Source: Platanthera guangdongensis (lineage: Eukaryota > Streptophyta > Magnoliopsida > Asparagales > Orchidaceae). Taken from it: a stretch of 64,000 bases of DNA. The DNA is taken from assembly GCA_039583875.1 (NCBI GenBank), contig CM077147.1:113766440-113830439 (forward strand). Direction: 5' to 3'. A program made the translations under genes and the position numbers. Shown piece by piece: positions 1-64,000 of the stretch (position 1 is the stretch's first letter; the number at the start of each line of letters is the position of its first letter). The notes beneath the pieces were generated by a model. The model saw only the letters and a program-made list of their open reading frames with translations. It searched no databases and was not told where the DNA came from.

Positions 1-1
1 G

Positions 2-222
2 GTGCAAGAGCCTACGCAAGTGGTGGCTGCGCATCGAGTACCAATCAAGGTTGGGTTGACATTGAGGGTCAAGCCCATTCATATTGAGGATGTGGAAATC
101 ATGCAACTTCGTAATAAACAATCAAGATGGTCAAGGTCCATTGGGAAAATAGTGGCCGAGAGGAACTATCATGGGAGCGGGAGTAAACCATGAAGGCGGA
201 GTTCACCGAGTTGATTATTTGA
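2..222 (+). pseudogene. G1: Ty3/gypsy pol C-terminal remnant
   Basis: This is the last ~70 codons of a Ty3/gypsy polyprotein, the end of the integrase region. Frame 2 reads IEDVEIMQLRNK. After a 1-base frameshift near 113-121, another frame continues KMVKVHWENSGREELSWERE, which fits the usual gypsy ending (LRNK..I.MVKV.W....REE.TWE). A TAA follows at 184-186, where intact relatives normally continue for several residues. The fragment lies just upstream of a purine-rich tract and a TGTAAT LTR start, as expected for the 3' end of a gypsy element. The family call rests on motif recognition by eye; the body of the element is left of the window. Confidence 0.7.
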
Positions 223-283
223 AGTACACACTTTGATGTTGTTTACTTCTATAGTTTTCCTACGAGGCTTAATTCTGGGACAA

Positions 284-305
284 AATTCTTTAAGTGGAGA
301 AGATT
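284..305 (+). other. G1 polypurine tract region
   Basis: The stretch TTTAAGTGGAGAAGATT directly precedes the LTR start TGTAATGCCC. It has the position and composition of the plus-strand primer site of a Ty3/gypsy element. Confidence 0.55.
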
Positions 306-1266
306 TGTAATGCCCCAACCTTTCCAAAGCAGGAAAATAGTTTCTTGGAGATATCTCCTGATGGTAGGTTTTTATCGCGCGGCAGTAGAGAGCCTGATTA
401 ATTTGGAATGACTCTCGGGAAGATACCGCCCAGCGGTGGAGATACCGCCCAGCGATGGAGATACCGCCCAGCGGTGGAGATACCGCCCAGCGGTGGAGAT
501 ACCGCCCAGCGGTGGAGATACCGCCCAACGGTGGAGATACCGCCCATCGGTAGCTTGGTCAATTTATTGGCGAAGCTCTCGGGTTTCTACCGTGCGGCAG
601 TAGCAGGTGTCACGCGGAGGTAGCGGTAGCGGTCGTGTCGTAACCGACGCTAGTTACCACATGGCAGTAGTATCCTATTGTACGCCGATAGCGAAATTGT
701 AATGGCGTAGCTATGTGTCGGCCTGTGATTGGAGGGCTTGGGCCGTGGCACGTGAATTAAACAGTTGATTGGGGGTACCGCACGATGGTAGCTTGGTTTA
801 AAGCCTTGGAAGTGTCGTTTTCAATTCATTATTTTGGAGTTTTAGGGTTGAGCGGCTGGAGAAGGAAGAAGGAGATCCATTCGAAAGAGATCTCACCGCC
901 ATTGGAGGTTCGAAACTCGGATTCACGAGGTGAGTTTGGATCTATTTAGGCAAAGTCGAAGCGATCATTTCCATCCGGCCGAAATCTCTCTTATGGCGCT
1001 GAAACAGACTTCTTGGGTAATGATCCTCTTCCTTAGACATGTGAAGTCCTTATTTTTGGCATGTTAGGGTAGACGCTCCACGAACACGTGGATGTGGTTC
1101 TCCCGATGGTAGATCAGTGTATCCCTGTTAGTTTTGCATTTAGATCCGGAATCAAAGTACAGAATAGTGATCCCGATGGATTGGTCTGGATTGGTGATGT
1201 TTGTTTGTATGCCAGAGAAAACTCTGTGGTAATCCCGTAGATTTTAGAGTCACGAGATGTGCAGAT
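306..1266 (+). repeat. G1 3' LTR (Ty3/gypsy), cut by the S1 insertion
   Basis: The LTR starts TGTAATGCCCC, directly after the polypurine tract. It holds a 19-bp tandem palindrome array (422-554), further GC-rich inverted repeats (for example around 590-660), and a leader-like part near 840-1000 that resembles plant 5' UTR. No CA terminus is certain, because the minus-strand LTR of S1 begins at 1267; the 5 bp before it (CAGAT, 1262-1266) would be S1's target site. No coding potential is seen beyond chance ORFs created by the repeats. Confidence 0.6.
422..554. repeat. 7 x 19-bp tandem repeat of a hyphenated palindrome
   Basis: Seven head-to-tail copies of gataccgcccagcggtgga, with 0-2 substitutions in the second, sixth and seventh. 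Each copy contains the inverted repeat ACCGC-CCA-GCGGT. The repeat is open in several frames and gives false ORFs on both strands. Confidence 0.9.
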
Positions 1267-2028
1267 TGAAAGTATCTAGCGTCTACCTAAATCACCTAAA
1301 GGGGGATGAATAAGTGATGTTTGTGTCTTTTCGTAGAATAAAAAATCACTTAAAAACAAGCACACAAACACAAAGATTTTATAGTGGTTCCCCGAGTTGG
1401 GTACGTCCAATTTCCTGCCTTGCCTATCTACCATAAAGGGATAGATTCAGCTACTTCACCAAAGTCAGATTTCGTCAAATCTTACACCTCGGAGCCGCAA
1501 CTCCTACAACTCAAAGACGATCCTCCTACCACTCAGAGAACAACCTCTCCTATAACTTGATCCACAAATCGGACCGACACACTCAATCCATAAATGGATC
1601 TACTCACTCGATCCATAAACAGATCTACAAACTCGAAGAAAAATCTCCTACAAGAGTAAATAAATGTTACAATAATCATTACAATTAATCCTTTGCAAGA
1701 TCTGAAAACTTGAGTCCTCCGTTCTTCAAAAACAGTTGATCTTGATTATGCTTTGGAGAACTATGGAAAATCTGAAATCTTTCGAAGATCTTGAAACTTG
1801 AGTCTTCACCCGTCTAGATCTGGAGGAATAGAAGTCTTTCAAAGGAAGCGATCCAGATGTAGAGGTCGAAGAAGATGAGATCTTGATGTGCTTGTGGTAT
1901 CGCCCGATCCGAAAATGTCGTGCGTACAGGAGGCCGATGATCACTGATTTTTGAAACTTTTTCTCGTTTGAATCGAAGAGCAAATAAGCCCAAAAGCAAG
2001 ATTACCAATTAAGAGGAATATCCCTAGG

Positions 2029-2036
2029 TATTTATA
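2029..2036 (-). promoter_or_regulatory. S1 LTR TATA box
   Basis: TATAAATA on the minus strand, between the palindrome cluster and the transcribed leader. Its position matches the TATA boxes of the other LTRs. Confidence 0.6.
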
Positions 2037-2159
2037 GAGATAAACCCTCCAATGATAAAAAGAAATTTTCCAAAAACGAAAGGCGAAAATACTGCGCATG
2101 GTCGGCAGCAACCCGAGACTGGTTTGAAATTTTTTCAGAAAAATGATCTAAGTCAAATT

Positions 2160-2850
2160 CGTCGAGTATCATATTGATACTCGCCGAATACATCTTGATA
2201 TACAACAAAAATGACTTAGCCAAATCATCCCAGGCAGGCTGGTTACTCAATGCCATGGTGTTGATTCATACTCGACGAATTCGTCGAGTATCAGCAGGTA
2301 TACTCGACAAATTCGTCGAGTATTGGCTAAAACACTCAACGCCATTGCACACTTAATGTTTTTTGATCACTCAATGCTAAGAGCAGCATTTGTTGAATAA
2401 CGTCGAGATGACTCAATGCTCTCGATGCCATGATATTCGACGAATTGAATTGACTCAACGCCAAAGGCTGCATTCGTCGTATATCTTTGAGATGACTCAA
2501 CACACTCAATGCAGTCAACGCTTTGATATTAAACGAATTAAAGTTCGAAAAATCTAGACAAGTAGTGTCGACTGGACTCGACGAATTCGGCGTGTATCAC
2601 TTAGCATATTCGACGAATTCGGCGAGTATCATTAGATACATTAGACGAATTCGGTGAGTATGCACAACGATACTCAGCGAATTTTACTTGGTGGATTTTT
2701 CTATTTCTCCAACGAATTTTCCCTTAGTATATATGACTAATTCGACGAGTATTGGTAAGTATACTTAATGAATTTGGTCTGTATCATCAACGATACTCGA
2801 CGAATTCGACGTGTATGCTTAGCCATACTCGCTGAATTTTACTTAGGCAA
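2160..2850. repeat. S1 LTR palindrome cluster (CTCGACGA/TCGTCGAG type)
   Basis: The best copy is a perfect 22-bp palindrome at 2269-2290 (left arm TACTCGACGAA, right arm its complement). Diverged copies follow at about 2300, 2580, 2610, 2640, 2745, 2795 and 2825, many with GGCG in place of GTCG in the right arm. The cluster lies upstream (minus strand) of the TATA box at 2029-2036. Confidence 0.85.
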
Positions 2851-3148
2851 AATTCCTATTTTCCTGGGTCAAAACGTTGACCATCCTTGAGCCTTCTCTT
2901 GTATTTGGGATAGAAGTACACCCTAATAGAGAGATTACATGTGAGTCAACACATTGGCCTATACAATGAGGAATTACATTGTATAGTCATGTGTTTACTG
3001 ACCCACTGTACCCTGACATTGGTGTGTACTTGACATTGTAGACCTGCAAGTACATAACTAAATGGTAACATCAAATATAATCTCAATTCTTCTTAGCTTG
3101 ACTGGACCCTTCTTTAAATCAGGGTTATTGTGGATACAATACCCAATA

Positions 3149-3377
3149 ATATCCCCATATTTGACGAAGCTAAACTCCTACAAGCTAAAGTGAATTGCAC
3201 ATAACGAATAATAAACTTTAATGCAAGCAAAAATATAAATGTAATTAAAACAACCATGCATTCGAGACAATTTAAGAAAATCATATATATATATATATAT
3301 ATATATAAATGTTTATAGTTTTGGGAGGGCAACCCACAACACTTAACAATATAATATGATTTTCAAATCTGCCTATT
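3149..3377 (-). other. S1 3' UTR with polypurine tract and (AT)n
   Basis: Noncoding sequence between the extra ORF stop and the LTR. A purine tract (minus strand AAATATGGGGATAT) abuts the LTR edge at 3149-3162. An AT dinucleotide run occupies about 3282-3307. Nothing else is recognisable. Confidence 0.55.
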
Positions 3378-5273
3378 CTACCTCTTCGCTCGCTGTCTTT
3401 CAAAGTAGGCCCTTGGCTTTGGATAGTATCTTGGAGGAGCTGGAGGCATCAGATCAGCATCGTGGTTGTTCTTGAAATGTATTCTCCTCTTTGTGCATGC
3501 CACCTTGTATTTGTTTCATTCCTCTTGGTCATAGTGATGTTGTTTCTTTTGCTCCAAGATTGACCAAAGAGAATGTATCCAATATGATTCCTCTGGAGAT
3601 AGGGCTCCAAACCTTTTCCATTTCTCTATTCTGCTCTACTCTGACTGGTTCTGGATCTGGCCTGACTTCAGACATGCCTTCCCCATATTTTCTTCTATTG
3701 TATACTAGGGGAGCAGGGTCTTCTGTCCTCTAAACCTCTGGGAATAATGTGGTAGCAGCAGCAATATCCTGATCAACATTCTATAGATTCTCAGTGTCTG
3801 ACCAGTATTGAGAGTAATCCTGGGGAGGATGAACCTCATTAGGTGCTGGTACAGACACAACAAGAACTTAATTTCCGGTTAGCTGATTATATAGCCACTC
3901 AGTATTATCATACATGTAGTCATTTGTTGCATTGAAGTTTTGTCCCATATAAGTTCCCAGCAAATCCACCTTAACTATAGGGGCATCCTCCCCCTTTTTG
4001 GATTCAGCGGTGATGGCATTGACATAGTTGTGCATGCAAGTATCAAAATGCGCCATCGATCAGTTGTGGGCATCAATCATTGTTAGAATATTTGAATCAA
4101 CATTCTTTATAACCATCATATTATTCTTCAATCCTGACATTGTATGAACGATAGCTTGGCTACCCTGAATAAACCACGAATCCAACTTCTTATCCAGCTT
4201 GCTTATTTCAACTTTGACCTCTGCTAGGCTATTCATCATATACTTTTTAGAATCCTTAAATCTTTTCATGACATTCTGCAATGAAGCCTCAAACTGAGCT
4301 TGTTGGTTGGCCAGCATCAGTTCAACTGCTTTCAGAATAGAGTCATTTACACTAAAAGATGGAATATCAGCAATCTGTGGCACTGGAACATTGGATAGGA
4401 TCTCAATGGAGGGCTCTTTGATCAGAGAAAGCTGAGCTTTCAAAGTCAGTACATGATCCTCAATAGCTAGGATAGGAGTATGCTCTTCTGCATCTCCTTG
4501 CTCATCATAAAGATCAACTACGCCTTCGGGCACCATTGACATCCTGCCAAGTATCTTTTCTAGGTTGCGGATGAACCGATCAACCACAGTGGAGACAGAG
4601 ATCAGGGACTGAGTTTCATCCCCCACAGAAACTACAATAGGAGTCATCTTTGGGAGATGAACTATTAGGTTGTTCACTGATATTGGCTCAGCAGTAGTAG
4701 GAATACTTGTACTCTCAGTCACAACAACATCAATACCAGCAGTATTGTTTGAATTAACTATATCCTCTTCAGCAGTAATCTCAGAGTCATCATCAAGAAC
4801 ATCAATCTCATAATCCTCAACCCTTAGGTCATCATCATCAACATTCTCAACAGCTAATTCGTCAGCATCCTCTTTATCTGACAGAGCTGGAACCTCTTTA
4901 TCAGCAGCCTCTTCTAAAGCATCAACAGACAATGAATCTGGGGTTGGAAGCACTGTATCATGCATCTATGTCACTATCTCAGTAGGTACACTTAAGGGCA
5001 CTGTGATAGTTGCCACTTGTGTTTCAACAGACTCCCCCTCAATTCTCGCACTCAATCCTTCAGGAATTTCATTGGGGCGTGGAGTAGTAGTCCTGAGCAT
5101 AGGAGAATGTCCTTCCTCCTCCACTAACAAGTTAGGGGCTCCAACTTGCTTGACTTCCACCTATACCATTGAGAGAAAATAGTTGAGTCAATCTTGTTTA
5201 AGTGATGGATAGGTACCCATTTGATCATATCAAACCTGTCACCATCCATTTGATTCAAGTACAGCTGATAATC
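3378..5273 (-). pseudogene. S1 extra 3' ORF, C-terminal part (broken)
   Basis: This is the second half of the Sirevirus extra ORF. Its N-terminal half is at 51099-51672, separated by the S2 insertion. Minus-strand reading runs from about YLNQMDGDRFDM through an acidic middle (4800-4930, DDDD and EDAD runs), then a helical, coiled-coil-like part (4060-4340, heptad-like I/L/V with K/E), and ends YFERQRAKR before a stop at 3378-3380. Stops or frameshifts interrupt it near 5160, 4965, 4058 and 3867. The C-terminal YFERQR motif is shared with the extra ORFs of S2 and S4. I see no convincing membrane span. The function is unknown; it sits where some Sireviruses carry an env-like ORF. Confidence 0.65.
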
Positions 5274-6927
5274 TGAAAGAATTGGTTTCAAGATGTCCTA
5301 AACACCTAGAAGGGGGGGGGGGTGAATAGGTTCAATTCTTTTTCTTTAGGCAGATAATCTTTTTACTGTTAGATCACAGATTATTCAGCACAGTACAGTT
5401 CACAGTACAGAATAAACAACACAACAACAGAGAAGACACACAGTTTTATAGTGGTTCCCCAAGTGATGGGTACATCCACTTTCCCCCTTCGCCTATCTAG
5501 CAGTGTATTAGATTCAGCCTAACTTCCTTCTTCCTGCTCAGATCCGCAGATCTTACAACTCAGAACCTTGAAAGGTCCCTATAGCTTAGACTTCAGCAAG
5601 TCCTACAACTCAGATCCTCCCAGAGAATCCTACCTCAGAGTGAGTCCACACTCCTACAGCTCAGGCAATTAAGCCCTACCTCAGCCTCTTCCAAGGCCTA
5701 CAACTCAGAGAACTTAATCTCCTACCTCAGGCACTCTGCCCTACCTCAGCCTTTATAAATTTAGGATAACAACTTAGAGGAATAATCCTCCTACACTCAT
5801 ATCTATAAAAGATCCAACAAAAATTGAAAATAAAGAGAATAATTCCTTTACCCAGATAAAGAGAGAAAGGGTGAAGACTTCTTGATCAGTTCTTGATAGA
5901 TTTGACCACTCTAGAATCAACCTGTCTTAGCTTCTTCAAAGCTTCTTGAATCTGAATAAAGTAAGGTTGATCTTCTTGAAGTTGGAGATGATCCTCAATC
6001 CAGCTTCTTCTTAATCAGATGTGGTTCTGATTTCTTCTTGCAGACTGTTCAGGATCTGCCCTCTCTTGATGACTTGTCATTTTTTGGATGAAGACTTCTC
6101 TCCTTGTTGTTAATTCTTCATTACTTCGATCTGATGATAGAACATGTCTTTATATAGGCTCCATCCGAGGTTACCGGCTGATCCGGTTCCTAACGGCCTT
6201 CTGACAGCTCTAACAGAAAGAACAACTGTGTTGATCATGACAGCTGTCAAGTCTCCAGTCATTATATCTGATACTTCAATGAACTTCAGCTCAGCAGCAA
6301 AGTGTCGAGACAATACTGTAGATTTGTCGACACAAATAGTTCATGTGTCGACACAATCCTTGGTGATGTCGACATAGCTTGCATAATGTCGACAGAACAC
6401 TTCTCTATCTTCTTGACATAGCTTCTGCAGAATGTGTCGACACAAGTCCTGTATGTCGACACAATCACTTCTTATCTTGATATAGTTGACTTCAACAAAA
6501 ATTCTGGTGTGTGTCGACACAAGTCTTGTGTGTCGACACAGTTGTTGTTGACTATGCTTACTGTGTGTCGACACAAGTCCTGTGTGTCGACACAGTTGTT
6601 GTCGACAGAATCTCTGTGTGTCGACACAAGTCTTGTGTGTCGACACAAACTGTCTCCCGGTGTCGACATAGTCTTTGTCGACAGAATCTCCGTGTGTCGA
6701 CACAAATCCTGTGTGTCTACACAAACAGGCTCCTGGTGTCGACACAACCTTTCCCATGTGTCGACACAATGCTTCTCAAGTGTCGACACTTACACTTAAA
6801 AAATTTTCTTTCATTTCCTTAACCTGTACATGGAAACTCAACACCACATCAAATACACCTTGATGAATATCATTGAGTTAGGTGAGGCTTCTCTAAATCT
6901 GGTACACATATTCCAATGTACCCAACA
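5274..6927 (-). repeat. S2 3' LTR
   Basis: Plus-strand edges are TGAAAGAATTGG and GTACCCAACA. It is 1654 bp, against 1573 bp for the partner at 49526-51098. It contains about 12 perfect GTGTCGACAC copies plus decayed ones (6308-6790), an ACCGG-CTGAT-CCGGT element (6173-6187), a TATA box on the minus strand (6149-6156), GAGTGTAGG-type leader repeats (5560-5760) and a long G tract next to the left edge (5310-5323). It is followed on the right by the polypurine tract of S2. Confidence 0.85.
6308..6790. repeat. S2 3' LTR palindrome cluster GTGTCGACAC
   Basis: About 12 perfect copies of the 10-bp palindrome GTGTCGACAC and several one-base variants (for example ATGTCGACAT, GTGTCTACAC), at irregular spacing. 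Because the motif is its own complement, both strands read as repeated VST / CVDT / CRH peptides, which are not genes. Confidence 0.9.
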
Positions 6928-7122
6928 ATCTCCCCGTATTTGGAGAAGTCATAACCCTTAGTCAATGATATACATCACTTTATAATAAAACATAGAACAT
7001 GATGTATAAGAGCATTATTTGACAGGGTAATACATAAACAAAATCGGCATATCATATCATCACAAAATATGATAAAATATAATGAACATGAATCACTGTT
7101 TTGTTGAACTATAAAAAGTTTC
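6928..7122 (-). other. S2 3' UTR (distal part) and polypurine tract
   Basis: On the minus strand, AAATACGGGGAGAT abuts the LTR start at 6927. The rest is AT-rich noncoding sequence. The insertion of S3 at 7123 separates it from the extra ORF stop at 17819; the 5-bp duplication GTTTC occupies 7118-7122. Confidence 0.7.
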
Positions 7123-7266
7123 TGTTGGGTACATTTGTCAAATGTACCTGATTTGAAGAAGCCTCACCCAACTCAATGATATACATCATAATGTATTTGA
7201 TGTATGTTTGAGTTACTTGTGCAGGTTAGGTATTCACTGGACTGAAGCTAAAACTTTCTAAGTCCA

Positions 7267-8204
7267 TGTGTCGACACCCAGAGGGAAAGTGTCGACACTT
7301 GAGAAAGCTTGTGTCGACATCCAGACAAGCAGTGTCGACACTTGGAGTCATTGTGTCGACACCTGGGATGCAGAGTCGACACCAGACAAAAAGTGTCGAC
7401 ACAAGGAGCTGTGTCGACACTCAGTGAAGAAGAATGCAGAGAAGCAGTGTCGACACTTAGCAGAAGTGTCGACACCTAGAAGAGCTGTGTCTACACCAGA
7501 AAGTGTCGACACTTGGAGTTGTGTCGACACTCAGCAAAATTCTGCAGAGACTAAGTGCAAGTGTCGACACCTAGCACAATGTGTCGACACTTAACCAGAA
7601 GAGTCAACATATTAAGTATGTGTCGACACTCAGCACAATGTGTCGACACACAACCAAAAGAGTCAACAAAGGAGATGTGTCGACACTCAACACAATGTGT
7701 CGACACACAACCAGAAGAGTCAACACTTGAAGAAAGTGTCGACACCCAGCACAATGTGTCGACACTCAGTTGAAGACTCAAAGAAAGTGTTGACACAAGG
7801 AGCTGTGTCGACACTTAGCAAAGAACAGAAATATCTACAAAAATATTCTAAGTACAAGTGTCGACACTAAGGGAATTTGTCGACACTCAGCTGAAGAATC
7901 TATATTGAAGACTTGTGTCGACACCAAGAAGCAGTGTCGACACTTGACAGTTTCAACACATGAAGATGTGTTGACACAAAGGAGATGTGTCGACACTTAG
8001 AAGAATTTAACAAGTTACAGAAGATCAAGTACTTGTGTCGACACTCAATTCCAAGTATCGACACCCGAATAAGAATCTGTGTCGAGACATCCAAGGAGTT
8101 GTGTCGACACCTTGTAGACTTGTGTCGACACTTACACAGCATGTGTCGACACTTGATCTATAAGTGTCGACACTTAAGAACAGAAAGTCTCGACACTATC
8201 TGAC
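7267..8204. repeat. S3 5' LTR palindrome cluster, about 28 perfect GTGTCGACAC
   Basis: I count about 28 perfect GTGTCGACAC and about nine near copies (GTGTTGACAC, GTGTCTACAC, GTATCGACAC and similar) in about 940 bp. Spacing is irregular, roughly 15-35 bp. Larger blocks recur, for example a palindrome pair joined by AGCACAAT or CACAAT. The same cluster is in the 3' LTR (about 15738-16675). Confidence 0.95.
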
Positions 8205-8297
8205 AGTTAGAGAATTTCAAGAATTGACTGGATGACATGACAGCTGCCGTTCCAGCCGGTCTACAGCACTTGTCAGAAATGTCAGAAGTCAGTTATG

Positions 8298-8314
8298 AAC
8301 CGGACCAGCCGGTT
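8298..8314. promoter_or_regulatory. AACCGG-N5-CCGGTT element upstream of the TATA box
   Basis: A hyphenated palindrome (AACCGG ACCAG CCGGTT) 15 bp upstream of the TATA box. The same element, with spacer CTGAT, is next to the TATA boxes of the S2 and S4 LTRs (6173-6187, 19177-19193), so it is conserved in place while the surrounding sequence differs. A role in promoter function is inferred. Confidence 0.55.
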
Positions 8315-8329
8315 ACCATGAAGAAGGCC

Positions 8330-8337
8330 TATAAATA
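8330..8337 (+). promoter_or_regulatory. S3 5' LTR TATA box
   Basis: TATAAATA within CCTATAAATAGGC, a strong plant TATA context. The same sequence is in the 3' LTR at 16801-16808, at the same offset of 1207 bp from the LTR start. Confidence 0.75.
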
Positions 8338-8839
8338 GGCACCTACAGTTTACAGAAATTGTTGTTAAGGTTGTTGTTAAGAGTTAACAGAAGAAGATTA
8401 AGTTCTGATTGAGTTCAGATTAATCTAAGAGATTTGTTCAAGTGGTTGCTGATCAAGTTATCCAAGTGATACAAATCAAGAAGATCCTGCTGTCCAACGG
8501 CAGATCTAAGAAGTTGGAGAGAGAGAGCTTCAATCAAGTATTCAGTCTTTGGAACTAGGCTGAGAAGAAGGATTCAGAAGCATCTGGAACTTAAGAAGCA
8601 GAGGTCAAGGAACAACTGCAGAGGATTCAGACTTATTCAGTTCTACTCAAGAAGCTTTGAAGGAAGCTAAGTCAGTTTGGATCTATCTGAGTTCTTCCAA
8701 GAACTCAGCAAGAAACTCTCAACTCCTCTCTTATTTTCTGAGTTGTTGAGTTATTTGTTGTAATACTATTTTAAATTGTAGGATCTTTGGATCTGAGTGC
8801 ATTGTAAGCCTAAATTTATAAAGGCTGAGGGTAGGGCTT

Positions 8840-8985
8840 GATAGCCTGAGTGTAGGAGTTAAAGAACTCTGAGTGTAGGCCTTGATTGGCTGAGTGTAGG
8901 CCTGGGTGGCTGAGTGTAGGCCTTTGTGGATTAGTGTAGGCTTTGGGATAAAGCTGAGTGTAAGGCTTTGGGCCTGAGGTAGGAA
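8840..8985 (+). repeat. GAGTGTAGG-type leader repeats
   Basis: Imperfect direct repeats of about 20 bp centred on CTGAGTGTAGGCCT, about five to six copies. They lie in the transcribed leader of the LTR. Equivalent blocks (minus strand; plus reads CCTACAACTCAGAG) are present in the LTRs of S1, S2 and S4 and, more weakly, S5 and S7. Confidence 0.7.
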
Positions 8986-9226
8986 CCAATTTGGGTTCTG
9001 AGACAGTGGAGAAGTTAGGCAGAATCTAGTACACTGCTAGATAGGCGAAGGGGGAAAGTGGATGTACCCATATCTTGGGGAACCACTATAAAACACTGTG
9101 TGCTGTGCTGTGTTTGTGCTGTGGATGATCTGTGTTTGTTTGAGTATTGCTGATTGCTGTAATAAACTAATTAGAAATCTGTGATATAACTGTTTGGCTG
9201 CCAACAAAGTTAGAAAAGGATTAGGT

Positions 9227-9256
9227 CACCTATTCACCCCCCCCCCCTTCTAGGTG
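9227..9256. other. CACCTA/TAGGTG hairpin with homopolymer loop at the LTR end
   Basis: Arms CACCTA (9227-9232) and TAGGTG (9251-9256) enclose a loop with 11 consecutive C (9237-9247). The stem sits about 20 bp before the LTR end and the primer site. The same arms with a G or C run are seen at 17699-17726 (S3), 18238-18262 (S4), 5307-5332 and 49556-49581 (S2), 32395-32420 (S5) and 40538-40558 (S6). Confidence 0.65.
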
Positions 9257-9278
9257 TTTAGGTACCATATCTTTCAAG

Positions 9279-9290
9279 TGGTATCAAAGC
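9279..9290 (+). other. S3 primer binding site (iMet tRNA type)
   Basis: TGGTATCAAAGC, two bases after the LTR end. It matches the common plant initiator-Met primer site TGGTATCAGAGC except for one base. Confidence 0.8.
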
Positions 9291-9383
9291 GAGGTTCCTC
9301 AAAACAAGGACTAACAGTCTAAGGAGATCCTGTTTGGCAGAAACAGTTTAGGTCAGAAAACAGCTTCAAGAAAATCAAGAACC

Positions 9384-11423
9384 ATGGGTTCCTTTGAAAA
9401 TCATAAAGAATTGGGTTCCATGAAATTACCTATTTGCAGAAAGGAAATTTTTGGGATCTGGAAAGAGAGGGTAAGGCTATTCATGGAGGCCTCAGACCCT
9501 AGAATATACATCACAGTAAAGGAAGGGCCTTATGTGCCAATGAAGATCTCAGTATTGGATGCAAATCAGAGGACTCCAAAGGATTTCTCTGAGATGACCA
9601 AGGATGAAATTATCCTAGCCACTATGGACAAGAGGGCAGAAAACATAATAGTGAGTGCCATTGATGATGCAACTTTTCAGAACTTAATTCACTGTAAAAC
9701 AGCAAAAGAAATGTGGGATACCCTCATTGTCTATATGGAAGGTTCTGAAAAAGTTAGGCAAGATAGGAAGTCCTTGCTTAATCAAGAGTATGAGAGCTTT
9801 AGGCAAGGCAAGGGAGATAACATCACTGAATGCTACAAGAAGTTCTATAGAATAGTTAATGAACTCATGTCTTATGGAAGAGAGTTCAGCAACTATGAAC
9901 TAAATGACAAATTCCTAAGGTCCCTAACCAAAGATTGGGACACCAAGATCTGTGCCATAAGAGAAATGGCAAAGTTGGGAGAAATTCCACCTCCTACACT
10001 ATTTGGCAAGTTGTTGTCATATGAGATGCAGCTGACAGTGAGGAAAGAGGAGGAGAAATCAACAAGGACTGAGCACAAGGAAAGGACTGTTGCCTTCAAG
10101 ACAGAAGTTCCCAGAAAATACAGAACTGAGTCATCAACTCCACCTCCAGAGGTAGTTGAATTTGAGTCAGAAGGGTCTGTCAGTACAAAGTCTACAAGCA
10201 GTGAAAGTGATGAAGACTTTGCTGCCTTCACTAGACACTTTCAGAAATTCCTGAAAAAGAAACAGTGGAGGTCCAGACCATCTACTTACAAGGGAAAAGA
10301 AGTCTTGTATCAGGAGAAAAAGCCTTCTAAGAAGGACAGAAAGAAGACAAAGACAAGCAAGGCAACTGGATCAAAGATTGTGTGCTACTGCTGCAATAGA
10401 CAGGGTCATGTCATTGCTGATTGTCCTGAGAAAAGAAAAGAATCCAGTGACAGGAAAAAGACTCACTTCAAAGGGAGGAAAGAGAAGTCTTTTGTTGCCA
10501 AGAATGAGAAGACTCTTTCAGATATTTCTTCTTCAGACACTGATACTGATGCTGAAGCCTACATAGGTCTATTTGCTGAAGAAGAAGAAGAATTTATGCA
10601 GATCTTGGAGTCAATTCATGAACAAGAAGACTGCCAGTGCCAAGGACTGATGGCATTGACTGAGAGTACCAAAATCCTGGAACAGCCAGGACCTAGTCAG
10701 GTACAAAGTCCAACTCTAAGTTCAGTTTCTTGTTCTAGTTCAGAATCAGATTCATCTTCATCAAATGATGGAAGTGTTTCTGAGTCTGAAGAAGATATTC
10801 ATCAGCTCATAGATGAATATAAGGTGCTGTTACAGGCTTATAAGAAAAGCAAGTCCCTTGCCAAAAATCAGGCAAAGGAGATTGCTGATCTCAAGGCTGC
10901 TGCAACAGAATTTGAGAAGCAATTTGATCAAAAACTGAATGAGGTAGCTAGGCTGAAACACATTACAGTGATTCAGATGGGTACTATCACATTTAAGAAT
11001 GATCAAATTAAGAAACTGGAGACAAATCTTCAGAAAGAGAGAGAACTGGTTGCAAAGTTTTCAAAGCCTAAATCAGTTCTACCTTTGATTGATGATTTTA
11101 TTCATCACAAAGGCAAGGCTGGACTGGGTTTTGTTAAACCTGCTAGGACTGTTCAGGATCAGTCCAAGTCCAAGGGCAAGGCCCCAACATTCAATAAGTC
11201 AGCTGCAGTTAAGACAGCAAAGTCTGTACCTAAGCAAAGGTACAATAAGTTTGAATGTTGGTGTTGTGGCAAGGTTGGCCACTTTGCCTTGGATTGTTGG
11301 CACAATGCAAGTGCCAAAGGGAGTAGCAAGCTACCTGGTGGAAAGCCAGTAGGTAGTCTTGTTAAGTTGCAAACTAACAGTCACCAAGGACCCAAGAAAC
11401 CATTGGGTTCTAAGGTTCATTAA
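9384..11423 (+). CDS. gag: S3 Gag (large Sirevirus type)
   Basis: A 679-residue capsid/nucleocapsid protein that would form the virus-like particle and bind element RNA. The N-terminal half has the copia gag pattern (IWKERVRLFMEASDP; a central YELNDKFLRSLTKDWDTKI). Two CCHC knuckles are visible: C334-X2-C337-X4-H342-X4-C347 and C625-X2-C628-X4-H633-X4-C638. Between them lie acidic Ser/Glu-rich stretches and a coiled-coil-like segment (about residues 475-570). The ATG at 9384 lies ~95 bp after the primer site and aligns with the start of the S2 and S4 gags. The frame is open throughout and ends with TAA at 11421-11423; pol continues in the same frame. Confidence 0.92.
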   Translation: MGSFENHKELGSMKLPICRKEIFGIWKERVRLFMEASDPRIYITVKEGPYVPMKISVLDANQRTPKDFSEMTKDEIILATMDKRAENIIVSAIDDATFQNLIHCKTAKEMWDTLIVYMEGSEKVRQDRKSLLNQEYESFRQGKGDNITECYKKFYRIVNELMSYGREFSNYELNDKFLRSLTKDWDTKICAIREMAKLGEIPPPTLFGKLLSYEMQLTVRKEEEKSTRTEHKERTVAFKTEVPRKYRTESSTPPPEVVEFESEGSVSTKSTSSESDEDFAAFTRHFQKFLKKKQWRSRPSTYKGKEVLYQEKKPSKKDRKKTKTSKATGSKIVCYCCNRQGHVIADCPEKRKESSDRKKTHFKGRKEKSFVAKNEKTLSDISSSDTDTDAEAYIGLFAEEEEEFMQILESIHEQEDCQCQGLMALTESTKILEQPGPSQVQSPTLSSVSCSSSESDSSSSNDGSVSESEEDIHQLIDEYKVLLQAYKKSKSLAKNQAKEIADLKAAATEFEKQFDQKLNEVARLKHITVIQMGTITFKNDQIKKLETNLQKERELVAKFSKPKSVLPLIDDFIHHKGKAGLGFVKPARTVQDQSKSKGKAPTFNKSAAVKTAKSVPKQRYNKFECWCCGKVGHFALDCWHNASAKGSSKLPGGKPVGSLVKLQTNSHQGPKKPLGSKVH

Positions 11424-11441
11424 TTTGTTTTGCAGGTAAGC
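11421..11441 (+). promoter_or_regulatory. Splice-like junction at the gag stop / pol start
   Basis: Directly after the gag stop the sequence is TTTGTTTTGCAG followed by GTAAGC: a pyrimidine-rich tract with CAG, then a good 5' splice-site consensus, fused with no exon between them. The equivalent place in S4 (TTTGTTGCAG/GTGAGT, 26434-26455) and S2 (ATGTAG/GTGAGT) keeps the pattern; S6 keeps only the acceptor-like half. Whether it is used is unknown. Confidence 0.35.
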
Positions 11442-13136
11442 CCAAGTTGCCATACCCCAACATGGTACTTTGATAGTGGATGTTCCAGACATATGACTGG
11501 AACAAGGGGACTACTGAAGGACTACATTCCAATCAAAAATGGTCCTAAAGTGACCTTTGGTGGTTCTGAAAAAGGAATCATCAAAGGGTTGGGTAACATT
11601 TCTTCAAACCTTGTTACCATTACTCAAGTGGCTTATGTTAAAGGGTTGAAACACAACCTTATAAGTATAAGTCAGTTAAGTGATGTAGGGTATGACATCT
11701 CATTTGTTAAAAATGGTTGTCATATCAAGAGGTCAAGTGATCAAGAGATCATTTTGACAGGATATAGAAAGAGGAATGTCTACTGTCTAGACATTATGAT
11801 TGAGAACAATGGTTCTCCTGTTTATCTTGTAGCTGATGAGACAGTCTCTCATTGTGTCAAGTGGCACAAGAGGCTAGCTCATCTTAACTACAAGACTATT
11901 AGCAAACTCTTTAGCAAAGAGTTAGTGAGGAATGGTCCTCAAGTTAAGTGTGTTAAAGATGGCATTTGCTCAGCTTGTCAAAAGGGCAAGCAGACCAAAT
12001 CCACCTTTAAAAGCATTGAGAACAAAGATGCTGTGAGGTGCTTATACCTCTTGCATATGGATCTCTTTGGTCCAATGCCAGTTCACAGCTTAGGTAGGAA
12101 GGTATATACCTTTGTAGTTGTTGATGACTACTCAAGGTTTTCCTGGGTGTTCTTCTTAAGGCAGAAATCTGAAACACCTAGTGTCTTCTACAGCTTTGTC
12201 AAGCAAATTCAGAATGAACTAAATAGTATTGTGGTCAAAATTAGAAGTGACCATGGTACTGAGTTTCAATCTGAAAGCATGACAAAACTATGTGAAGACT
12301 TTGGGATATTTCAAGAATTCTCTTCACCTAGAACACCTCAGCAAAATGGCATTGCTGAGAGGAAGAATAGAACCTTGATAGAGGCTGGTAGAACCCTACT
12401 TAGTGATACATCACTGCTAGAATATTTCTGGGCTGAAGCAGTTAACACTGCATGCCATGTGATAAATAGGGCTACCATCACTAAAAGGCTAAACAAGACC
12501 CCCTATGAAGTAGTGAAAGGCAGGAAACCAAACCTATCCTATTTTAGGATCTTTGGTTGTAAATGCTTCATACTTAACAATGGGAAGTCTTACTTAACAA
12601 AGTTTGCTGCCAAGTCCCAAGAGGGAATATTTGTTGGGTACATCAATAATAGTAAGGCTTATAGAGTCTACAACTTGACTACACAAGTTGTAGAAGAATC
12701 AGTGCATGTAGTTTTTGATGAGACAAAACTAATTAACAATGAGTTGTCAAGCAATGTATGCAGCCCCACAAGTTTGACAAAGAAATTGGACAAGCTTACT
12801 ATAGAAGAAGTACCAGCTGCTAGACAGCAAGGAGAGGAAAGTAGCTGCTGTCCAGGGGGAGAACTACATGTGCCAGTTGCTGAAGAAATACAAGAAGTAC
12901 AGCATGATGCAGATGCTGAAGAAGTTCAATCTGAAGTTAGGATGCCACCAGCCAACAGGCATCTAAGAGATCATCCAGTAGAGCTGATTATTGGAGATCC
13001 AAGACAAGGAGTTCAGACAAGGAGCAGAAATCAGAATGCTGCAGTATATTCTAGTTTTCTGTCTCAAATAGAACCTAAGAAATTTGAAGAAGCAATACAA
13101 GATCCACAATGGACTGAAGCTAGCAAGAAGAGCTAA
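11424..13136 (+). CDS. pol: S3 Pol, protease and integrase part
   Basis: In the same frame as gag, after its TAA. The aspartic protease active site is DSGCSRH (about 11475). The integrase has the HHCC region (WHKRLAHLN ... [11 protein letters not shown], about 11860-12000) and the catalytic triad D (HMDLFGPM), D (RSDHGTEF) and E ([13 protein letters not shown]). No ATG lies at the start of pol, so translation would need readthrough, another mechanism, or spliced RNA. The frame stops at 13134-13136 because of a 1-bp loss after 13122, in a conserved stretch that is uninterrupted in relatives; RT-RH resumes in another frame. Confidence 0.9.
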
Positions 13137-14596
13137 ATCAGTTCAAGAGATGCAAGGTCTGGGAATTGGTTCCAAAACCTAAAGACCACAATGTAATAGG
13201 AGTTAAGTGGATCTACAGAAATAAGATGGATGAACAAGGGGTCATCATAAAGAATAAAGCAAGACTGGTTGCAAAAGGATATAGGCAAGAAGAAGGTATT
13301 GATTTTGATCAAACCTTTGCCCCAGTAGCCAGACTGGAGGCCATAAGGATGTTCTTAGCCTATGCAACCTATCAAGGATTCAAGATTTACAAGATGGATG
13401 TCAAGTCAGCATTCTTAAATGGTAATCTTAAAGAAGAAGTCTATGTGGAGCAGCTTTCAGGTTTTGTTGATCCAACTCTACCTCATTATGTCTATAGACT
13501 TAGGAAAGCTTTATATGGGTTAAAGCAAGCCCCTAGGGCTTGGTATGAAATCCTATCTAGTTTCCTCATTGAGAACAAGTTCTCAAGGGGGAAAATAGAT
13601 AAGACTCTATTCCTTAGGGAATCTAGAGGCAAAGTCATACTTGTCCAAATATATGTAGATGACATTATATTTGGGTCTACTGAAAGCAGCCTTTGCAAAA
13701 AGTTTGCAAAACTTATGCAAGGTCAGTTTGAAATGAGTAGTATGGGAGAGCTGAAGTTTTTCTTGGGTCTCCAAGTTAAACAGACTGGAAGTGGTTTGTC
13801 CATTTATCAGTCCAAGTTCACCCTAGAACTCATAAGGAAGTATGGTATGGATTCATCCAGCACCATGAAGACTCCTATGGGGTCAAGTATGTCTCTTAGC
13901 AACGATGATGCAGGGAAACCTGTGGATGAAACCTTGTATAGAGGGATAGTTGGCTCCCTATTGTACTTAACTGCTAGTAGACCAGACATCATGTATGCTA
14001 CATGTGTTTGTGCCAGGTATCAAGCCTGCCCCAAAGAGTCTCACTTGATTGCAGTCAAGAGAATTTTGAGATATCTAAAGGGCACTCCCTATCTAGGCCT
14101 CTGGTACCCTAGGAATGGAGATTTTGATCTAACAGGTTATACAGATGCAGACTTTGCAGGATGCAAAGAGGATAGAAAGAGCACAACTGGAACCTGTCAA
14201 TTCCTAGGTGGAAGAATAATTTCATGGAGCAGCAAAAAGCAGACTAGTGTGGCTATCTCCACAGCTGAGTCAGAATATGTAGCTGTAGGAAGTTGCTGTG
14301 CTCAACTTCTATGGATTCAACATCAGCTAGTGGACTATGGATTTCAGGTAAGTAGAACTCCACTCTTCTGTGATTCTACAAGTGCTATTTCAATAGCTAA
14401 CAACCATGTATCTCATAGTAGGACAAAACATATTGAGATTAAATATCACTTTCTTAGGGAGCATGTAGAAAGAAATGATATTGCACTTGAATATGTTAAA
14501 ACTGATAATCAGATAGCTGACATGTTTAATAAGCCCTTAGAAGAAGCTAAGTTCAATAGATTCAAAATTGAACTAGGTATGTTAAACTTACACTAA
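13123..14596 (+). CDS. pol: S3 Pol, reverse transcriptase and RNase H part
   Basis: Continuation of pol, shifted by one base from the protease-integrase part; the first methionine in this frame is at 13166. RT motifs are complete: [22 protein letters not shown] and the catalytic YVDDIIFGS. RNase H motifs are [26 protein letters not shown] and the [11 protein letters not shown] region, all with catalytic acids present. It ends LGMLNLH, the usual copia ending, at 14594-14596. Apart from the frameshift at its beginning I see no lesion. Confidence 0.9.
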
Positions 14597-14629
14597 GTTT
14601 ACAGAATAGAAAATTGGCTAAGTAAAAAG

Positions 14630-14970
14630 GTGTCGACACATAGACAAGTCTATGTCGACACAGAATTAAAGTGTCGACACTTCAGGAAATAGGTGTCGAC
14701 ACATCTAGGATGTTGGTGTCGACACTTCAGAATGTTAGTGTCGACACATGTCGAGTAGGTGTCGACACATCCAATGTGGTGTCGACACTTAAGTTTTGCT
14801 CAGAATTTTCTAAGTAAAGACTCGACTATTCGTCGAGTAGAGTGGTGTCGACACATAAACATGTGTCGACACATAATATCTGTTGACTAAACTTGTGTCG
14901 ACACATGTGTGTCGAGACATTATAAGTCAGTGTCGACACTTATTGACAGTGTCGACACATTTTTAGTTAT
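14630..14970. repeat. S3 internal palindrome cluster between pol and the extra ORF
   Basis: About 12 perfect GTGTCGACAC copies in ~330 bp, starting ~35 bp after the pol stop. It also holds a relic of the S1-type palindrome (CTCGACTATTCGTCGAG, 14821-14837) and a run with TCTAAGTAAAG. It is the same motif family as the LTR array but outside the LTR. A few further copies lie between the TATA box and the extra ORF (15028, 15066). Confidence 0.9.
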
Positions 14971-15003
14971 CCATCCCGCCTGTTTGTCTTCAAATCAGAA
15001 AGG

Positions 15004-15011
15004 TATAAATA
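15004..15011 (+). promoter_or_regulatory. Candidate internal TATA box of S3
   Basis: GGTATAAATAGGG, after the internal palindrome cluster and ~100 bp before the ATG of the extra ORF (15110). S4 (22951-22958) and S2 (43648-43655) have the same TATA sequence at the same place. The extra ORF ATG lies in AAACCCTAATGG, a telo-box-like context often seen in plant 5' UTRs. A second promoter is inferred, not proven. Confidence 0.55.
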
Positions 15012-15109
15012 GGGTTCTGTCTTTGATTGTCGACACGCTTTCAAAGTTTCGAGACCAAAACTCTTGTGTCGACATTTCTCTTTTCTCAAGCCTAATTCTC
15101 CAAACCCTA

Positions 15110-15270
15110 ATGGCTCCCAAGCTCGAGGAAAACGTCAACGAAGGCTACGAACTTGTGCGCGGCGCATTCGACGATGGCGATCAAGATATCAAGTCAGTGG
15201 TTACCCTAGTCAGCGATTCAGGACTAGATTACTTGGTTTCAGAACCAACCAAGATATGGAAGATGTTGTA
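15110..15270 (+). pseudogene. S3 extra 3' ORF, truncated after ~53 codons
   Basis: It begins MAPKLEENVNEGYELV and runs to TKIWKML before a stop at 15268-15270. The first ~50 residues match the N-termini of the S2 and S4 extra ORFs (MAPKLED.NEGYELV...YLVSEPTKIW), which continue for about 850 codons more. Most of the ORF has thus been deleted here: the next ~320 bp is ordinary 3' UTR. The internal promoter-like region upstream is retained. The encoded stub has no recognisable function. Confidence 0.7.
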
Positions 15271-15593
15271 ATCACCCAAGTAAAGCACTATAGTCAGCAG
15301 TTGGAATAGACTTGAAGAATGTTGTAATCTTTTACATATAAACATTTTTGTAAATCATTGAAGATGTATTAGAAAAATGTTAGAACAATTTATGATTAAT
15401 ATAGTATAATTGTTCTGAAAGGTGTCTATTTTTTGTTTATTCTGGAATGATTAGTGTGTATACATGTGTGCATTATTACATGTTTAAGTTTACCCTGTTG
15501 AAATATACCTGCTTTACATCATTTTATAATTTTTAATTATGAGTGATGTATATCATTGACTAAGGGTTATGACTTCTCCAAATAGGGGGAGAT
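15271..15593 (+). other. S3 3' UTR and polypurine tract
   Basis: AT-rich noncoding sequence. The last bases AAATAGGGGGAGAT (15580-15593) are the polypurine tract that primes plus-strand synthesis, directly before the 3' LTR. No ORF of interest. Confidence 0.8.
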
Positions 15594-17746
15594 TGTTGGG
15601 TACATTGGTCTAATGTACCTGATTTGAAGAAGCCTCACCCAACTCAATGATATACATCATAATATATTTGATGTATGTTTGAGTTACTTGTGCAGGTTAG
15701 GTATTCACTGGACTGAAGCTAAAACTTTCTAAGTCCATGTGTCGACACCCAGAGGGAAAGTGTCGACACTTGAGAAAGCTTGTGTCGACATCCAGACAAG
15801 CAGTGTCGACACTTGGATTCATTGTGTCGACACCTGGGATGCAGAGTCGACACCAGACAAAAAGTGTCGACACAAGGAGCTGTGTCGACACTCAGTGAAG
15901 AAGAATGCAGAGAAGCAGTGTCGACACTTAGCAGAAGTGTCGACACCTAGAAGAGCTGTGTCTACACCAGAAAGTGTCGACACTTGGAGTTGTGTCGACA
16001 CTCAGCAAAATTCTGCAGAGACTAAGTGCAAGTGTCGACACCTAGCACAATGTGTCGACACTTAACCAGAAGAGTCAACATATTAAGTATGTGTCGACAC
16101 TCAGCACAATGTGTCGACACACAACCAAAAGAGTCAACAAAGGAGATGTGTCGACACTCAACACAATGTGTCGACACACAACCAGAAGAGTCAACACTTG
16201 AAGAAAGTGTCGACACTCAGCACAATGTGTCGACACTCAGTTGAAGACTCAAAGAAAGTGTTGACACAAGGAGCTGTGTCGACACTTAGCAAAGAACAGA
16301 AATATCTACAAAAATATTCTAAGTACAAGTGTCGACACTAAGGGAATGTGTCGATACTCAGCTGAAGAATCTATATTGAAGACATGTGTCGACACCAAGA
16401 AGTAGTGTCGACACTTGACAGTTTCAACACATGAAGATGTGTCGACACAAAGGAGATGTGTCGACACTTAGAAGAATTTAACAAGTTACAGAAGATCAAG
16501 TACTTGTGTCGATACTCAATTCCAAGTGTCGACACCTGAATAAGAATCTGTGTCGAGACATACAAGGAGTTGTGTCGACACCTTGTAGACTTGTGTCGAC
16601 ACTTACACAGCATGTGTCGACACTTGGTCTATAAGTGTCGACACTTAAGAACCGAAAGTCTCGACACTATCTGACAGTTAGAGAATTTCAAGAATTGACT
16701 GGATGACATGACAGCTGCCGTTCCAGCCGGTCTACAGCACTTGTCAGAAATGTCAGAAGTCAGTTATGAACCGGACCAGCCGGTTACCATGAAGAAGGCC
16801 TATAAATAGGCACCTACAGTTTACAGAAATTGTTGTTAAGGTTGTTGTTAAGAGTTAACAGAAGAAGATTAAGTTCTGATTGAGTTCAGATTAATCTAAG
16901 AGATTTGTTCAAGTGGTTGCTGATCAAGTTATCCAAGTGATACAAATCAAGAAGATCCTGCTGTCCAACGGCAGATCTAAGAAGTTGGAGAGAGAGAGCT
17001 CCAATCAAGTATTCAGTCTTTGGAACTAGGCTGAGAAGAAGGATTCAGAAGCATCTGGAACTTAAGAAGCAGAGGTCAAGGAACAACTGCAGAGGATTCA
17101 GACTTATTCAGTTCTACTCAAGAAGCTTTGAAGGAAGCTAAGTCAGTTTGGATCTATTTGAGTTCTTCCAAAAACTCAGCAAGAAACTCTCAACTCCTCT
17201 CTTATTTTCTGAGTTGTTGAGTTATTTGTTGTAATACTATTTTAACTTGTAGGATCTTTGGATCTGAGTGCATTGTAAGCCTAAATTTATAAAGGCTGAG
17301 GGTAGGGCTTGATAGCCTGAGTGTAGGAGTTAAAGAACTCTGAGTGTAGGCCTTGATTGGCTGAGTGTAGGCCTGGGTGGCTGAGTGTAGGCCTTTGTGG
17401 CTGAGTGTAGGCTTTGGGATAAAGCTTAGTGTAAGGCTTTGGGCCTGAGGTAGGAACCAATTTGGGTTCTGAGACAGTGGAGAAGTTAGGCCGAATCTAA
17501 TACACTGCTAGATAGGCGAAGGGGGAAAGTGGATGTACACATATCTTGGGGAACCACTATAAAACACTGTGTGCTGTGCTGTGTTTGTGCTGTGGATGAT
17601 CTGTGTTTGTTTGAGTATTGCTGATTGCTGTAATAAACTAGTTAGAAATCTGTGATATAACTGTTTGGCTGCCAACAAAGTTAGAAAAGGATTAGGTCAC
17701 CTATTCACCCCCCCCCCCTCTAGGTGTTTAGGTACCATATCTTTCA
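15594..17746 (+). repeat. S3 3' LTR
   Basis: A 2153-bp copy of 7123-9276 with the same ends, palindrome cluster, TATA box (16801-16808) and C-tract hairpin (11 C, 17708-17718). Several of the differences from the 5' LTR are C/T or G/A changes inside palindromes (for example GTGTTGACAC in one copy where the other has GTGTCGACAC). Confidence 0.95.
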
Positions 17747-17818
17747 GTTTCTGAACAACAGATTACATAGATTTTAAAAACTAAAGATTACAAATTTCTA
17801 AAATCTAGTGAATCTATT

Positions 17819-18218
17819 TTAGGGCTGATCTGGCTCCTTGATTACAATGCCTTTGCCAGACTGAATCCTTGCTTGTACACTAGCTTCAGTGTCTTCAGCT
17901 GGCTTCTTTCCTTTAAGATCCTTCTTCTTGAGTTCTTCAGCCTTAACCTTCTGCCTTTAAAAATAATGATAAGGCTTTGGAAAGTATTTGTTTGGCTCCA
18001 CAATAGTAGCAGGTATCTTTCAGCTTTAAGATCCCTTCTAAACTGAAATATGACATCTTGCCTCTTCTGATACTTACTCCATTCTTGTTCTGAGTACCAT
18101 TTGCCCCTATCATGCATATTATCTTTAACTGCTCGCCAGACAGTGAGAATACATTCATGGAAGTGGGACTCCATTTTTCAAAATCAGGTTTTAGTTCAGC
18201 CTGCTCTCTAAACCTTTT
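17819..18218 (-). pseudogene. S2 extra 3' ORF, C-terminal segment
   Basis: Minus-strand reading enters from 30268 across the S4 insertion: KRFREQAELKPDFEKW, then with a frame change WRAVKDNMHDRGKWYSEQEW, and near the end a Lys-rich tail and GIVIKEPDQP before a stop at 17819-17821. S4 has the same C-terminus (20205-20640). The remaining 17752-17818 is 3' UTR of S2. At least one frameshift is present, so it is not functional as it stands. Confidence 0.65.
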
Positions 18219-19940
18219 TGAAAGAATTAGTTCCTAAACACCTAGAGGGGGGGGGTGGATAGGTGTAATTCCTTTTTCTTCTAAGGCAGAATATCTATTC
18301 AGTTACTTAATCAAAAACAGCTAAATTAATAGCTAACACAGCACATAATTCACAGAATCACACAATCACAGATTGCACACAGTTTTTATAGTGGTTCCCC
18401 AAGGTCTGGGTACATCCACTTTCCCCTTCGCCTATCTAGCAATGTGCTAGATTCAGCCTAACTTCTTTCCTTCACCTCATATCCACAGATCTTACAGATC
18501 AAAACCCAAACAAGGCTCCTACAACTCAGAGTGAGTCCACACTCCTACAGATCAGGCAATCTGCCCTACCTCAGCCTTCAATAAGGCCTACAACTTAGAG
18601 ATAACAATCTCCTACAGCTCAGGCTTACAGCCCTACCTCAGCCTTCAACAAGGCCTACCACTCAGAGATCTAAATCTCCTACCACTCAGCCTTTATAAAT
18701 CAGGCTTACAGCTCAGATCTTAAAAAGATCCTACAGAAACTAGATTTAACAATGTATTTTACCACCACCCTAGTAAAGAGAGAAAGGATGGATGGCTTCT
18801 TGATCAGTTATTGGAAGAATATGATGGCAGAGAACAACCACTCTTAGCTTTCTTCAAACCTTCTTGAATCTAACTTCAGTAGGGTTGATCTCATTTGAAG
18901 TTGATCTTCAATCAGCTTCTTTCTTGAAATTCAGATATCAATCTGAATCCTTCTTGGCAGACTAGTTCAGAATCTGCACTTGAGGGACTTGTTGGTATAA
19001 GTCCCTTTCTTCACTTCAATAGATGGAGCTCTCTCTCCAACTTCTTCTTTGATCTTCTGACGAAAATCTTCTTTTGTTTTTATGTATTCTGTATCAGAAT
19101 ACTCTTTTCTCTATTAGTATATTTGTCCTCTCTTTCTGTTGAACGATAATGCCTTTATATAGACTTTCTCCATGGTAACCGGCTGATCCGGTTTCTAACA
19201 AACTTCTGACAGCTCTGGCAGTTGCAGTAGACCGGTTGCTAATGACAGCTGTCAAGTCATCCAGTTACTTCTTGAAACTCTGCCTCTATCAGCAAAGTGT
19301 CGAGACTGAACTTCATCATGTGTCGACACAAGTAGACTAAGTGTCGACACAAGCCTTGGTGGTGTTGACACAGCTCCTTTGGTGTTGACACTACTTCTCG
19401 ACACAGCATCTGTAGAATGTGTCGACACAAATTATGTGTGTCGACACAATCACTTCTTCGCTTTAACTTTATTGAAACTCTGCTGTGTGTCGACACAAGT
19501 CCTGTGTCGACAAAGTCTTCTGTGTGTCGACACTGCCTCTATATGTCGACATAGTTGATGTCGACAATGCTTCTCTGTGTGTCGATACTGCCTTTGTTAT
19601 GTCGACACAGTTTATGTCGACTAAGCTTTTATGTGTATCGACACTGCCTCTGTTATGTTGACACAGTTTCTTTAGGTGTTGACACAGCCTTTCCAAGTGT
19701 CGACATAATTGTCTCCAAGTGTCGACACAACTTTTCTCAAGTGTCGACACAAGCTTTCATAAGTATCGACACAGCTTCTTCTGGTGTCGACTCATGGACT
19801 TAGAAACTTTTTCCTGCATTCCTACACTTACTTAACCTGCACATATAAACTCAAAACATCATCAAATACACCTTGATGTGTATCATTGAGTAAGGTGAGG
19901 CTTCTTCAAATCTGGTACACATTTTCCAATGTACCCAACA
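18219..19940 (-). repeat. S4 3' LTR
   Basis: Edges TGAAAGAATTAG and GTACCCAACA, 1722 bp. Palindromes at 19294-19798 include many with GTGTTGACAC or GTATCGACAC decay. The AACCGG-CTGAT-CCGGTT element is at 19177-19193 and the TATA box (minus) at 19154-19161. GTAGGA-type leader repeats lie at 18480-18740 and the G-tract hairpin at 18238-18262. Confidence 0.9.
19294..19798. repeat. S4 3' LTR palindrome cluster
   Basis: GTGTCGACAC copies with frequent one-base decay. The partner cluster in the 5' LTR is at about 29600-30115. Confidence 0.88.
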
Positions 19941-20204
19941 ATCTCTCCCTATTTGGAGAAGTCATAACCCTTAGTCAATGATATACACCATTCATAATAA
20001 ACACACAATATGATGAATAAGAATATTTCATGATAGGGTAACTTTTAAACAAAACATATATAAGATATCATCATAGAATAATAATGCTAATACAATGAGC
20101 ATCAATCATTATTTTGTTTCAACTTTCAAAAGTTTCTTTAACAATAGTTTACATAGATTTTTAACACTAAAGTTTACAAAGTTGTAAAATCTAGTAATTC
20201 TATC
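19941..20204 (-). other. S4 3' UTR and polypurine tract
   Basis: On the minus strand, AAATAGGGAGAGAT abuts the LTR. The remainder is AT-rich noncoding sequence, similar to that of S2 and S3. Confidence 0.7.
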
Positions 20205-22858
20205 CTAAGGCTGGTCTGGCTCCTTGATGACTATGTCTTTGCCTGATTGGATCTTGGCTTGTACTGGAGCATCTGGATCCTCAGCTGGCTTCTTGCCCTT
20301 CAGATCCTTCTTCTTTTGTTCTTCAGCCCTTATTCTCTGTCTTTCAAAATAATGAAAAGGCTTTGAGAAATATTTGCTAGGCTCCTGATTATTAGGAGGT
20401 AGCTTCCCAGCCTTTTCCTTTCATCTATATTACAGAATAGCTTCCTGTCTAGCTTCATGCTTTAGCCATTCTTGCTCTGTGTACCATTTGCCCCTGTCAT
20501 GGGTCTTGTCTTTTACAGCCTTCTAGGAAGTCAATATAATATTCCTTGAAGTAGGACTCCACTTCTCAAAATCAGGCTTCAACTTAGCCTGTTCTCTAAA
20601 TCTTTTCTTTGAAAGTTAAGCTTCTTGCTCCTTATTCATAGCTGCCTCTGACATTTCAACTTTCTCAATGATAACATTTTTATTACCCTCTGGAGGGATG
20701 TACATTGACTGTACTTCTTGATGAATCATTTCAAAATCTGCTGGAGGGTAAATGACCTGAGCAACTTCAGGTTGGTCACCTCCAAAATAAGAGGGTGTAT
20801 ACCTGACTCAGCTACATTATCATGATCACAGAGGGGTGGATATCCAAGTGTGGCTCTGATGCTATTAAATATCAAATTAGCATGATCTGAGCCAGCTTTG
20901 ACTAACACTCTCACCCCCTTTATGACTTCTCTTGCAATATGATCCCTGAGGTCTTCTTTCTGAAATCTGATTTGTTCATCAAGATAATTAACACCATCTT
21001 TATAGAATGACTTTAACTTTAGGAGCTGTGCAGAAATGGTCTTTTGATATTGCTCAATAGCTATTTGTACAGTAGCTAGGCCTTCCTGGAATTGCTTATC
21101 AAAAGCTACCTTGGCTTTAGCCCTTGCTTCACTCTGGGTAGTAGCAATATTCTTCATTTCTGTAACAATCACATTATGTGATTCTATCAGATTATCATTC
21201 ATTCTAAGTTGATTCTCTAGAAAATAGCCTTGTTTAATAGCCATATCATCAACTTGATTCTTTATTCCTTCTTGTTTTTTGCAATAAAGACAACAACATT
21301 GCCACCCTTGTGGAAACAATCAGTCATTTCCTTGTTATTCAGATTTACTTCAAATCTTATAGATTCGATATCTTGAGCCAAGGAGAATTGCAGATCTTTA
21401 TGGGTCTCATACAAATATTTCTCCATGGCTATCCTTTATTCATCCAATTTTACTTGCAAGTATATCAACAAAGAACTATAATCAGTTACTGGGGCAGGTT
21501 AAGGAGCAGTTTGTAAATCCCTTTTATAGGTTTGACTCCTTCTTTTAAAAACCATCAGCTTCCTCTTTTTGGCTTGAATTTCTGCTTCATCTTCAGAAGT
21601 TGAGGTACTGGCAATATCAACTCTTTCTTTAGGACTAGGAAGCAATTCCTGTGCAGTCCTAGGTAGCTCCCCCTGAGTCCCTTACTCCTCCTTCTCAGGG
21701 CTTACTTGCTTCCCCTCAATGTGAACTTGCTCCCCCTCAAATCTACTTTCTCCCCCTCAAAGTTACTTTGCTCCCCCTCAGTTCTTGCTTGTACTATATC
21801 TGGAAACAACTCCTCAAGGGTAAACTCGTGTTGAGTAGGGACTTAAGGCACCACCAACTCAGGAGCATTAGCAGCAGCAGATGTATCCTCCATGATAACA
21901 TCTTGTACTTGACTGGTTAGTTGAGTGGGCTGGTCAACATCAATCAAAGATTCAGTTAGTGTTTCATCCTTATCATTGAGAATTGATTGATTAACCTCTT
22001 GAATTACCTCAAGAATAGTTTGTGTAGCCATTTCACTTTCCAAGTGGGTTGGCTCTTCCTCAAGATGAGGCTCCCCCTGCACCTGAGCACTTTCAACAAT
22101 ATCTTGTGCAGGAGAATTTTCAGGAATCTCTGGCCTCTCTTCATCAGGCATGTCCTTTGTGAGGACTCTGTCCCATCTGGAGATGATCTGTATGTCCATT
22201 CTTCTCATATGGTTGATTTTTGAACCAGCAGTTTGTTCCATTACTTCAGGAATTGTTCTAGCCAAGTACAGACTCATAATTCTTCCCAGATTTGGTTTCT
22301 TAATACTTTCCTTAATCTTTTCAAAAACTACTACTGACCAATCAGTGTTTAGTCTGTAGATAATCCTGGTCATCAGGCTGAACATATAAGCAGAAATCCT
22401 ATCATGCCCCCTAGCTTGCTGAGGATGACTTTTCCAACCACTTCTGAAAGGAATTTGCCTTATAGATTCATCCCTTTTCTATTTATTGCTGATCCAATCT
22501 TCAAGGTGGGATCCAATCTACACCATTGAAGTGCTTCTCTAGTCTTTTATGAGGGAACTTCTTCTTCTTCTTGTGTTCTTGGGAGTTGAAGAGTTTTCCT
22601 TAAGCTCTTCAAAGTAATTTTAACTTTAGTTTCCTGAACTGTAGATTTGATCTTAAGTCCAGTAGAATCTAAAGTAGCTGCGCCATAGAAATTCAGAATT
22701 TCTTTCTTCCATATCTTTGTTGGTTAAGATACCAGAAATTCCAACCCATTTTCAGCAATTAGGGTTACTACTGGTTTAATTTCGGGTTTCGCATTATCAA
22801 AGGCATTGTGTACCAGCTCATAGCCTTCGTTGACATTATCTTCTAGCTTTGGCGCCAT
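20205..22858 (-). pseudogene. S4 extra 3' ORF (about 880 codons, broken)
   Basis: It starts at ATG 22858-22856 (MAPKLEDNVNEGYEL) and ends KEPDQP at 20205-20207. Clear blocks are a conserved N-terminal domain (to about 22150; FEKIKESIKKPNLGRI and INHMRRMDIQIISRW), a Glu/Gln-rich acidic middle (about 22140-21700) with five GGGGGAG-like purine tracts, a long coiled-coil-like part (21320-20830; ...YLDEQIRFQKEDLRDHI) and a basic C-terminus. Stops and frameshifts occur, for example near 22480-22540, 21840 and 20800. No signal peptide or membrane span is evident, so a retrovirus-type envelope is not supported. Homologous to the extra ORFs of S1, S2 and S3. It may belong to the loosely defined plant 'putative transposon protein' families; its role is unknown. 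Confidence 0.7.
21666..21780 (-). other. Cluster of polypurine tracts inside the S4 extra ORF
   Basis: On the minus strand, TGAGGGGGAGC or close variants occur about five times in 115 bp (21666-21675, 21709-21718, 21729-21740, 21749-21760, 21769-21780). Multiple polypurine tracts upstream of the 3' LTR are a known Sirevirus trait. Similar tracts occur in the S2 extra ORF near 31655, 31710 and 31770. Confidence 0.6.
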
Positions 22859-22950
22859 TAGGGTTGAGAGAAATCTTGAATTTAGAAGAGAGAATTTGTC
22901 GACATAGGGTTTTCTTCTCGAGAGGGTGTCAACAGACTATGTTGTTGACC

Positions 22951-22958
22951 TATTTATA
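22951..22958 (-). promoter_or_regulatory. Candidate internal TATA box of S4
   Basis: Minus strand GGTATAAATAGG, 93 bp upstream of the extra ORF ATG and downstream of the internal palindromes (22985-23262). Same arrangement as in S2 and S3. Confidence 0.55.
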
Positions 22959-22984
22959 CCTTTGTAAATAATGAAGGTGAAAAT

Positions 22985-23262
22985 GCGCGTCATAATTCTC
23001 TTAATGTATCGAAACTGTTGAAAAGTGTCGACACAGACTTCTAATGTCTCGACATCGGTTAATTGTTAGTGTCGACACAACTTCTGGATGTGTTGACACA
23101 ACTTCTCTGAAGAGTCAACACCTATTCTCTAGATACGTCGACACCACTTCTCAGGAGTGTCGACACCAATTTTCTAGATGTGTCGACACCACTTTCCTGG
23201 AATGTCGACACCAACTACTATGTGTCGACACAGACAACTTCTTGTTTCGACACAATTTTACT
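22985..23262. repeat. S4 internal palindrome cluster
   Basis: Five perfect GTGTCGACAC copies (for example near 23025, 23070, 23157, 23180, 23221) plus decayed ones (GTGTTGACAC, ACGTCGACAC, ATGTCGACAC). It lies between the pol stop (23280-23282) and the internal TATA box. Confidence 0.88.
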
Positions 23263-23279
23263 TAGCCAAATTTGTTAAA

Positions 23280-26200
23280 CTAATTTATGTTCAACATTCC
23301 TAATTCAATTTTGAAATTGTTGAATTTAGTTTCATCTAAAGGCTTAGTAAACATGTCAGCTAGTTGTAAATCAGCACCAACAAATTCTAAAGAGATATCT
23401 TCTTTCTCTACATGATCTCTAAGAAAATGTATCTTATTTCTATATACTTTGTTCTACTATGAGAAATAGGATTATGAGTAATAGAAATATCACTAATAGA
23501 ATCACATAATAATGGAGTTCTACTTACCTGAATACCATAATCTACTAGCTGATGCTGCATCCATAATAGTTGTGCACAGTAACTTCCAGTAGCAACATAC
23601 TCAGACTCAGCAGTGGAAATTGCCACACTGGTCTGCTTCTTACAGCTCCAAGACACCAGTCTTCCTCCTAGAAATTGACAGGTGCCTGTAGTGCTTTTCC
23701 TATCTAATTTGCAACCTGCAAAGTCTGCATCTAAATAACCCATTAGTTGAAAATCTCTATTCCTAGGATACCAAAGTCCTAGATTAGGTGTGCCCTTAAG
23801 ATATCTCAAAATCCTTTTAACAGCAGTAAGATGAGATTCTTTAGGGCAGGATTGGTACCTAGCACAGACACATGTAGCATACATGATATCTGGTCTACTA
23901 GAAGTTAGATATAGGAGGGATCCAACTATTCCTCTATACAAAGTTTCATCTACATGTTTCCCTGCATCATCTTTGCTAAGAGATACACTTGTCCCCATTG
24001 GAGTTCTCATGGTAGTGGATGACTCCATACCATACTTCTTAATTAACTCCTAGGTGAACTTAGACTGGGATATGGACAAGACATCATCAATCTGTCTTAC
24101 TTGGAGACCCAAGAAGAACTTAAGTTCTCCCATACTGCTCATTTCAAATTTCCCTTGCATAAGTTTTGCAAACTTTCTACAAATGTTACTTTCAGTAGAA
24201 CCAAATATTATGTCATCAACATATATTTGGACTAGAATTCTCTTTCCTTTGGATTCCCTAAGGAATAGAGTCTTGTCTATTTTCCCCCTTGAGAATTTGT
24301 TCTCAATGAGGAAATTTAACAGGGTTTCATACCAAGCCCTTGGGGCTTGTTTCAACCCATAAAAAGCTTTCCTAAGTCTATAGAAATAAGTAGGATTGAG
24401 TGGATCAGCAAAACCTGAGGGCTGTTCTACATAGACCTCCTCTTTTAAGTCTCCATTTAAGAAAGCAGACTTAACATCCATCTGGAACACTTTGAAGCCT
24501 TGATATGTTGCATAGGCTAGAAATAGCCTGATAACTTCCAGTCTTGCCACAGGGGAAAAAGTCTGATCAAAGTCTATGCCCTCCTCCTGTCTGTATCCTT
24601 TGGCAAAGAGTCTTGCCTTATTCTTCACTATGATCCCACTCTCATCAAGCTTGTTTCTATATATCCACTTTGTCCCTATGACATTGTGGCCCTTTGGTTT
24701 TGGAACCAAATCCCAGACCTTGTACCTTCTGAATTGATTTAACTTCTCATGCATGACATCAATCCAGTGTGGGTCCTTAATAGCTTTTTCAAATCTCTTG
24801 GGTTCCACTTGAGATAAGAAGCTAGAGCAAAGAACTGTGTTCAAGTTCCTGCTCCTTGTTTGTACTCCTTGTCTTGGATCACCAATGATCTAGTGTGCAG
24901 GATGATCCTTCAACTGTCTAACTACTGGAGATAATCTATCAGCAGTTTGACCTTCTCCAATCACTTCATTTTGCTGCTCCTCATGGTCTTCATCAGCATC
25001 TTGAGTGTCTTGTACTCCCCCTGGACATCAACTATCATTTTCCTCATCCTGCTTTGCAGTTGGAACTTCTTTGATAGTAAGCTGGTCCATCTTCTGCTGT
25101 ATACCTGTGGAGCTACAAGAACTACTTGGCAACTCACTGTTAATAAGTCTAGTTTCATCAAAGATGACATGAAATGACTCTTCTACAACTTGAGTAGCCA
25201 AATTATAGACCATATAAGCCTTACTATTGTTGTTGTACCCAACAAATATCCCATCTTGGGAATTGGTAGCAAACTTAGTTAGGTGAGATTTGCCATTGTT
25301 AAGTACATAACATTTACAACCAAAGATCCTAAAATATGATAAATTTGGTTTTCTGCCTTTCATAATCTCATAGGGTGTTTTTTTGTGGCTTTTGGTGATG
25401 GAAGCCCTATTGAGCACATGGCATGCAGTATTCACTGCCTCAGCCCAGAAATATTCTGGGAGAGAAGTATCACTCAATAGTGTTCTTCCAGCCTCAATCA
25501 ATGTCCTATTCTTTCTCTCAGCAATGCCATTTTGCTGAGGTGTTCTAGGTGAGGAGAATTCCTGAAGAATCCCAAATTCTTCATACAGCCTTGTCATACT
25601 TTCAGATTGGAATTCAGTTCCATGGTCACTTCTGATTTTGACCACTGAACTATCGATTTCATTCTGAATTTGTTTGACAAAATTGTAGAAGACCTTTAGG
25701 GTTTCAGATTTCTGTCTTAGAAAGAATACCCATGAGAATCTAGAATAGTCATTTACAACCACAAAAGTGTAGACCTTCATACCTAGGCGTTGAACTGACA
25801 TAGGACCAAATAAGTCCATATGCAAAAGGTATAAGCACCTCACTGAGTTTTTGGTTTCAAGGCTATTAAAGGAGGATCTAGTCTGCTTGCCTTTTTGACA
25901 AGCTGAACATATTCCATCCTCATAACACTTAACTTGAGTACCATTCCTCACTAACTCTTTACTAAAGAGTTGGCCAATTATCTTGTAGTTAAGATGGGCT
26001 AGCCTCTTGTGCCATTTGACACAATGAGAGGCTTTCTCATCAGCCACAAGACAGATAGGAGAATTTTTATTCTCATACTCAAAATTTAGGCAGTATATAT
26101 TTCTTTTCCTATATCCAGTCAATATGACTTTTTGATCACTTGACCTATTGATATGACACCCATTCTTGACAAATGAAATGTCATATCCTAGATCACTCAG

Positions 26201-26452
26201 CTGGCTTATGCTTATTAGGTTATGTTTCAAACCCTTTACATAGGCTACTTGAGTGATTGTAATTGAGTTGTTAGAAATGTTACCAAAACCTTTGATGATT
26301 CCCTTTTCAGAACCACCAAAGATTACTTTAGGACCATTCAGCATAGCTGAGTAGTCCTTCAACAATCCCCTTGTTCCAGTCATGTGCCTGGAACATCCAC
26401 TGTCCAAGTACCATATAGGCGCATGACAACTTGGACTCACCTGCAACAAAGG
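23280..26452 (-). pseudogene. pol: S4 Pol (PR-IN-RT-RH), broken
   Basis: Protease [10 protein letters not shown], integrase WHKRLAHLN / [11 protein letters not shown] / RSDHGTEFQ / [26 protein letters not shown] and YVDDIIFGS, RNase [27 protein letters not shown]. All lie in one frame with gag (minus strand). In-frame stops interrupt it near 25028, 24890 and 24050, and a frameshift near 23408 moves the last ~45 codons out of frame; the LGMLN ending is still readable to 23280. In RNase H, GYLDADF has Leu where S3 has Thr, but the Asp is kept. Catalytic residues otherwise look complete, so loss of function came from the stops. Confidence 0.88.
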
Positions 26453-28444
26453 TTACTTAACCTTATAACCCAAATAACTTTTGGGTCCTTGATTCAAGTT
26501 AGTCTGAAACTTAACAAATCAGCATGCAACTCTTCTAACATGCAGATTGCTATTCTCCTTGACACTGGTATTGTGCCAACAGTCTAAGGCATAATGGCCT
26601 ATCTTGCCACAGCACCAGCACTCAAACTTATTATACCTCTTTTTAGGTATAATCTTAGCTCTATTGTTTGCAGTAGGTCTTTTGTTTTGTGCTGTGGCTT
26701 TGCCTTTTTATTGGACTGTGCAGCCCATACAGTCATCTATTAAGGGTACGATAGATTTTGGCTTAGAGAAACTAGCCACAATATCCTTCTCTTACTGAAG
26801 TATACTTTCCAGGCTTTTAATCTGATCATTTTTGAATGTGATTGTTCCCATTTGAATAACAGTTATGTTCTTCAATTTGGCAATCTCATTCATCTTTTGA
26901 TCGAGCAGATTTTCTGAATCAGATGCAGCCAACTTAAGAGCTGCAATTTCCTTAGCCTGATTTTTGGCCAGGTTTTTGCTTCTCTTAAGTACCTGCAATA
27001 AATCTCCATATTCATCTATCAGCTGATGAATATCTCCTTCAGATTCAGACCCATCTTCATCTCTTGATGGAGATGCATCTGGTTCTGACCCAGTGAAGTA
27101 ATCTGAATCTACAGATACAGTTTTTACCTTATTGGGGTCAGGCTGATCCTGACACCGGTCTTCTTCAGACACTGCCATCAATCCTTTGTACTGATGGTCT
27201 TCCTGCTCATAGATAGAGTCCAGTAATTGCATGAACTCATCCTCTTCTTCTGCAAACAGACTAATGTATGCCTCAGCCTCAGATTCAGACTCTAAAGTTG
27301 ATTGATTTGTCAAACTTTTCTCTTTCTCAGCAACCAAGGATTTCTCCTTCTTGCTCTTGTGCTGAGACTTCTTTCTATTAGTAGACTCCTTCCTCTTGTC
27401 TGGACAGTTAGCCACAACATGTTCAGCTTTGTTGCAGCAATAACATATAATCTTGGATGTAGTTGACTTGCTAGGATTTGTCCCATTCCTGTCCTTCCTG
27501 GATGATTTCCTCTTCTGATAATAATCATCCTTGGTCTGAGATGTGGAAGGCTTAGATTTCCACTGCTTATTCTTTAAGAATCTCTGGAACTGCCTTGTGA
27601 ATGCTGCAAAGTCTTCATCAGAATTACTGGTGTCTGAACTGGGATTATCTGAATTTTCTGAGATCATTTCTGCATCTCTCTTAGGAAAAGATGGAGACAT
27701 TCTCCTATTCTTCCTTGTGGCTTCTACCTTAAAAGCAACTGACTTTTCTTTATAGTCACCCTTTGTATTTTTCTCTTCCTCCTTTCTGGCCAACAGCTGT
27801 ATCACATAAGACAGCAATTTGCCAAACAGTGTTGGAGGAGAAATCTCAGCCAGTCTGGCCCCTTCCCTTATGGCACAGATCTTAGTATCCCAATCCTTAG
27901 TCAAAGACCTAAGGAATTTGTCATTTAGCTCATAAGTACTGAATATTCTTCCATAAGACATTAGTTCATTGACAATCCTATAGAACTTCTTATAACATTC
28001 AGTTATACTTTCAGACTTGGCTTGTCTGAAACTCTCATATTCTTGATTAAGCATAAACTTTCTATCTTGCCTAACCTCTTCAGAACCCTCCATGTAGACA
28101 ATCAATGTGTTCCACATCTCCTTGGAGGTTTTGCAGCGAATTACATTCTGGAATGTTGAATCATCAATGACACTCACTTTAATATTCTGGGCTCTTTTAT
28201 CCATTATAGCCAGGGTGATCTCATCCTTAGTCATCTATGAAAAATCCTTTGGAATTCTTTGATTGGCATCAAGAATAGAAATCTCCATAGGAACATATGG
28301 TCCTTCCTTAACTGTTATGTAAATTCTAGGATCAGATGCCTCCATGAATAATCTGACCCTTTCCTTCCATATTCCAAATATTTCCTTCCTGCAGATAGGC
28401 AATTTCATTGCACCAAGTTCTTTATGGTTTTCTCCTGAACCCAT
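26453..28444 (-). pseudogene. gag: S4 Gag, with nonsense codons
   Basis: It starts MGSGENHKELGAMKLPICRKEI at 28444 and ends with TAA at 26453-26455, 664 codons in one frame, close in length to the S3 Gag. In-frame stops occur at 28232-28234 (before MTKDEI) and near 26790 and 26710. The first knuckle is CYCCNKAEHVVANC, with Glu in place of the usual Gly before the His; the second, CWCCGKIGHYALDC, is intact. Acidic Ser-rich regions and a coiled-coil-like part lie between them. The gag-pol junction keeps the CAG/GTGAGT pattern. Confidence 0.85.
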
Positions 28445-28510
28445 TTTCTTGAACTTATTTCTGCCTTATAGATCTCACTAAGACTGTTAAGTCTATCTTT
28501 GAGGAACCTC

Positions 28511-28522
28511 CCTCTGATACCA
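28511..28522 (-). other. S4 primer binding site
   Basis: TGGTATCAGAGG on the minus strand, two bases after the 5' LTR end. It matches the plant iMet primer site at 11 of 12 bases. Confidence 0.8.
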
Positions 28523-28524
28523 CT

Positions 28525-30262
28525 TGAAAGAATTAGTTCCTAAACACCTAGAGGGGGGGGTGAATAGGTGTAATTCCTTTTTCTTCTAAGACAAAATATC
28601 TATTCAGTTACTTAATCAATAACAGCTAATTTAACAGCTAACATAGCACAGAATTCACAGAATCACACAATCACAGATTGCACATAGTTTTTATAGTGGT
28701 TCCCCAAGGTCTGGGTACATCCACTTTCCCTCTTTGCCTATGTAGCAGTGTGCTAGATTAGGCCTAACTTTTTTCCTTCACCTCAGATCCGCAGATCTTA
28801 CAGCTCAGAACCCAAACAAGGCTCCTACAACTCAGAGTGAGTCCACACTCCTACAGCTCAGGCAATCTACCCTACCTCAGCCTTCAACAAGGCCTACAAC
28901 TCAGAGATAACAATCTCCTACAGCTCAGGCTCACAGCCCTACCTCAGCCTTCAACAAGGCCTACCACTCAGAGATCTAAATCTCCTACCACTCAGCCTTT
29001 ATAAATCAGGCTTACAGCTCAGATCTTAAAAAGATCCTACAGAAACTAGATTTAACAATGTATTTTACCACCACCCTGGTAGAGAGAGAAAGGATGGATG
29101 ACTTCTTGATAAGTTCTTGGAAGAATCTGATGGCAGAGAACAACCACTCTTAGCTTTCTTCAAAGCTTCTTGAATCTGAACTCAGTAGGGTTGATCTCCT
29201 TTGAAGTTGATCTTCAATCAGCTTCTTTCTTGAAATTCAGATCTCAATCTGAATCCTTCTTGGCAGACTGGTTCATAATCTGCACTTGAGGGACTTGTTG
29301 ATATAAGTCCCTTTCTTCACTTCAATAGATGGAGCTCTCTCTCTCCAACTTCTTTGATCTTCTGACAAAAATCTTCTTTTGTTTTTATGTATTCTGTATC
29401 AGAATACTCTTTTATCTATTAGTATATCTGTTCTCTCTTTATGTTGAAGGAGAATGCCTTTATATAGACTTTCTCCATGGTAACCGGCTGATCCGGTTTC
29501 TAACAAACTTCTGACAGCTCTGACAGTTGCAGTAGACTGGTTGGTAATGGCAGCTGTCAAGTCATCCAGTCACTTTTTGAAACTCTGTCTCTGTCAGCAA
29601 AGTGTCGAGACTGAACTTCATCATGTGTCGACACAAGTAGACTAAGTGTCGACACAAGCCTTGGTGGTGTCGACATAGCTCCTTTGGTGTTGACACTACT
29701 TCTCGACACAGCATCTGTAGAATGCGTCGACACAAATTCTGTGTGTCGACACAATCACTTCTTCTCTTTAACTTTGTTGAAACTCTAATGTGTGTCGACA
29801 CAAGTCCTGTGTGTCGACACAGTTTATGTCGAAAAAGTCTTATATGTGTCGACATTGCCTCTGTGTGTCGACATAGTTGATGTCGACAATGCTTCTCTGT
29901 GTGTCGACACTTCCTTTGTTATATCGACACAGTTTATGTCGACTAAGCTTTTCTGTATGTCGACACTGCCTCTGTCATGTTGACACAGTTTCTTCAGGTG
30001 TCGAAACAGCCTTTTCAAGTGTCGACACAATTGTCTCCTAGTGTCGGCACAGCTTTTCTCAAGTGTCGACACAAGCCTTCATAAGTGTCGACACAACTTC
30101 TTCTGGTGTCGACTCATGGACTTAGAAACTTTTTCCTGCATTCCTGCACTTACTTAACATGCACATATAAACTCAAAACAACATCAAATACACCTTGATG
30201 CATATCATTGAGTAAGGTGAAGCTTCTTCAAATCTCGTACACATTTTCCAATGTACCCAACA
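28525..30262 (-). repeat. S4 5' LTR
   Basis: 1738 bp, with the same ends and order of blocks as 18219-19940: TATA (minus) at 29459-29466, the AACCGG-CTGAT-CCGGTT element just to its right at about 29481-29498, palindromes at 29600-30115, and the G-tract hairpin at about 28545-28570. Confidence 0.92.
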
Positions 30263-30267
30263 CTTTT

Positions 30268-32362
30268 CTTAGAAAGTTGAGCTTCTTGCTCTCTTTTCAA
30301 GGCTGCTTCAGACATCTCAACTTTCTCAATAACCACATTCTGAACCTCCTGTGGAGGACTATACATTTGTTGAACAACAGCTTGAATTCCTTCAAAGTCA
30401 GCAGGTGGATAAATGATTTGAGCCACTTCCTGCTGAGCCCCTTCATTGTAAGCAGCTTGAATGCCTGACTCAGCTCTGTTGTCATCATCATACAGGGGTG
30501 GATATCCAAGAGTGGCTCTGATAGTATTAGTTATCAATTTGACATATTCAGAGCCTGCATTGACTAACACTCTCTCCCCCTTTATGACTTCTTGTTCAAC
30601 ATGGTCTCTTAGATCATCCTTTTGAAATCTTATCTGTTCAGCGAGATAATTTGTACCTTCTTTGTAGAATGACCTAAATTTCTGCAACTGATCAGAAATT
30701 ACCTTCTGAGAGGCCTGGATAGCAGTGTTAACAACAGTCAAATTTGCTTGGAATTGTTTGTCAAACTCTGACTTTTCCTGAACCATGTGGTCTGTGACAG
30801 CAGTGGCTTGATTTTTCAGTTCAGTAACAATCACATTATGAGATTCCGTAAGATTGTCATTCATTATTATTTGATTTTCCAAAACATACCCTTGTTTGAC
30901 TGCTATATTATCTATCTGTGTTTTTGCCTCTTGTTGTTGTTTGGCTAGGTATACTATATCATTACCTCCCTTATGGAAGCAATCCGTCATCTCCTTTTTA
31001 TGCTGATTTACCTCAAATCTGATTGATTTGATGTCTTGGGCCAAAGTAAATTGGAGGTCTTTGTGACTCTCATCCACATATCTCTCTAGGGCTACTCTTT
31101 GCTCATCTATTTTAACCTGCAGTGCCACCAACAGTGAACTGAAGTCAACTGCTGGGGTTGGAGTTTGTGGAACAGCTTGCAAGGCTTTCTTATAGCCAGA
31201 GCTCCTATTCTTGAGTTCCACAAGCTTTCTCTTTTTGGCCCTAGAGGCTACTTCATCTTCTGAAGTTTCTGAGGATCTTGCTATGTCCACAGTGTCTTTT
31301 GGACTAGAGGGCAACTCCGTCTCAGTTCTTGGCTGCTCCCCGTTAGTCCTTTCATCTTGGATGTCAGGAAATAACTCTTCTAGAGTTACCTCTTGGTTTA
31401 TTTGAACAGGAGGAATTGCTTGCTCTTTCTTAGTAAATTCTCCTCCTTCAAAGTCAACAGTGTCTTCCATGGTAATGTCCTGATCTGGGACATGGTCTTG
31501 GATATTTTTATCAATATCAGTCTGGAGCACATCCAATGCATCATTCTCAGTATCCACAACAGTTTGATTGATGTCTTGAACAATCTCAAGTATTGATTGA
31601 GTTGCTGCTTCACTGTCCAATGCAGCTGTGTTGATAGGTGGCTCTTGTTCATGAGCTCCCCCTAAAGGTAATGCCTCTTGTTGAGCTGAAGCTAGAGAAA
31701 TCTCATTGGCTCCCCCTTGATGAGGCACTTCCTGGACTTGATCCAGTTGTATGTTGCTTTCTGTAATCTGCTCCCCCTGCACCAGACTATCATCTACATT
31801 CTCAGGAGCAGGTGATTTTCTAGCATACTCAGGTCTTTCCTCATTTGAGCTGTATCTGTTTTGTTTGTTTCTGTGGTGTAGAAACATCTTTGGTCAGGAC
31901 CCTTTCCCATCTGGATAGTATCCTTAAATCCATTCTTCTCATATGGTTTATCTTAGATCCTGCTGTGTGATTCATCACTTCAGGAATATTCACAGCCAGA
32001 TGTATACTTAGAATTCTGCCTAGATTAGGTTTCTTTAAACTTTCCTTGATCTTTTCAAAGATCACAATAGACTAGTTGGTTTTGACCTTCAAGATAACTT
32101 TGGTCATTAGATTGAACATATAGGTAGATATCCTTTCATGGCCTCCTGGTTTGGACAGAATTACTTTTCCTATAATTTCAGAAAGAAATTTTCCCTGGGA
32201 GTTCATTCCCTTTCTGTGCATAGATGATCCAATCTTGGTGGTGGGATCCAGTCCACACCATTGGAGAGCTTGTCTGGTCATGGAAGATACAACTTCATCT
32301 TCTTCTTGAACCCTAGGCAGGTGTAGTGTCTTCCTCAAACTCTTCAGGGTGAGTTTGACCTT
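30268..32362 (-). pseudogene. S2 extra 3' ORF, central segment
   Basis: Minus-strand reading begins at the S5 insertion (32362): KVKLTLKSLRKTLHLPR, then FEKIKESLKKPNLGRI and INHMRRMDLRILSRW. A 560-codon open stretch follows (31887-30205) with a Glu/Gln-rich middle, the GGA/GEQ-coding purine tracts, and a long coiled-coil-like region (about 31110-30560; VNQHKKEMTDCFHKG, YLAEQIRFQKDDLRDHV). It ends REQEAQLSKK at the S4 insertion, where the open frame runs on by chance into the S4 LTR. The N-terminus is at 43321-43546 and the C-terminus at 17819-18218. One stop or frameshift near 32066 breaks the N-terminal domain. Best preserved copy of the coiled-coil half. Confidence 0.75.
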
Positions 32363-32975
32363 AGTTCTGAAAGATAATAGTTGCCAACCTAAATCACCTA
32401 GAGGGGGGTGAATAGGTGAGTCGCGCGTCTTTTTGCGGAATAAAAAAATCTCAACCAAAGCACAAAACTATCTACCAAACAAGCAAACACATACAAGGCA
32501 AGATTTATAGTGGTTCCCAAATCTTGGGTACATCCACTTTCCCTCACCGATCTAGCAATATACTAGACTCGGCTACTCCACTATCTCGGATTGAAAAACA
32601 ATCCTAACCTCGGAATAAGGTTCCTACAAACTCGATCCACAAACAGATCTACACTCGGAAGACAAAACTTCCTACAATCTCGGAGTTGAACAGTCCTACA
32701 CTCGGAGAAATCTTCTCCTACAATAATGAAATACAACAGTACAAAAATACAAACAGTGAAATATCTGGTTCAGATCTGCAACAGAAAATCAGAAAATCCT
32801 TCTTCTAGGCGTGCGGCTTTATCAGAATATTGAAGAAGAATTTCGGCAAGATTAGATCTGGAACTTCTCGACTTTACACGATCGAAAGAGTAGATGAATC
32901 GTTGAGCGAATATCTTGATCTGTAGAGTCTTCTTAATCTGAATCCTCTGAAAAGAAGAAACCCTAGCTGGTCGGA

Positions 32976-32998
32976 AATTAGCGGCGGCGGCGGCGGCG
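32976..32998. repeat. GGC trinucleotide run in the S5 LTR leader
   Basis: GCGGCGGCGGCGGCGGCG close to GAAACCCTAGC (a telo-box-like sequence). The same leader with a shorter run is in S7 (about 62143-62156). Confidence 0.7.
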
Positions 32999-33137
32999 AG
33001 TTTCCGGATCTTACAGAGAGAGAGAGGAAACAGAATTCTTTTGGAAAGAGACGGCTGCAAAACTTAGAGTAATTTTCTTTTTTTTGAAAAACTTAGGGTT
33101 TGTCGTTTTGACAAAACCTTTTATAGGAGACAAGAAG

Positions 33138-34641
33138 TGAAAGTCCACCTGGTGTCCACTATCTTCACATATGGGGGGGGGGAATAGGTGACGTGCAGCG
33201 TTTTTGCGGAATTTAAAATTGTACCTGCACAAGAAAATAAAACAACATAGCAACCAGAGTACACAAGCTATTTATAGTGGTTCCCCGATTTGGGTACATC
33301 CACTTTCCCCCTTCGACCTATCTCCCAACAAGGGACGACTCGGTCTCTTCACCAACAGGATTGAAATCCAATCCTTGCACTATAGGAAGGAACCCTTCCA
33401 CACGTAGTAGTCAACACTCCCACAACACGGGTTGCACCCAACCCTTACAACTAGGAACCAACGTTCCTTTACAACAAAAGTAAAACTAGAATGTACAAGA
33501 GATACAAACTACGTTTGGAGACTAAGGTGTCCCTCTTCGTTGACGACGTGTTTCTGAAGTCCACGAAGAGTCCACAACCCTAGATCTCTCTTGGAGAGAA
33601 TCTCCCCGGAACCGGCGGCGGCAAGATGGGCGGCGGCTTGGTTCACGGGATCGACGGCGACAACGGTGTGCGGCTGCTGTACTTTGGAGATCCAAACTTC
33701 GTAGCGAAGCTAGCTAGGTCTTCCAACGGTCACTCTAGGATCGATCGTCTCGATCGATTCGGACGGGGAAGTTTCTCCCGATCAACAAATCGAGAGACAA
33801 GGAATCTCTGGATAGATGCGTGAGACTCTAAGCATGGCTAACCTTCTGTCGCCGGGAGATCTGGAGGAAACCACGATCAAACGACCGGCGATCGACTTGC
33901 ACGAGCGGCGACGGCGGCGGAGCTGTTTCGCGATTCTAGGTCAAGGTCGTCTGCTCGTTTTTTTCTGTGTGTCTTTACTGTTCAAAAATACCCGTATATA
34001 TACTGTAGACAACTTCAATATGACCTTTGTGGGTCCCACAAGTAGAAAACCTAAATCTGGTTCAAAATAGTGCCAGCGGCAGAATTCGGTCCAGCTTTAT
34101 CCCGAAAATTGCCCAAGTAAAAATCGGCGAGAATCACCTGTGATTCTCGTCGAATCGTCGAGAATCAAGGGTGATTCTCGACGATTCGGCGAGAATCACA
34201 AAGTGATTCTCGTCGAATTTGACTTGAATGCACTCTGATTTAGCCGGCGAGAATCTGCCAGTGATTCTCGACGATTCGGCGAGAATCACTTGTGATTCTC
34301 GTCGATTCTTACTTGGATGATTTTTCGTCTTACGCCTCTGAGCTGCTCTTTGACTCATCCTTGCTCCTTGTCTGCTCTTGCATAAACACAGCCCTGTACT
34401 TGAAAGTAAGTGCACTCCAATAGAGAGAGTACACGTAGGCCAACACACTGATCTGCTCAACGAGGGATTACGTCGTGCAGACCCGTGTATATTGACCTAC
34501 TGCACCCTGACATTGGTGTGCACTTAGCGTGGAATAACTGCAAGCACAACTTGAAATATTTTGTCAAAAACATTTCCTATTTACCTTAGCTTGTTCAGGG
34601 GCTTCTTCAAATCAGGTACGTTGTGGATACAATACCCAACA
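33138..34641 (-). repeat. S6 3' LTR
   Basis: Edges TGAAAGTCCACC and ATACCCAACA. Palindromes of the GATTCTCG / CGAGAATC type occupy 34122-34310 and a TATA-like TATATATA lies at 33995-34002. The GC-rich leader (33590-33940) carries chance ORFs, and the stem with a run of G lies at about 33160-33192. It is 68 bp shorter than its partner. Confidence 0.93.
34122..34310. repeat. S6 3' LTR palindrome cluster (GATTCTCG type)
   Basis: Alternating GTGATTCTCG and CGAGAATCAC arms with CGACGATTCGGCG-like centres, about three paired units. Confidence 0.9.
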
Positions 34642-34945
34642 ATCTCCCCCTATTTGAAGAAGCCTAAACCCTACAAGCTAAGGTGAATAAAGCGTATGGG
34701 AATGAAAATCATAACCTTGAAATTTAGCTGAGAGAGATATTCATTACCAATACCAATTTCTTGAGAGCAAACTTGGAGCCACCTTAGCCTTAGCCGATAG
34801 GGTAATCTCCCCCTTTTCGGCTTCTGCAAATCTGGGTCTGTAGCATTTGACCCCTTGCTCCCCCTCAGTTCTCACACTTGTGCTCACAATGGAGTTCCTG
34901 GCAGAGGCTCCCCCTAGAGGCATGATCCTGGAGCTTCTGTAGTCT
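34642..34945 (-). other. S6 3' UTR with multiple polypurine tracts
   Basis: On the minus strand, GGGGGAG-like tracts occur at about 34643-34650 (adjoining the LTR), 34807-34815, 34859-34867 and 34909-34916: four in 300 bp. This is the Sirevirus multi-tract pattern. No ORF is supported. Confidence 0.65.
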
Positions 34946-37900
34946 TCATTCCTCATAATTTAGCATCCCCAATTCAGTTTTGAAAAGACTGAACTTGGCC
35001 TCGTCTAAGGGCTTTGTGAATATATCTGCAATCTGCTTTTCCGTGGGGACATAACAGAGAGAGATGTCCTTGTTCTCCACGTGCTCCCGAATGAAGTGGT
35101 AGCGCACTTCAATATGCTTCGTTCGACTGTGCGATACCTGATTGTTGGCAATTGCAATTGCACTGGAGGAGTCACAGTACATTGGAACTTCCTTGAACTG
35201 AAGGTCGTAGTCGGCTAACTGGTTTCTGATCCATAGGAGTTGTGCGCAACAGCTGCCTACCGAGATGTACTCAGACTCTGCTGTGGAGGTTGCAACACAA
35301 TTCTGTTTCTTGCAATTCCATGAAATAAGCCTTCGTCCGAGGAATTGACACGTCCCGGAGGTGCTTTTCCTGTCATCCCTACTCCCTGCAAAATCAGCAT
35401 CTGAAAAACCTATTAGCTCGACATCATTGTTTCTCGGGTACCACAGGCCAAGATTGGGAGTACCTTTAAGGTACCTTAGAATTCGCTTAGCAGCGACATA
35501 GTGAGATTCCTTAGTGTTCACCTGATATCTGGAACAGACAATGTGGAGAACATGATATCCGGTCTACTGGCAGTAAGGTAGAGCAGGGATCCAATGATGC
35601 TTCTGTATTTGGTTTCATCGAAAGGTTTACCTTTCTCATCCTTGTCCAGAGACATAGTGGATCCCATTGGAGTCCTCATAGAGGTTGCACTCTCCATACC
35701 GAATTTCTTGAGGAGTTCATTTGTGAACTTCGTCTGAGAGATGAAGATTCCATCCTCAGACTGTTTCACTTGAAGTCCCAATAAATACTTTAGCTCTCCC
35801 ATGCTGCTCATTTCAAACTTTCCTTGCATAAGTTTGGAAAACGTTTTGCAAAGATTGTTGTCCGTTGAGCCGAATATTATGTCATCGACATAGATTTGCA
35901 CCAGCAAAATCTTGCCTTTGACTTCCCGGAGAAACATGTCTTATCTATTTTACCTCTAGAGAACTTGTTCTCAAGAAGAAAACTAGATAAAGTCTCATAC
36001 CAAGCTCGTGGAGCTTGTTTTAACCCATATAAAGCTTTATTAAGAAAATATACATGATTGGGATAAGTAGGATTGACAAAACCTGGGGGTTGAGCGACGT
36101 ATACTTCCTCTTTCAGGTCTCCGTTCAGGAATGCTGATTTCACATCTATTTGATAGAATGTGAATCCTTTGTGCGAAACATACGCCAGGAACAGTCTGAT
36201 TGCCTCGAGCCTTGCCACTGGTGCAAAGGTCTGGTCGAAGTCAATCCCCTCCTCCTGTCTGTAACCTTGAGCCACCAGCCTGGCCTTGTTCTTTATGATG
36301 ACACCATGTTCATCCAGTTTGTTTCTGAAGATCCACTTGGTGCCAATCACATTCTGCTTGTGTGGTCTGGGAACCAGCGTCCATACGTTGCATCGTTCGA
36401 ATTGATGTAGTTCATCTTGCATGGCCAAAATCCATGCCGCATCTTTGTTCGCCTCGTCGAACTTCTTTGGCTTAACCTGTGACAGGAAGCTAAGATGCAA
36501 AACTTCGTTAATAGTACCTCTTCGAGTTCTGACACCGACACGAGGATCTCCGATGATCTGATCTCTAGGATGATCCCTCACGTGCCGGAGCTCTAGAAGT
36601 CTGGCGTCTGGAGCTTTGATTACTTCTTGGGCTTCTCCTCCTTCTAGGAGATTTGTTCCATTTTGATCTCCAACATTTCCAGATGACGTGGAGGTGGAAA
36701 CTTTGACGTACTTAGGAGTGTCATCTTTAGCGGTCTCATTGAGACTCAGCTGTTCAAGTCGTGCACCTGCATCTTCAAGAATACCACTGGAAGAATTGCT
36801 GTTAAGCAAACTTCCTTCATCAAATACAACATTAATTGATTCTTCTACCACTAGGGTTTTCTTATTGAAGACCCTATATGCCTGACTGTGGGAACTATAG
36901 CCCATGAATATGCCTTCGAAGCATTTTTCACCAAATTTAGTACGCGGGTACTTCCCATTATTCAGTACATAGCATCTGCAACCAAAGATCCTCAAGTAGG
37001 ACATGGTTGGTTTCCTGCCTTTCAGTAGCTCGTAAGGCGTCTTACAATGATGCTTGTTGATCAATGCTCGGTTTTGTACATGACAAGCTGTATTGACCGC
37101 CTCTGCCCAGAAGTATTCTGGGAGAGAGGCGTCTTTCAACATTGTCGTGCAGGCTTTAATGAGAGTTCTATTTCTCCTCTCCGCAACTCCATTTTGCTGA
37201 GGAGTGTGCGGGGAGGAAAACTCATGAAAGATACCTTGTTCTTCACAAAACTCTGTCATAGCACCAGATTCGAATTCTGTTCCATGGTCACTTCTGATTT
37301 TGACCACTGAGCAGTTAAATTCGTTCTGAACCTGCTTGACAAAACTAGTGAAGATGTCAAACGTATCTGACTTTCATTTTAAGAAGAACACTCATGTAAA
37401 CCGAGAATGATCATCAACTATCACTAGCGTATAGGACTTGCCTCCCAAGCTATGAACTTGCATTGGACCAAACAAGTCCATATGTAGAAGGTAAAGACAT
37501 CGTGAAGAGTCTTTGTCTGCAATGCTCTTAAAGGTAGCCCGAGTCTGTTTGCCCATCTGGCATGCAGGACAGGGGCTATCTTTGATGCACTTGATAACGA
37601 GAGCATCCCTTACTAAGTTTTTAGAAAACAGCATACTAATTGTTTTGAAATTAATATGTGTCAATCTCTTGTGCCATTGTTCACAAAGAGATGCACTGCC
37701 TGTTGCCACAAGGCATACGGGGGTAGATGAATCTAAACTGAGAAAATCTAAGCAGAAGATATTTCTGCTCCTAATGCCTGATAATACCGTCTCAGAAGAG
37801 GTACGTGAAATTATCAGACATTTATCCTTGCAGAACTTAACATCATAACCTTTGTCACATAACTGACTTACACTGATCAGGTTATGGTTTAACCCTTCAA

Positions 37901-38111
37901 CATAAGCCACGTCGGTGATAGAGATTATACCGTTGAAAATCATACCGTAACGTCTGGTGACTCCTCGATCAGACCCTCCAAAGATGACTTTGGGTCCATT
38001 CTCGACTGGAGTGTAATCACGCAGCAGGCTTCTTGTCCCAGTCATGTGCCGGGAGCATCCACTGTCCAAGTACCAGATTGGCATTTTGGTGGCCTTTGGA
38101 CATTCCTGCAA
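34946..38111 (-). pseudogene. pol: S6 Pol (PR-IN-RT-RH), four lesions
   Basis: Protease [13 protein letters not shown], integrase WHKRLTHIN / CPACQMGKQTR / D in HMDLFGPM / RSDHGTEF / [26 protein letters not shown] and YVDDIIFGS, RNase H GFSDADFAG, STAESEYIS, YCDSSSAI; it ends LGMLNYEE. Two TGA codons lie near 37390 and 37373, between the integrase core motifs. Frameshifts lie near 35935 (just before YVDD) and near 35520 (between RT and RNase H). The protease frame differs from that of gag, unlike in S3 and S4, so a frameshift or another initiation route would be needed even in an intact copy. Confidence 0.9.
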
Positions 38112-38118
38112 AACAAAA

Positions 38119-40410
38119 TTAATTTCCCTTAGGAACCCAATCGAACTTGGGTCCTAGATTCTTGGTTAGCATACTCCCCCTCGGTTGGTTAACCCTACGA
38201 GTGGTCGGCCTCGCATTGCTAACATAGGGAGTCTCGTGATACCTTGGGTTAAACCAACAATCCACGGCAAAGTGACCGACTTTGCCACAACACCAACAGT
38301 CGAATCTGTTGTACCTCTTCCTAGGCTCCTGCCTTACCCTGGGAATGGTGGGTACAGCCGGGGCCTTGGATCTGGAGTTGGAGGCCTCATAGTGATTGTA
38401 GTCACATGACTTCTTCACCTTCTGTTTCGTCAGTATAACAGGCTTGACTCTTGGTGCCTGCTTTCCATTATGGCCGCTAGAGAATTGGCCATAATTTCCC
38501 ATGTGGATTTCCTCATAAGGTGCCTTGAGAGCACTCTCACCGAAGTTCCGGGGAAAGGTCCAACCATCATATCGGCTCTTTGGCTTTGCAACCGAGGGCC
38601 GGAAATGATGACCAAAGGTTGATTCAAAGTCATGTTGGTTGCAAGGAAAGCTAGGCTTTCTGAACGCAATAGGACTAAGCGGAGCCTTTCCCTTTTCATC
38701 AGCAGAGGCCTTCTTAGCGGCCTTATTCTTCCTCTGGTTCCTGTTTCTCCTGGATGAGGAACCAGATACCCCTACATGCCCCAAGACAGCTCCTTTGGCC
38801 TGAGCAGAGAAGGTATCAACTACTGGAAGAACAGTTTTTGGCATAAAGAAGCTCTTGACGATCTTCCTTTCTGCCGCAAGTTGTTCTTCCAACTTGTCGA
38901 CTTCCTCCTGCTTAAGATCAAGGAGTTTAAGAGACTCTGAATGCTTTGAAGTTAGGTCAAGGTGCTCCTGTCGGAGAGAAATCAAACTGGTGACCTCTTC
39001 CCTTAGGGAGACACACTCACCCTTAAGGAATTTCACTTCCTTTTTCTCAGCCTTCAATCTCATACGGCACTCCTCGAAAGTGTTGAGCAGAAGCTCATAC
39101 TTCTCGAGGAGCTCCGCTTCACGGGCCGAAAGGCTATCTTCAGGTTCATCATCCTGAGACTCAGGATCAGATTCAGAGTCGGAGAGAGGGGTGTGAGCTT
39201 TTACCTTCCCAGTAAATGGGGGGCATTCTCCTTCTGAGTCGGAGCGACCCACCAGCCCGAAGTAGGCTTCCTCATCATCACTGGAGTCTGAGGAATCAGA
39301 CTCACTCAGTGTCTTTGGCCTTTTGGCGATGTAGCTCCGCTCTTTCTTCTTATCTCTAGAGGATTTGTGCTCCTCTCCTTTCCCTTTTTCTCTCTTGCCT
39401 TGATAGCAGTCGGCCACGACGTGTCCTGGCTTATTGCATCCAAAGCAAATAATGTCAGAGGAGCGATGTTTGTTCGGTTTAGAACCATACCTGTCAGAAG
39501 AATAATTTTTCTTCTGAAGCCTGGAGGAGGAGCCGTCTTTCTTTCTTTGATTCCACATCTTGAGGAACTTCTTGAACTCTCGGGTGATGAGGGAGAAATC
39601 CTCCTCCGACTGCTCTGAGCTGGAGGAGCATGGCTCGGGGTCCTCCTCCTCATCCTTTTTCCTGGCACGGTATGAAACCGCACCCTTGCCTTTTCTGGCG
39701 TGACTGGCTTTTAGAGCCACAGTCTTTTCTTTGGCTGCAGCCTTCTCTGCTTCTTCTTCTGCTTTCCTGGTGTTCAGTTGAAGCTCATAGGACATCAGCT
39801 TCCCGAACAGAATTTGCGGGTCTGTTTCAGCTAGTCTGCCAAACTCTCGGATGGCGCAGATCTTTGTGTCCCATTCCTTAGTAAGGGACCTAAGGAATTT
39901 ATCATTGAGTTCACCATTTGTGAACACTCTTCCGTATCCTTTGAGGGCATTGACAATCTTGAGGAAGTTCTCGAAGGTGATTCCGATCTCTTCCTTAGGC
40001 CCTTGTCTGAAGGCCTCATATTTCTGGTTCAGGAGGGATCTACGATCATCCCTCACTTCATCAGTGCCCTCCATTAGGATGATCAGGCAATGCCAGATCT
40101 CCTTTGTTGTCCTGCAGTTGCAGAAGTTCTGCATCATTGAGTCATCAACTGCGCTGACCAGAATGTTCTGCGCCTTCTTGTCAAGTCCTACTAGAACCAT
40201 CTCGTCCTTGTCCATTTCAAAAAGTTTCTTCGGCACTTTCTTGGTAGGATCAATAGTGGAGACCTTAGTGGGGACATAAGGTCCCTCCTCCACGATCATG
40301 AAGAGTCTAGGATCAACTGCTTCCATGTAGAATCTGATCCTTTCCTTCCAGATAGGAAAGTTGATCCTGGTGCACACTGGGATCTTGCCTATGTACTTGA
40401 GCCCGTCCAT
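38119..40410 (-). CDS. gag: S6 Gag, intact
   Basis: 763 codons from ATG 40410 (MDGLKYIGKIPVCTR), chosen because relatives start here; an upstream in-frame extension to 40437 is probably leader. Motifs are FPIWKERIRFYMEAVDP, NDKFLRSLTKEWDTKI and two CCHC knuckles, CFGCNKPGHVVADC and CWCCGKVGHFAVDC. A strong coiled-coil-like stretch (about 39110-38840, ELLEKYELLLNTFEE onward) lies between them, with Ser/Asp-rich acidic blocks. No stop or frameshift is visible across 2.3 kb, although pol is broken. It would encode the particle and RNA-binding protein. Confidence 0.92.
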   Translation of the reverse strand: MDGLKYIGKIPVCTRINFPIWKERIRFYMEAVDPRLFMIVEEGPYVPTKVSTIDPTKKVPKKLFEMDKDEMVLVGLDKKAQNILVSAVDDSMMQNFCNCRTTKEIWHCLIILMEGTDEVRDDRRSLLNQKYEAFRQGPKEEIGITFENFLKIVNALKGYGRVFTNGELNDKFLRSLTKEWDTKICAIREFGRLAETDPQILFGKLMSYELQLNTRKAEEEAEKAAAKEKTVALKASHARKGKGAVSYRARKKDEEEDPEPCSSSSEQSEEDFSLITREFKKFLKMWNQRKKDGSSSRLQKKNYSSDRYGSKPNKHRSSDIICFGCNKPGHVVADCYQGKREKGKGEEHKSSRDKKKERSYIAKRPKTLSESDSSDSSDDEEAYFGLVGRSDSEGECPPFTGKVKAHTPLSDSESDPESQDDEPEDSLSAREAELLEKYELLLNTFEECRMRLKAEKKEVKFLKGECVSLREEVTSLISLRQEHLDLTSKHSESLKLLDLKQEEVDKLEEQLAAERKIVKSFFMPKTVLPVVDTFSAQAKGAVLGHVGVSGSSSRRNRNQRKNKAAKKASADEKGKAPLSPIAFRKPSFPCNQHDFESTFGHHFRPSVAKPKSRYDGWTFPRNFGESALKAPYEEIHMGNYGQFSSGHNGKQAPRVKPVILTKQKVKKSCDYNHYEASNSRSKAPAVPTIPRVRQEPRKRYNRFDCWCCGKVGHFAVDCWFNPRYHETPYVSNARPTTRRVNQPRGSMLTKNLGPKFDWVPKGN

Positions 40411-40486
40411 GGTAGATGTTTTCCTTCTTCTTAACACTAGCGACAGGATTCAACTCAAGGTGTTAACCTTTTTGATGAGGAACCTG

Positions 40487-40498
40487 GCTCTGATACCA
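40487..40498 (-). other. S6 primer binding site
   Basis: Minus strand TGGTATCAGAGC, an exact match to the common plant iMet primer site, two bases after the LTR end at 40501. Confidence 0.88.
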
Positions 40499-40500
40499 CT

Positions 40501-42072
40501 TGAAAGTCCACCTGGTGTCAACTATCTTCACCTATGGGGGGGGGGGGGGAATAGGTGACGTGCAGCATTTTTGCGGAATTTAAAATTGTACCTGCACAAG
40601 AAAATAAAACAACACAGCAACCAGAGTACACAAGCTATTTATAGTGGTTCCCCGATTTGGGTACATCCACTTTCCCCCTTCGACCTATCTCCCAACAAGG
40701 GACGACTCGGTCTCTTCACCAACAGGATTGAAATCCAATCCTTGCACTATAGGAAGGAACCCTTCCACACGTAGGAGTCAACACTCCAACAACACGTGTT
40801 GCACCCAACCCTTACAACTAGGAACCAACATTCCTTTACAACAAAAGTAAAACTAGAATGTACAAGAGATACAAACTACGTTTGGAGACTAAGGTGTCCC
40901 TCTTCGTTGACGACGTGTTTTTGAAGTCCACGAAGAGTCCACAACCCTAGATCTCTCTTGGAGAGAATCTCCCCGGAACCGGCGGTGGCAAGATGGGCGG
41001 CGACTTTGTTTACGGGATCGGCGGTGACAACGGTGTGCGGCTGCTGTACTTTGGAGATCCAAACTTCGTAGTGAAGCTAGGTAGGTCTTCCAACGGTCAC
41101 TCTAGGATCGATCGTCTCGATCCATTCGGACGGGGAAGTTTCTCCCGATCAACAAATCGAGAGAGAAGGGATCTCTGGATAGACACGTGAGACTCTAAGC
41201 TTGGCTAAGCTTCCGTCGCCGGGAGATCTGGAGGAAACCACGATCAAACGACCGGCGATCAACTTGCACGAGCGGCGACGGCGGCGGAGCTGTTTCACGA
41301 TTCTAGGTCAAGATCGGCTGCTCGTTTTTTTCTGTGTGTCTTTACAGTTCAAAAATACCTGTATATATACTGTATACAACTTCAATATGACCGTTGTGGG
41401 TCCCACAAGTAGAAACCCTAAATCCGGTTCAAAATAGTGTCAGCGGCAGAATCCGGTCCACCTTTATCCCGAAAATTGCCCAAGTAAAAATCGGCGAGAA
41501 TCACCTGTGATTCTCGTCGAATCGTCGAGAATCAAGGGTGATTATCGACGATTCGGCGAGAATCACAATGTGATTCTCGACGATTCGTCGAGAATCACAA
41601 AGTGATTCTCGTCGAATTTGACTTGAATGCACTCTGATTTAGCCGGCGAGAATCAGCCAGTGATTCTCGACGATTCGGCGAGAATCACTAGTGATTCTCG
41701 CCGAATCGGCGCGAATCACTTGGTGATTCTCGTCGATTCTTACTTGGATGATTTTTCGTCTTACGCCTCTGAGCTGCTCTTTGACTCATCCTTGCTCCTT
41801 GTCTGCTCTTGCATAAACACAGCCCTGTACTTGAAAGTAAGTGCACTCCAACAGAGAGAGTATATGTAGGCCAACACACTGATCTGCTCAACGAGGGATT
41901 ACGTCGTGCAGACCCGTGTATATTGACCTACTGCACCCTGACATTGGTGTGCACTTAGCATGGAATAACTGCAAGCACAACTTGAAATATTTTGTCAAAA
42001 ACATTGCCTATTTACCTTAGCTTGTTCAGGGGCTTCTTCAAATCAGGTATGTTGTGGATACAATACCCAACA
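40501..42072 (-). repeat. S6 5' LTR
   Basis: 1572 bp copy of 33138-34641. It carries two additional whole palindrome units (about 41563-41600 and 41684-41722), which account for the length difference. A perfect palindrome with 14-bp arms around one T is at 41570-41598. The G run beside the left edge is also slightly longer. Confidence 0.94.
41491..41740. repeat. S6 5' LTR palindrome cluster (GATTCTCG type)
   Basis: About five paired GATTCTCG / CGAGAATC units. The best (41570-41598) has arms GTGATTCTCGACGA and its exact complement. Confidence 0.92.
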
Positions 42073-42189
42073 AGAAGATTAGACTTAAATGATTCATTAA
42101 GAGAAAGACATGTGGACCAATCACGTCAGAGTTTAAGAATAAGACCGTTAGGTCTGGACTTAAGGAACTTTTGAAAATGGTCAAAGTAA

Positions 42190-43000
42190 GTTACTCGAGT
42201 TAAGTAGGATTACTCGAGTATATGCAACACTACTCGAGTAGGTAGAAGGGACTACTCGGGTATATGAGAAAAAATACTCGGGAGAAAAAGAAATCATTAC
42301 TCGAGTACATGGAGTCAACTACTCGAGTAAATAAGAATGAGAGGGACTCAGTTGCTCAAGAGATAAAAATGACTTACTCGAGTACTTAAGTACTTACACA
42401 AGAGGTGGAGTATATTACTCGAGTTCAAGAAGTACTACTCGAGTATATAAAAATGAACTACTCGAGTATATCAGACACTACTCGAGACAAACACTTAGAA
42501 AAATTCTAGAACAGGAAAAACTGAACTACTCGAGTATGTAACATGGACTACTCGAGACAGAATGATATACTCGAGTATATAACATGAACTACTCGAGTAA
42601 ATCACTTAGTGAAATTTTCTGGAATAGAATACTAGATTACATGTGTAAAAGCATTTGACTACTCGAGTAGTAGATGAGTTACTCGAGTATATGAGTTGGA
42701 CTACTCGAGTAACTAGGAACTACATGAGAGTCAGAATACCATTAACTCGAGATAGAAGATAGAACTACTCGAGTATATATAATACTACTCGAGTATTTCA
42801 CTTAGACAAATTTGAGAAGAGAAAAGTCTGGAAACTCGCGAGATAAGAGGAAATTACTCGAGTATACAAGATGAATTACTCGAGAGCCATAATTGGACTA
42901 CTAGAGTATATCTTAACTACTCGAGTAAGTGAAGTGCCACTCGAGTATAAACTCAGTAACTTACTCGAGTAAATTGGAAGGTACTCGAGTACTTTACTTA
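42190..43000. repeat. S5 LTR palindrome cluster TACTCGAGTA
   Basis: More than 30 copies or near copies of the 10-bp palindrome TACTCGAGTA, many with TAT after the motif, interrupted at intervals by CACTTAG..AAATTT-like spacers (about 42485, 42605, 42800, 43000). Confidence 0.93.
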
Positions 43001-43320
43001 GGAAAAATTTTTCAGACAGATTTTCTTCTTTTAAGGGAAATCGGCATCAAGTCTTTTCACATAGTCCTAGAGCTTGAATATGAAGTGTATCCCAATAGAG
43101 AGGCAACACATAAGTCAACACTTTGGAACACACAATGAGGGATTACATTGTATGGTCCTGTGTTTGATGACCCATTGTAGACTGACATTGGTCTACACTT
43201 TCCATTGGAATCCTGCAAACACATAACTCAAACCAAGCATCAAATACAACTTAATTCATCTTAGTTCAAGGGTGACTTCATCAAATCTAGGTTAGTGTGG
43301 ATACAATACACAACAAGTTC

Positions 43321-43546
43321 CTTGAACGGATGACTTAATTTTCATGCCCGTTGAATCCAGTGTTGCTGTTGTGTAGAATTCAAGAATCTCCTTCTTTCAA
43401 ATCTTGGTAGGTTCTGAGACCAAGTATTTTAAGCCATTTTCTATGATTAGGGTAATCATGGCTTTGATGTCTCTAGATCCACTCACAAAGGCATCACGAA
43501 CCAGTTCATAGCCTTCGTTGATGTTGTCTTCCAACTTTGGCGCCAT
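43321..43546 (-). pseudogene. S2 extra 3' ORF, N-terminal segment
   Basis: It starts at ATG 43546-43544 (MAPKLEDNINEGYELVRDAF), continues to YLVSEPTKI and then out of the first frame, and reaches the S5 insertion at 43316-43320. The start aligns with those of S3 and S4. It lies about 100 bp downstream of a TATA box (43648-43655). Confidence 0.7.
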
Positions 43547-43647
43547 GAGGGACGAGAGAGAGAGGGAAAAGAGATGAAGGTCTGTCGACACAAAGGATTA
43601 GGTCTCGAGAATGTTGAGAGCGTAGTCGACAGGCGTTTATTTCCACC

Positions 43648-43655
43648 TATTTATA
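43648..43655 (-). promoter_or_regulatory. Candidate internal TATA box of S2
   Basis: Minus strand CATATAAATAGG, between the internal palindromes and the extra ORF ATG. Confidence 0.5.
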
Positions 43656-43699
43656 TGTTTCCAAATAAAGAAGGTCAAAAGGCGGGTTGAAATAAACAT

Positions 43700-44010
43700 A
43701 TTGTGTCGACACTGTTGCGATTGTGTCGACACAATCTACTAAAGTCTCGACAGAGAATTACTATTCTATGTGTCGACACTAATTGCGATGTGTCGACACA
43801 ACTAAGCTTAAGAGCTTATACTAATTTCTGCGTGTCGACACAGACGATTGTATGCGTCGACACCAACATTTATGTATCAAGATAGCTACGTGTCGACACC
43901 AAATTCTGAGTGTCGACACAATCTCCTGGATGTGTCGACAAAATTTTTCTTATGTGTTGACACCATCTACGAAGTGTCGACACCTTTGTCTTTAAGTGTC
44001 GACACACATT
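43700..44010. repeat. S2 internal palindrome cluster
   Basis: About 10 perfect GTGTCGACAC copies and several decayed ones, between the pol stop (44034-44036) and the internal TATA box. Confidence 0.88.
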
Positions 44011-44033
44011 TACTTAGTTAAATTTGTCATTCT

Positions 44034-47000
44034 TATTCTAATTTCAGCATGCCTAATTAAATTTTAAAATAATTGAATTTAGTTTCATCCAGAGGTTTGG
44101 TGAACATATCAGCAATTTGAAAATTTGTATTGACAAATTCTAAACTTATATCTTCCTTTTTAACATGATCTATAAGAAAATGAAATCTTATTTCTATATG
44201 CTTTATTCTGCTATGTGAAACAGGATTTCTAGCAATAGAAATGACACTAGTAGAATCACAAAATCATGGAGTTCTACTTACCTGGATTCCATAATTTTCA
44301 AGTTGATGTTGAATCCATAATAACTGAGCACAACAGTTGCCTGCAGCAACATATTCAGACTCAGCAGTGAAAATAGCCACACTTGTCTGCTTTTTACTGC
44401 TCCAAGACACCAATCTTCCTCCTAAAAACTAATATGTGCCAGTTGTACTTTTCCTGTCTTCTTTACATCCTGCAAAGTCTGCATCTGAATACCCAGTCAG
44501 TAGAAAATCTCTATTCTTAGGGTAACAAAGGCCAAGATTTGGTGTTCCCTTAAGATATATCTAAATTCTTTTGACTGTAGTATAATGAGACTCTTTAGGG
44601 CAGGCTTGATACCTAGCACAGACACATGTAGCATACATGATGTCTGGTCTACTAGCAGTTAAGTATAAAAGGGAGCCAATTATCCCTCTATATAAAGACT
44701 CATCTACAGTTTTCCCTACATCATCTTTGCCTATAGGCATACTTGACCCCATTGGAGTTCTCATGACGGAGGCTGACTCCATACCATATTTCTTAATCAA
44801 TTCCTTGGTGAACTTAGACTGAGATATGGACAAGCCATCATCAGTCTGTCTAACTTGGAGTCCCAAGAAGAATTTCAGCTCACCCATACTGCTTATCTCA
44901 AACTTCCCTTGCATAAGTTTGACAAACTTTCTACAAAGGTTGTTTTCTGTTGATCCAAAGATAATGTCATCAACATATATCTGAACTAGGATCATCTTGC
45001 ACTTTGATTCCCTAAGGAATAGAGTTTTGTCTATTTTACCCCTTGAGAATTTGTTCTCAATGAGGAATATAAACATGGTTTCATACCAAGCCCTAGGGGC
45101 TTGTTTCAAACCATATAGTGCATTCTTAAGCCTATAAACATACTTAGGATAGAGAGAATCTACAAAACCTGAGGGTTGTTCAACATAGACTTCCTCTTTT
45201 AAGTCACCATTTAAAAATGCTGACTTGACATCCATTTGGAATACCTTGAACCCTTGGTATGCTCCATAGGCAAGGAATAGCCTTATTGCTTCCAACCTTT
45301 CCACTGGAGAAAATGTCTGATCAAAGTCTATTCCCTCTTCCTGCCTGTAGCCTTTTGCTACCAGTCTTGCTTTGTTTTTGACTATGATGCCATTTTCATG
45401 TAGCTTGTTCCTGTAGATCCACTTAGTCCCTATGATATTATGATACTTTGGTTTAGGAACCAGCTCCCATACTTTACATCTTCTGAATTGATTCAACTCC
45501 TCCTGCATTGCATCAATCTAGTTTGGGTCTTGTATGGCTTCTTCAAATTTCTTGGGTTCCATTTGGGACAGGAAACTTGAGCAAAGAACTGTGTTCATCT
45601 TCCTACTCCTTGTCTGGATATCATGTCTTGGATCGCCAATAATTTGGTGTGCTGGATGATCCTTTATATGCCTTGTTACTAGAGGAAATCCATCTACACC
45701 TTGATTTTATCCAATCTCTTCAACATGCTGTACTTCATTGTTCTCTTCATCAGCTTGAGGGTCTTGTACTCCCCCTGGACACCAGCCATTATTTTGTTCA
45801 TCCTGCCTTGCAGGTTGGTCTTCATTAATGGTTAGCTTGTCCATCTTTTCCTTCAAACTTATAGGGCTACAAGATACACTAGACTGCTCACAGTTGATTA
45901 GTTCAGTTTCATCAAAGACTATATGAACAGATTCTTCTACAACTTGAGTAGTCAAGTTATAGACCCTGTAAGCTATACTGTTGTTGCTGTACCCAACAAA
46001 TGTCCCTTCTTGGGATTTGGCAGCAAACTTAGTTAAATAAGACTTTCCATTATTAAATACATAACACTTGCTACCAAAGATCCTAAAATAGGATATGTTT
46101 GGTTTTCTGCTTTTCATAATCTCATAGGGTGTCTTTTTATGACTTTTAGTGATGGATGCTCTATTGAGAACATGACATGCAGTGTTTACTACGTCAGCCC
46201 AGAAATATTCTGGGAGAGAAGTGTCACTTAGTAGTGTTCTACTAGCCTCAATAAGAGTCCTATTCTTTCTTTCAGCAATACCATTTTGCTGAGGAGTTCT
46301 AAGTGAGGAGAACTCTTGATGAATCCCTAATTTTTCACAAAATCTTGTCATGCATTCAGACTGAAATTCAGTCTCATTGTCACTTTTGATTTTGACCACT
46401 GAACTGTTAAGTTCATTCTGAATTTGTCTAACAAAATTGTGGAAGACAGTAGGGGTTTCAGATTTCTGCCTCGGAAAGAAAACCCAAGTAAATCTAGAAT
46501 ATCATCCACAACTACAAGTGTATAGACTTTCCTACCTAGACTATGAACTGGCATAGGACCAAATAGATCCTTATACAGGAGGTACAAACACTTCACAAAA
46601 TCTTTGGTTTCATGTCCAGGAAAAGAGGTCTTGGTCTGTTTGCCCTTTTGGCAAGCTGAACATACACCCTCTTTTATGCACTTGAACTGAGGACCATTCC
46701 TCACTAACTCCATGCTATAGAGTTGGCCTATAGTCTTATAGTTAAGGTGAGCTAGCCTCTTGTGCCATTTGACACAATGAGATGCTTTCTCATCTGCAAC
46801 TAAACATATAAGATAATTTTATTCTCACAATCAAAACTGAGATAATAAACATTTCCTTTTATATATCCTGACAAGATGACCTCTTGATCACTGGTCCTTC
46901 TAATCTGACACCCATTATTAATAAATGAAGTGTCATAACCAAGATCACTTAGTTGGCTTGTGCTTATTAGGTTGTGTTTCAAACCTTTTACATAAGCCAC

Positions 47001-47207
47001 TTGTGTGATAGTAATTGTGCCATTGGAAATGTTACCAAACCCTTTGATGATCCCCTTTTGAGATCCACCAAAGATTACTTTGGGTCCATTCTCTATGGGA
47101 GAGTAGTCCTTTAGCATCCTTCTTGTTCCAGTCATGTGCCTGGAACAACCACTGTCCAAGTAACATATTGGTGTATGGCCACTTGGACTCACCTACATCA
47201 AATATAA
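44034..47207 (-). pseudogene. pol: S2 Pol (PR-IN-RT-RH), heavily broken
   Basis: Protease [10 protein letters not shown] (about 47150), integrase [12 protein letters not shown] in a diverged YKDLFGPM, KSDNETEFQ (normally RSDHGTEF; the Asp is kept) and [26 protein letters not shown] and YVDDIIFGS, and RNase H blocks readable to 44034. There are several frameshifts (about 46800, 46400, 44560) and stops, including one between the gag stop and the protease. The DHG to DNE change in integrase is a further sign of decay. Confidence 0.85.
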
Positions 47208-49446
47208 TTACTTAACCTTAGAACCCCAATAAGTATTGGGTTCTAGGTTTAGGTTAGTCTGAAACTTGACTGATTTCCCTGCAGTCTTTCTAACAGGTAA
47301 GCTGACATTCTTCCTAACACTGGTGTTGTGCCAGCAATCTATAGCATAATGCCCAACCTTGCCACGACACCATCACTCATGTATATTGTATCTTCTTTTA
47401 GATACAGTCTTAATAGCCTTGCTGTCAGCTATCCTTTTGTTTAGTGCTGAGGCTGGTGCATCAAATACTAATGATTCCTGAAGAACATGGTGTTTTTGTA
47501 CATGGGCTGCCTTATTGACCCTTGCACCCTTGATATTTAGAATACCAGCCTTACAGTGACCATGTGTACTGTCATGGTCATACCTGTTGGTAGGCTGCAC
47601 CACTTTTCTGAAAGAAATAGGGGGTTTGAAGATTAGTGGCTGAACTGGGGCTTTGCCTTTTCTTTTAGAATTTACTGCCCTAGTTCTTCTCTTAAAACCT
47701 AGACATATCTTACTCTTTTGGGCAATAAAGTTATCAATCAAAGGTAAGACAGAATTTGGCTTTGAGAATTTAGCCACAAGTTCATTTTCTCTTTGTAGTC
47801 TGACTTCCAGACCCTTGATCTGATCATTTTTGAATGTAATTATTCCCATCTAAATAAAAGTTATATTTTTTTAGCTTGACAACCTCATTCATCTTCTGAT
47901 CCAGCAATTTTTCTGAATCAGATGCATCCAACTTAAGAGCAGCAATTTCCTTAGCCTGGTTTTTGACAAGGTTTCTTCTTCTCTTAAGTGCATGCAGTAG
48001 ATCACCATACTCATCAATAAGTTGATGTACATCCCCTTCAGATTTTGAACCATCCACATCTCTTGATGTAGATGCTTCTGATTCTGATCCATTATAATAA
48101 TCAGAAACTGATGAAAGGTTGTTTACCTTACTGGGACTAGGCTGATCCTAGCACTGATTTTCTTCAGATATAGCCATCAGCCCTTTGCAATGAATATCAA
48201 TACCATTGATAGAATCCAACATTTGCAAGAATTCTGTCTCCTCTGAATCTTCTTCAGTTGTAAACAGTCCAATGTAGGCTTCAGCTTTAGAATCTGATGA
48301 TGAGGAATTACTCCAACTTTTATCCTTCTTTACAACAAAGGATCTCTCCTTCTTGCTCTTGTTTTGCAGTTTCTTCTTGTCATTTGATTCCTTTCTTTTG
48401 TCAGGACAGTCAACAAATACTTGTCCAGGCCTGTTGCAACAATAGCAATCAATCTTAGTAGAAGTTAATTTACTAGGTTTAGTGCCATACCTATCCTTTC
48501 TTGAAGATTTCCTTTTCTGATAATAATCATCCTTGGACTGTGAGGAGGATGGCTTGGATCTCCATTGTTTTTTATTTAAGAATCTTTGAAATTACCTTGT
48601 AAAAGCAGCAAAGTCTTCATCAGAATTAAGGCTGTCTGATGTATGATTGTCAGAATTTTCTGAGATGACTTTAGCAGCTTTCTTAGGAGGAGATGGAGAC
48701 ATCCTCCTATCCTTCTTTGTGGCTTCAACCTTGAAGGCAACTTACTTCTCTCTGTATTCAGACTTATTGCTTTTCTCCTCCTCCTTTCTAGTAGTGAGCT
48801 GCATCTCATAGGATAATAATTTTCCAAATAGAGTTGGTGGAGGTATATCTGCAAGCTTGGCCACCTCTCTGATGACACATATTTTAGTATCCCAGTCCTT
48901 GGTTAGAGATCTAAGAAACTTATCATTTGGCTCATATGTGCTAAAAACCCTTCCATATGACATTAGCTCATTGACTGTTCTGAAAATCTTCTTGTAGCAC
49001 TCAGTTATACTGTCTGTTTTGGCTTGTCTAAAACTTCCATATTCCTGATTAAGCATAGACTTCCTGTCTTCTCTCACTTCTTCTAATCCCTCCATGTAGA
49101 CAATTAAGGTGTCCCACATCTCCTTGGAGGTTTTGCAGTGAATCAAGTTTTGGAATGTTGAGTCATCGATAGCACTAACTATTATGTTCTGTGCTCTCTT
49201 ATCCATAGTAACTAAGATGATCTCATCCTTTGTCATTTCAGAATAATCTTTTGGAGTCCTGAGATTTGCATCAAGAACTGAGATTTTCATAGGAATGAAT
49301 GACCCTTCTTTAAGTGTAATATAGATTATTGGGTCAGATGCTTTCATAAACAACCTGAATCTCTCTTTCCAAATACCAAAAATTTCTCTCCTACAGATAG
49401 GTAATTTCATGAATCGAAGTTCCTTGAGATTTTCTCCTGAACCCAT
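47208..49446 (-). pseudogene. gag: S2 Gag, broken, both zinc knuckles damaged
   Basis: It starts MGSGENLKELRFMKLPICRREI at 49446; the stop corresponding to that of S3 is at 47208-47210. Frameshifts occur near 48750, 48060 and 47850. The first knuckle reads CYCCNRPGQVFVDC, with Gln in place of the zinc-binding His. The second has lost its first two Cys positions (a TGA and an Arg) before GKVGHYAIDC. Confidence 0.82.
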
Positions 49447-49511
49447 TTTGTCTCAATGTTAACTGCCTTATAGATCAACTCAGATTGTTAAGTCTTTTCT
49501 TGAGCAACCTG

Positions 49512-49523
49512 ACTCTGATAGCA
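49512..49523 (-). other. S2 primer binding site (mutated)
   Basis: Minus strand TGCTATCAGAGT, two mismatches to TGGTATCAGAGC. It lies two bases after the LTR end. Confidence 0.7.
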
Positions 49524-49525
49524 CT

Positions 49526-51098
49526 TGAAAGAATTGGTTTCAAGATGTCCTAAACACCTAGAGGGGGGGGGGGGTGAATAGGTTCAATTCTTTTTCTTAA
49601 GGCAGATAATCTTTTCACTGTTAGATCACAGATTATTCAGCACAACACAGAATAAACAACACAGCAACACAGAAGACACACAGTTTTATAGTGGTTCCCC
49701 AAGTGATGGGTGCATCCACTTTTCCCCTTCGTCTATCTAGCATTGTACTAGATTCAGCCTAACTTCCTTCATCCTTCTCAGATTCGCAGATCTTGCAACT
49801 CAGAACCTTGAAAGGTCCCTATAGCTCAGACTTCAGCAAGTACTACAACTCAGATCCTCCTAGAGAATCCTACCTCAGAGTGAGTCCACACTCCTACACC
49901 TCAGGCAATTAAGCCCTACCTCAGGATCTTCCTAGGTCTACAACTCAGAGAACTTAATCTCCTACCTCAGGCACTCTGCCCTACCTCAGCCTTTATAAAT
50001 TTAGGATAACAACTTAGAGGAATAATCCTCCTACACTCAGATCTGTAAAAGATCCTACAAAAATTGAAAATAAAGAGAATAATTCCTTTACCCAGATAAA
50101 GAGAGAAAGGGTGAAGGCTTCTTGACCAGTTCTTGATAGATCTGACCACCCTAGAATCAACCTGTCTTAGCTTCTTCAAAGTTTCTTGAATCTGAACAAA
50201 GTAAGGTTGATCTCCTTGAAGTTGGAGATGATCCTAAATCCAGCTTCTTCTTAATCAGATGTGGTTCTGATTTCTTCTTGCATACTATTCAGGATCTGCC
50301 CTCTCTGGATGACTTGTCGATTTCTGGATGAAGACTTCTCTCCTTGTTGTTAATTCTTCATTACTTTGATTTGATAATAGAACATGTCTTTATATAGGCT
50401 CCATCTGAGATTACTGGCTGATCTGGTTCCTAATGGCCTTCTGATAGATCTGACAGAAAGAGCAACTGTGTTGATCATGACAGTTGTCAAGTCTCCAGTC
50501 ATTATATCTGATACTTCAATGAACTTCAGCTTAGCAGCAATATGTCGAGACAATACTGCAGATATGTCGACACAAATAGTTCATGTGTCGACACAATCCT
50601 TGGTGCTGTCAACACAGCTTGCATAATGTCGACACAACACTTCTCTATCTCCTTGACATAGCTTATGCAGAATGTGTCGACACAAGTACTGTGTGTCGAC
50701 ACAATCACTTCTTGTCTTAACATAGTTGACTTTAACAAAAATTCTGGTGTGTGTCGACACAAGTCCTGTGTGTCGACAGAATCTCTGTGTGTCAACATAA
50801 GTCATGTGTGTCGACATAAACTGTCTCCCGGTGTCGACACAGTCTTTGTCGACAGAATCTCTGTGTGTTGACACAAGTCCTGTGTGTCGACACAAACTGG
50901 CTCCTGGTGTCGACATAACCTTTCCCATGTGTCGACACAATGCTTCTCAAGTGTCGATACTTGTACTTAGAAAATTTTCTTTCATTTTCTTAACCTGCAC
51001 ATGGAAACTCAACACCACATCAAATACACCTTGATGAATATCATTGAGTTAGGTGAGGCTTCTCCAAATCTAGTACACATATTCCAATGTACCCAACA
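49526..51098 (-). repeat. S2 5' LTR
   Basis: 1573 bp, edges TGAAAGAATTGG and GTACCCAACA. It is the same as 5274-6927 except that the palindrome cluster (50541-50960) is about 80 bp shorter and lacks the block found at about 6540-6620 of the 3' LTR. Confidence 0.9.
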
Positions 51099-51672
51099 CA
51101 ATCCTTCCAAAGTTGGGAGTGCGTAGGCTGTCCTTAATTTTGTCGAACAATAGAGCACCCCAGTGCAACCTCTTCCTGCAGATAATTACAACTATCACCT
51201 TGAACATTTCTGTAGAAAGGTAGTCATAAGATCCAGTTTTACACAGCAGTACTTTGCCAATGATGTCTGAAAGAAGTTTTTCGTCATCGTTTATCCCTTT
51301 TCTTTTGATCGCTTTTGTACCTCTGGGCAAACCGTAGGATAGCATAGCCCTTGTGAAGTCCTCCTCGTCGAGGTGATCTGCTTCTTCACAAGCTTGAAGC
51401 CGCAAATACCTTAACATAAGAGAGGCTTTCACCTTAACCTTGTAATTTTGAATCTTGCTCTTAATAACTGTGTCTTCATGTCTGAGCTTGGCGTGCTGGA
51501 AGAACTCAAGAACTTCTTTGTACAGAACTTTGCAAGGGCGTTCTAGGACAAAGGACAGTCCTACAGTCTCCAACATGAGAATGACATTCCCGAACTCGTC
51601 TGAAGCAGAAACAAAGCCCGTGCGAACCAACTCTCCTCCTCCTAGAAAACTACTGGTGCTTCTAGGAGCCAT
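51099..51672 (-). pseudogene. S1 extra 3' ORF, N-terminal part
   Basis: It starts at ATG 51672-51670 (MAPRSTSSFLGGGELVRTGF) and is open to about 51090, ending DSLRTPNFGRI at the S2 insertion. It aligns in order with the MAPK...KKPNLGRI domain of S2 and S4 but is clearly diverged (GGELVRTGF for EGYELVRDAF). This half has no lesion; the C-terminal half (3378-5273) does. No TATA box is seen in the ~110 bp left before the G2 insertion, so any internal promoter of S1 has been displaced. Confidence 0.68.
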
Positions 51673-51783
51673 GGAGAAAGCCGAGATCTGGATTTCTGAA
51701 GAAAAGTTCCATGTTGCTCCAAAAACAAGACTTGTCAGAATCGGCGTGTGTAGGGTTACTGGAATCCACCATTGCACGATTCC

Positions 51784-52208
51784 TGTAACGTCCCTGGTTT
51801 TGCGGTATTTATTTTTATTCCTATAATGGCGTAATTTTGACAACAGGGCGTTACGTTATCGCATGATGACTTGTGCCATGGTTAGAGCGTGGTTTTGCTC
51901 TTTGAGTTTTTTGTGTGGCTGGGTTTAGCCTGTTTGCAAGATTCCTTTGCGAGCCAGGTCTGTTTTGGTGACTCGGTGGAGGCTTTTTGGGAATGCTTGT
52001 GTTTTGGCTTCGGGAGGTGTTTGCCCGAGATTTGTTTGTTGAATTTGAGTTTCAACTTCGTCGTTGGTTTCATAACGTCGGTATTTAGCTATGGTGCGAA
52101 TTTCATAGAATTCGGAGTTATTATGGATTTTGGATCGTTTTAGGATTTAATGTGATGTGATATTGATTTGTAAATTGATTAATTAATATTATTATAATAT
52201 ATATATAT
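51784..52208 (+). repeat. G2: gypsy-type LTR, left part
   Basis: It starts TGTAACGTCCCTGG with a nearby inverted match CAGGGCGTTACG (51844-51855), forming a hairpin at the LTR start. It becomes AT-rich and ends in a TATATATA stretch where C1 is inserted. The right part resumes at 60706. The assignment to Ty3/gypsy rests on the TGTAAC start and the promoter-like layout; no coding region is attached. Confidence 0.45.
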
Positions 52209-53364
52209 TGTTGGAGTTACCATGGTGATCTAGAAGTGGTCAAACATGTAATCTCACTGCCAACACGATATGAGCCTGGAGGGTCGCACATTAGAGATGT
52301 GGAGAAGTTGGATGATTGACTGTGTTGGTAAAGGTTACCAATCACCAACCTGAATGGGGTTATGGGCAAAGTGTTGCCTTAAAGGATCGTCGGGTTGGGC
52401 AAATGTTGCCTTGAAGGATTGGTAAGATTAGTCGACAGAGGGTCGACGATAGTCGACCTTCGGTCGACGATCGTCGACCGCGGGTCGACGTGTATCGTCG
52501 ACCGCGTTTCGACGAGTATCGTCGACCGCGGGTCGACGAGTATCGTCGACCGCGGGTCGACTATCGTCGACCGCAAGGTCGACGATCGTCGACCGCAGAT
52601 CGATGATTATCGTCAACCCACGTTCGACGTGAATCGTCGAGTATTGTACTATGATTCTCGCCGACTGATACTCGCCGACTGATTCTCGCCGATCCTAGGT
52701 GATTCTCGCCGATTGATTCTCACCGAATCTGCTAGGTGATTCTCGCCGATTCTGGAACCCTAATTTTCTGAGTGGTCTGCGGATAGCGATATTCCTAAGT
52801 CTGTTTATGCCTTTGGTTAAATAGATACTTAGGGTTTTCGGGAATGCTCTCTGATCGAATTGGATGCGATTGTCGGCCCTTTGACCGAGACAAAAGCGAC
52901 GGAAGTGTTCCGCCGTTCTTCGTTCGTTCCGCCAATCCCGAATCCCGCCGACGGAAGTGTTCCGCCGCCGTGCTCGCTCCGTCGACCTCCTCCTCTCCGG
53001 CGATTGTCGCTGGTGTTGCTATCCCTGGCGCGGACCTAGCAGTCCGTGGAAAAGCAAGGTGTGGTCATTCTCTTTCCCGATTATCCGTGCGACCGAAAAG
53101 TCGGTGTTCTCCCGCTCGTGTGGATTTCTGCAGAGACATGGATATCATTCCACATAGAACTCGCCACCAGCAAGAACACGAAGCTTGGAGCATCTCCGTT
53201 GAGTTGTGACTCAACGCCACCGAGGTAATTTTTGCCTAGTTGTATGTTAACTTCTTGATTCAACTACCATGGCCCGATCCCATCTCTTTTGGGTTTTTCT
53301 TGATGTTTTTTATTCTTCCGCTGCGTGCACAAGTGTTGTGCCATCCTCATAGAGAAACCCAACA
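52209..53364 (+). repeat. C1 5' LTR
   Basis: It carries a short, diverged palindromic array (52431-52615, about seven units), then GATTCTCGCCGA-type repeats (52650-52755), a damaged TATA (GGTTAAATAG near 52817; the 3' LTR has GGTATAAATAG) and a GC-rich leader. The 121-codon ORF at 52844-53209 is repeated in the 3' LTR and is not supported as a gene. Confidence 0.92.
52431..52615. repeat. C1 5' LTR palindromic array, diverged
   Basis: About seven units of TCGTCGACC-GCG-GGTCGACG or relatives (GCGTTTCGACG, CTTCGGTCGACG), of unequal length. It is the counterpart of the 18-unit array at 59471-59902. Confidence 0.88.
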
Positions 53365-53365
53365 G

Positions 53366-53377
53366 TGGTATCAGAGG
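53366..53377 (+). other. C1 primer binding site
   Basis: TGGTATCAGAGG, one base after the 5' LTR end (53364); iMet type. Confidence 0.82.
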
Positions 53378-54420
53378 GAGGTTGCGGCCATGATTGTTGT
53401 ATTGGAATTTTTGTTATTCCAGTGCGTGTAAACCTAGGGATTTAGAAGTGTTCTAAATGTCCAGATTTAGTCTTGTTACCCCGCCAAGAACGTCTGGGAT
53501 TTCGTGTAAATTTCTAATTGTTAGAAATTGTAGTCTCCTTAGCAGTAACCATCCCTCGAGATTGTTTTGGATTTTGAATCCAACATAGAGAGATGAGCTT
53601 GTCTACTGCTTTAAGTTGAGTTGTCTTTGCTTTTGTCCAATGCATGTAAATCTGAGGATTTGGAAGTTTCCGGATGTTCAGATTTAGTCCTTCCTTCTAT
53701 CAAATGTTGATGGTGTCAGGTTGTGCACATAAGGGATGCATGCGGTTTTAGAAAAATTGTTTTTCTTTGGATGTGCACATTGATCAAATGTTGATCATGG
53801 TTAACTGTTAACCTATTATTAAAATCCCTTCATCAAATATTAAGTGTTCGGATGCCTTCCGATGGATGACACTCTTCCTGCCTCGATCGATGAAGTGTGG
53901 GCTTGCCAAAGCAAGGTGCATTAATCTATCTTGGTAAGGGTGCGAGCGGATAATTGTGATATCCCACTGTCGACATCGGGTCCAGCTTAACTTGGTGACC
54001 TCAAAGGTTGAGTGCCTAGAGGCATAGGGTTGGCATGCACCATATGATGGATGCGAGTAAGGAGTTATTCACCAACCATACAAGAATTGCATGAGGATGC
54101 AATTGGCAAGCGTTGCCTACCTAAATAACCGCATCGTGAGAGGAAAGCCAAAGCTGACTCATTGTGTTGGTGAAATACGGATCTTGTTCACTAAGAGAGT
54201 AGCTCGCATGAACTCTCCGAATTGTTAGTGAGGGCTATCATTTCGAATAAAATAGTGGGAGTGTTTTAATTGAAGTCCAAATTAAAATAAATTGTATTTG
54301 AAATTTTGGTAATGATTTTATTCTGCATAAATTCTTGTAGAATTCCATGCAAGTGTTTCACACTCCACGTTGTCTCTGAGAGCCATCCTTGAGAAGGATA
54401 AGCTCAGTGGGACTAATTAA
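53378..54420 (+). other. C1 5' leader (~1 kb)
   Basis: Untranslated sequence between primer site and gag, without ORFs of note. Just before 54421 the reading frame ...LEKDKLSGTN resembles the normal gag N-terminus of this copia type and is cut by TAA at 54418-54420. The original start therefore probably lies ~40 bp further upstream, where no in-frame ATG is now seen. Confidence 0.55.
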
Positions 54421-55167
54421 ATGGACTGGTACAGGAACCTGAGAATTGTTCTCAGGCAAGAGCGAAAGCTCTATGTCTTGGAAGAAGAAGCCCCCGAGGT
54501 GCCGACCGGGAACTCTTCCCGTGCTGAGAAGGATGCTTATAAGAAGTATACTGATGATGCTTTAGATGTCGAATGCCTTATGCTTTCCACTATGAACTCT
54601 GAGCTTCAGAAGCAACATGAGAACATGGGGTGCAAGGAGATTGACGAGCATCTCAAGAAAACGTTTCAAGGGCAGGCTTGTCAAGAGAGGTTCGACGTCA
54701 CAAAAGCATTGTTTCAGTGCAAGATGGGAGTTCGAGACTCAGTAGGGACTCACGTACTCAAGATGATTGGGTATATAAAGAACCTTGAAAGGCTGGGTTT
54801 TCCTCTTGGTCAAGAGTTGGCCACAGATCTGATCCTGCAATCGTTGCCGGACAGTTATGAGCAGTTCGTCTTGAACTACAACATGAATGAAATAGACAAC
54901 ACACTGCCCGAACTCCTAGGCATGTTGAGAACACCCGAAATCAATATGAAGAAGGCCAAGCCTACCAGCCCCATACTGATGGTGCATAAGGGCAAGGGCA
55001 AGGCCAAGGGCTCTAAGAAGACGAAGGTGGGACCTAAGTCATATCTTGAGCCCAAGTCTTCTGCACTGATGAAAAAGAAAAGCACGGTGAAGGAAGGGAA
55101 ATGCCACCAATGTGGCAAGGCTGGTCATTTGAGGAGGAACTGTCCTTTGTACATTGAAGGTCTGTAG
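54421..55167 (+). pseudogene. gag: C1 Gag (one CCHC knuckle), N-terminus cut
   Basis: 248 codons: MDWYRNLRIVLRQERKLYVLEE is a typical copia gag start region, but normally follows ~20 residues now separated by TAA at 54418-54420. The single knuckle is CHQCGKAGHLRRNC near the C-terminus (about 55098-55142), preceded by a Lys-rich stretch (KGKGKAKGSKKTK). It ends in TAG at 55165-55167, where related elements run straight into the protease in the same frame. Confidence 0.85.
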
Positions 55168-55761
55168 AAAATGAAGGGAGGTATGACTTTCGCTTCAAAT
55201 GTTCATGTTATAGAGATAAACCTTTCTGCTCCTTCATCTTGGGTATTGGATACCGGATGTGGTTCACACATTTGTACAAATGTGAAGGAACTGGGAAGGA
55301 GAAGATTGCTGAGTAAAGGGGAGGTGGACCTCCACGTCGGCAATGGAGCAAGAGTTGCTGCTGTAGTCGTAGGGGTTTACCGTCTTTCTTTGCCCAGTGG
55401 GCTTGTAATAGAACTAGATAATTGTTATTTTGTTCCTATCATAACTAGAAACATTATATCTATTTCATGTTTGGACATGATTGGATTTTCTTTTATAATT
55501 AAGAACAACTGTTGTTCTATATTTAAGAATGATGTTTGTTATGCTGTAGCCCAATTGTTTAATGGTCTTTATGTTTTGAACTTGGACCATCTGATCTGTA
55601 ATGTAGAAAATAATAAAAGACTAAGAACAAATGACTCGAATCCTACATTTCTCTAGCATTGTCGTTTGGGCCATATCAACGAGAAGCGCATATCCAAGCT
55701 CCAAAGAGATGGACTTTTGGACTCATTTGATTATGAATCATTTAAGCGATGCGAATCTTGA
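55168..55761 (+). pseudogene. pol: C1 protease and start of integrase
   Basis: In frame with gag. The protease active site is WVLDTGCGSHIC (about 55238-55270). The frame meets TAG at 55654-55656 in the usual LWHCRLGH motif (the Trp position), continues HCRLGHINEKRISKL, and meets TGA at 55759-55761 in the zinc-binding CESC motif (a Cys position). Both stops therefore hit conserved residues. Confidence 0.85.
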
Positions 55762-58305
55762 TTGTTAGGCAAGATGACTAAAGCTCCTTTCACTTGTTAT
55801 ACTGAGAGGGCTGAGGATCTCTTAGGTGTTGTACATAGTGATGTATGCAGACCCATGAGTTCCATGGCTAGAGGTGGGTATTTCTACTTTGTTACATTTA
55901 CTGATGATTTCAGTAGATACGGATATGTGTATCTTATGAAGTGCAAATCCGAGACCTTTGAAAAGTTCAAAGAGTTCAACAATGAAGTAGAAAACCAGTT
56001 GGTTAAAAGGGTTAAAGCACTCCGATCTGATCGAGGTGGCGAATACCTGAGTCATGAGTTCCGTGATCATCTGAAAGAGTGTGGTATTGTATCACAGATC
56101 ACTCCACCTAGAACACCACAACATAATGGTGTGTCTGAGAGGAGAAATCGTACTCTGTTAGACATGGTACGTTCGATGATGAGTCATGCAGACTTGCCTG
56201 TTTCCTTTTGGGGTTTTGCTTTAGAGACTGTTGCAATGACATTGAATCGCCCTCCAACGAAAACAGTTCTGAAGACACCATATGAGATATGGACTGGGAA
56301 GCGTCATAGTATGTCGTTCATTAAAATTTGGGGTTGTGAGGCATACGTGAGACGTCAAATGCCTGGCAAGCTGGAACCCAAATCGGATAAATGTTATCTG
56401 GTGGGATATCCTAAGGAAACGAAAGGGTATTACTTTTACCTACCGTCCGAGGGCAAAGTGTTTGTCGCAAGGACTGGTGTCTTCTTGGAGAAAGAGTTCT
56501 TATCAAGAGAGACTGAAAAGGTAGAGCTTGAAGAAGTTCAAGAACCACATGTAGTGAATGAACCGGAATTGGATTCTGAGACAGGACTACAAGATGTTGT
56601 AGCTAGAGAAACTGCTCAAGGAACACAAGTCCTACGTAGATCTGGTAGACCGAGGTTTGAGCCTGAGAGATATGGATTTCTCGTGTCTCAAATAGGTAAT
56701 GTGTTGCTTATGGATCATGATGATGAACCAGCAACCTACCAAGAGGCTATGAATGGACCGGACTCCGACAAATGTCTTGAGGCTATGAAATCCGAAATGG
56801 ACTCCATGTATGCAAACCAAGTTTGGAACTTGGTGGAACCACCTGAAGGGGTACGACCCATAGGGTGCAAGTGGGTCTTCAAGAAGAAGACTGACATGGA
56901 TGGGAATGTACAGACATTCAAAGGGCGACTGGTGGCTAAGGGTTTCAAGAAAATTCATGGTATTGACTATGATGAGACCTTTTCCCATGTTGACATGGTA
57001 AAGTCCATAAGGATATTGCTTGCTGTTGGTGCGTATTATGACTATGAGATCTGGCAGATGGATGTCAAAACGGCTTTCCTTAATGGAAACCTCCTTGAGG
57101 AAGTGTATATGACACAACCCGAGGGTTTTGTATCCCAAGATGAAGCCACTAAAATATACAAGCTGAATAAGTCCATCTATGGACTGAAACAGGCCTCTCA
57201 AAGTTGGAATCTTCGTTTTGATGAGAAAATCAAAGAGTTTGGTTTCATCAAGAATGAAGATGAGCCTTGTGTTTACAAGCGAATCAGTGGGAGCATTGTT
57301 GTCTTCCTGATATTGTTTGTAGATGACATACTATTGATTGGGAATGACATTCCTACCCTGAAAGTTGTTAAGAACAACCTAGGGAACTGCTTTTCAATGA
57401 AGGATTTGGGTGAAGCGACTTATATACTCGGTATTAATATCTATAGAGATAGATCGAAGAAGTTGCTGGGTTTGACCCAGAGTACGTACATCGAAAAGGT
57501 GTTGAAGCGGTTCAACATGCTTGAGTCCAAGAAAGGATTTTTGCCCATGTCTCATGGTGTGAATCTCTCTAAGGACCAGTGTCCAAAGTCTTGTGAAGAT
57601 AAGGACCGCATGAAGTTGATTCCATATGCTTCGGCAATTAGATCAATCATGTACGCGATGTTATGTACTCGACCCGACGTCTCCTTTGCTTTGAGCATGA
57701 CTAGCAGGTATCAGTCAGACCCCGGTGAGTGTCACTGGATTACAGTCAAGAATGTCCTGAAGTACTTGAGAAGGACTAAGGATGTGTTCTTGGTGTATGG
57801 TGGAGAGGAAGAGCTCGTTGTAAGTGGTTACACGAATGCTAGCTTCCAAACTGATAGAGACGACTCCAAGTCTCAGTCAGGTTTTGTGTTTTGCCTGAAT
57901 GGAGGAGCTGTGAGCTGGAAGAGTTCCAAGCAAGAGACAGTTACTGATTCTACAACAGAGGACGAGTATATCGCCGCAGCTAATGCGGCGAAGGAGGCTG
58001 TATGGATTAGGAAATTCATCAGCGAGCTTGATGTAGTTCCTAGCATTATTGGTCCTGTAGTTCTCTACTGTGATAACAATGGTGAAATTCCACAATCTAA
58101 GGAACCTAGATCACATCAGCGCTCCAAGCACATACTTCGGCGGTTTCATCTTATTCGTGAGATTGTCGAACGAGGAGATGTGAACATTTGCAGAGTGCCG
58201 ACTGAGGAGAATTTTGCGGATCCACTAACAAAGCCTCTCGCGCAGAGAAAGCATGATGGTCATACTAGATCGATGGGTATACGATACCTAAATGATCAAC
58301 TCTAG
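55762..58305 (+). pseudogene. pol: C1 integrase-RT-RNase H, long open part
   Basis: 847 codons open, in frame with gag and protease. Integrase triad: D (VHSDVCRPM), D (RSDRGGEY), E (QHNGVSERRNRTL). RT: MDVKTAFLNGN and catalytic LFVDDILLIG. RNase H: GYTNASFQTDRDDSKSQSG has Asn where the catalytic Asp is expected (AAT at 57834-57836); the later STTEDEY and YCDNNGE keep their acids. Normal ending near 58305. Upstream stops and the RNase H change make it non-autonomous. Confidence 0.88.
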
Positions 58306-59246
58306 TGAGAATCTTGTGGATTGCATGTAAACATGTATTTTGTTGGTTATTTGTTCATATGATGAACAGTGTACCTAGTTTTTCTCTTACAATTAATGGC
58401 AAGTTCTTTTATTATGAGTTTTTCTATATGATAGTTACATGTTAACATAATAGATACCCTTAGAATGTTCTCTTCAATGGGACATCAAGTACGTGACTTG
58501 AATGTGAGAGCCTATGATTTATTTGAAGCTTCAATCTTAAAAGGTACCTGGTCGAGTATCATCATAGAAGCTAAGGGTGATGATGGTACATGAAGGCTAG
58601 CACGTGCGTTGACTGATGACCGGTTCTCATAGGTCATGATATTGTGATATCAAGTCATCAAGTTGGTACTTGTTAGTGAACAAGTTGTACTGGACAGACC
58701 CAACCTGAGACTACTCTGTGGATTGTCATCCAATCGTGTCATGAGTAGGTCTCAATTGACAATGGTGTTGTCGTCCTTTGAGGAAGAGCGTGCTTTGATG
58801 CCATCTAAAGTCTTCCTTGAGAAAGGTTGATGATAAGGGTGGTTGTTGGGCATGTTACGAATCATTTGGGTGTTTGTGTGTGAGCAGATATGAGATTTGT
58901 CCTCCTGTATGACAGGAGTTGCATCCATGGGCCCCTTGATGGAACTGGACTGAGAAATGCATGGCCATACTTGGTTGAGTCAATATGTGATATTGGACTC
59001 ACCATTCTCTGGAAGTCCGTCCTGGATCAAGAAACTTGGATTGAGCTATTACGAGGGTGACACGGTCCATGCCTCTAGTTCTTTCCGGATGTAAGGGACA
59101 AAGGGACAAAGATAACGCTGATACATTGGTCATAAAGGCTTATGAGTTATAAACTCTTTTTTCATGGGGAGCAATGATGCATTGCTAGATGCCGCTCATT
59201 GTTTGTGAGATTTTTGGTTTGATACTTTCAAGATCAAGTGGGAGAC
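58306..59246 (+). other. C1 3' UTR and polypurine tract
   Basis: About 940 bp of noncoding sequence without a supported ORF. The polypurine tract AAGTGGGAGAC ends directly at the 3' LTR (59236-59246). Confidence 0.7.
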
Positions 59247-59470
59247 TGTTGGAGTTACAATGGCGATCTAGAAGTGGTCAAACATGTAATCTCACTGCCA
59301 ACGCGATATGAGCCTGCAGGGTCGCACATAAGAGATGTGGAGAAGTTGGATGATTGACTGTGTTGGTAAAGGTTACCAATCACCGACCTGAATGGGGTTA
59401 TGGGCAAAGTGTTGCCTTAAAGGATCGTCGGGTTGGGCAAATGTTGCCTTGAAGGATTGGTAAGAATATT

Positions 59471-59902
59471 CGACCGCGGGTCGACGTGTATCGTCGACCG
59501 CGGGTCGACGTGTATCGTCGACCGCGGGTCGACGTGTATCGTCGACCGCGGGTCGACGTGTATCGTCGACCGCGGGTCGACGTGTATCGTCGACCGCGGG
59601 TCGACGTGTATCGTCGACCGCGGGTCGACGTGTATCGTCGACCGCGGGTCGACGTGTATCGTCGACCGCGGGTCGACGTGTATCGTCGACCGCGGGTCGA
59701 CGTGTATCGTCGACCGCGGGTCGACGTGTATCGTCGACCGCGGGTCGACGTGTATCGTCGACCGCGGGTCGACGTGTATCGTCGACCGCGGGTCGACGTG
59801 TATCGTCGACCGCGGGTCGACGTGTATCGTCGACCGCGGGTCGACGTGTATCGTCGACCGCGGGTCGACGTGTATCGTCGACCGCGGGTCGACGTGTATC
59901 GT
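59471..59902. repeat. 18 x 24-bp palindromic minisatellite in the C1 3' LTR
   Basis: Eighteen head-to-tail 24-bp units, as far as I can see identical, each with arms CGTCGACC and GGTCGACG around GCG, joined by TGTAT. The array is open in several frames on both strands (repeated DRGSTCIV, RRPRVDVY, DDTRRPAV), giving false ORFs of 150-194 codons. Confidence 0.96.
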
Positions 59903-60151
59903 CGTCCGCAATGTCGACGATCGTCGATCGCAGATCGATGATTATCATCAACCCACGTTCGACGTGAATCGTCGAGTATTGTACTCTGATTCTCGCCGAC
60001 TGATACTTGCCTACTGATTCTCGCCGATCCTAGGTGATTCTCGCCGATTGATTATCATTGAATCTGCTAGGTGATTCTCGCCGATTCTGGAACCCTAATT
60101 TTCTGGGTGGTCTGCGGATAGCGATATTCCTAAGTCTGTTTATGCCTTTGG

Positions 60152-60159
60152 TATAAATA
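60152..60159 (+). promoter_or_regulatory. C1 3' LTR TATA box
   Basis: TATAAATA in GGTATAAATAGAT. The 5' LTR counterpart has lost it (GGTTAAATAG). Confidence 0.65.
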
Positions 60160-60705
60160 GATACTTAGGGTCTTCGGGAATGCTCTCTGATCGAATCGGA
60201 TGCGATTGTCGGCCCTTTGACCGAGATGAAAGCGACGGAAGTGTTCCGCCGTTCTCCGTTCGTTCCGCCGATCCCGAATCCAGCCGACGGAAGTGTTCCG
60301 CCGCCGTGCTCGCTCCGTCGACCTCCTCCTCTCCGGCGATTGTCGCTGGTGTTGCTATCCCTGGCGCGGACCTAGCAGTCTGTGGAAAAGCAAGGTATGG
60401 TCATTCTCCTTCCCGATTATCCGTGCGACCGAAAAGTCGGTGTTCTCCCGCTCGTGTGGATTCATGCAGAGACGTGGATATCATTCCACGTAGAACTCGC
60501 CAGCAGCAAGAACACGAAGCTTGGAGCATCTCCGTTGAGTTGTGACTCAACGCCACCGAGGTAATTTTTGCCTAGTTGTATGTTAACTTCTTGATTCAAC
60601 TACCATGGCCCGATCCCATCTCTTTTGGGTTTTTCTTGATGTTTTTTATTCTTCCGCTGCGTGCACAAGTGTTGTGCCATACTCATAGAGAAACCCAACA
60701 TATAT

Positions 60706-61048
60706 ATATATACGTAATAAACGAAAATCCTAATATTACTATTCATCGTCTTTCCCCTACCCGACGACGTATTTTCGCGAGACAGGAGACGTGCGGCAGA
60801 CGGAGCTTTCGGCCGGCGATTTCAGGTAATTTAGTGGTCGGTTTCGACGTTTGAGTAGAGATTTGGAAAGCTTTCGGCGATGGCTTCGCCATCGTGGTAA
60901 GATCTTCCTGTTTCCATGATTTTTTTGTACGTTAGGGTTTGAGATTTTGACCTCCTTTCTCCTCCAAAAGTTTCAGGAAATGTAGCTTAGGGCTTTCTAT
61001 GGCTGATCCTTGAAGTGGTGCGAGCGGGCGGCCTTTCTCCAAAGTTTT
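60706..61048 (+). repeat. G2: gypsy-type LTR, right part
   Basis: Continues from 52208 after the C1 insertion: a TATA-rich start (TATATATATATACGTAATAAAC), then sequence with the look of a transcribed leader (CTAATATTACTATTCATC..., GC-rich to 60890). It ends where the S7 LTR begins. No ORF is supported. Confidence 0.45.
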
Positions 61049-62772
61049 GGTTGGGTATTGTATCCACACTAGCCCAGATTTGATGAAGTCACCCTTGAAC
61101 TAACATGAATTAAGTTGTATTTGATGCTTGGTTTCAGTTATGTGTTTGCAGGATTCTAATGGGAAGTGTAGACCAATGTAAGTCTACAGTGGGTCACCAA
61201 ACACATGAGCATACAATGTAATCCCTCATTGTGTGTTCCAAAGTGTTGACTCATATGTAGCCTCTCTATTGGGACACACTTCATATTCAAGCTCTAGTAC
61301 TATGTGAAAAGGCTTGATGCTGATTTCCCTTAAAAGAAGAAAATCTGACAGAAAAATTTTCCTAAGTAAAGTACTCGAGTACCTCCTTACTTGCTCGAGT
61401 AAGCTACTGAGTTTATACTCGAGTAGTAATTCACTTACTTGAGTAGTTAAGATATACTCAAGTAGTCCAATTATGGCTCTCGAGTAGTTCATCCGGTATA
61501 CTCGAGTAGCTTCATTTTATCTCTCGAGTTTTTCAGATTCTTTCTTCTCGAATTTGTCCAAGTGAAATACTCGAGTAGTATTATATATACTCGAGTAGTT
61601 CTATCTTCTATCTCGAGTTAATTATATTCTGACTCTTGTGTAGTTTATACTTACTCAAGTAGTCTAAACCATATACTCGAGTAGCTCATCTACTACTCGA
61701 GTAGTCAAGTGCTCTTACTCGAGTAATCCAGATTCCCCTCCAGAAAATTTCTCTAAGTGAATTACTCGAGTAGTTCATGCTACATACTCGAGTAGTTCAA
61801 TTTTTCCTGTTTCAGAAAATTTTTCAAGTGTTTGTCTCGAGTAGTCTCTTATATACTCGAGAAGTTCATTTCTATATACTCGAGTAGTACTTCTTGAATT
61901 TGAGTAATATACTCCACCTCTCGTGTAAGTACTTAAGTACTCGAGTAAGTAATTTTTGTTACTCGAGTAACTGAGTCCCTCACATTCTTATTTACTCGAG
62001 TAGTTGACTCCATGTAAAAGGTCTTGTCAAACCGACAAACCGTAAGTTTTCAAAGAAAATTATTCTAAGAAAGTTTTTGCAGCCGTCTCTTTCCAAAAAA
62101 AGGATTTCTGTCTCCTCTCTCTCTCTGCAAGATCCGGAAACTCGCCGCCGCCGCCATCTCTATTTTCCGACCGGCTAGGGTTTCTTCTTTTCAGAGGATT
62201 CAGATTAAGAAGACTCTACAGATCGAGATCTTCGCTCAACGCTTTATCTACTCTTTCGATCGTGTAAAGACGAGAAGTTCCAGATATGATATTACCAAAA
62301 TTCTTCTTCAATATTCTGATAAAGCCGCACGCCTAGAAGAAGGATTTTCTGATTTTCTGTGGCAGATCTGAACTATATAATTTACTGTTTGTATTTTTGC
62401 ACTAATTTATTTCATTGTTGTAGGAGAAGATTTCTCCGAGTGTAGGAGTTTTCAACTCCGAGATTGTAGGAAGTTTTGTCTTCCGAGTGTAGATCCGTTT
62501 GTGGATCGAGTTTGTAGGAACGTTGTTCCGAGGCTAGGATTGTTTTCCAATCCGAGATAGTGGAGTAGCCGAGTCTAGTATATTGCTAAATCAGTGAGGG
62601 AAAGTGGTTGTACCCAAGGTAGGGGAACCACTATAAATCTTGCCTCGTCTGTGTTTTCTTGTTTGGTAGATAGATTTGTGCTTTGGTTGAGATTTTTTTT
62701 CTGCAAAAAGACGCACAACTCATGTATTCACCCAACCTCTTGGTGATTTAGGTTGGCAACTATTATCTTTCA
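61049..62772 (+). repeat. S7 5' LTR
   Basis: It starts GGTTGGGTATTGTATCC (first base changed from the family TGTTGGG) and ends TTATCTTTCA. Palindromes at 61369-62008, a weak TATA (ATGTAAAAGG, 62013-62022, where S5 has CTATAAAAGG), a leader with a CCG run (about 62143) and GTAGGA repeats (62420-62530). The stem/C-tract block near the end is decayed (62728-62755). Confidence 0.85.
61369..62008. repeat. S7 LTR palindrome cluster TACTCGAGTA
   Basis: Dozens of copies or near copies of TACTCGAGTA. AAATTT..CTAAGT-like spacers recur near 61352, 61551, 61744 and 61816. Confidence 0.93.
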
Positions 62773-62774
62773 AT

Positions 62775-62786
62775 TGCTATCAGAGC
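62775..62786 (+). other. S7 primer binding site (one mismatch)
   Basis: TGCTATCAGAGC, two bases after the LTR end; one mismatch to the iMet primer site TGGTATCAGAGC. Confidence 0.7.
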
Positions 62787-62854
62787 CAGGTTCATCGTTA
62801 AAAGGTTAACACCTTGATCAGATCCTTAAATAGTTGTCATTTGAGATATACCAA

Positions 62855-63230
62855 ATGGACAAGGCTAAAGATTTTGCCAAGCTTCCTTTGTGTAACAAAA
62901 ATAATTTCCCTATGTGGAAAGAAAGGATCAAGTTCTTCATGGAAGCTGTGGATCTAAGGATCTTCATGATAATTGAAGAAGGTCCTTATATTCCCATGAC
63001 TGTCTCCACTATAGATCCTACTAAGAAAGTCCCCAAGAAACTCATGGATCTAGACAAGGATGAGATTGCACTTGTCTCATTGGACAAAAAGGCGAAAAAA
63101 ATAGTAGCAAGTGCAGTCGATGATTCAATGCTGCAAAATCTGATTCACTGCCAGTCTGCAAAGGAGATGTGACAGTCATTAGTTACCTTGATGGAAGGTA
63201 CCGAAGAAGTGAGGGATGATAGAAGATCCC
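62855..63230 (+). pseudogene. gag: S7 Gag, N-terminal part, with stop and insertion
   Basis: It starts MDKAKDFAKLPLCNKNNFPMW and matches the S6 Gag closely (WKERIKFFMEAVD, VSTIDPTKKVPKK). TGA at 63170-63172 replaces the Trp expected after AKEM. The frame continues LMEGTEEVRDDRRSL and is cut at 63231 by the G3 LTR. Confidence 0.85.
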
Positions 63231-64000
63231 TGTAACAACCCAAATTTTTATCAGCAGGCAATTTTCGGGTGACACGGCTTGGGACACGGGCGTGTCCCAT
63301 GGCGTGTCCTGCATGCGTAGAGTGTGAAGAGGAACATTCGAAGAGTGGTCGACAAAATTTGGTCGACAATCGTCGAGTGCATAGGACATGACCTGTGACA
63401 CGGGCGTATCACAGGGCGTGTCAGCGTGCTCGACGAACTCAGCTTGACGAAGTGGAGCTGGGGCATGTCTAGTGCCGTGTATGGACACACGGCCTAGGAC
63501 ACGAGTGTGTCACAGGCCGTGTGAGTCTCGGGCAATTTTGGGATTTTTTTCAGCCTGATGAACACGGCCACAGATATGGGCGTGTCTGAAGGCGTGTTGG
63601 GTGACACGGCCCATGACACGGGCGTGTCACATGGGCATGTCACTGGTCTGGATAAGTCGGTTGAACACCTCTTGAGGCACACGGCCTGGGACACAGGCGT
63701 GTCACAGGCCGTGTTAGGCAAAAAATTAGGCTTTTTTGGAAATTTGTGGCCGTCCATTCCTTCAGCTGGGATCCAAGGGCTGAGCTTCTTTCCTGTTTTC
63801 CTTAAGGCCGAAAACAGAGACCATTTTCTCATTTTGATTAGTGCCTTCATCTTTCTACAAGTTAGAGAGAGAAAGGGAGAGGAAGAAGGAGGAAGAAGAG
63901 GAAGGGCTGCTGTTGGTGGAGCTTGAGAGTGTCAAGCTGCTTTTCGAGGCTAGTTTTGCGGATAAAAACCTCTTTCTAGCCAACTAGGAGCTTCATGGCA
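63231..64000 (+). repeat. G3: Ty3/gypsy-type LTR, left part
   Basis: It begins TGTAACAACCCAAATTT, the usual start of plant gypsy LTRs, directly inside S7's gag. It contains about six nested GC-rich palindromes (63265-63720) and then a plant-leader-like region with GGAAGAAGGAGG purine runs (63860-63910). The LTR continues beyond the window. The ORFs here are by-products of the repeats. Confidence 0.6.
63265..63720. repeat. G3 LTR nested palindromes (GACACGGGCGTGTC type)
   Basis: About six units with an inner inverted repeat GACACG-GG-CGTGTC and, in the best copies (63487-63522 and about 63679-63714), outer arms ACACGGCC and GGCCGTGT, so each unit could form a long hairpin. Confidence 0.85.

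Follow-up and report, generated by a model that had tools for sequence, protein, structure and literature searches.

A candidate internal promoter upstream of the accessory gene in three Sirevirus-type Copia elements of Platanthera guangdongensis

Three retroelements (S2, S3, and S4) in a 64,000-nt window of Platanthera guangdongensis CM077147.1, the whole stretch of DNA analyzed here, carry an extra open reading frame (ORF) between pol and the 3' LTR. We conclude that RNA polymerase II probably transcribes this gene from a dedicated internal promoter, which would give a separate short mRNA. The evidence favors this reading over the others because a TATA box is conserved at near-constant spacing, a palindrome core lies in the register of the expected start site, the leader is otherwise neutral-like, CpGs are concentrated at the site, and the 5' leader has no strong splice donor.

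Anatomy of the interval between pol and the extra ORF

Judged by their sequence, S2, S3, and S4 belong to the Sirevirus type of Copia elements and have an additional gene, on the sense strand, after pol and before the 3' LTR; a related element, S5, has no extra ORF. In S3, rve (within 11424-13133) precedes RVT_2 (within 13124-14593), which is the Copia order of integrase before reverse transcriptase. In S2, S3, and S4, a gap of ~430-520 bp lies between pol and the extra ORF and contains stops in every frame, and readthrough of the pol stop was therefore rejected. The extra ORF is broken in every copy: by nested insertions in S2, where the middle piece includes most of a 562-codon open frame (30205-31893), by stops and frameshifts in S4, and by an end after 53 codons in S3. 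That the comparison set consists of three elements from one window, each with a broken extra ORF, weighs on the internal promoter reading.

Within the intervals of all three elements we found the same order: an array of the palindrome GTGTCGACAC, the TATA box TATAAATA, a palindrome core, a CT-rich leader, and an ATGGC start (Table 1). The coordinates thus bear out the first-pass annotation, which had described an order of array, TATA, and ATG common to the three elements and a similar TATA-to-ATG distance of ~100 bp; measured between the T that opens the TATA and the A of the start codon, this distance is 106 nt in S3, 100 nt in S4, and 109 nt in S2. The box lies 45 to 47 bp past the array end; in S4 the array closes with a degenerate site, and the nearest exact copy is 66 bp upstream of the box. 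Counting the first T of the TATA as base 1, the core starts at base 26 in each element (GTCGAC in S3 and S2, GTTGAC in S4), and the expected start-site register rests on the usual distance from TATA to start. Palindrome-like copies are also present between the internal TATA and the ATG.

Table 1. Positions of promoter, splice-donor-like, and extra-ORF features in the window
Element	Feature	Position	Strand	Remarks
S3	5' LTR promoter	7268..8337	+	palindrome array 7268-8196, TATA 8330-8337
S3	splice-donor-like CAGGTAAGT in pol	14345..14353	+	
S3	internal palindrome array	14630..14958	+	12 exact GTGTCGACAC plus near copies
S3	internal TATAAATA box	15004..15011	+	within GGTATAAATAGG 15002-15013
S3	palindrome-like copy	15027..15036	+	GTCGAC in expected start-site register
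S3	ATG	15110-15112	+	
S3	extra ORF	15110..15271	+	53 codons then stop, 3' part missing
S4	extra-ORF region from ATG	20131..22858	-	stops and frameshifts inside, 3' limit approximate
S4	ATG	22858-22856	-	
S4	degenerate palindrome	22926..22935	-	core GTTGAC, same register as S3 copy
S4	internal TATAAATA box	22951..22958	-	within GGTATAAATAGG 22960-22949
S4	internal palindrome array	23006..23253	-	5 exact, others degenerate
S4	CAGGTAAGT in pol	23522..23530	-	
S4	5' LTR promoter	29459..30124	-	array 29602-30115, TATATAAA 29466-29459
S2	extra ORF, middle piece	30263..32371	-	set apart by nested insertions; assigned to S2 from the match pattern
S2	extra ORF, 5' piece	43316..43546	-	cut by inserted element
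S2	ATG	43546-43544	-	
S2	GTCGAC core	43625..43630	-	same register; differs in its flanks from a full palindrome copy
S2	internal TATAAATA box	43648..43655	-	within CATATAAATAGG 43657-43646
S2	internal palindrome array	43703..44005	-	9 exact
S2	CAGGTAAGT in pol	44276..44284	-	
S2	5' LTR promoter	50389..50960	-	array 50542-50960, TATATAAA 50396-50389

Conservation, CpG distribution, and comparison with the LTRs

Exact copies of GTGTCGACAC number 119 in the window, against 0.03 expected; 93 are in the LTRs of S2 to S4 and 26 in the three intervals (12 in S3, 5 in S4, and 9 in S2), with none elsewhere in the window. Alignment of the intervals of S2, S3, and S4 places TATAAATA in the same columns with identity at 8/8 positions, and TATA conservation among these copies thus held. 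The first-pass annotation had spoken of the same TATA sequence. This is correct for the 8-mer and the GG that follows it and incorrect for the two bases before (GGTATAAATAGG in S3 and S4, CATATAAATAGG in S2), so that the 12-mer is identical at 10/12 positions. Synonymous sites are strongly diverged, with three-way identity at 43 of 118 four-fold degenerate pol sites. The corresponding values are 52/134 for the nonpalindrome array columns, 18/42 for the 42 columns before the TATA, and 14/56 for the leader columns outside palindromes. Palindrome columns set from one element were identical between the other two at 121/136, 77/80, and 101/110 positions, compared with 176/287, 230/396, and 179/299 for the rest of the interval, in an array alignment that is partly steered by the palindromes themselves.

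We also found that CpGs are unevenly distributed. Gag-pol is nearly CpG-free (observed/expected, 0.00 to 0.05), and most CpGs of the internal region are at the candidate promoter: 34 of 36 in S3 (667 bp), 21 of 30 in S4 (724 bp), and 31 of 38 in the contiguous part of S2 (745 bp). Some of these lie outside the palindromes, and some in the 5' portion of the extra ORF. CpG is almost missing past the LTR TATA (2 in 937 bp in S3) but is present past the internal TATA. The pattern thus differs between the LTR and the internal site, an observation that stands against the internal promoter.

Is the internal site a copy of the LTR promoter layout, as the first-pass annotation had it? Palindromes do lie upstream of the TATA in both places, and the six LTRs each contain 18 to 39 palindrome-like sites (up to two mismatches) clustered upstream of the TATA, with isolated two-mismatch sites downstream of it in the S2 and S4 LTRs. 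The resemblance does not extend to the TATA itself (CCTATAAATAGG in the S3 LTR, TATATAAA in those of S4 and S2), to the spacing from array end to TATA (133 to 145 bp in the LTRs versus 45 to 47 bp internally), or to the masked sequence. With the palindromes masked, a single 13-bp match between interval and LTR was recovered at an E value of ≤1 (E = 0.045), and a recent duplication of the LTR promoter is not supported.

From this anatomy, we propose that the CpG-containing palindrome array would be bound by an activator, perhaps the same factor that serves the LTR. With the TATA box ~46 bp downstream of the array, transcription would begin at the further palindrome core or next to it, ~30 bp past the TATA. 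A CT-rich leader of ~65 to 80 nt would then precede the ATGGC start, and the resulting separate short mRNA would encode an accessory protein that is plausibly nuclear.

Alternative explanations

One other possibility, which we consider unlikely but take seriously, is that RNA initiated in the LTR is spliced to express the extra ORF, the donor lying close to the end of the RNase H region of pol or just after gag and the acceptor near or in the leader or start codon. With the pol donor this would yield a Pol-accessory fusion, an outcome comparable to the stop-codon suppression reported for SIRE1, and no separate short mRNA. The splice-donor consensus CAGGTAAGT (CAG/GTAAGT) occurs three times in the window, once each in S2, S3, and S4 at the same codon position; S5, which has no extra ORF, has CAGTTCAAG at the corresponding pol position. 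Three of the eight Platanthera gene models that include the N-terminus (P0006, P0007, and P0011) join ...YGIQ at this point either to the leader or just past the MAPK codons, the next residue, V, leaving the exact join base open in P0011. The Platanthera gene sets were built in MAKER from RNA-seq, homology, and de novo evidence (PMC9023349). The conserved donor consensus and these joins count against the internal promoter, as does a second donor-like site common to the three elements just past the gag frame (CAGGTAAGC at 11433 in S3, CAGGTGAGT at 26443 in S4, and TAGGTGAGT at 47195 in S2). However, each of the three models has a different acceptor, as would be expected of a predictor choosing whatever keeps a frame open, and four of the eight (P0005, P0008, P0009, and P0010) start at the corresponding methionine. 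The donor lies in one of three identical six-codon runs in the compared pol segment; because there are two further such runs, its conservation alone is unexceptional. Splicing from a 5' leader donor was rejected, as no donor of 8/9 or better was found in the 5' leaders of S2, S3, and S4.

P0007 (P. zijinensis) seems to read through the TATA leader, its GINR being what GGTATAAATAGG encodes; it is 70% identical to S4 over 57 residues (E = 2.7e-18 against the window), and we count this match in favor of the internal promoter. The leader frame used in P0007 has stops in S4 and S2 and none in S3. With these stops and 14/56 identical nonpalindrome columns, a translated leader is not supported, and the leader is without evident coding constraint, which argues against splicing. 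Splicing would also leave the TATA, the base-26 core, and the CpG concentration unexplained. Thus, of the first-pass proposal that the extra ORF has its own promoter instead of being spliced, the internal promoter is the better-supported part; "instead of splicing" is put in doubt by the conserved CAG/GTAAGT and the three gene-model joins.

It is improbable that the array serves for protein binding or silencing and not as a promoter (for example, as a methylation or small-RNA target, or as a packaging or integration signal), beside an incidental TATA. With a CpG at their center, the palindromes could attract methylation, and maize Sirevirus work reportedly linked LTR palindromes to small RNAs. 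However, TATAAATA is identical at 8/8 positions, at a nearly fixed distance from the array and a fixed one from the next core, and CpGs are kept here and scarce elsewhere in the body, the opposite of the trace expected of long-lasting methylation. In addition, Bousios et al. (PMC2829016) found clusters upstream of the ENV-like gene in 9/9 motif-bearing ENV elements and none in the linkers of four elements without ENV.

A chance TATA-like string in an A+T-rich spacer beside an array spread from the LTR is hardly credible: although TATAAATA is itself no rarity, with 9 matches in the window against 1.76 expected, its chance on the interval sense strand is 0.003 to 0.011 per interval (0.0048 in S3, 0.0030 in S4, and 0.0106 in S2 under a first-order Markov model, for a box singled out after its sighting in all three elements), it occurs in 3/3 intervals in the same alignment columns, and 119/119 exact palindromes are confined to the LTRs and these intervals.

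Returning to the internal promoter, an extended form of it strikes us as rather doubtful. In this form, the accessory protein, made from the internal promoter and nuclear, would bind the shared palindromes and set the activity or methylation of both promoters, and CpGs would have been shed elsewhere, leaving essentially the two promoters alone as CpG islands. VANC and En/Spm TnpA are analogies for such systems and are not evidence here.

The accessory protein and related plant elements

The extra ORF evolved under protein-level constraint, with a dN/dS of 0.20 over 499 codons between S2 and S4. The protein is plausibly nuclear, by the usual nuclear-signal motif. We do not call the ORF an envelope gene because no transmembrane segment was found in three homologues, whose top 19-residue Kyte-Doolittle means were 1.28, 1.27, and 1.06. 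As for a coiled coil, long helices (residues 373-596 of P0008) appear in a very low-confidence model only (pLDDT 35), which is too poor to assign a fold. Four Platanthera homologues matched PF20167 (Transposase_32) below its gathering cutoff of 45 bits (20.8 to 31.4 bits; E = 2.1e-7 to 3.9e-4), and the window's own extra-ORF pieces gave no match to it; by sequence, the product would be at most a distant PF20167 relative. Protein searches over 7993, 43, and 7990 scored candidates leave room for homologues outside Platanthera. Pol and extra-ORF protein queries found no relatives in viral_contigs, and matches to the palindrome-pair pattern (1 viral contig and 26 prokaryotic stretches) were judged from their titles to be chance.

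The first-pass annotation knew of no described internal promoter of this design. This overlooks Bousios et al. 2010 (PMC2829016), where palindromes preceding the ENV-like gene of Sireviruses were reported and an internal promoter was favored, although not conclusively identified; a 2002 proposal of an internal promoter for the Sirevirus post-pol gene is also cited there. Like the palindromic repeated motifs (RMs) of Sireviruses, the palindromes of S2 to S4 are in Copia elements, in high copy before the LTR TATA and between pol and the 3' gene, with CpGs at both; the RM cluster upstream of the extra gene is present in 3/3 elements. The LTR/PBS junction, poly-C integrase signal, and PPT position also agree with Sireviruses. 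The junction CA / ATTGG or AGTGG / TATCAGAGC is exact in S5, has one mismatch each in S3 (TATCAAAGC) and S4 (TATCAGAGG), and has two in S2 (CA/AGTGC/TATCAGAGT), an old copy that we counted as having the junction. A further Sirevirus LTR feature is present in 8/8 LTRs of S2, S3, S4, and S5. The PPT octamer AGGGGGAG starts 10 bp before the 3' LTR, exact in S3 and S5 and with one base changed in S4 and S2; S5 has three more copies in the linker, S3 has none, and S4 and S2 have further ones in the extra-ORF region.

There are also differences. A CGG-CCG core is reported in 12/13 listed RMs (PMC2829016), whereas GTGTCGACAC has none; it shares GTCGAC with Vitis CGGTCGACCG; a single AACCGG...CCGGTT pair is near the LTR TATA of S3 and S4. 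A TATA box, a start-register core, and a leader can be named here, where PMC2829016 was not conclusive, and the nearly CpG-free gag-pol has no counterpart in the available text of that paper. Among the open-access papers listed for the motif GTGTCGACAC itself, none was on plant elements to judge from the titles.

Maize Grande gene23 (Gomez-Orte et al. 2013, as described in PMC7264820 and cited in PMC11963269) is likewise an accessory gene located after pol and before the 3' LTR; it has a nuclear product and, as predicted for S2 to S4, a promoter of its own. However, Grande is a Ty3/gypsy element with an antisense gene, whereas S2 to S4 are Ty1/copia with a sense gene. Soybean SIRE1 is a Sirevirus with a sense gene after pol, for which stop-codon suppression was reported (cited in PMC2829016), unlike the stop-filled gap of S2 to S4. 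Barley Bagy-2 also has a sense gene after pol but is gypsy (PMC2829016), with splicing reported for its ENV-like message (PMC7264820).

What is new here is the TATA-level core and the CpG map; the overall layout is already known in kind. In elements whose synonymous sites have strongly diverged, the candidate now consists of a TATA box and a start site predicted to within a few bases. This bears on how Sireviruses express the post-pol gene, for which an internal promoter had been put forward in 2002 (as cited in PMC2829016) and gained support, without a conclusive location, in 2010. The CpG map, with a CpG-poor gag-pol and CpGs at the two candidate promoters, may aid promoter finding in other elements.

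Three related elements and their internal block

Self-comparison of the window resolved three related Copia elements of the Sirevirus type, S2, S3, and S4, each with a sense extra ORF between pol and the 3' LTR. The pattern of matches suggests that S2 hosts S3, S4, and another stretch nested within it, and that its extra ORF is split as a result. Flanking repeats are visible around S3 (gtttc) and S4 (ctttt). We also observed a probable solo LTR with 14 copies of a different palindrome, TACTCGAGTA; self-comparison points to a nested counterpart of it with S5 inside.

Coordinates of elements and sites in the window
Feature	Position	Strand	Remarks
S3	7123-17746	+	LTRs 98.7% identical
S4	about 18219-30262	-	LTRs 93.3% identical
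S2	LTRs at 49526-51098 and 5274-6927	-	LTRs 88.5% identical
S5	33138-42073		relative without extra ORF and without GTGTCGACAC motif
Probable solo LTR	61050-62772
Nested counterpart of solo LTR	about 32372-33137 / 42074-43316
Another Copia element	LTRs 52209-53364 and 59247-60700		24-bp tandem array with many TCGAC/GTCGA inverted pairs
Splice-donor consensus CAGGTAAGT	14345 (S3), 23530 (S4), 44284 (S2)		once in each pol
Donor-like site just past gag frame	11433 (S3), 26443 (S4), 47195 (S2)		CAGGTAAGC (S3), CAGGTGAGT (S4), TAGGTGAGT (S2)
CpG-poor gag and pol	9350-14596 (S3), 23283-28440 (S4), 44061-49450 (S2)		CpG o/e 0.00-0.05
Stop codon between gag frame and pol start	11421-11423 (S3)		both in same frame; compatible with decay or readthrough
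AACCGG...CCGGTT just upstream of LTR TATA	8298-8314 (S3), 29482-29498 (S4)		coordinates approximate; single CGG-CCG type pair
Extra-ORF region of S3	15110-15593		youngest of the three copies; internal block kept, nearly all of the ORF lost
PPT-like octamer AGGGGGAG	22071-22078 (S4)		inside extra ORF; encodes part of QGE (only this frame checked by hand)

In each element the end of pol is followed by copies of GTGTCGACAC, then by the TATA sequence TATAAATA, and then by the ATG of the extra ORF. The copies are mostly 18 to 24 bp apart, and nearly all spacings are 30 bp or less (12 of 13 in S3, 11 of 12 in S4, and 9 of 10 in S2). The last palindrome-like site lies 45 (S3), 47 (S4), and 47 (S2) bp before TATAAATA; that of S4 is degenerate, and the nearest exact copy there lies 66 bp ahead of the TATA. 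The ATG follows the first T of the TATA by 106 (S3), 100 (S4), and 109 (S2) nt, and the preceding 50 nt are about 70%, 66%, and 82% pyrimidine, respectively. TATA promoters usually start transcription near base 26 from the TATA. Counting its first T as 1, we found GTCGAC (S3 and S2) or GTTGAC (S4) from base 26; S2 keeps the core alone, with the full palindrome absent. The AACCGG...CCGGTT pair of the S3 and S4 LTRs resembles the classical Sirevirus motif.

Conservation and CpG content

The elements are well diverged, with a dS of about 0.9 to 1.4 and three-way identity at 43 of 118 four-fold degenerate sites in pol. The TATA, which was picked out after being seen, is identical in all three at 8 of 8 positions, and its surrounding 12-mer at 10 of 12; the figures are 52/134 for nonpalindrome array columns and 18/42 for the 42 columns ahead of the TATA. 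Across the leader, identity is 36/86 overall, 14/18 in palindrome columns, and 14/56 in others. To avoid circularity, palindromes were defined in one element and the remaining two were compared: 121/136, 77/80, and 101/110 palindrome columns were identical, against 176/287, 230/396, and 179/299 in the rest of the interval, in an alignment that may itself lean on the palindromes. By these comparisons, the conservation of the TATA and palindromes appears to exceed chance.

CpG is nearly absent from gag and pol of S2, S3, and S4 (a single CpG in 5,244 bp of S3 gag-pol), unlike in S5 (o/e 0.53) and the element at 52209-60700 (0.58). The counted gag and RT frames of S3 contained no CGN arginine codons, and the density of CAG plus CTG in the CpG-poor gag-pol was not reduced. 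Most CpGs between the LTRs fall inside the internal block, counted here as array, leader, and first part of the extra ORF (667, 724, and 745 bp in S3, S4, and S2): 34 of 36 in S3, 21 of 30 in S4, and 31 of 38 in the contiguous part of S2. Palindromes hold 14/19, 11/14, and 15/20 of the array CpGs, and the leader and ORF start contribute more. The CpG concentration points to the site of the TATA through a property that is largely independent of it. The first-pass annotation had proposed an internal promoter copying the LTR layout; one asymmetry is that LTR CpGs, in contrast to those at the internal site, nearly stop at the TATA (2 in 937 bp of S3 R-U5).

Promoter or splicing

The block is real and conserved, and internal promoter function is its most likely role; that this promoter drives the extra ORF is, in our judgment, probable. 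Expression mainly by splicing of LTR-initiated RNA is unlikely. The pol donor, which is absent from S5 (an element with no extra ORF), and the donor-like site past gag leave room for spliced RNAs; a T-rich stretch and AG precede the latter, which makes an acceptor reading possible as well. However, splicing from the end of pol retains gag-pol upstream, and the expected product is therefore a fusion, not a short message of its own. The 5' leaders of S2, S3, and S4 have no donor of 8/9 or better, and the TATA, base-26 core, and CpG concentration are unaccounted for by splicing.

Platanthera gene models bear on both readings. The extra-ORF N terminus occurs in 8 of 16 proteins among the matches listed, all predicted MAKER models, junctions included. 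Four of the eight (P0005, P0008, P0009, and P0010) begin at the corresponding methionine, three (P0006, P0007, and P0011) continue out of pol, leaving it at the residue that corresponds to CAGGTAAGT in the window elements, and P0013 has a different upstream exon. The acceptors predicted by the three models that continue from pol differ, which again speaks against splicing; the second exon of P0011 appears, by eye, to start where the TATA sequence ends and to use a different frame. The GINRS...MAPK stretch of P0007 matches the S4 leader at 70% of 57 residues (E 2.7e-18). Since GGTATAAATAGG translates to GINR, the P. zijinensis copy behind P0007 very probably has the TATA, judging from its protein. 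Promoter and splicing could both operate. Direct action of the accessory protein on the palindromes is rather improbable; the LTR palindromes of four Sireviruses without ENV (PMC2829016) speak for a host factor.

The encoded protein and earlier reports

The start MAPKLE(E/D)N(V/I)NEGYELV is common to S2, S3, S4, and Platanthera orchid proteins, and Platanthera was the only source among the matches listed in three protein searches (at least 4, 6, and 14 proteins). The extra ORF has a dN/dS of 0.20 (S2 versus S4; 499 codons). A basic stretch, KKRK or KRRK, is present in the homologues examined; hydropathy shows no transmembrane segment in them, and their match to PF20167 is subthreshold. We therefore see no reason to name the product an envelope; it is a constrained protein, plausibly nuclear. 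S4 and S2 carry more PPT-like octamers within their extra-ORF regions, so coding sequence may conceal spare PPTs.

Bousios et al. 2010 (PMC2829016) describe palindromic repeated motifs (RMs) in the LTRs of 13 Sireviruses. The nine that have an ENV-like gene carry RMs in the linker as well, and 77 of these 79 linker copies lie upstream of the gene; CpG islands occur in LTR and linker alike. Those authors favored an internal promoter but did not identify one conclusively. S2 to S4 agree with that genus in junction, integrase, and PPT signals, but their motif lacks the CGG-CCG core. Grande gene23 has a promoter of its own (PMC7264820), but there the gene runs antisense and the element is of the gypsy type. 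In the open-access literature searched, we found no Sirevirus for which an internal promoter had been mapped to the level of its TATA. The layout is already described; S2 to S4 add to it a more sharply defined core and a CpG signature that is new.
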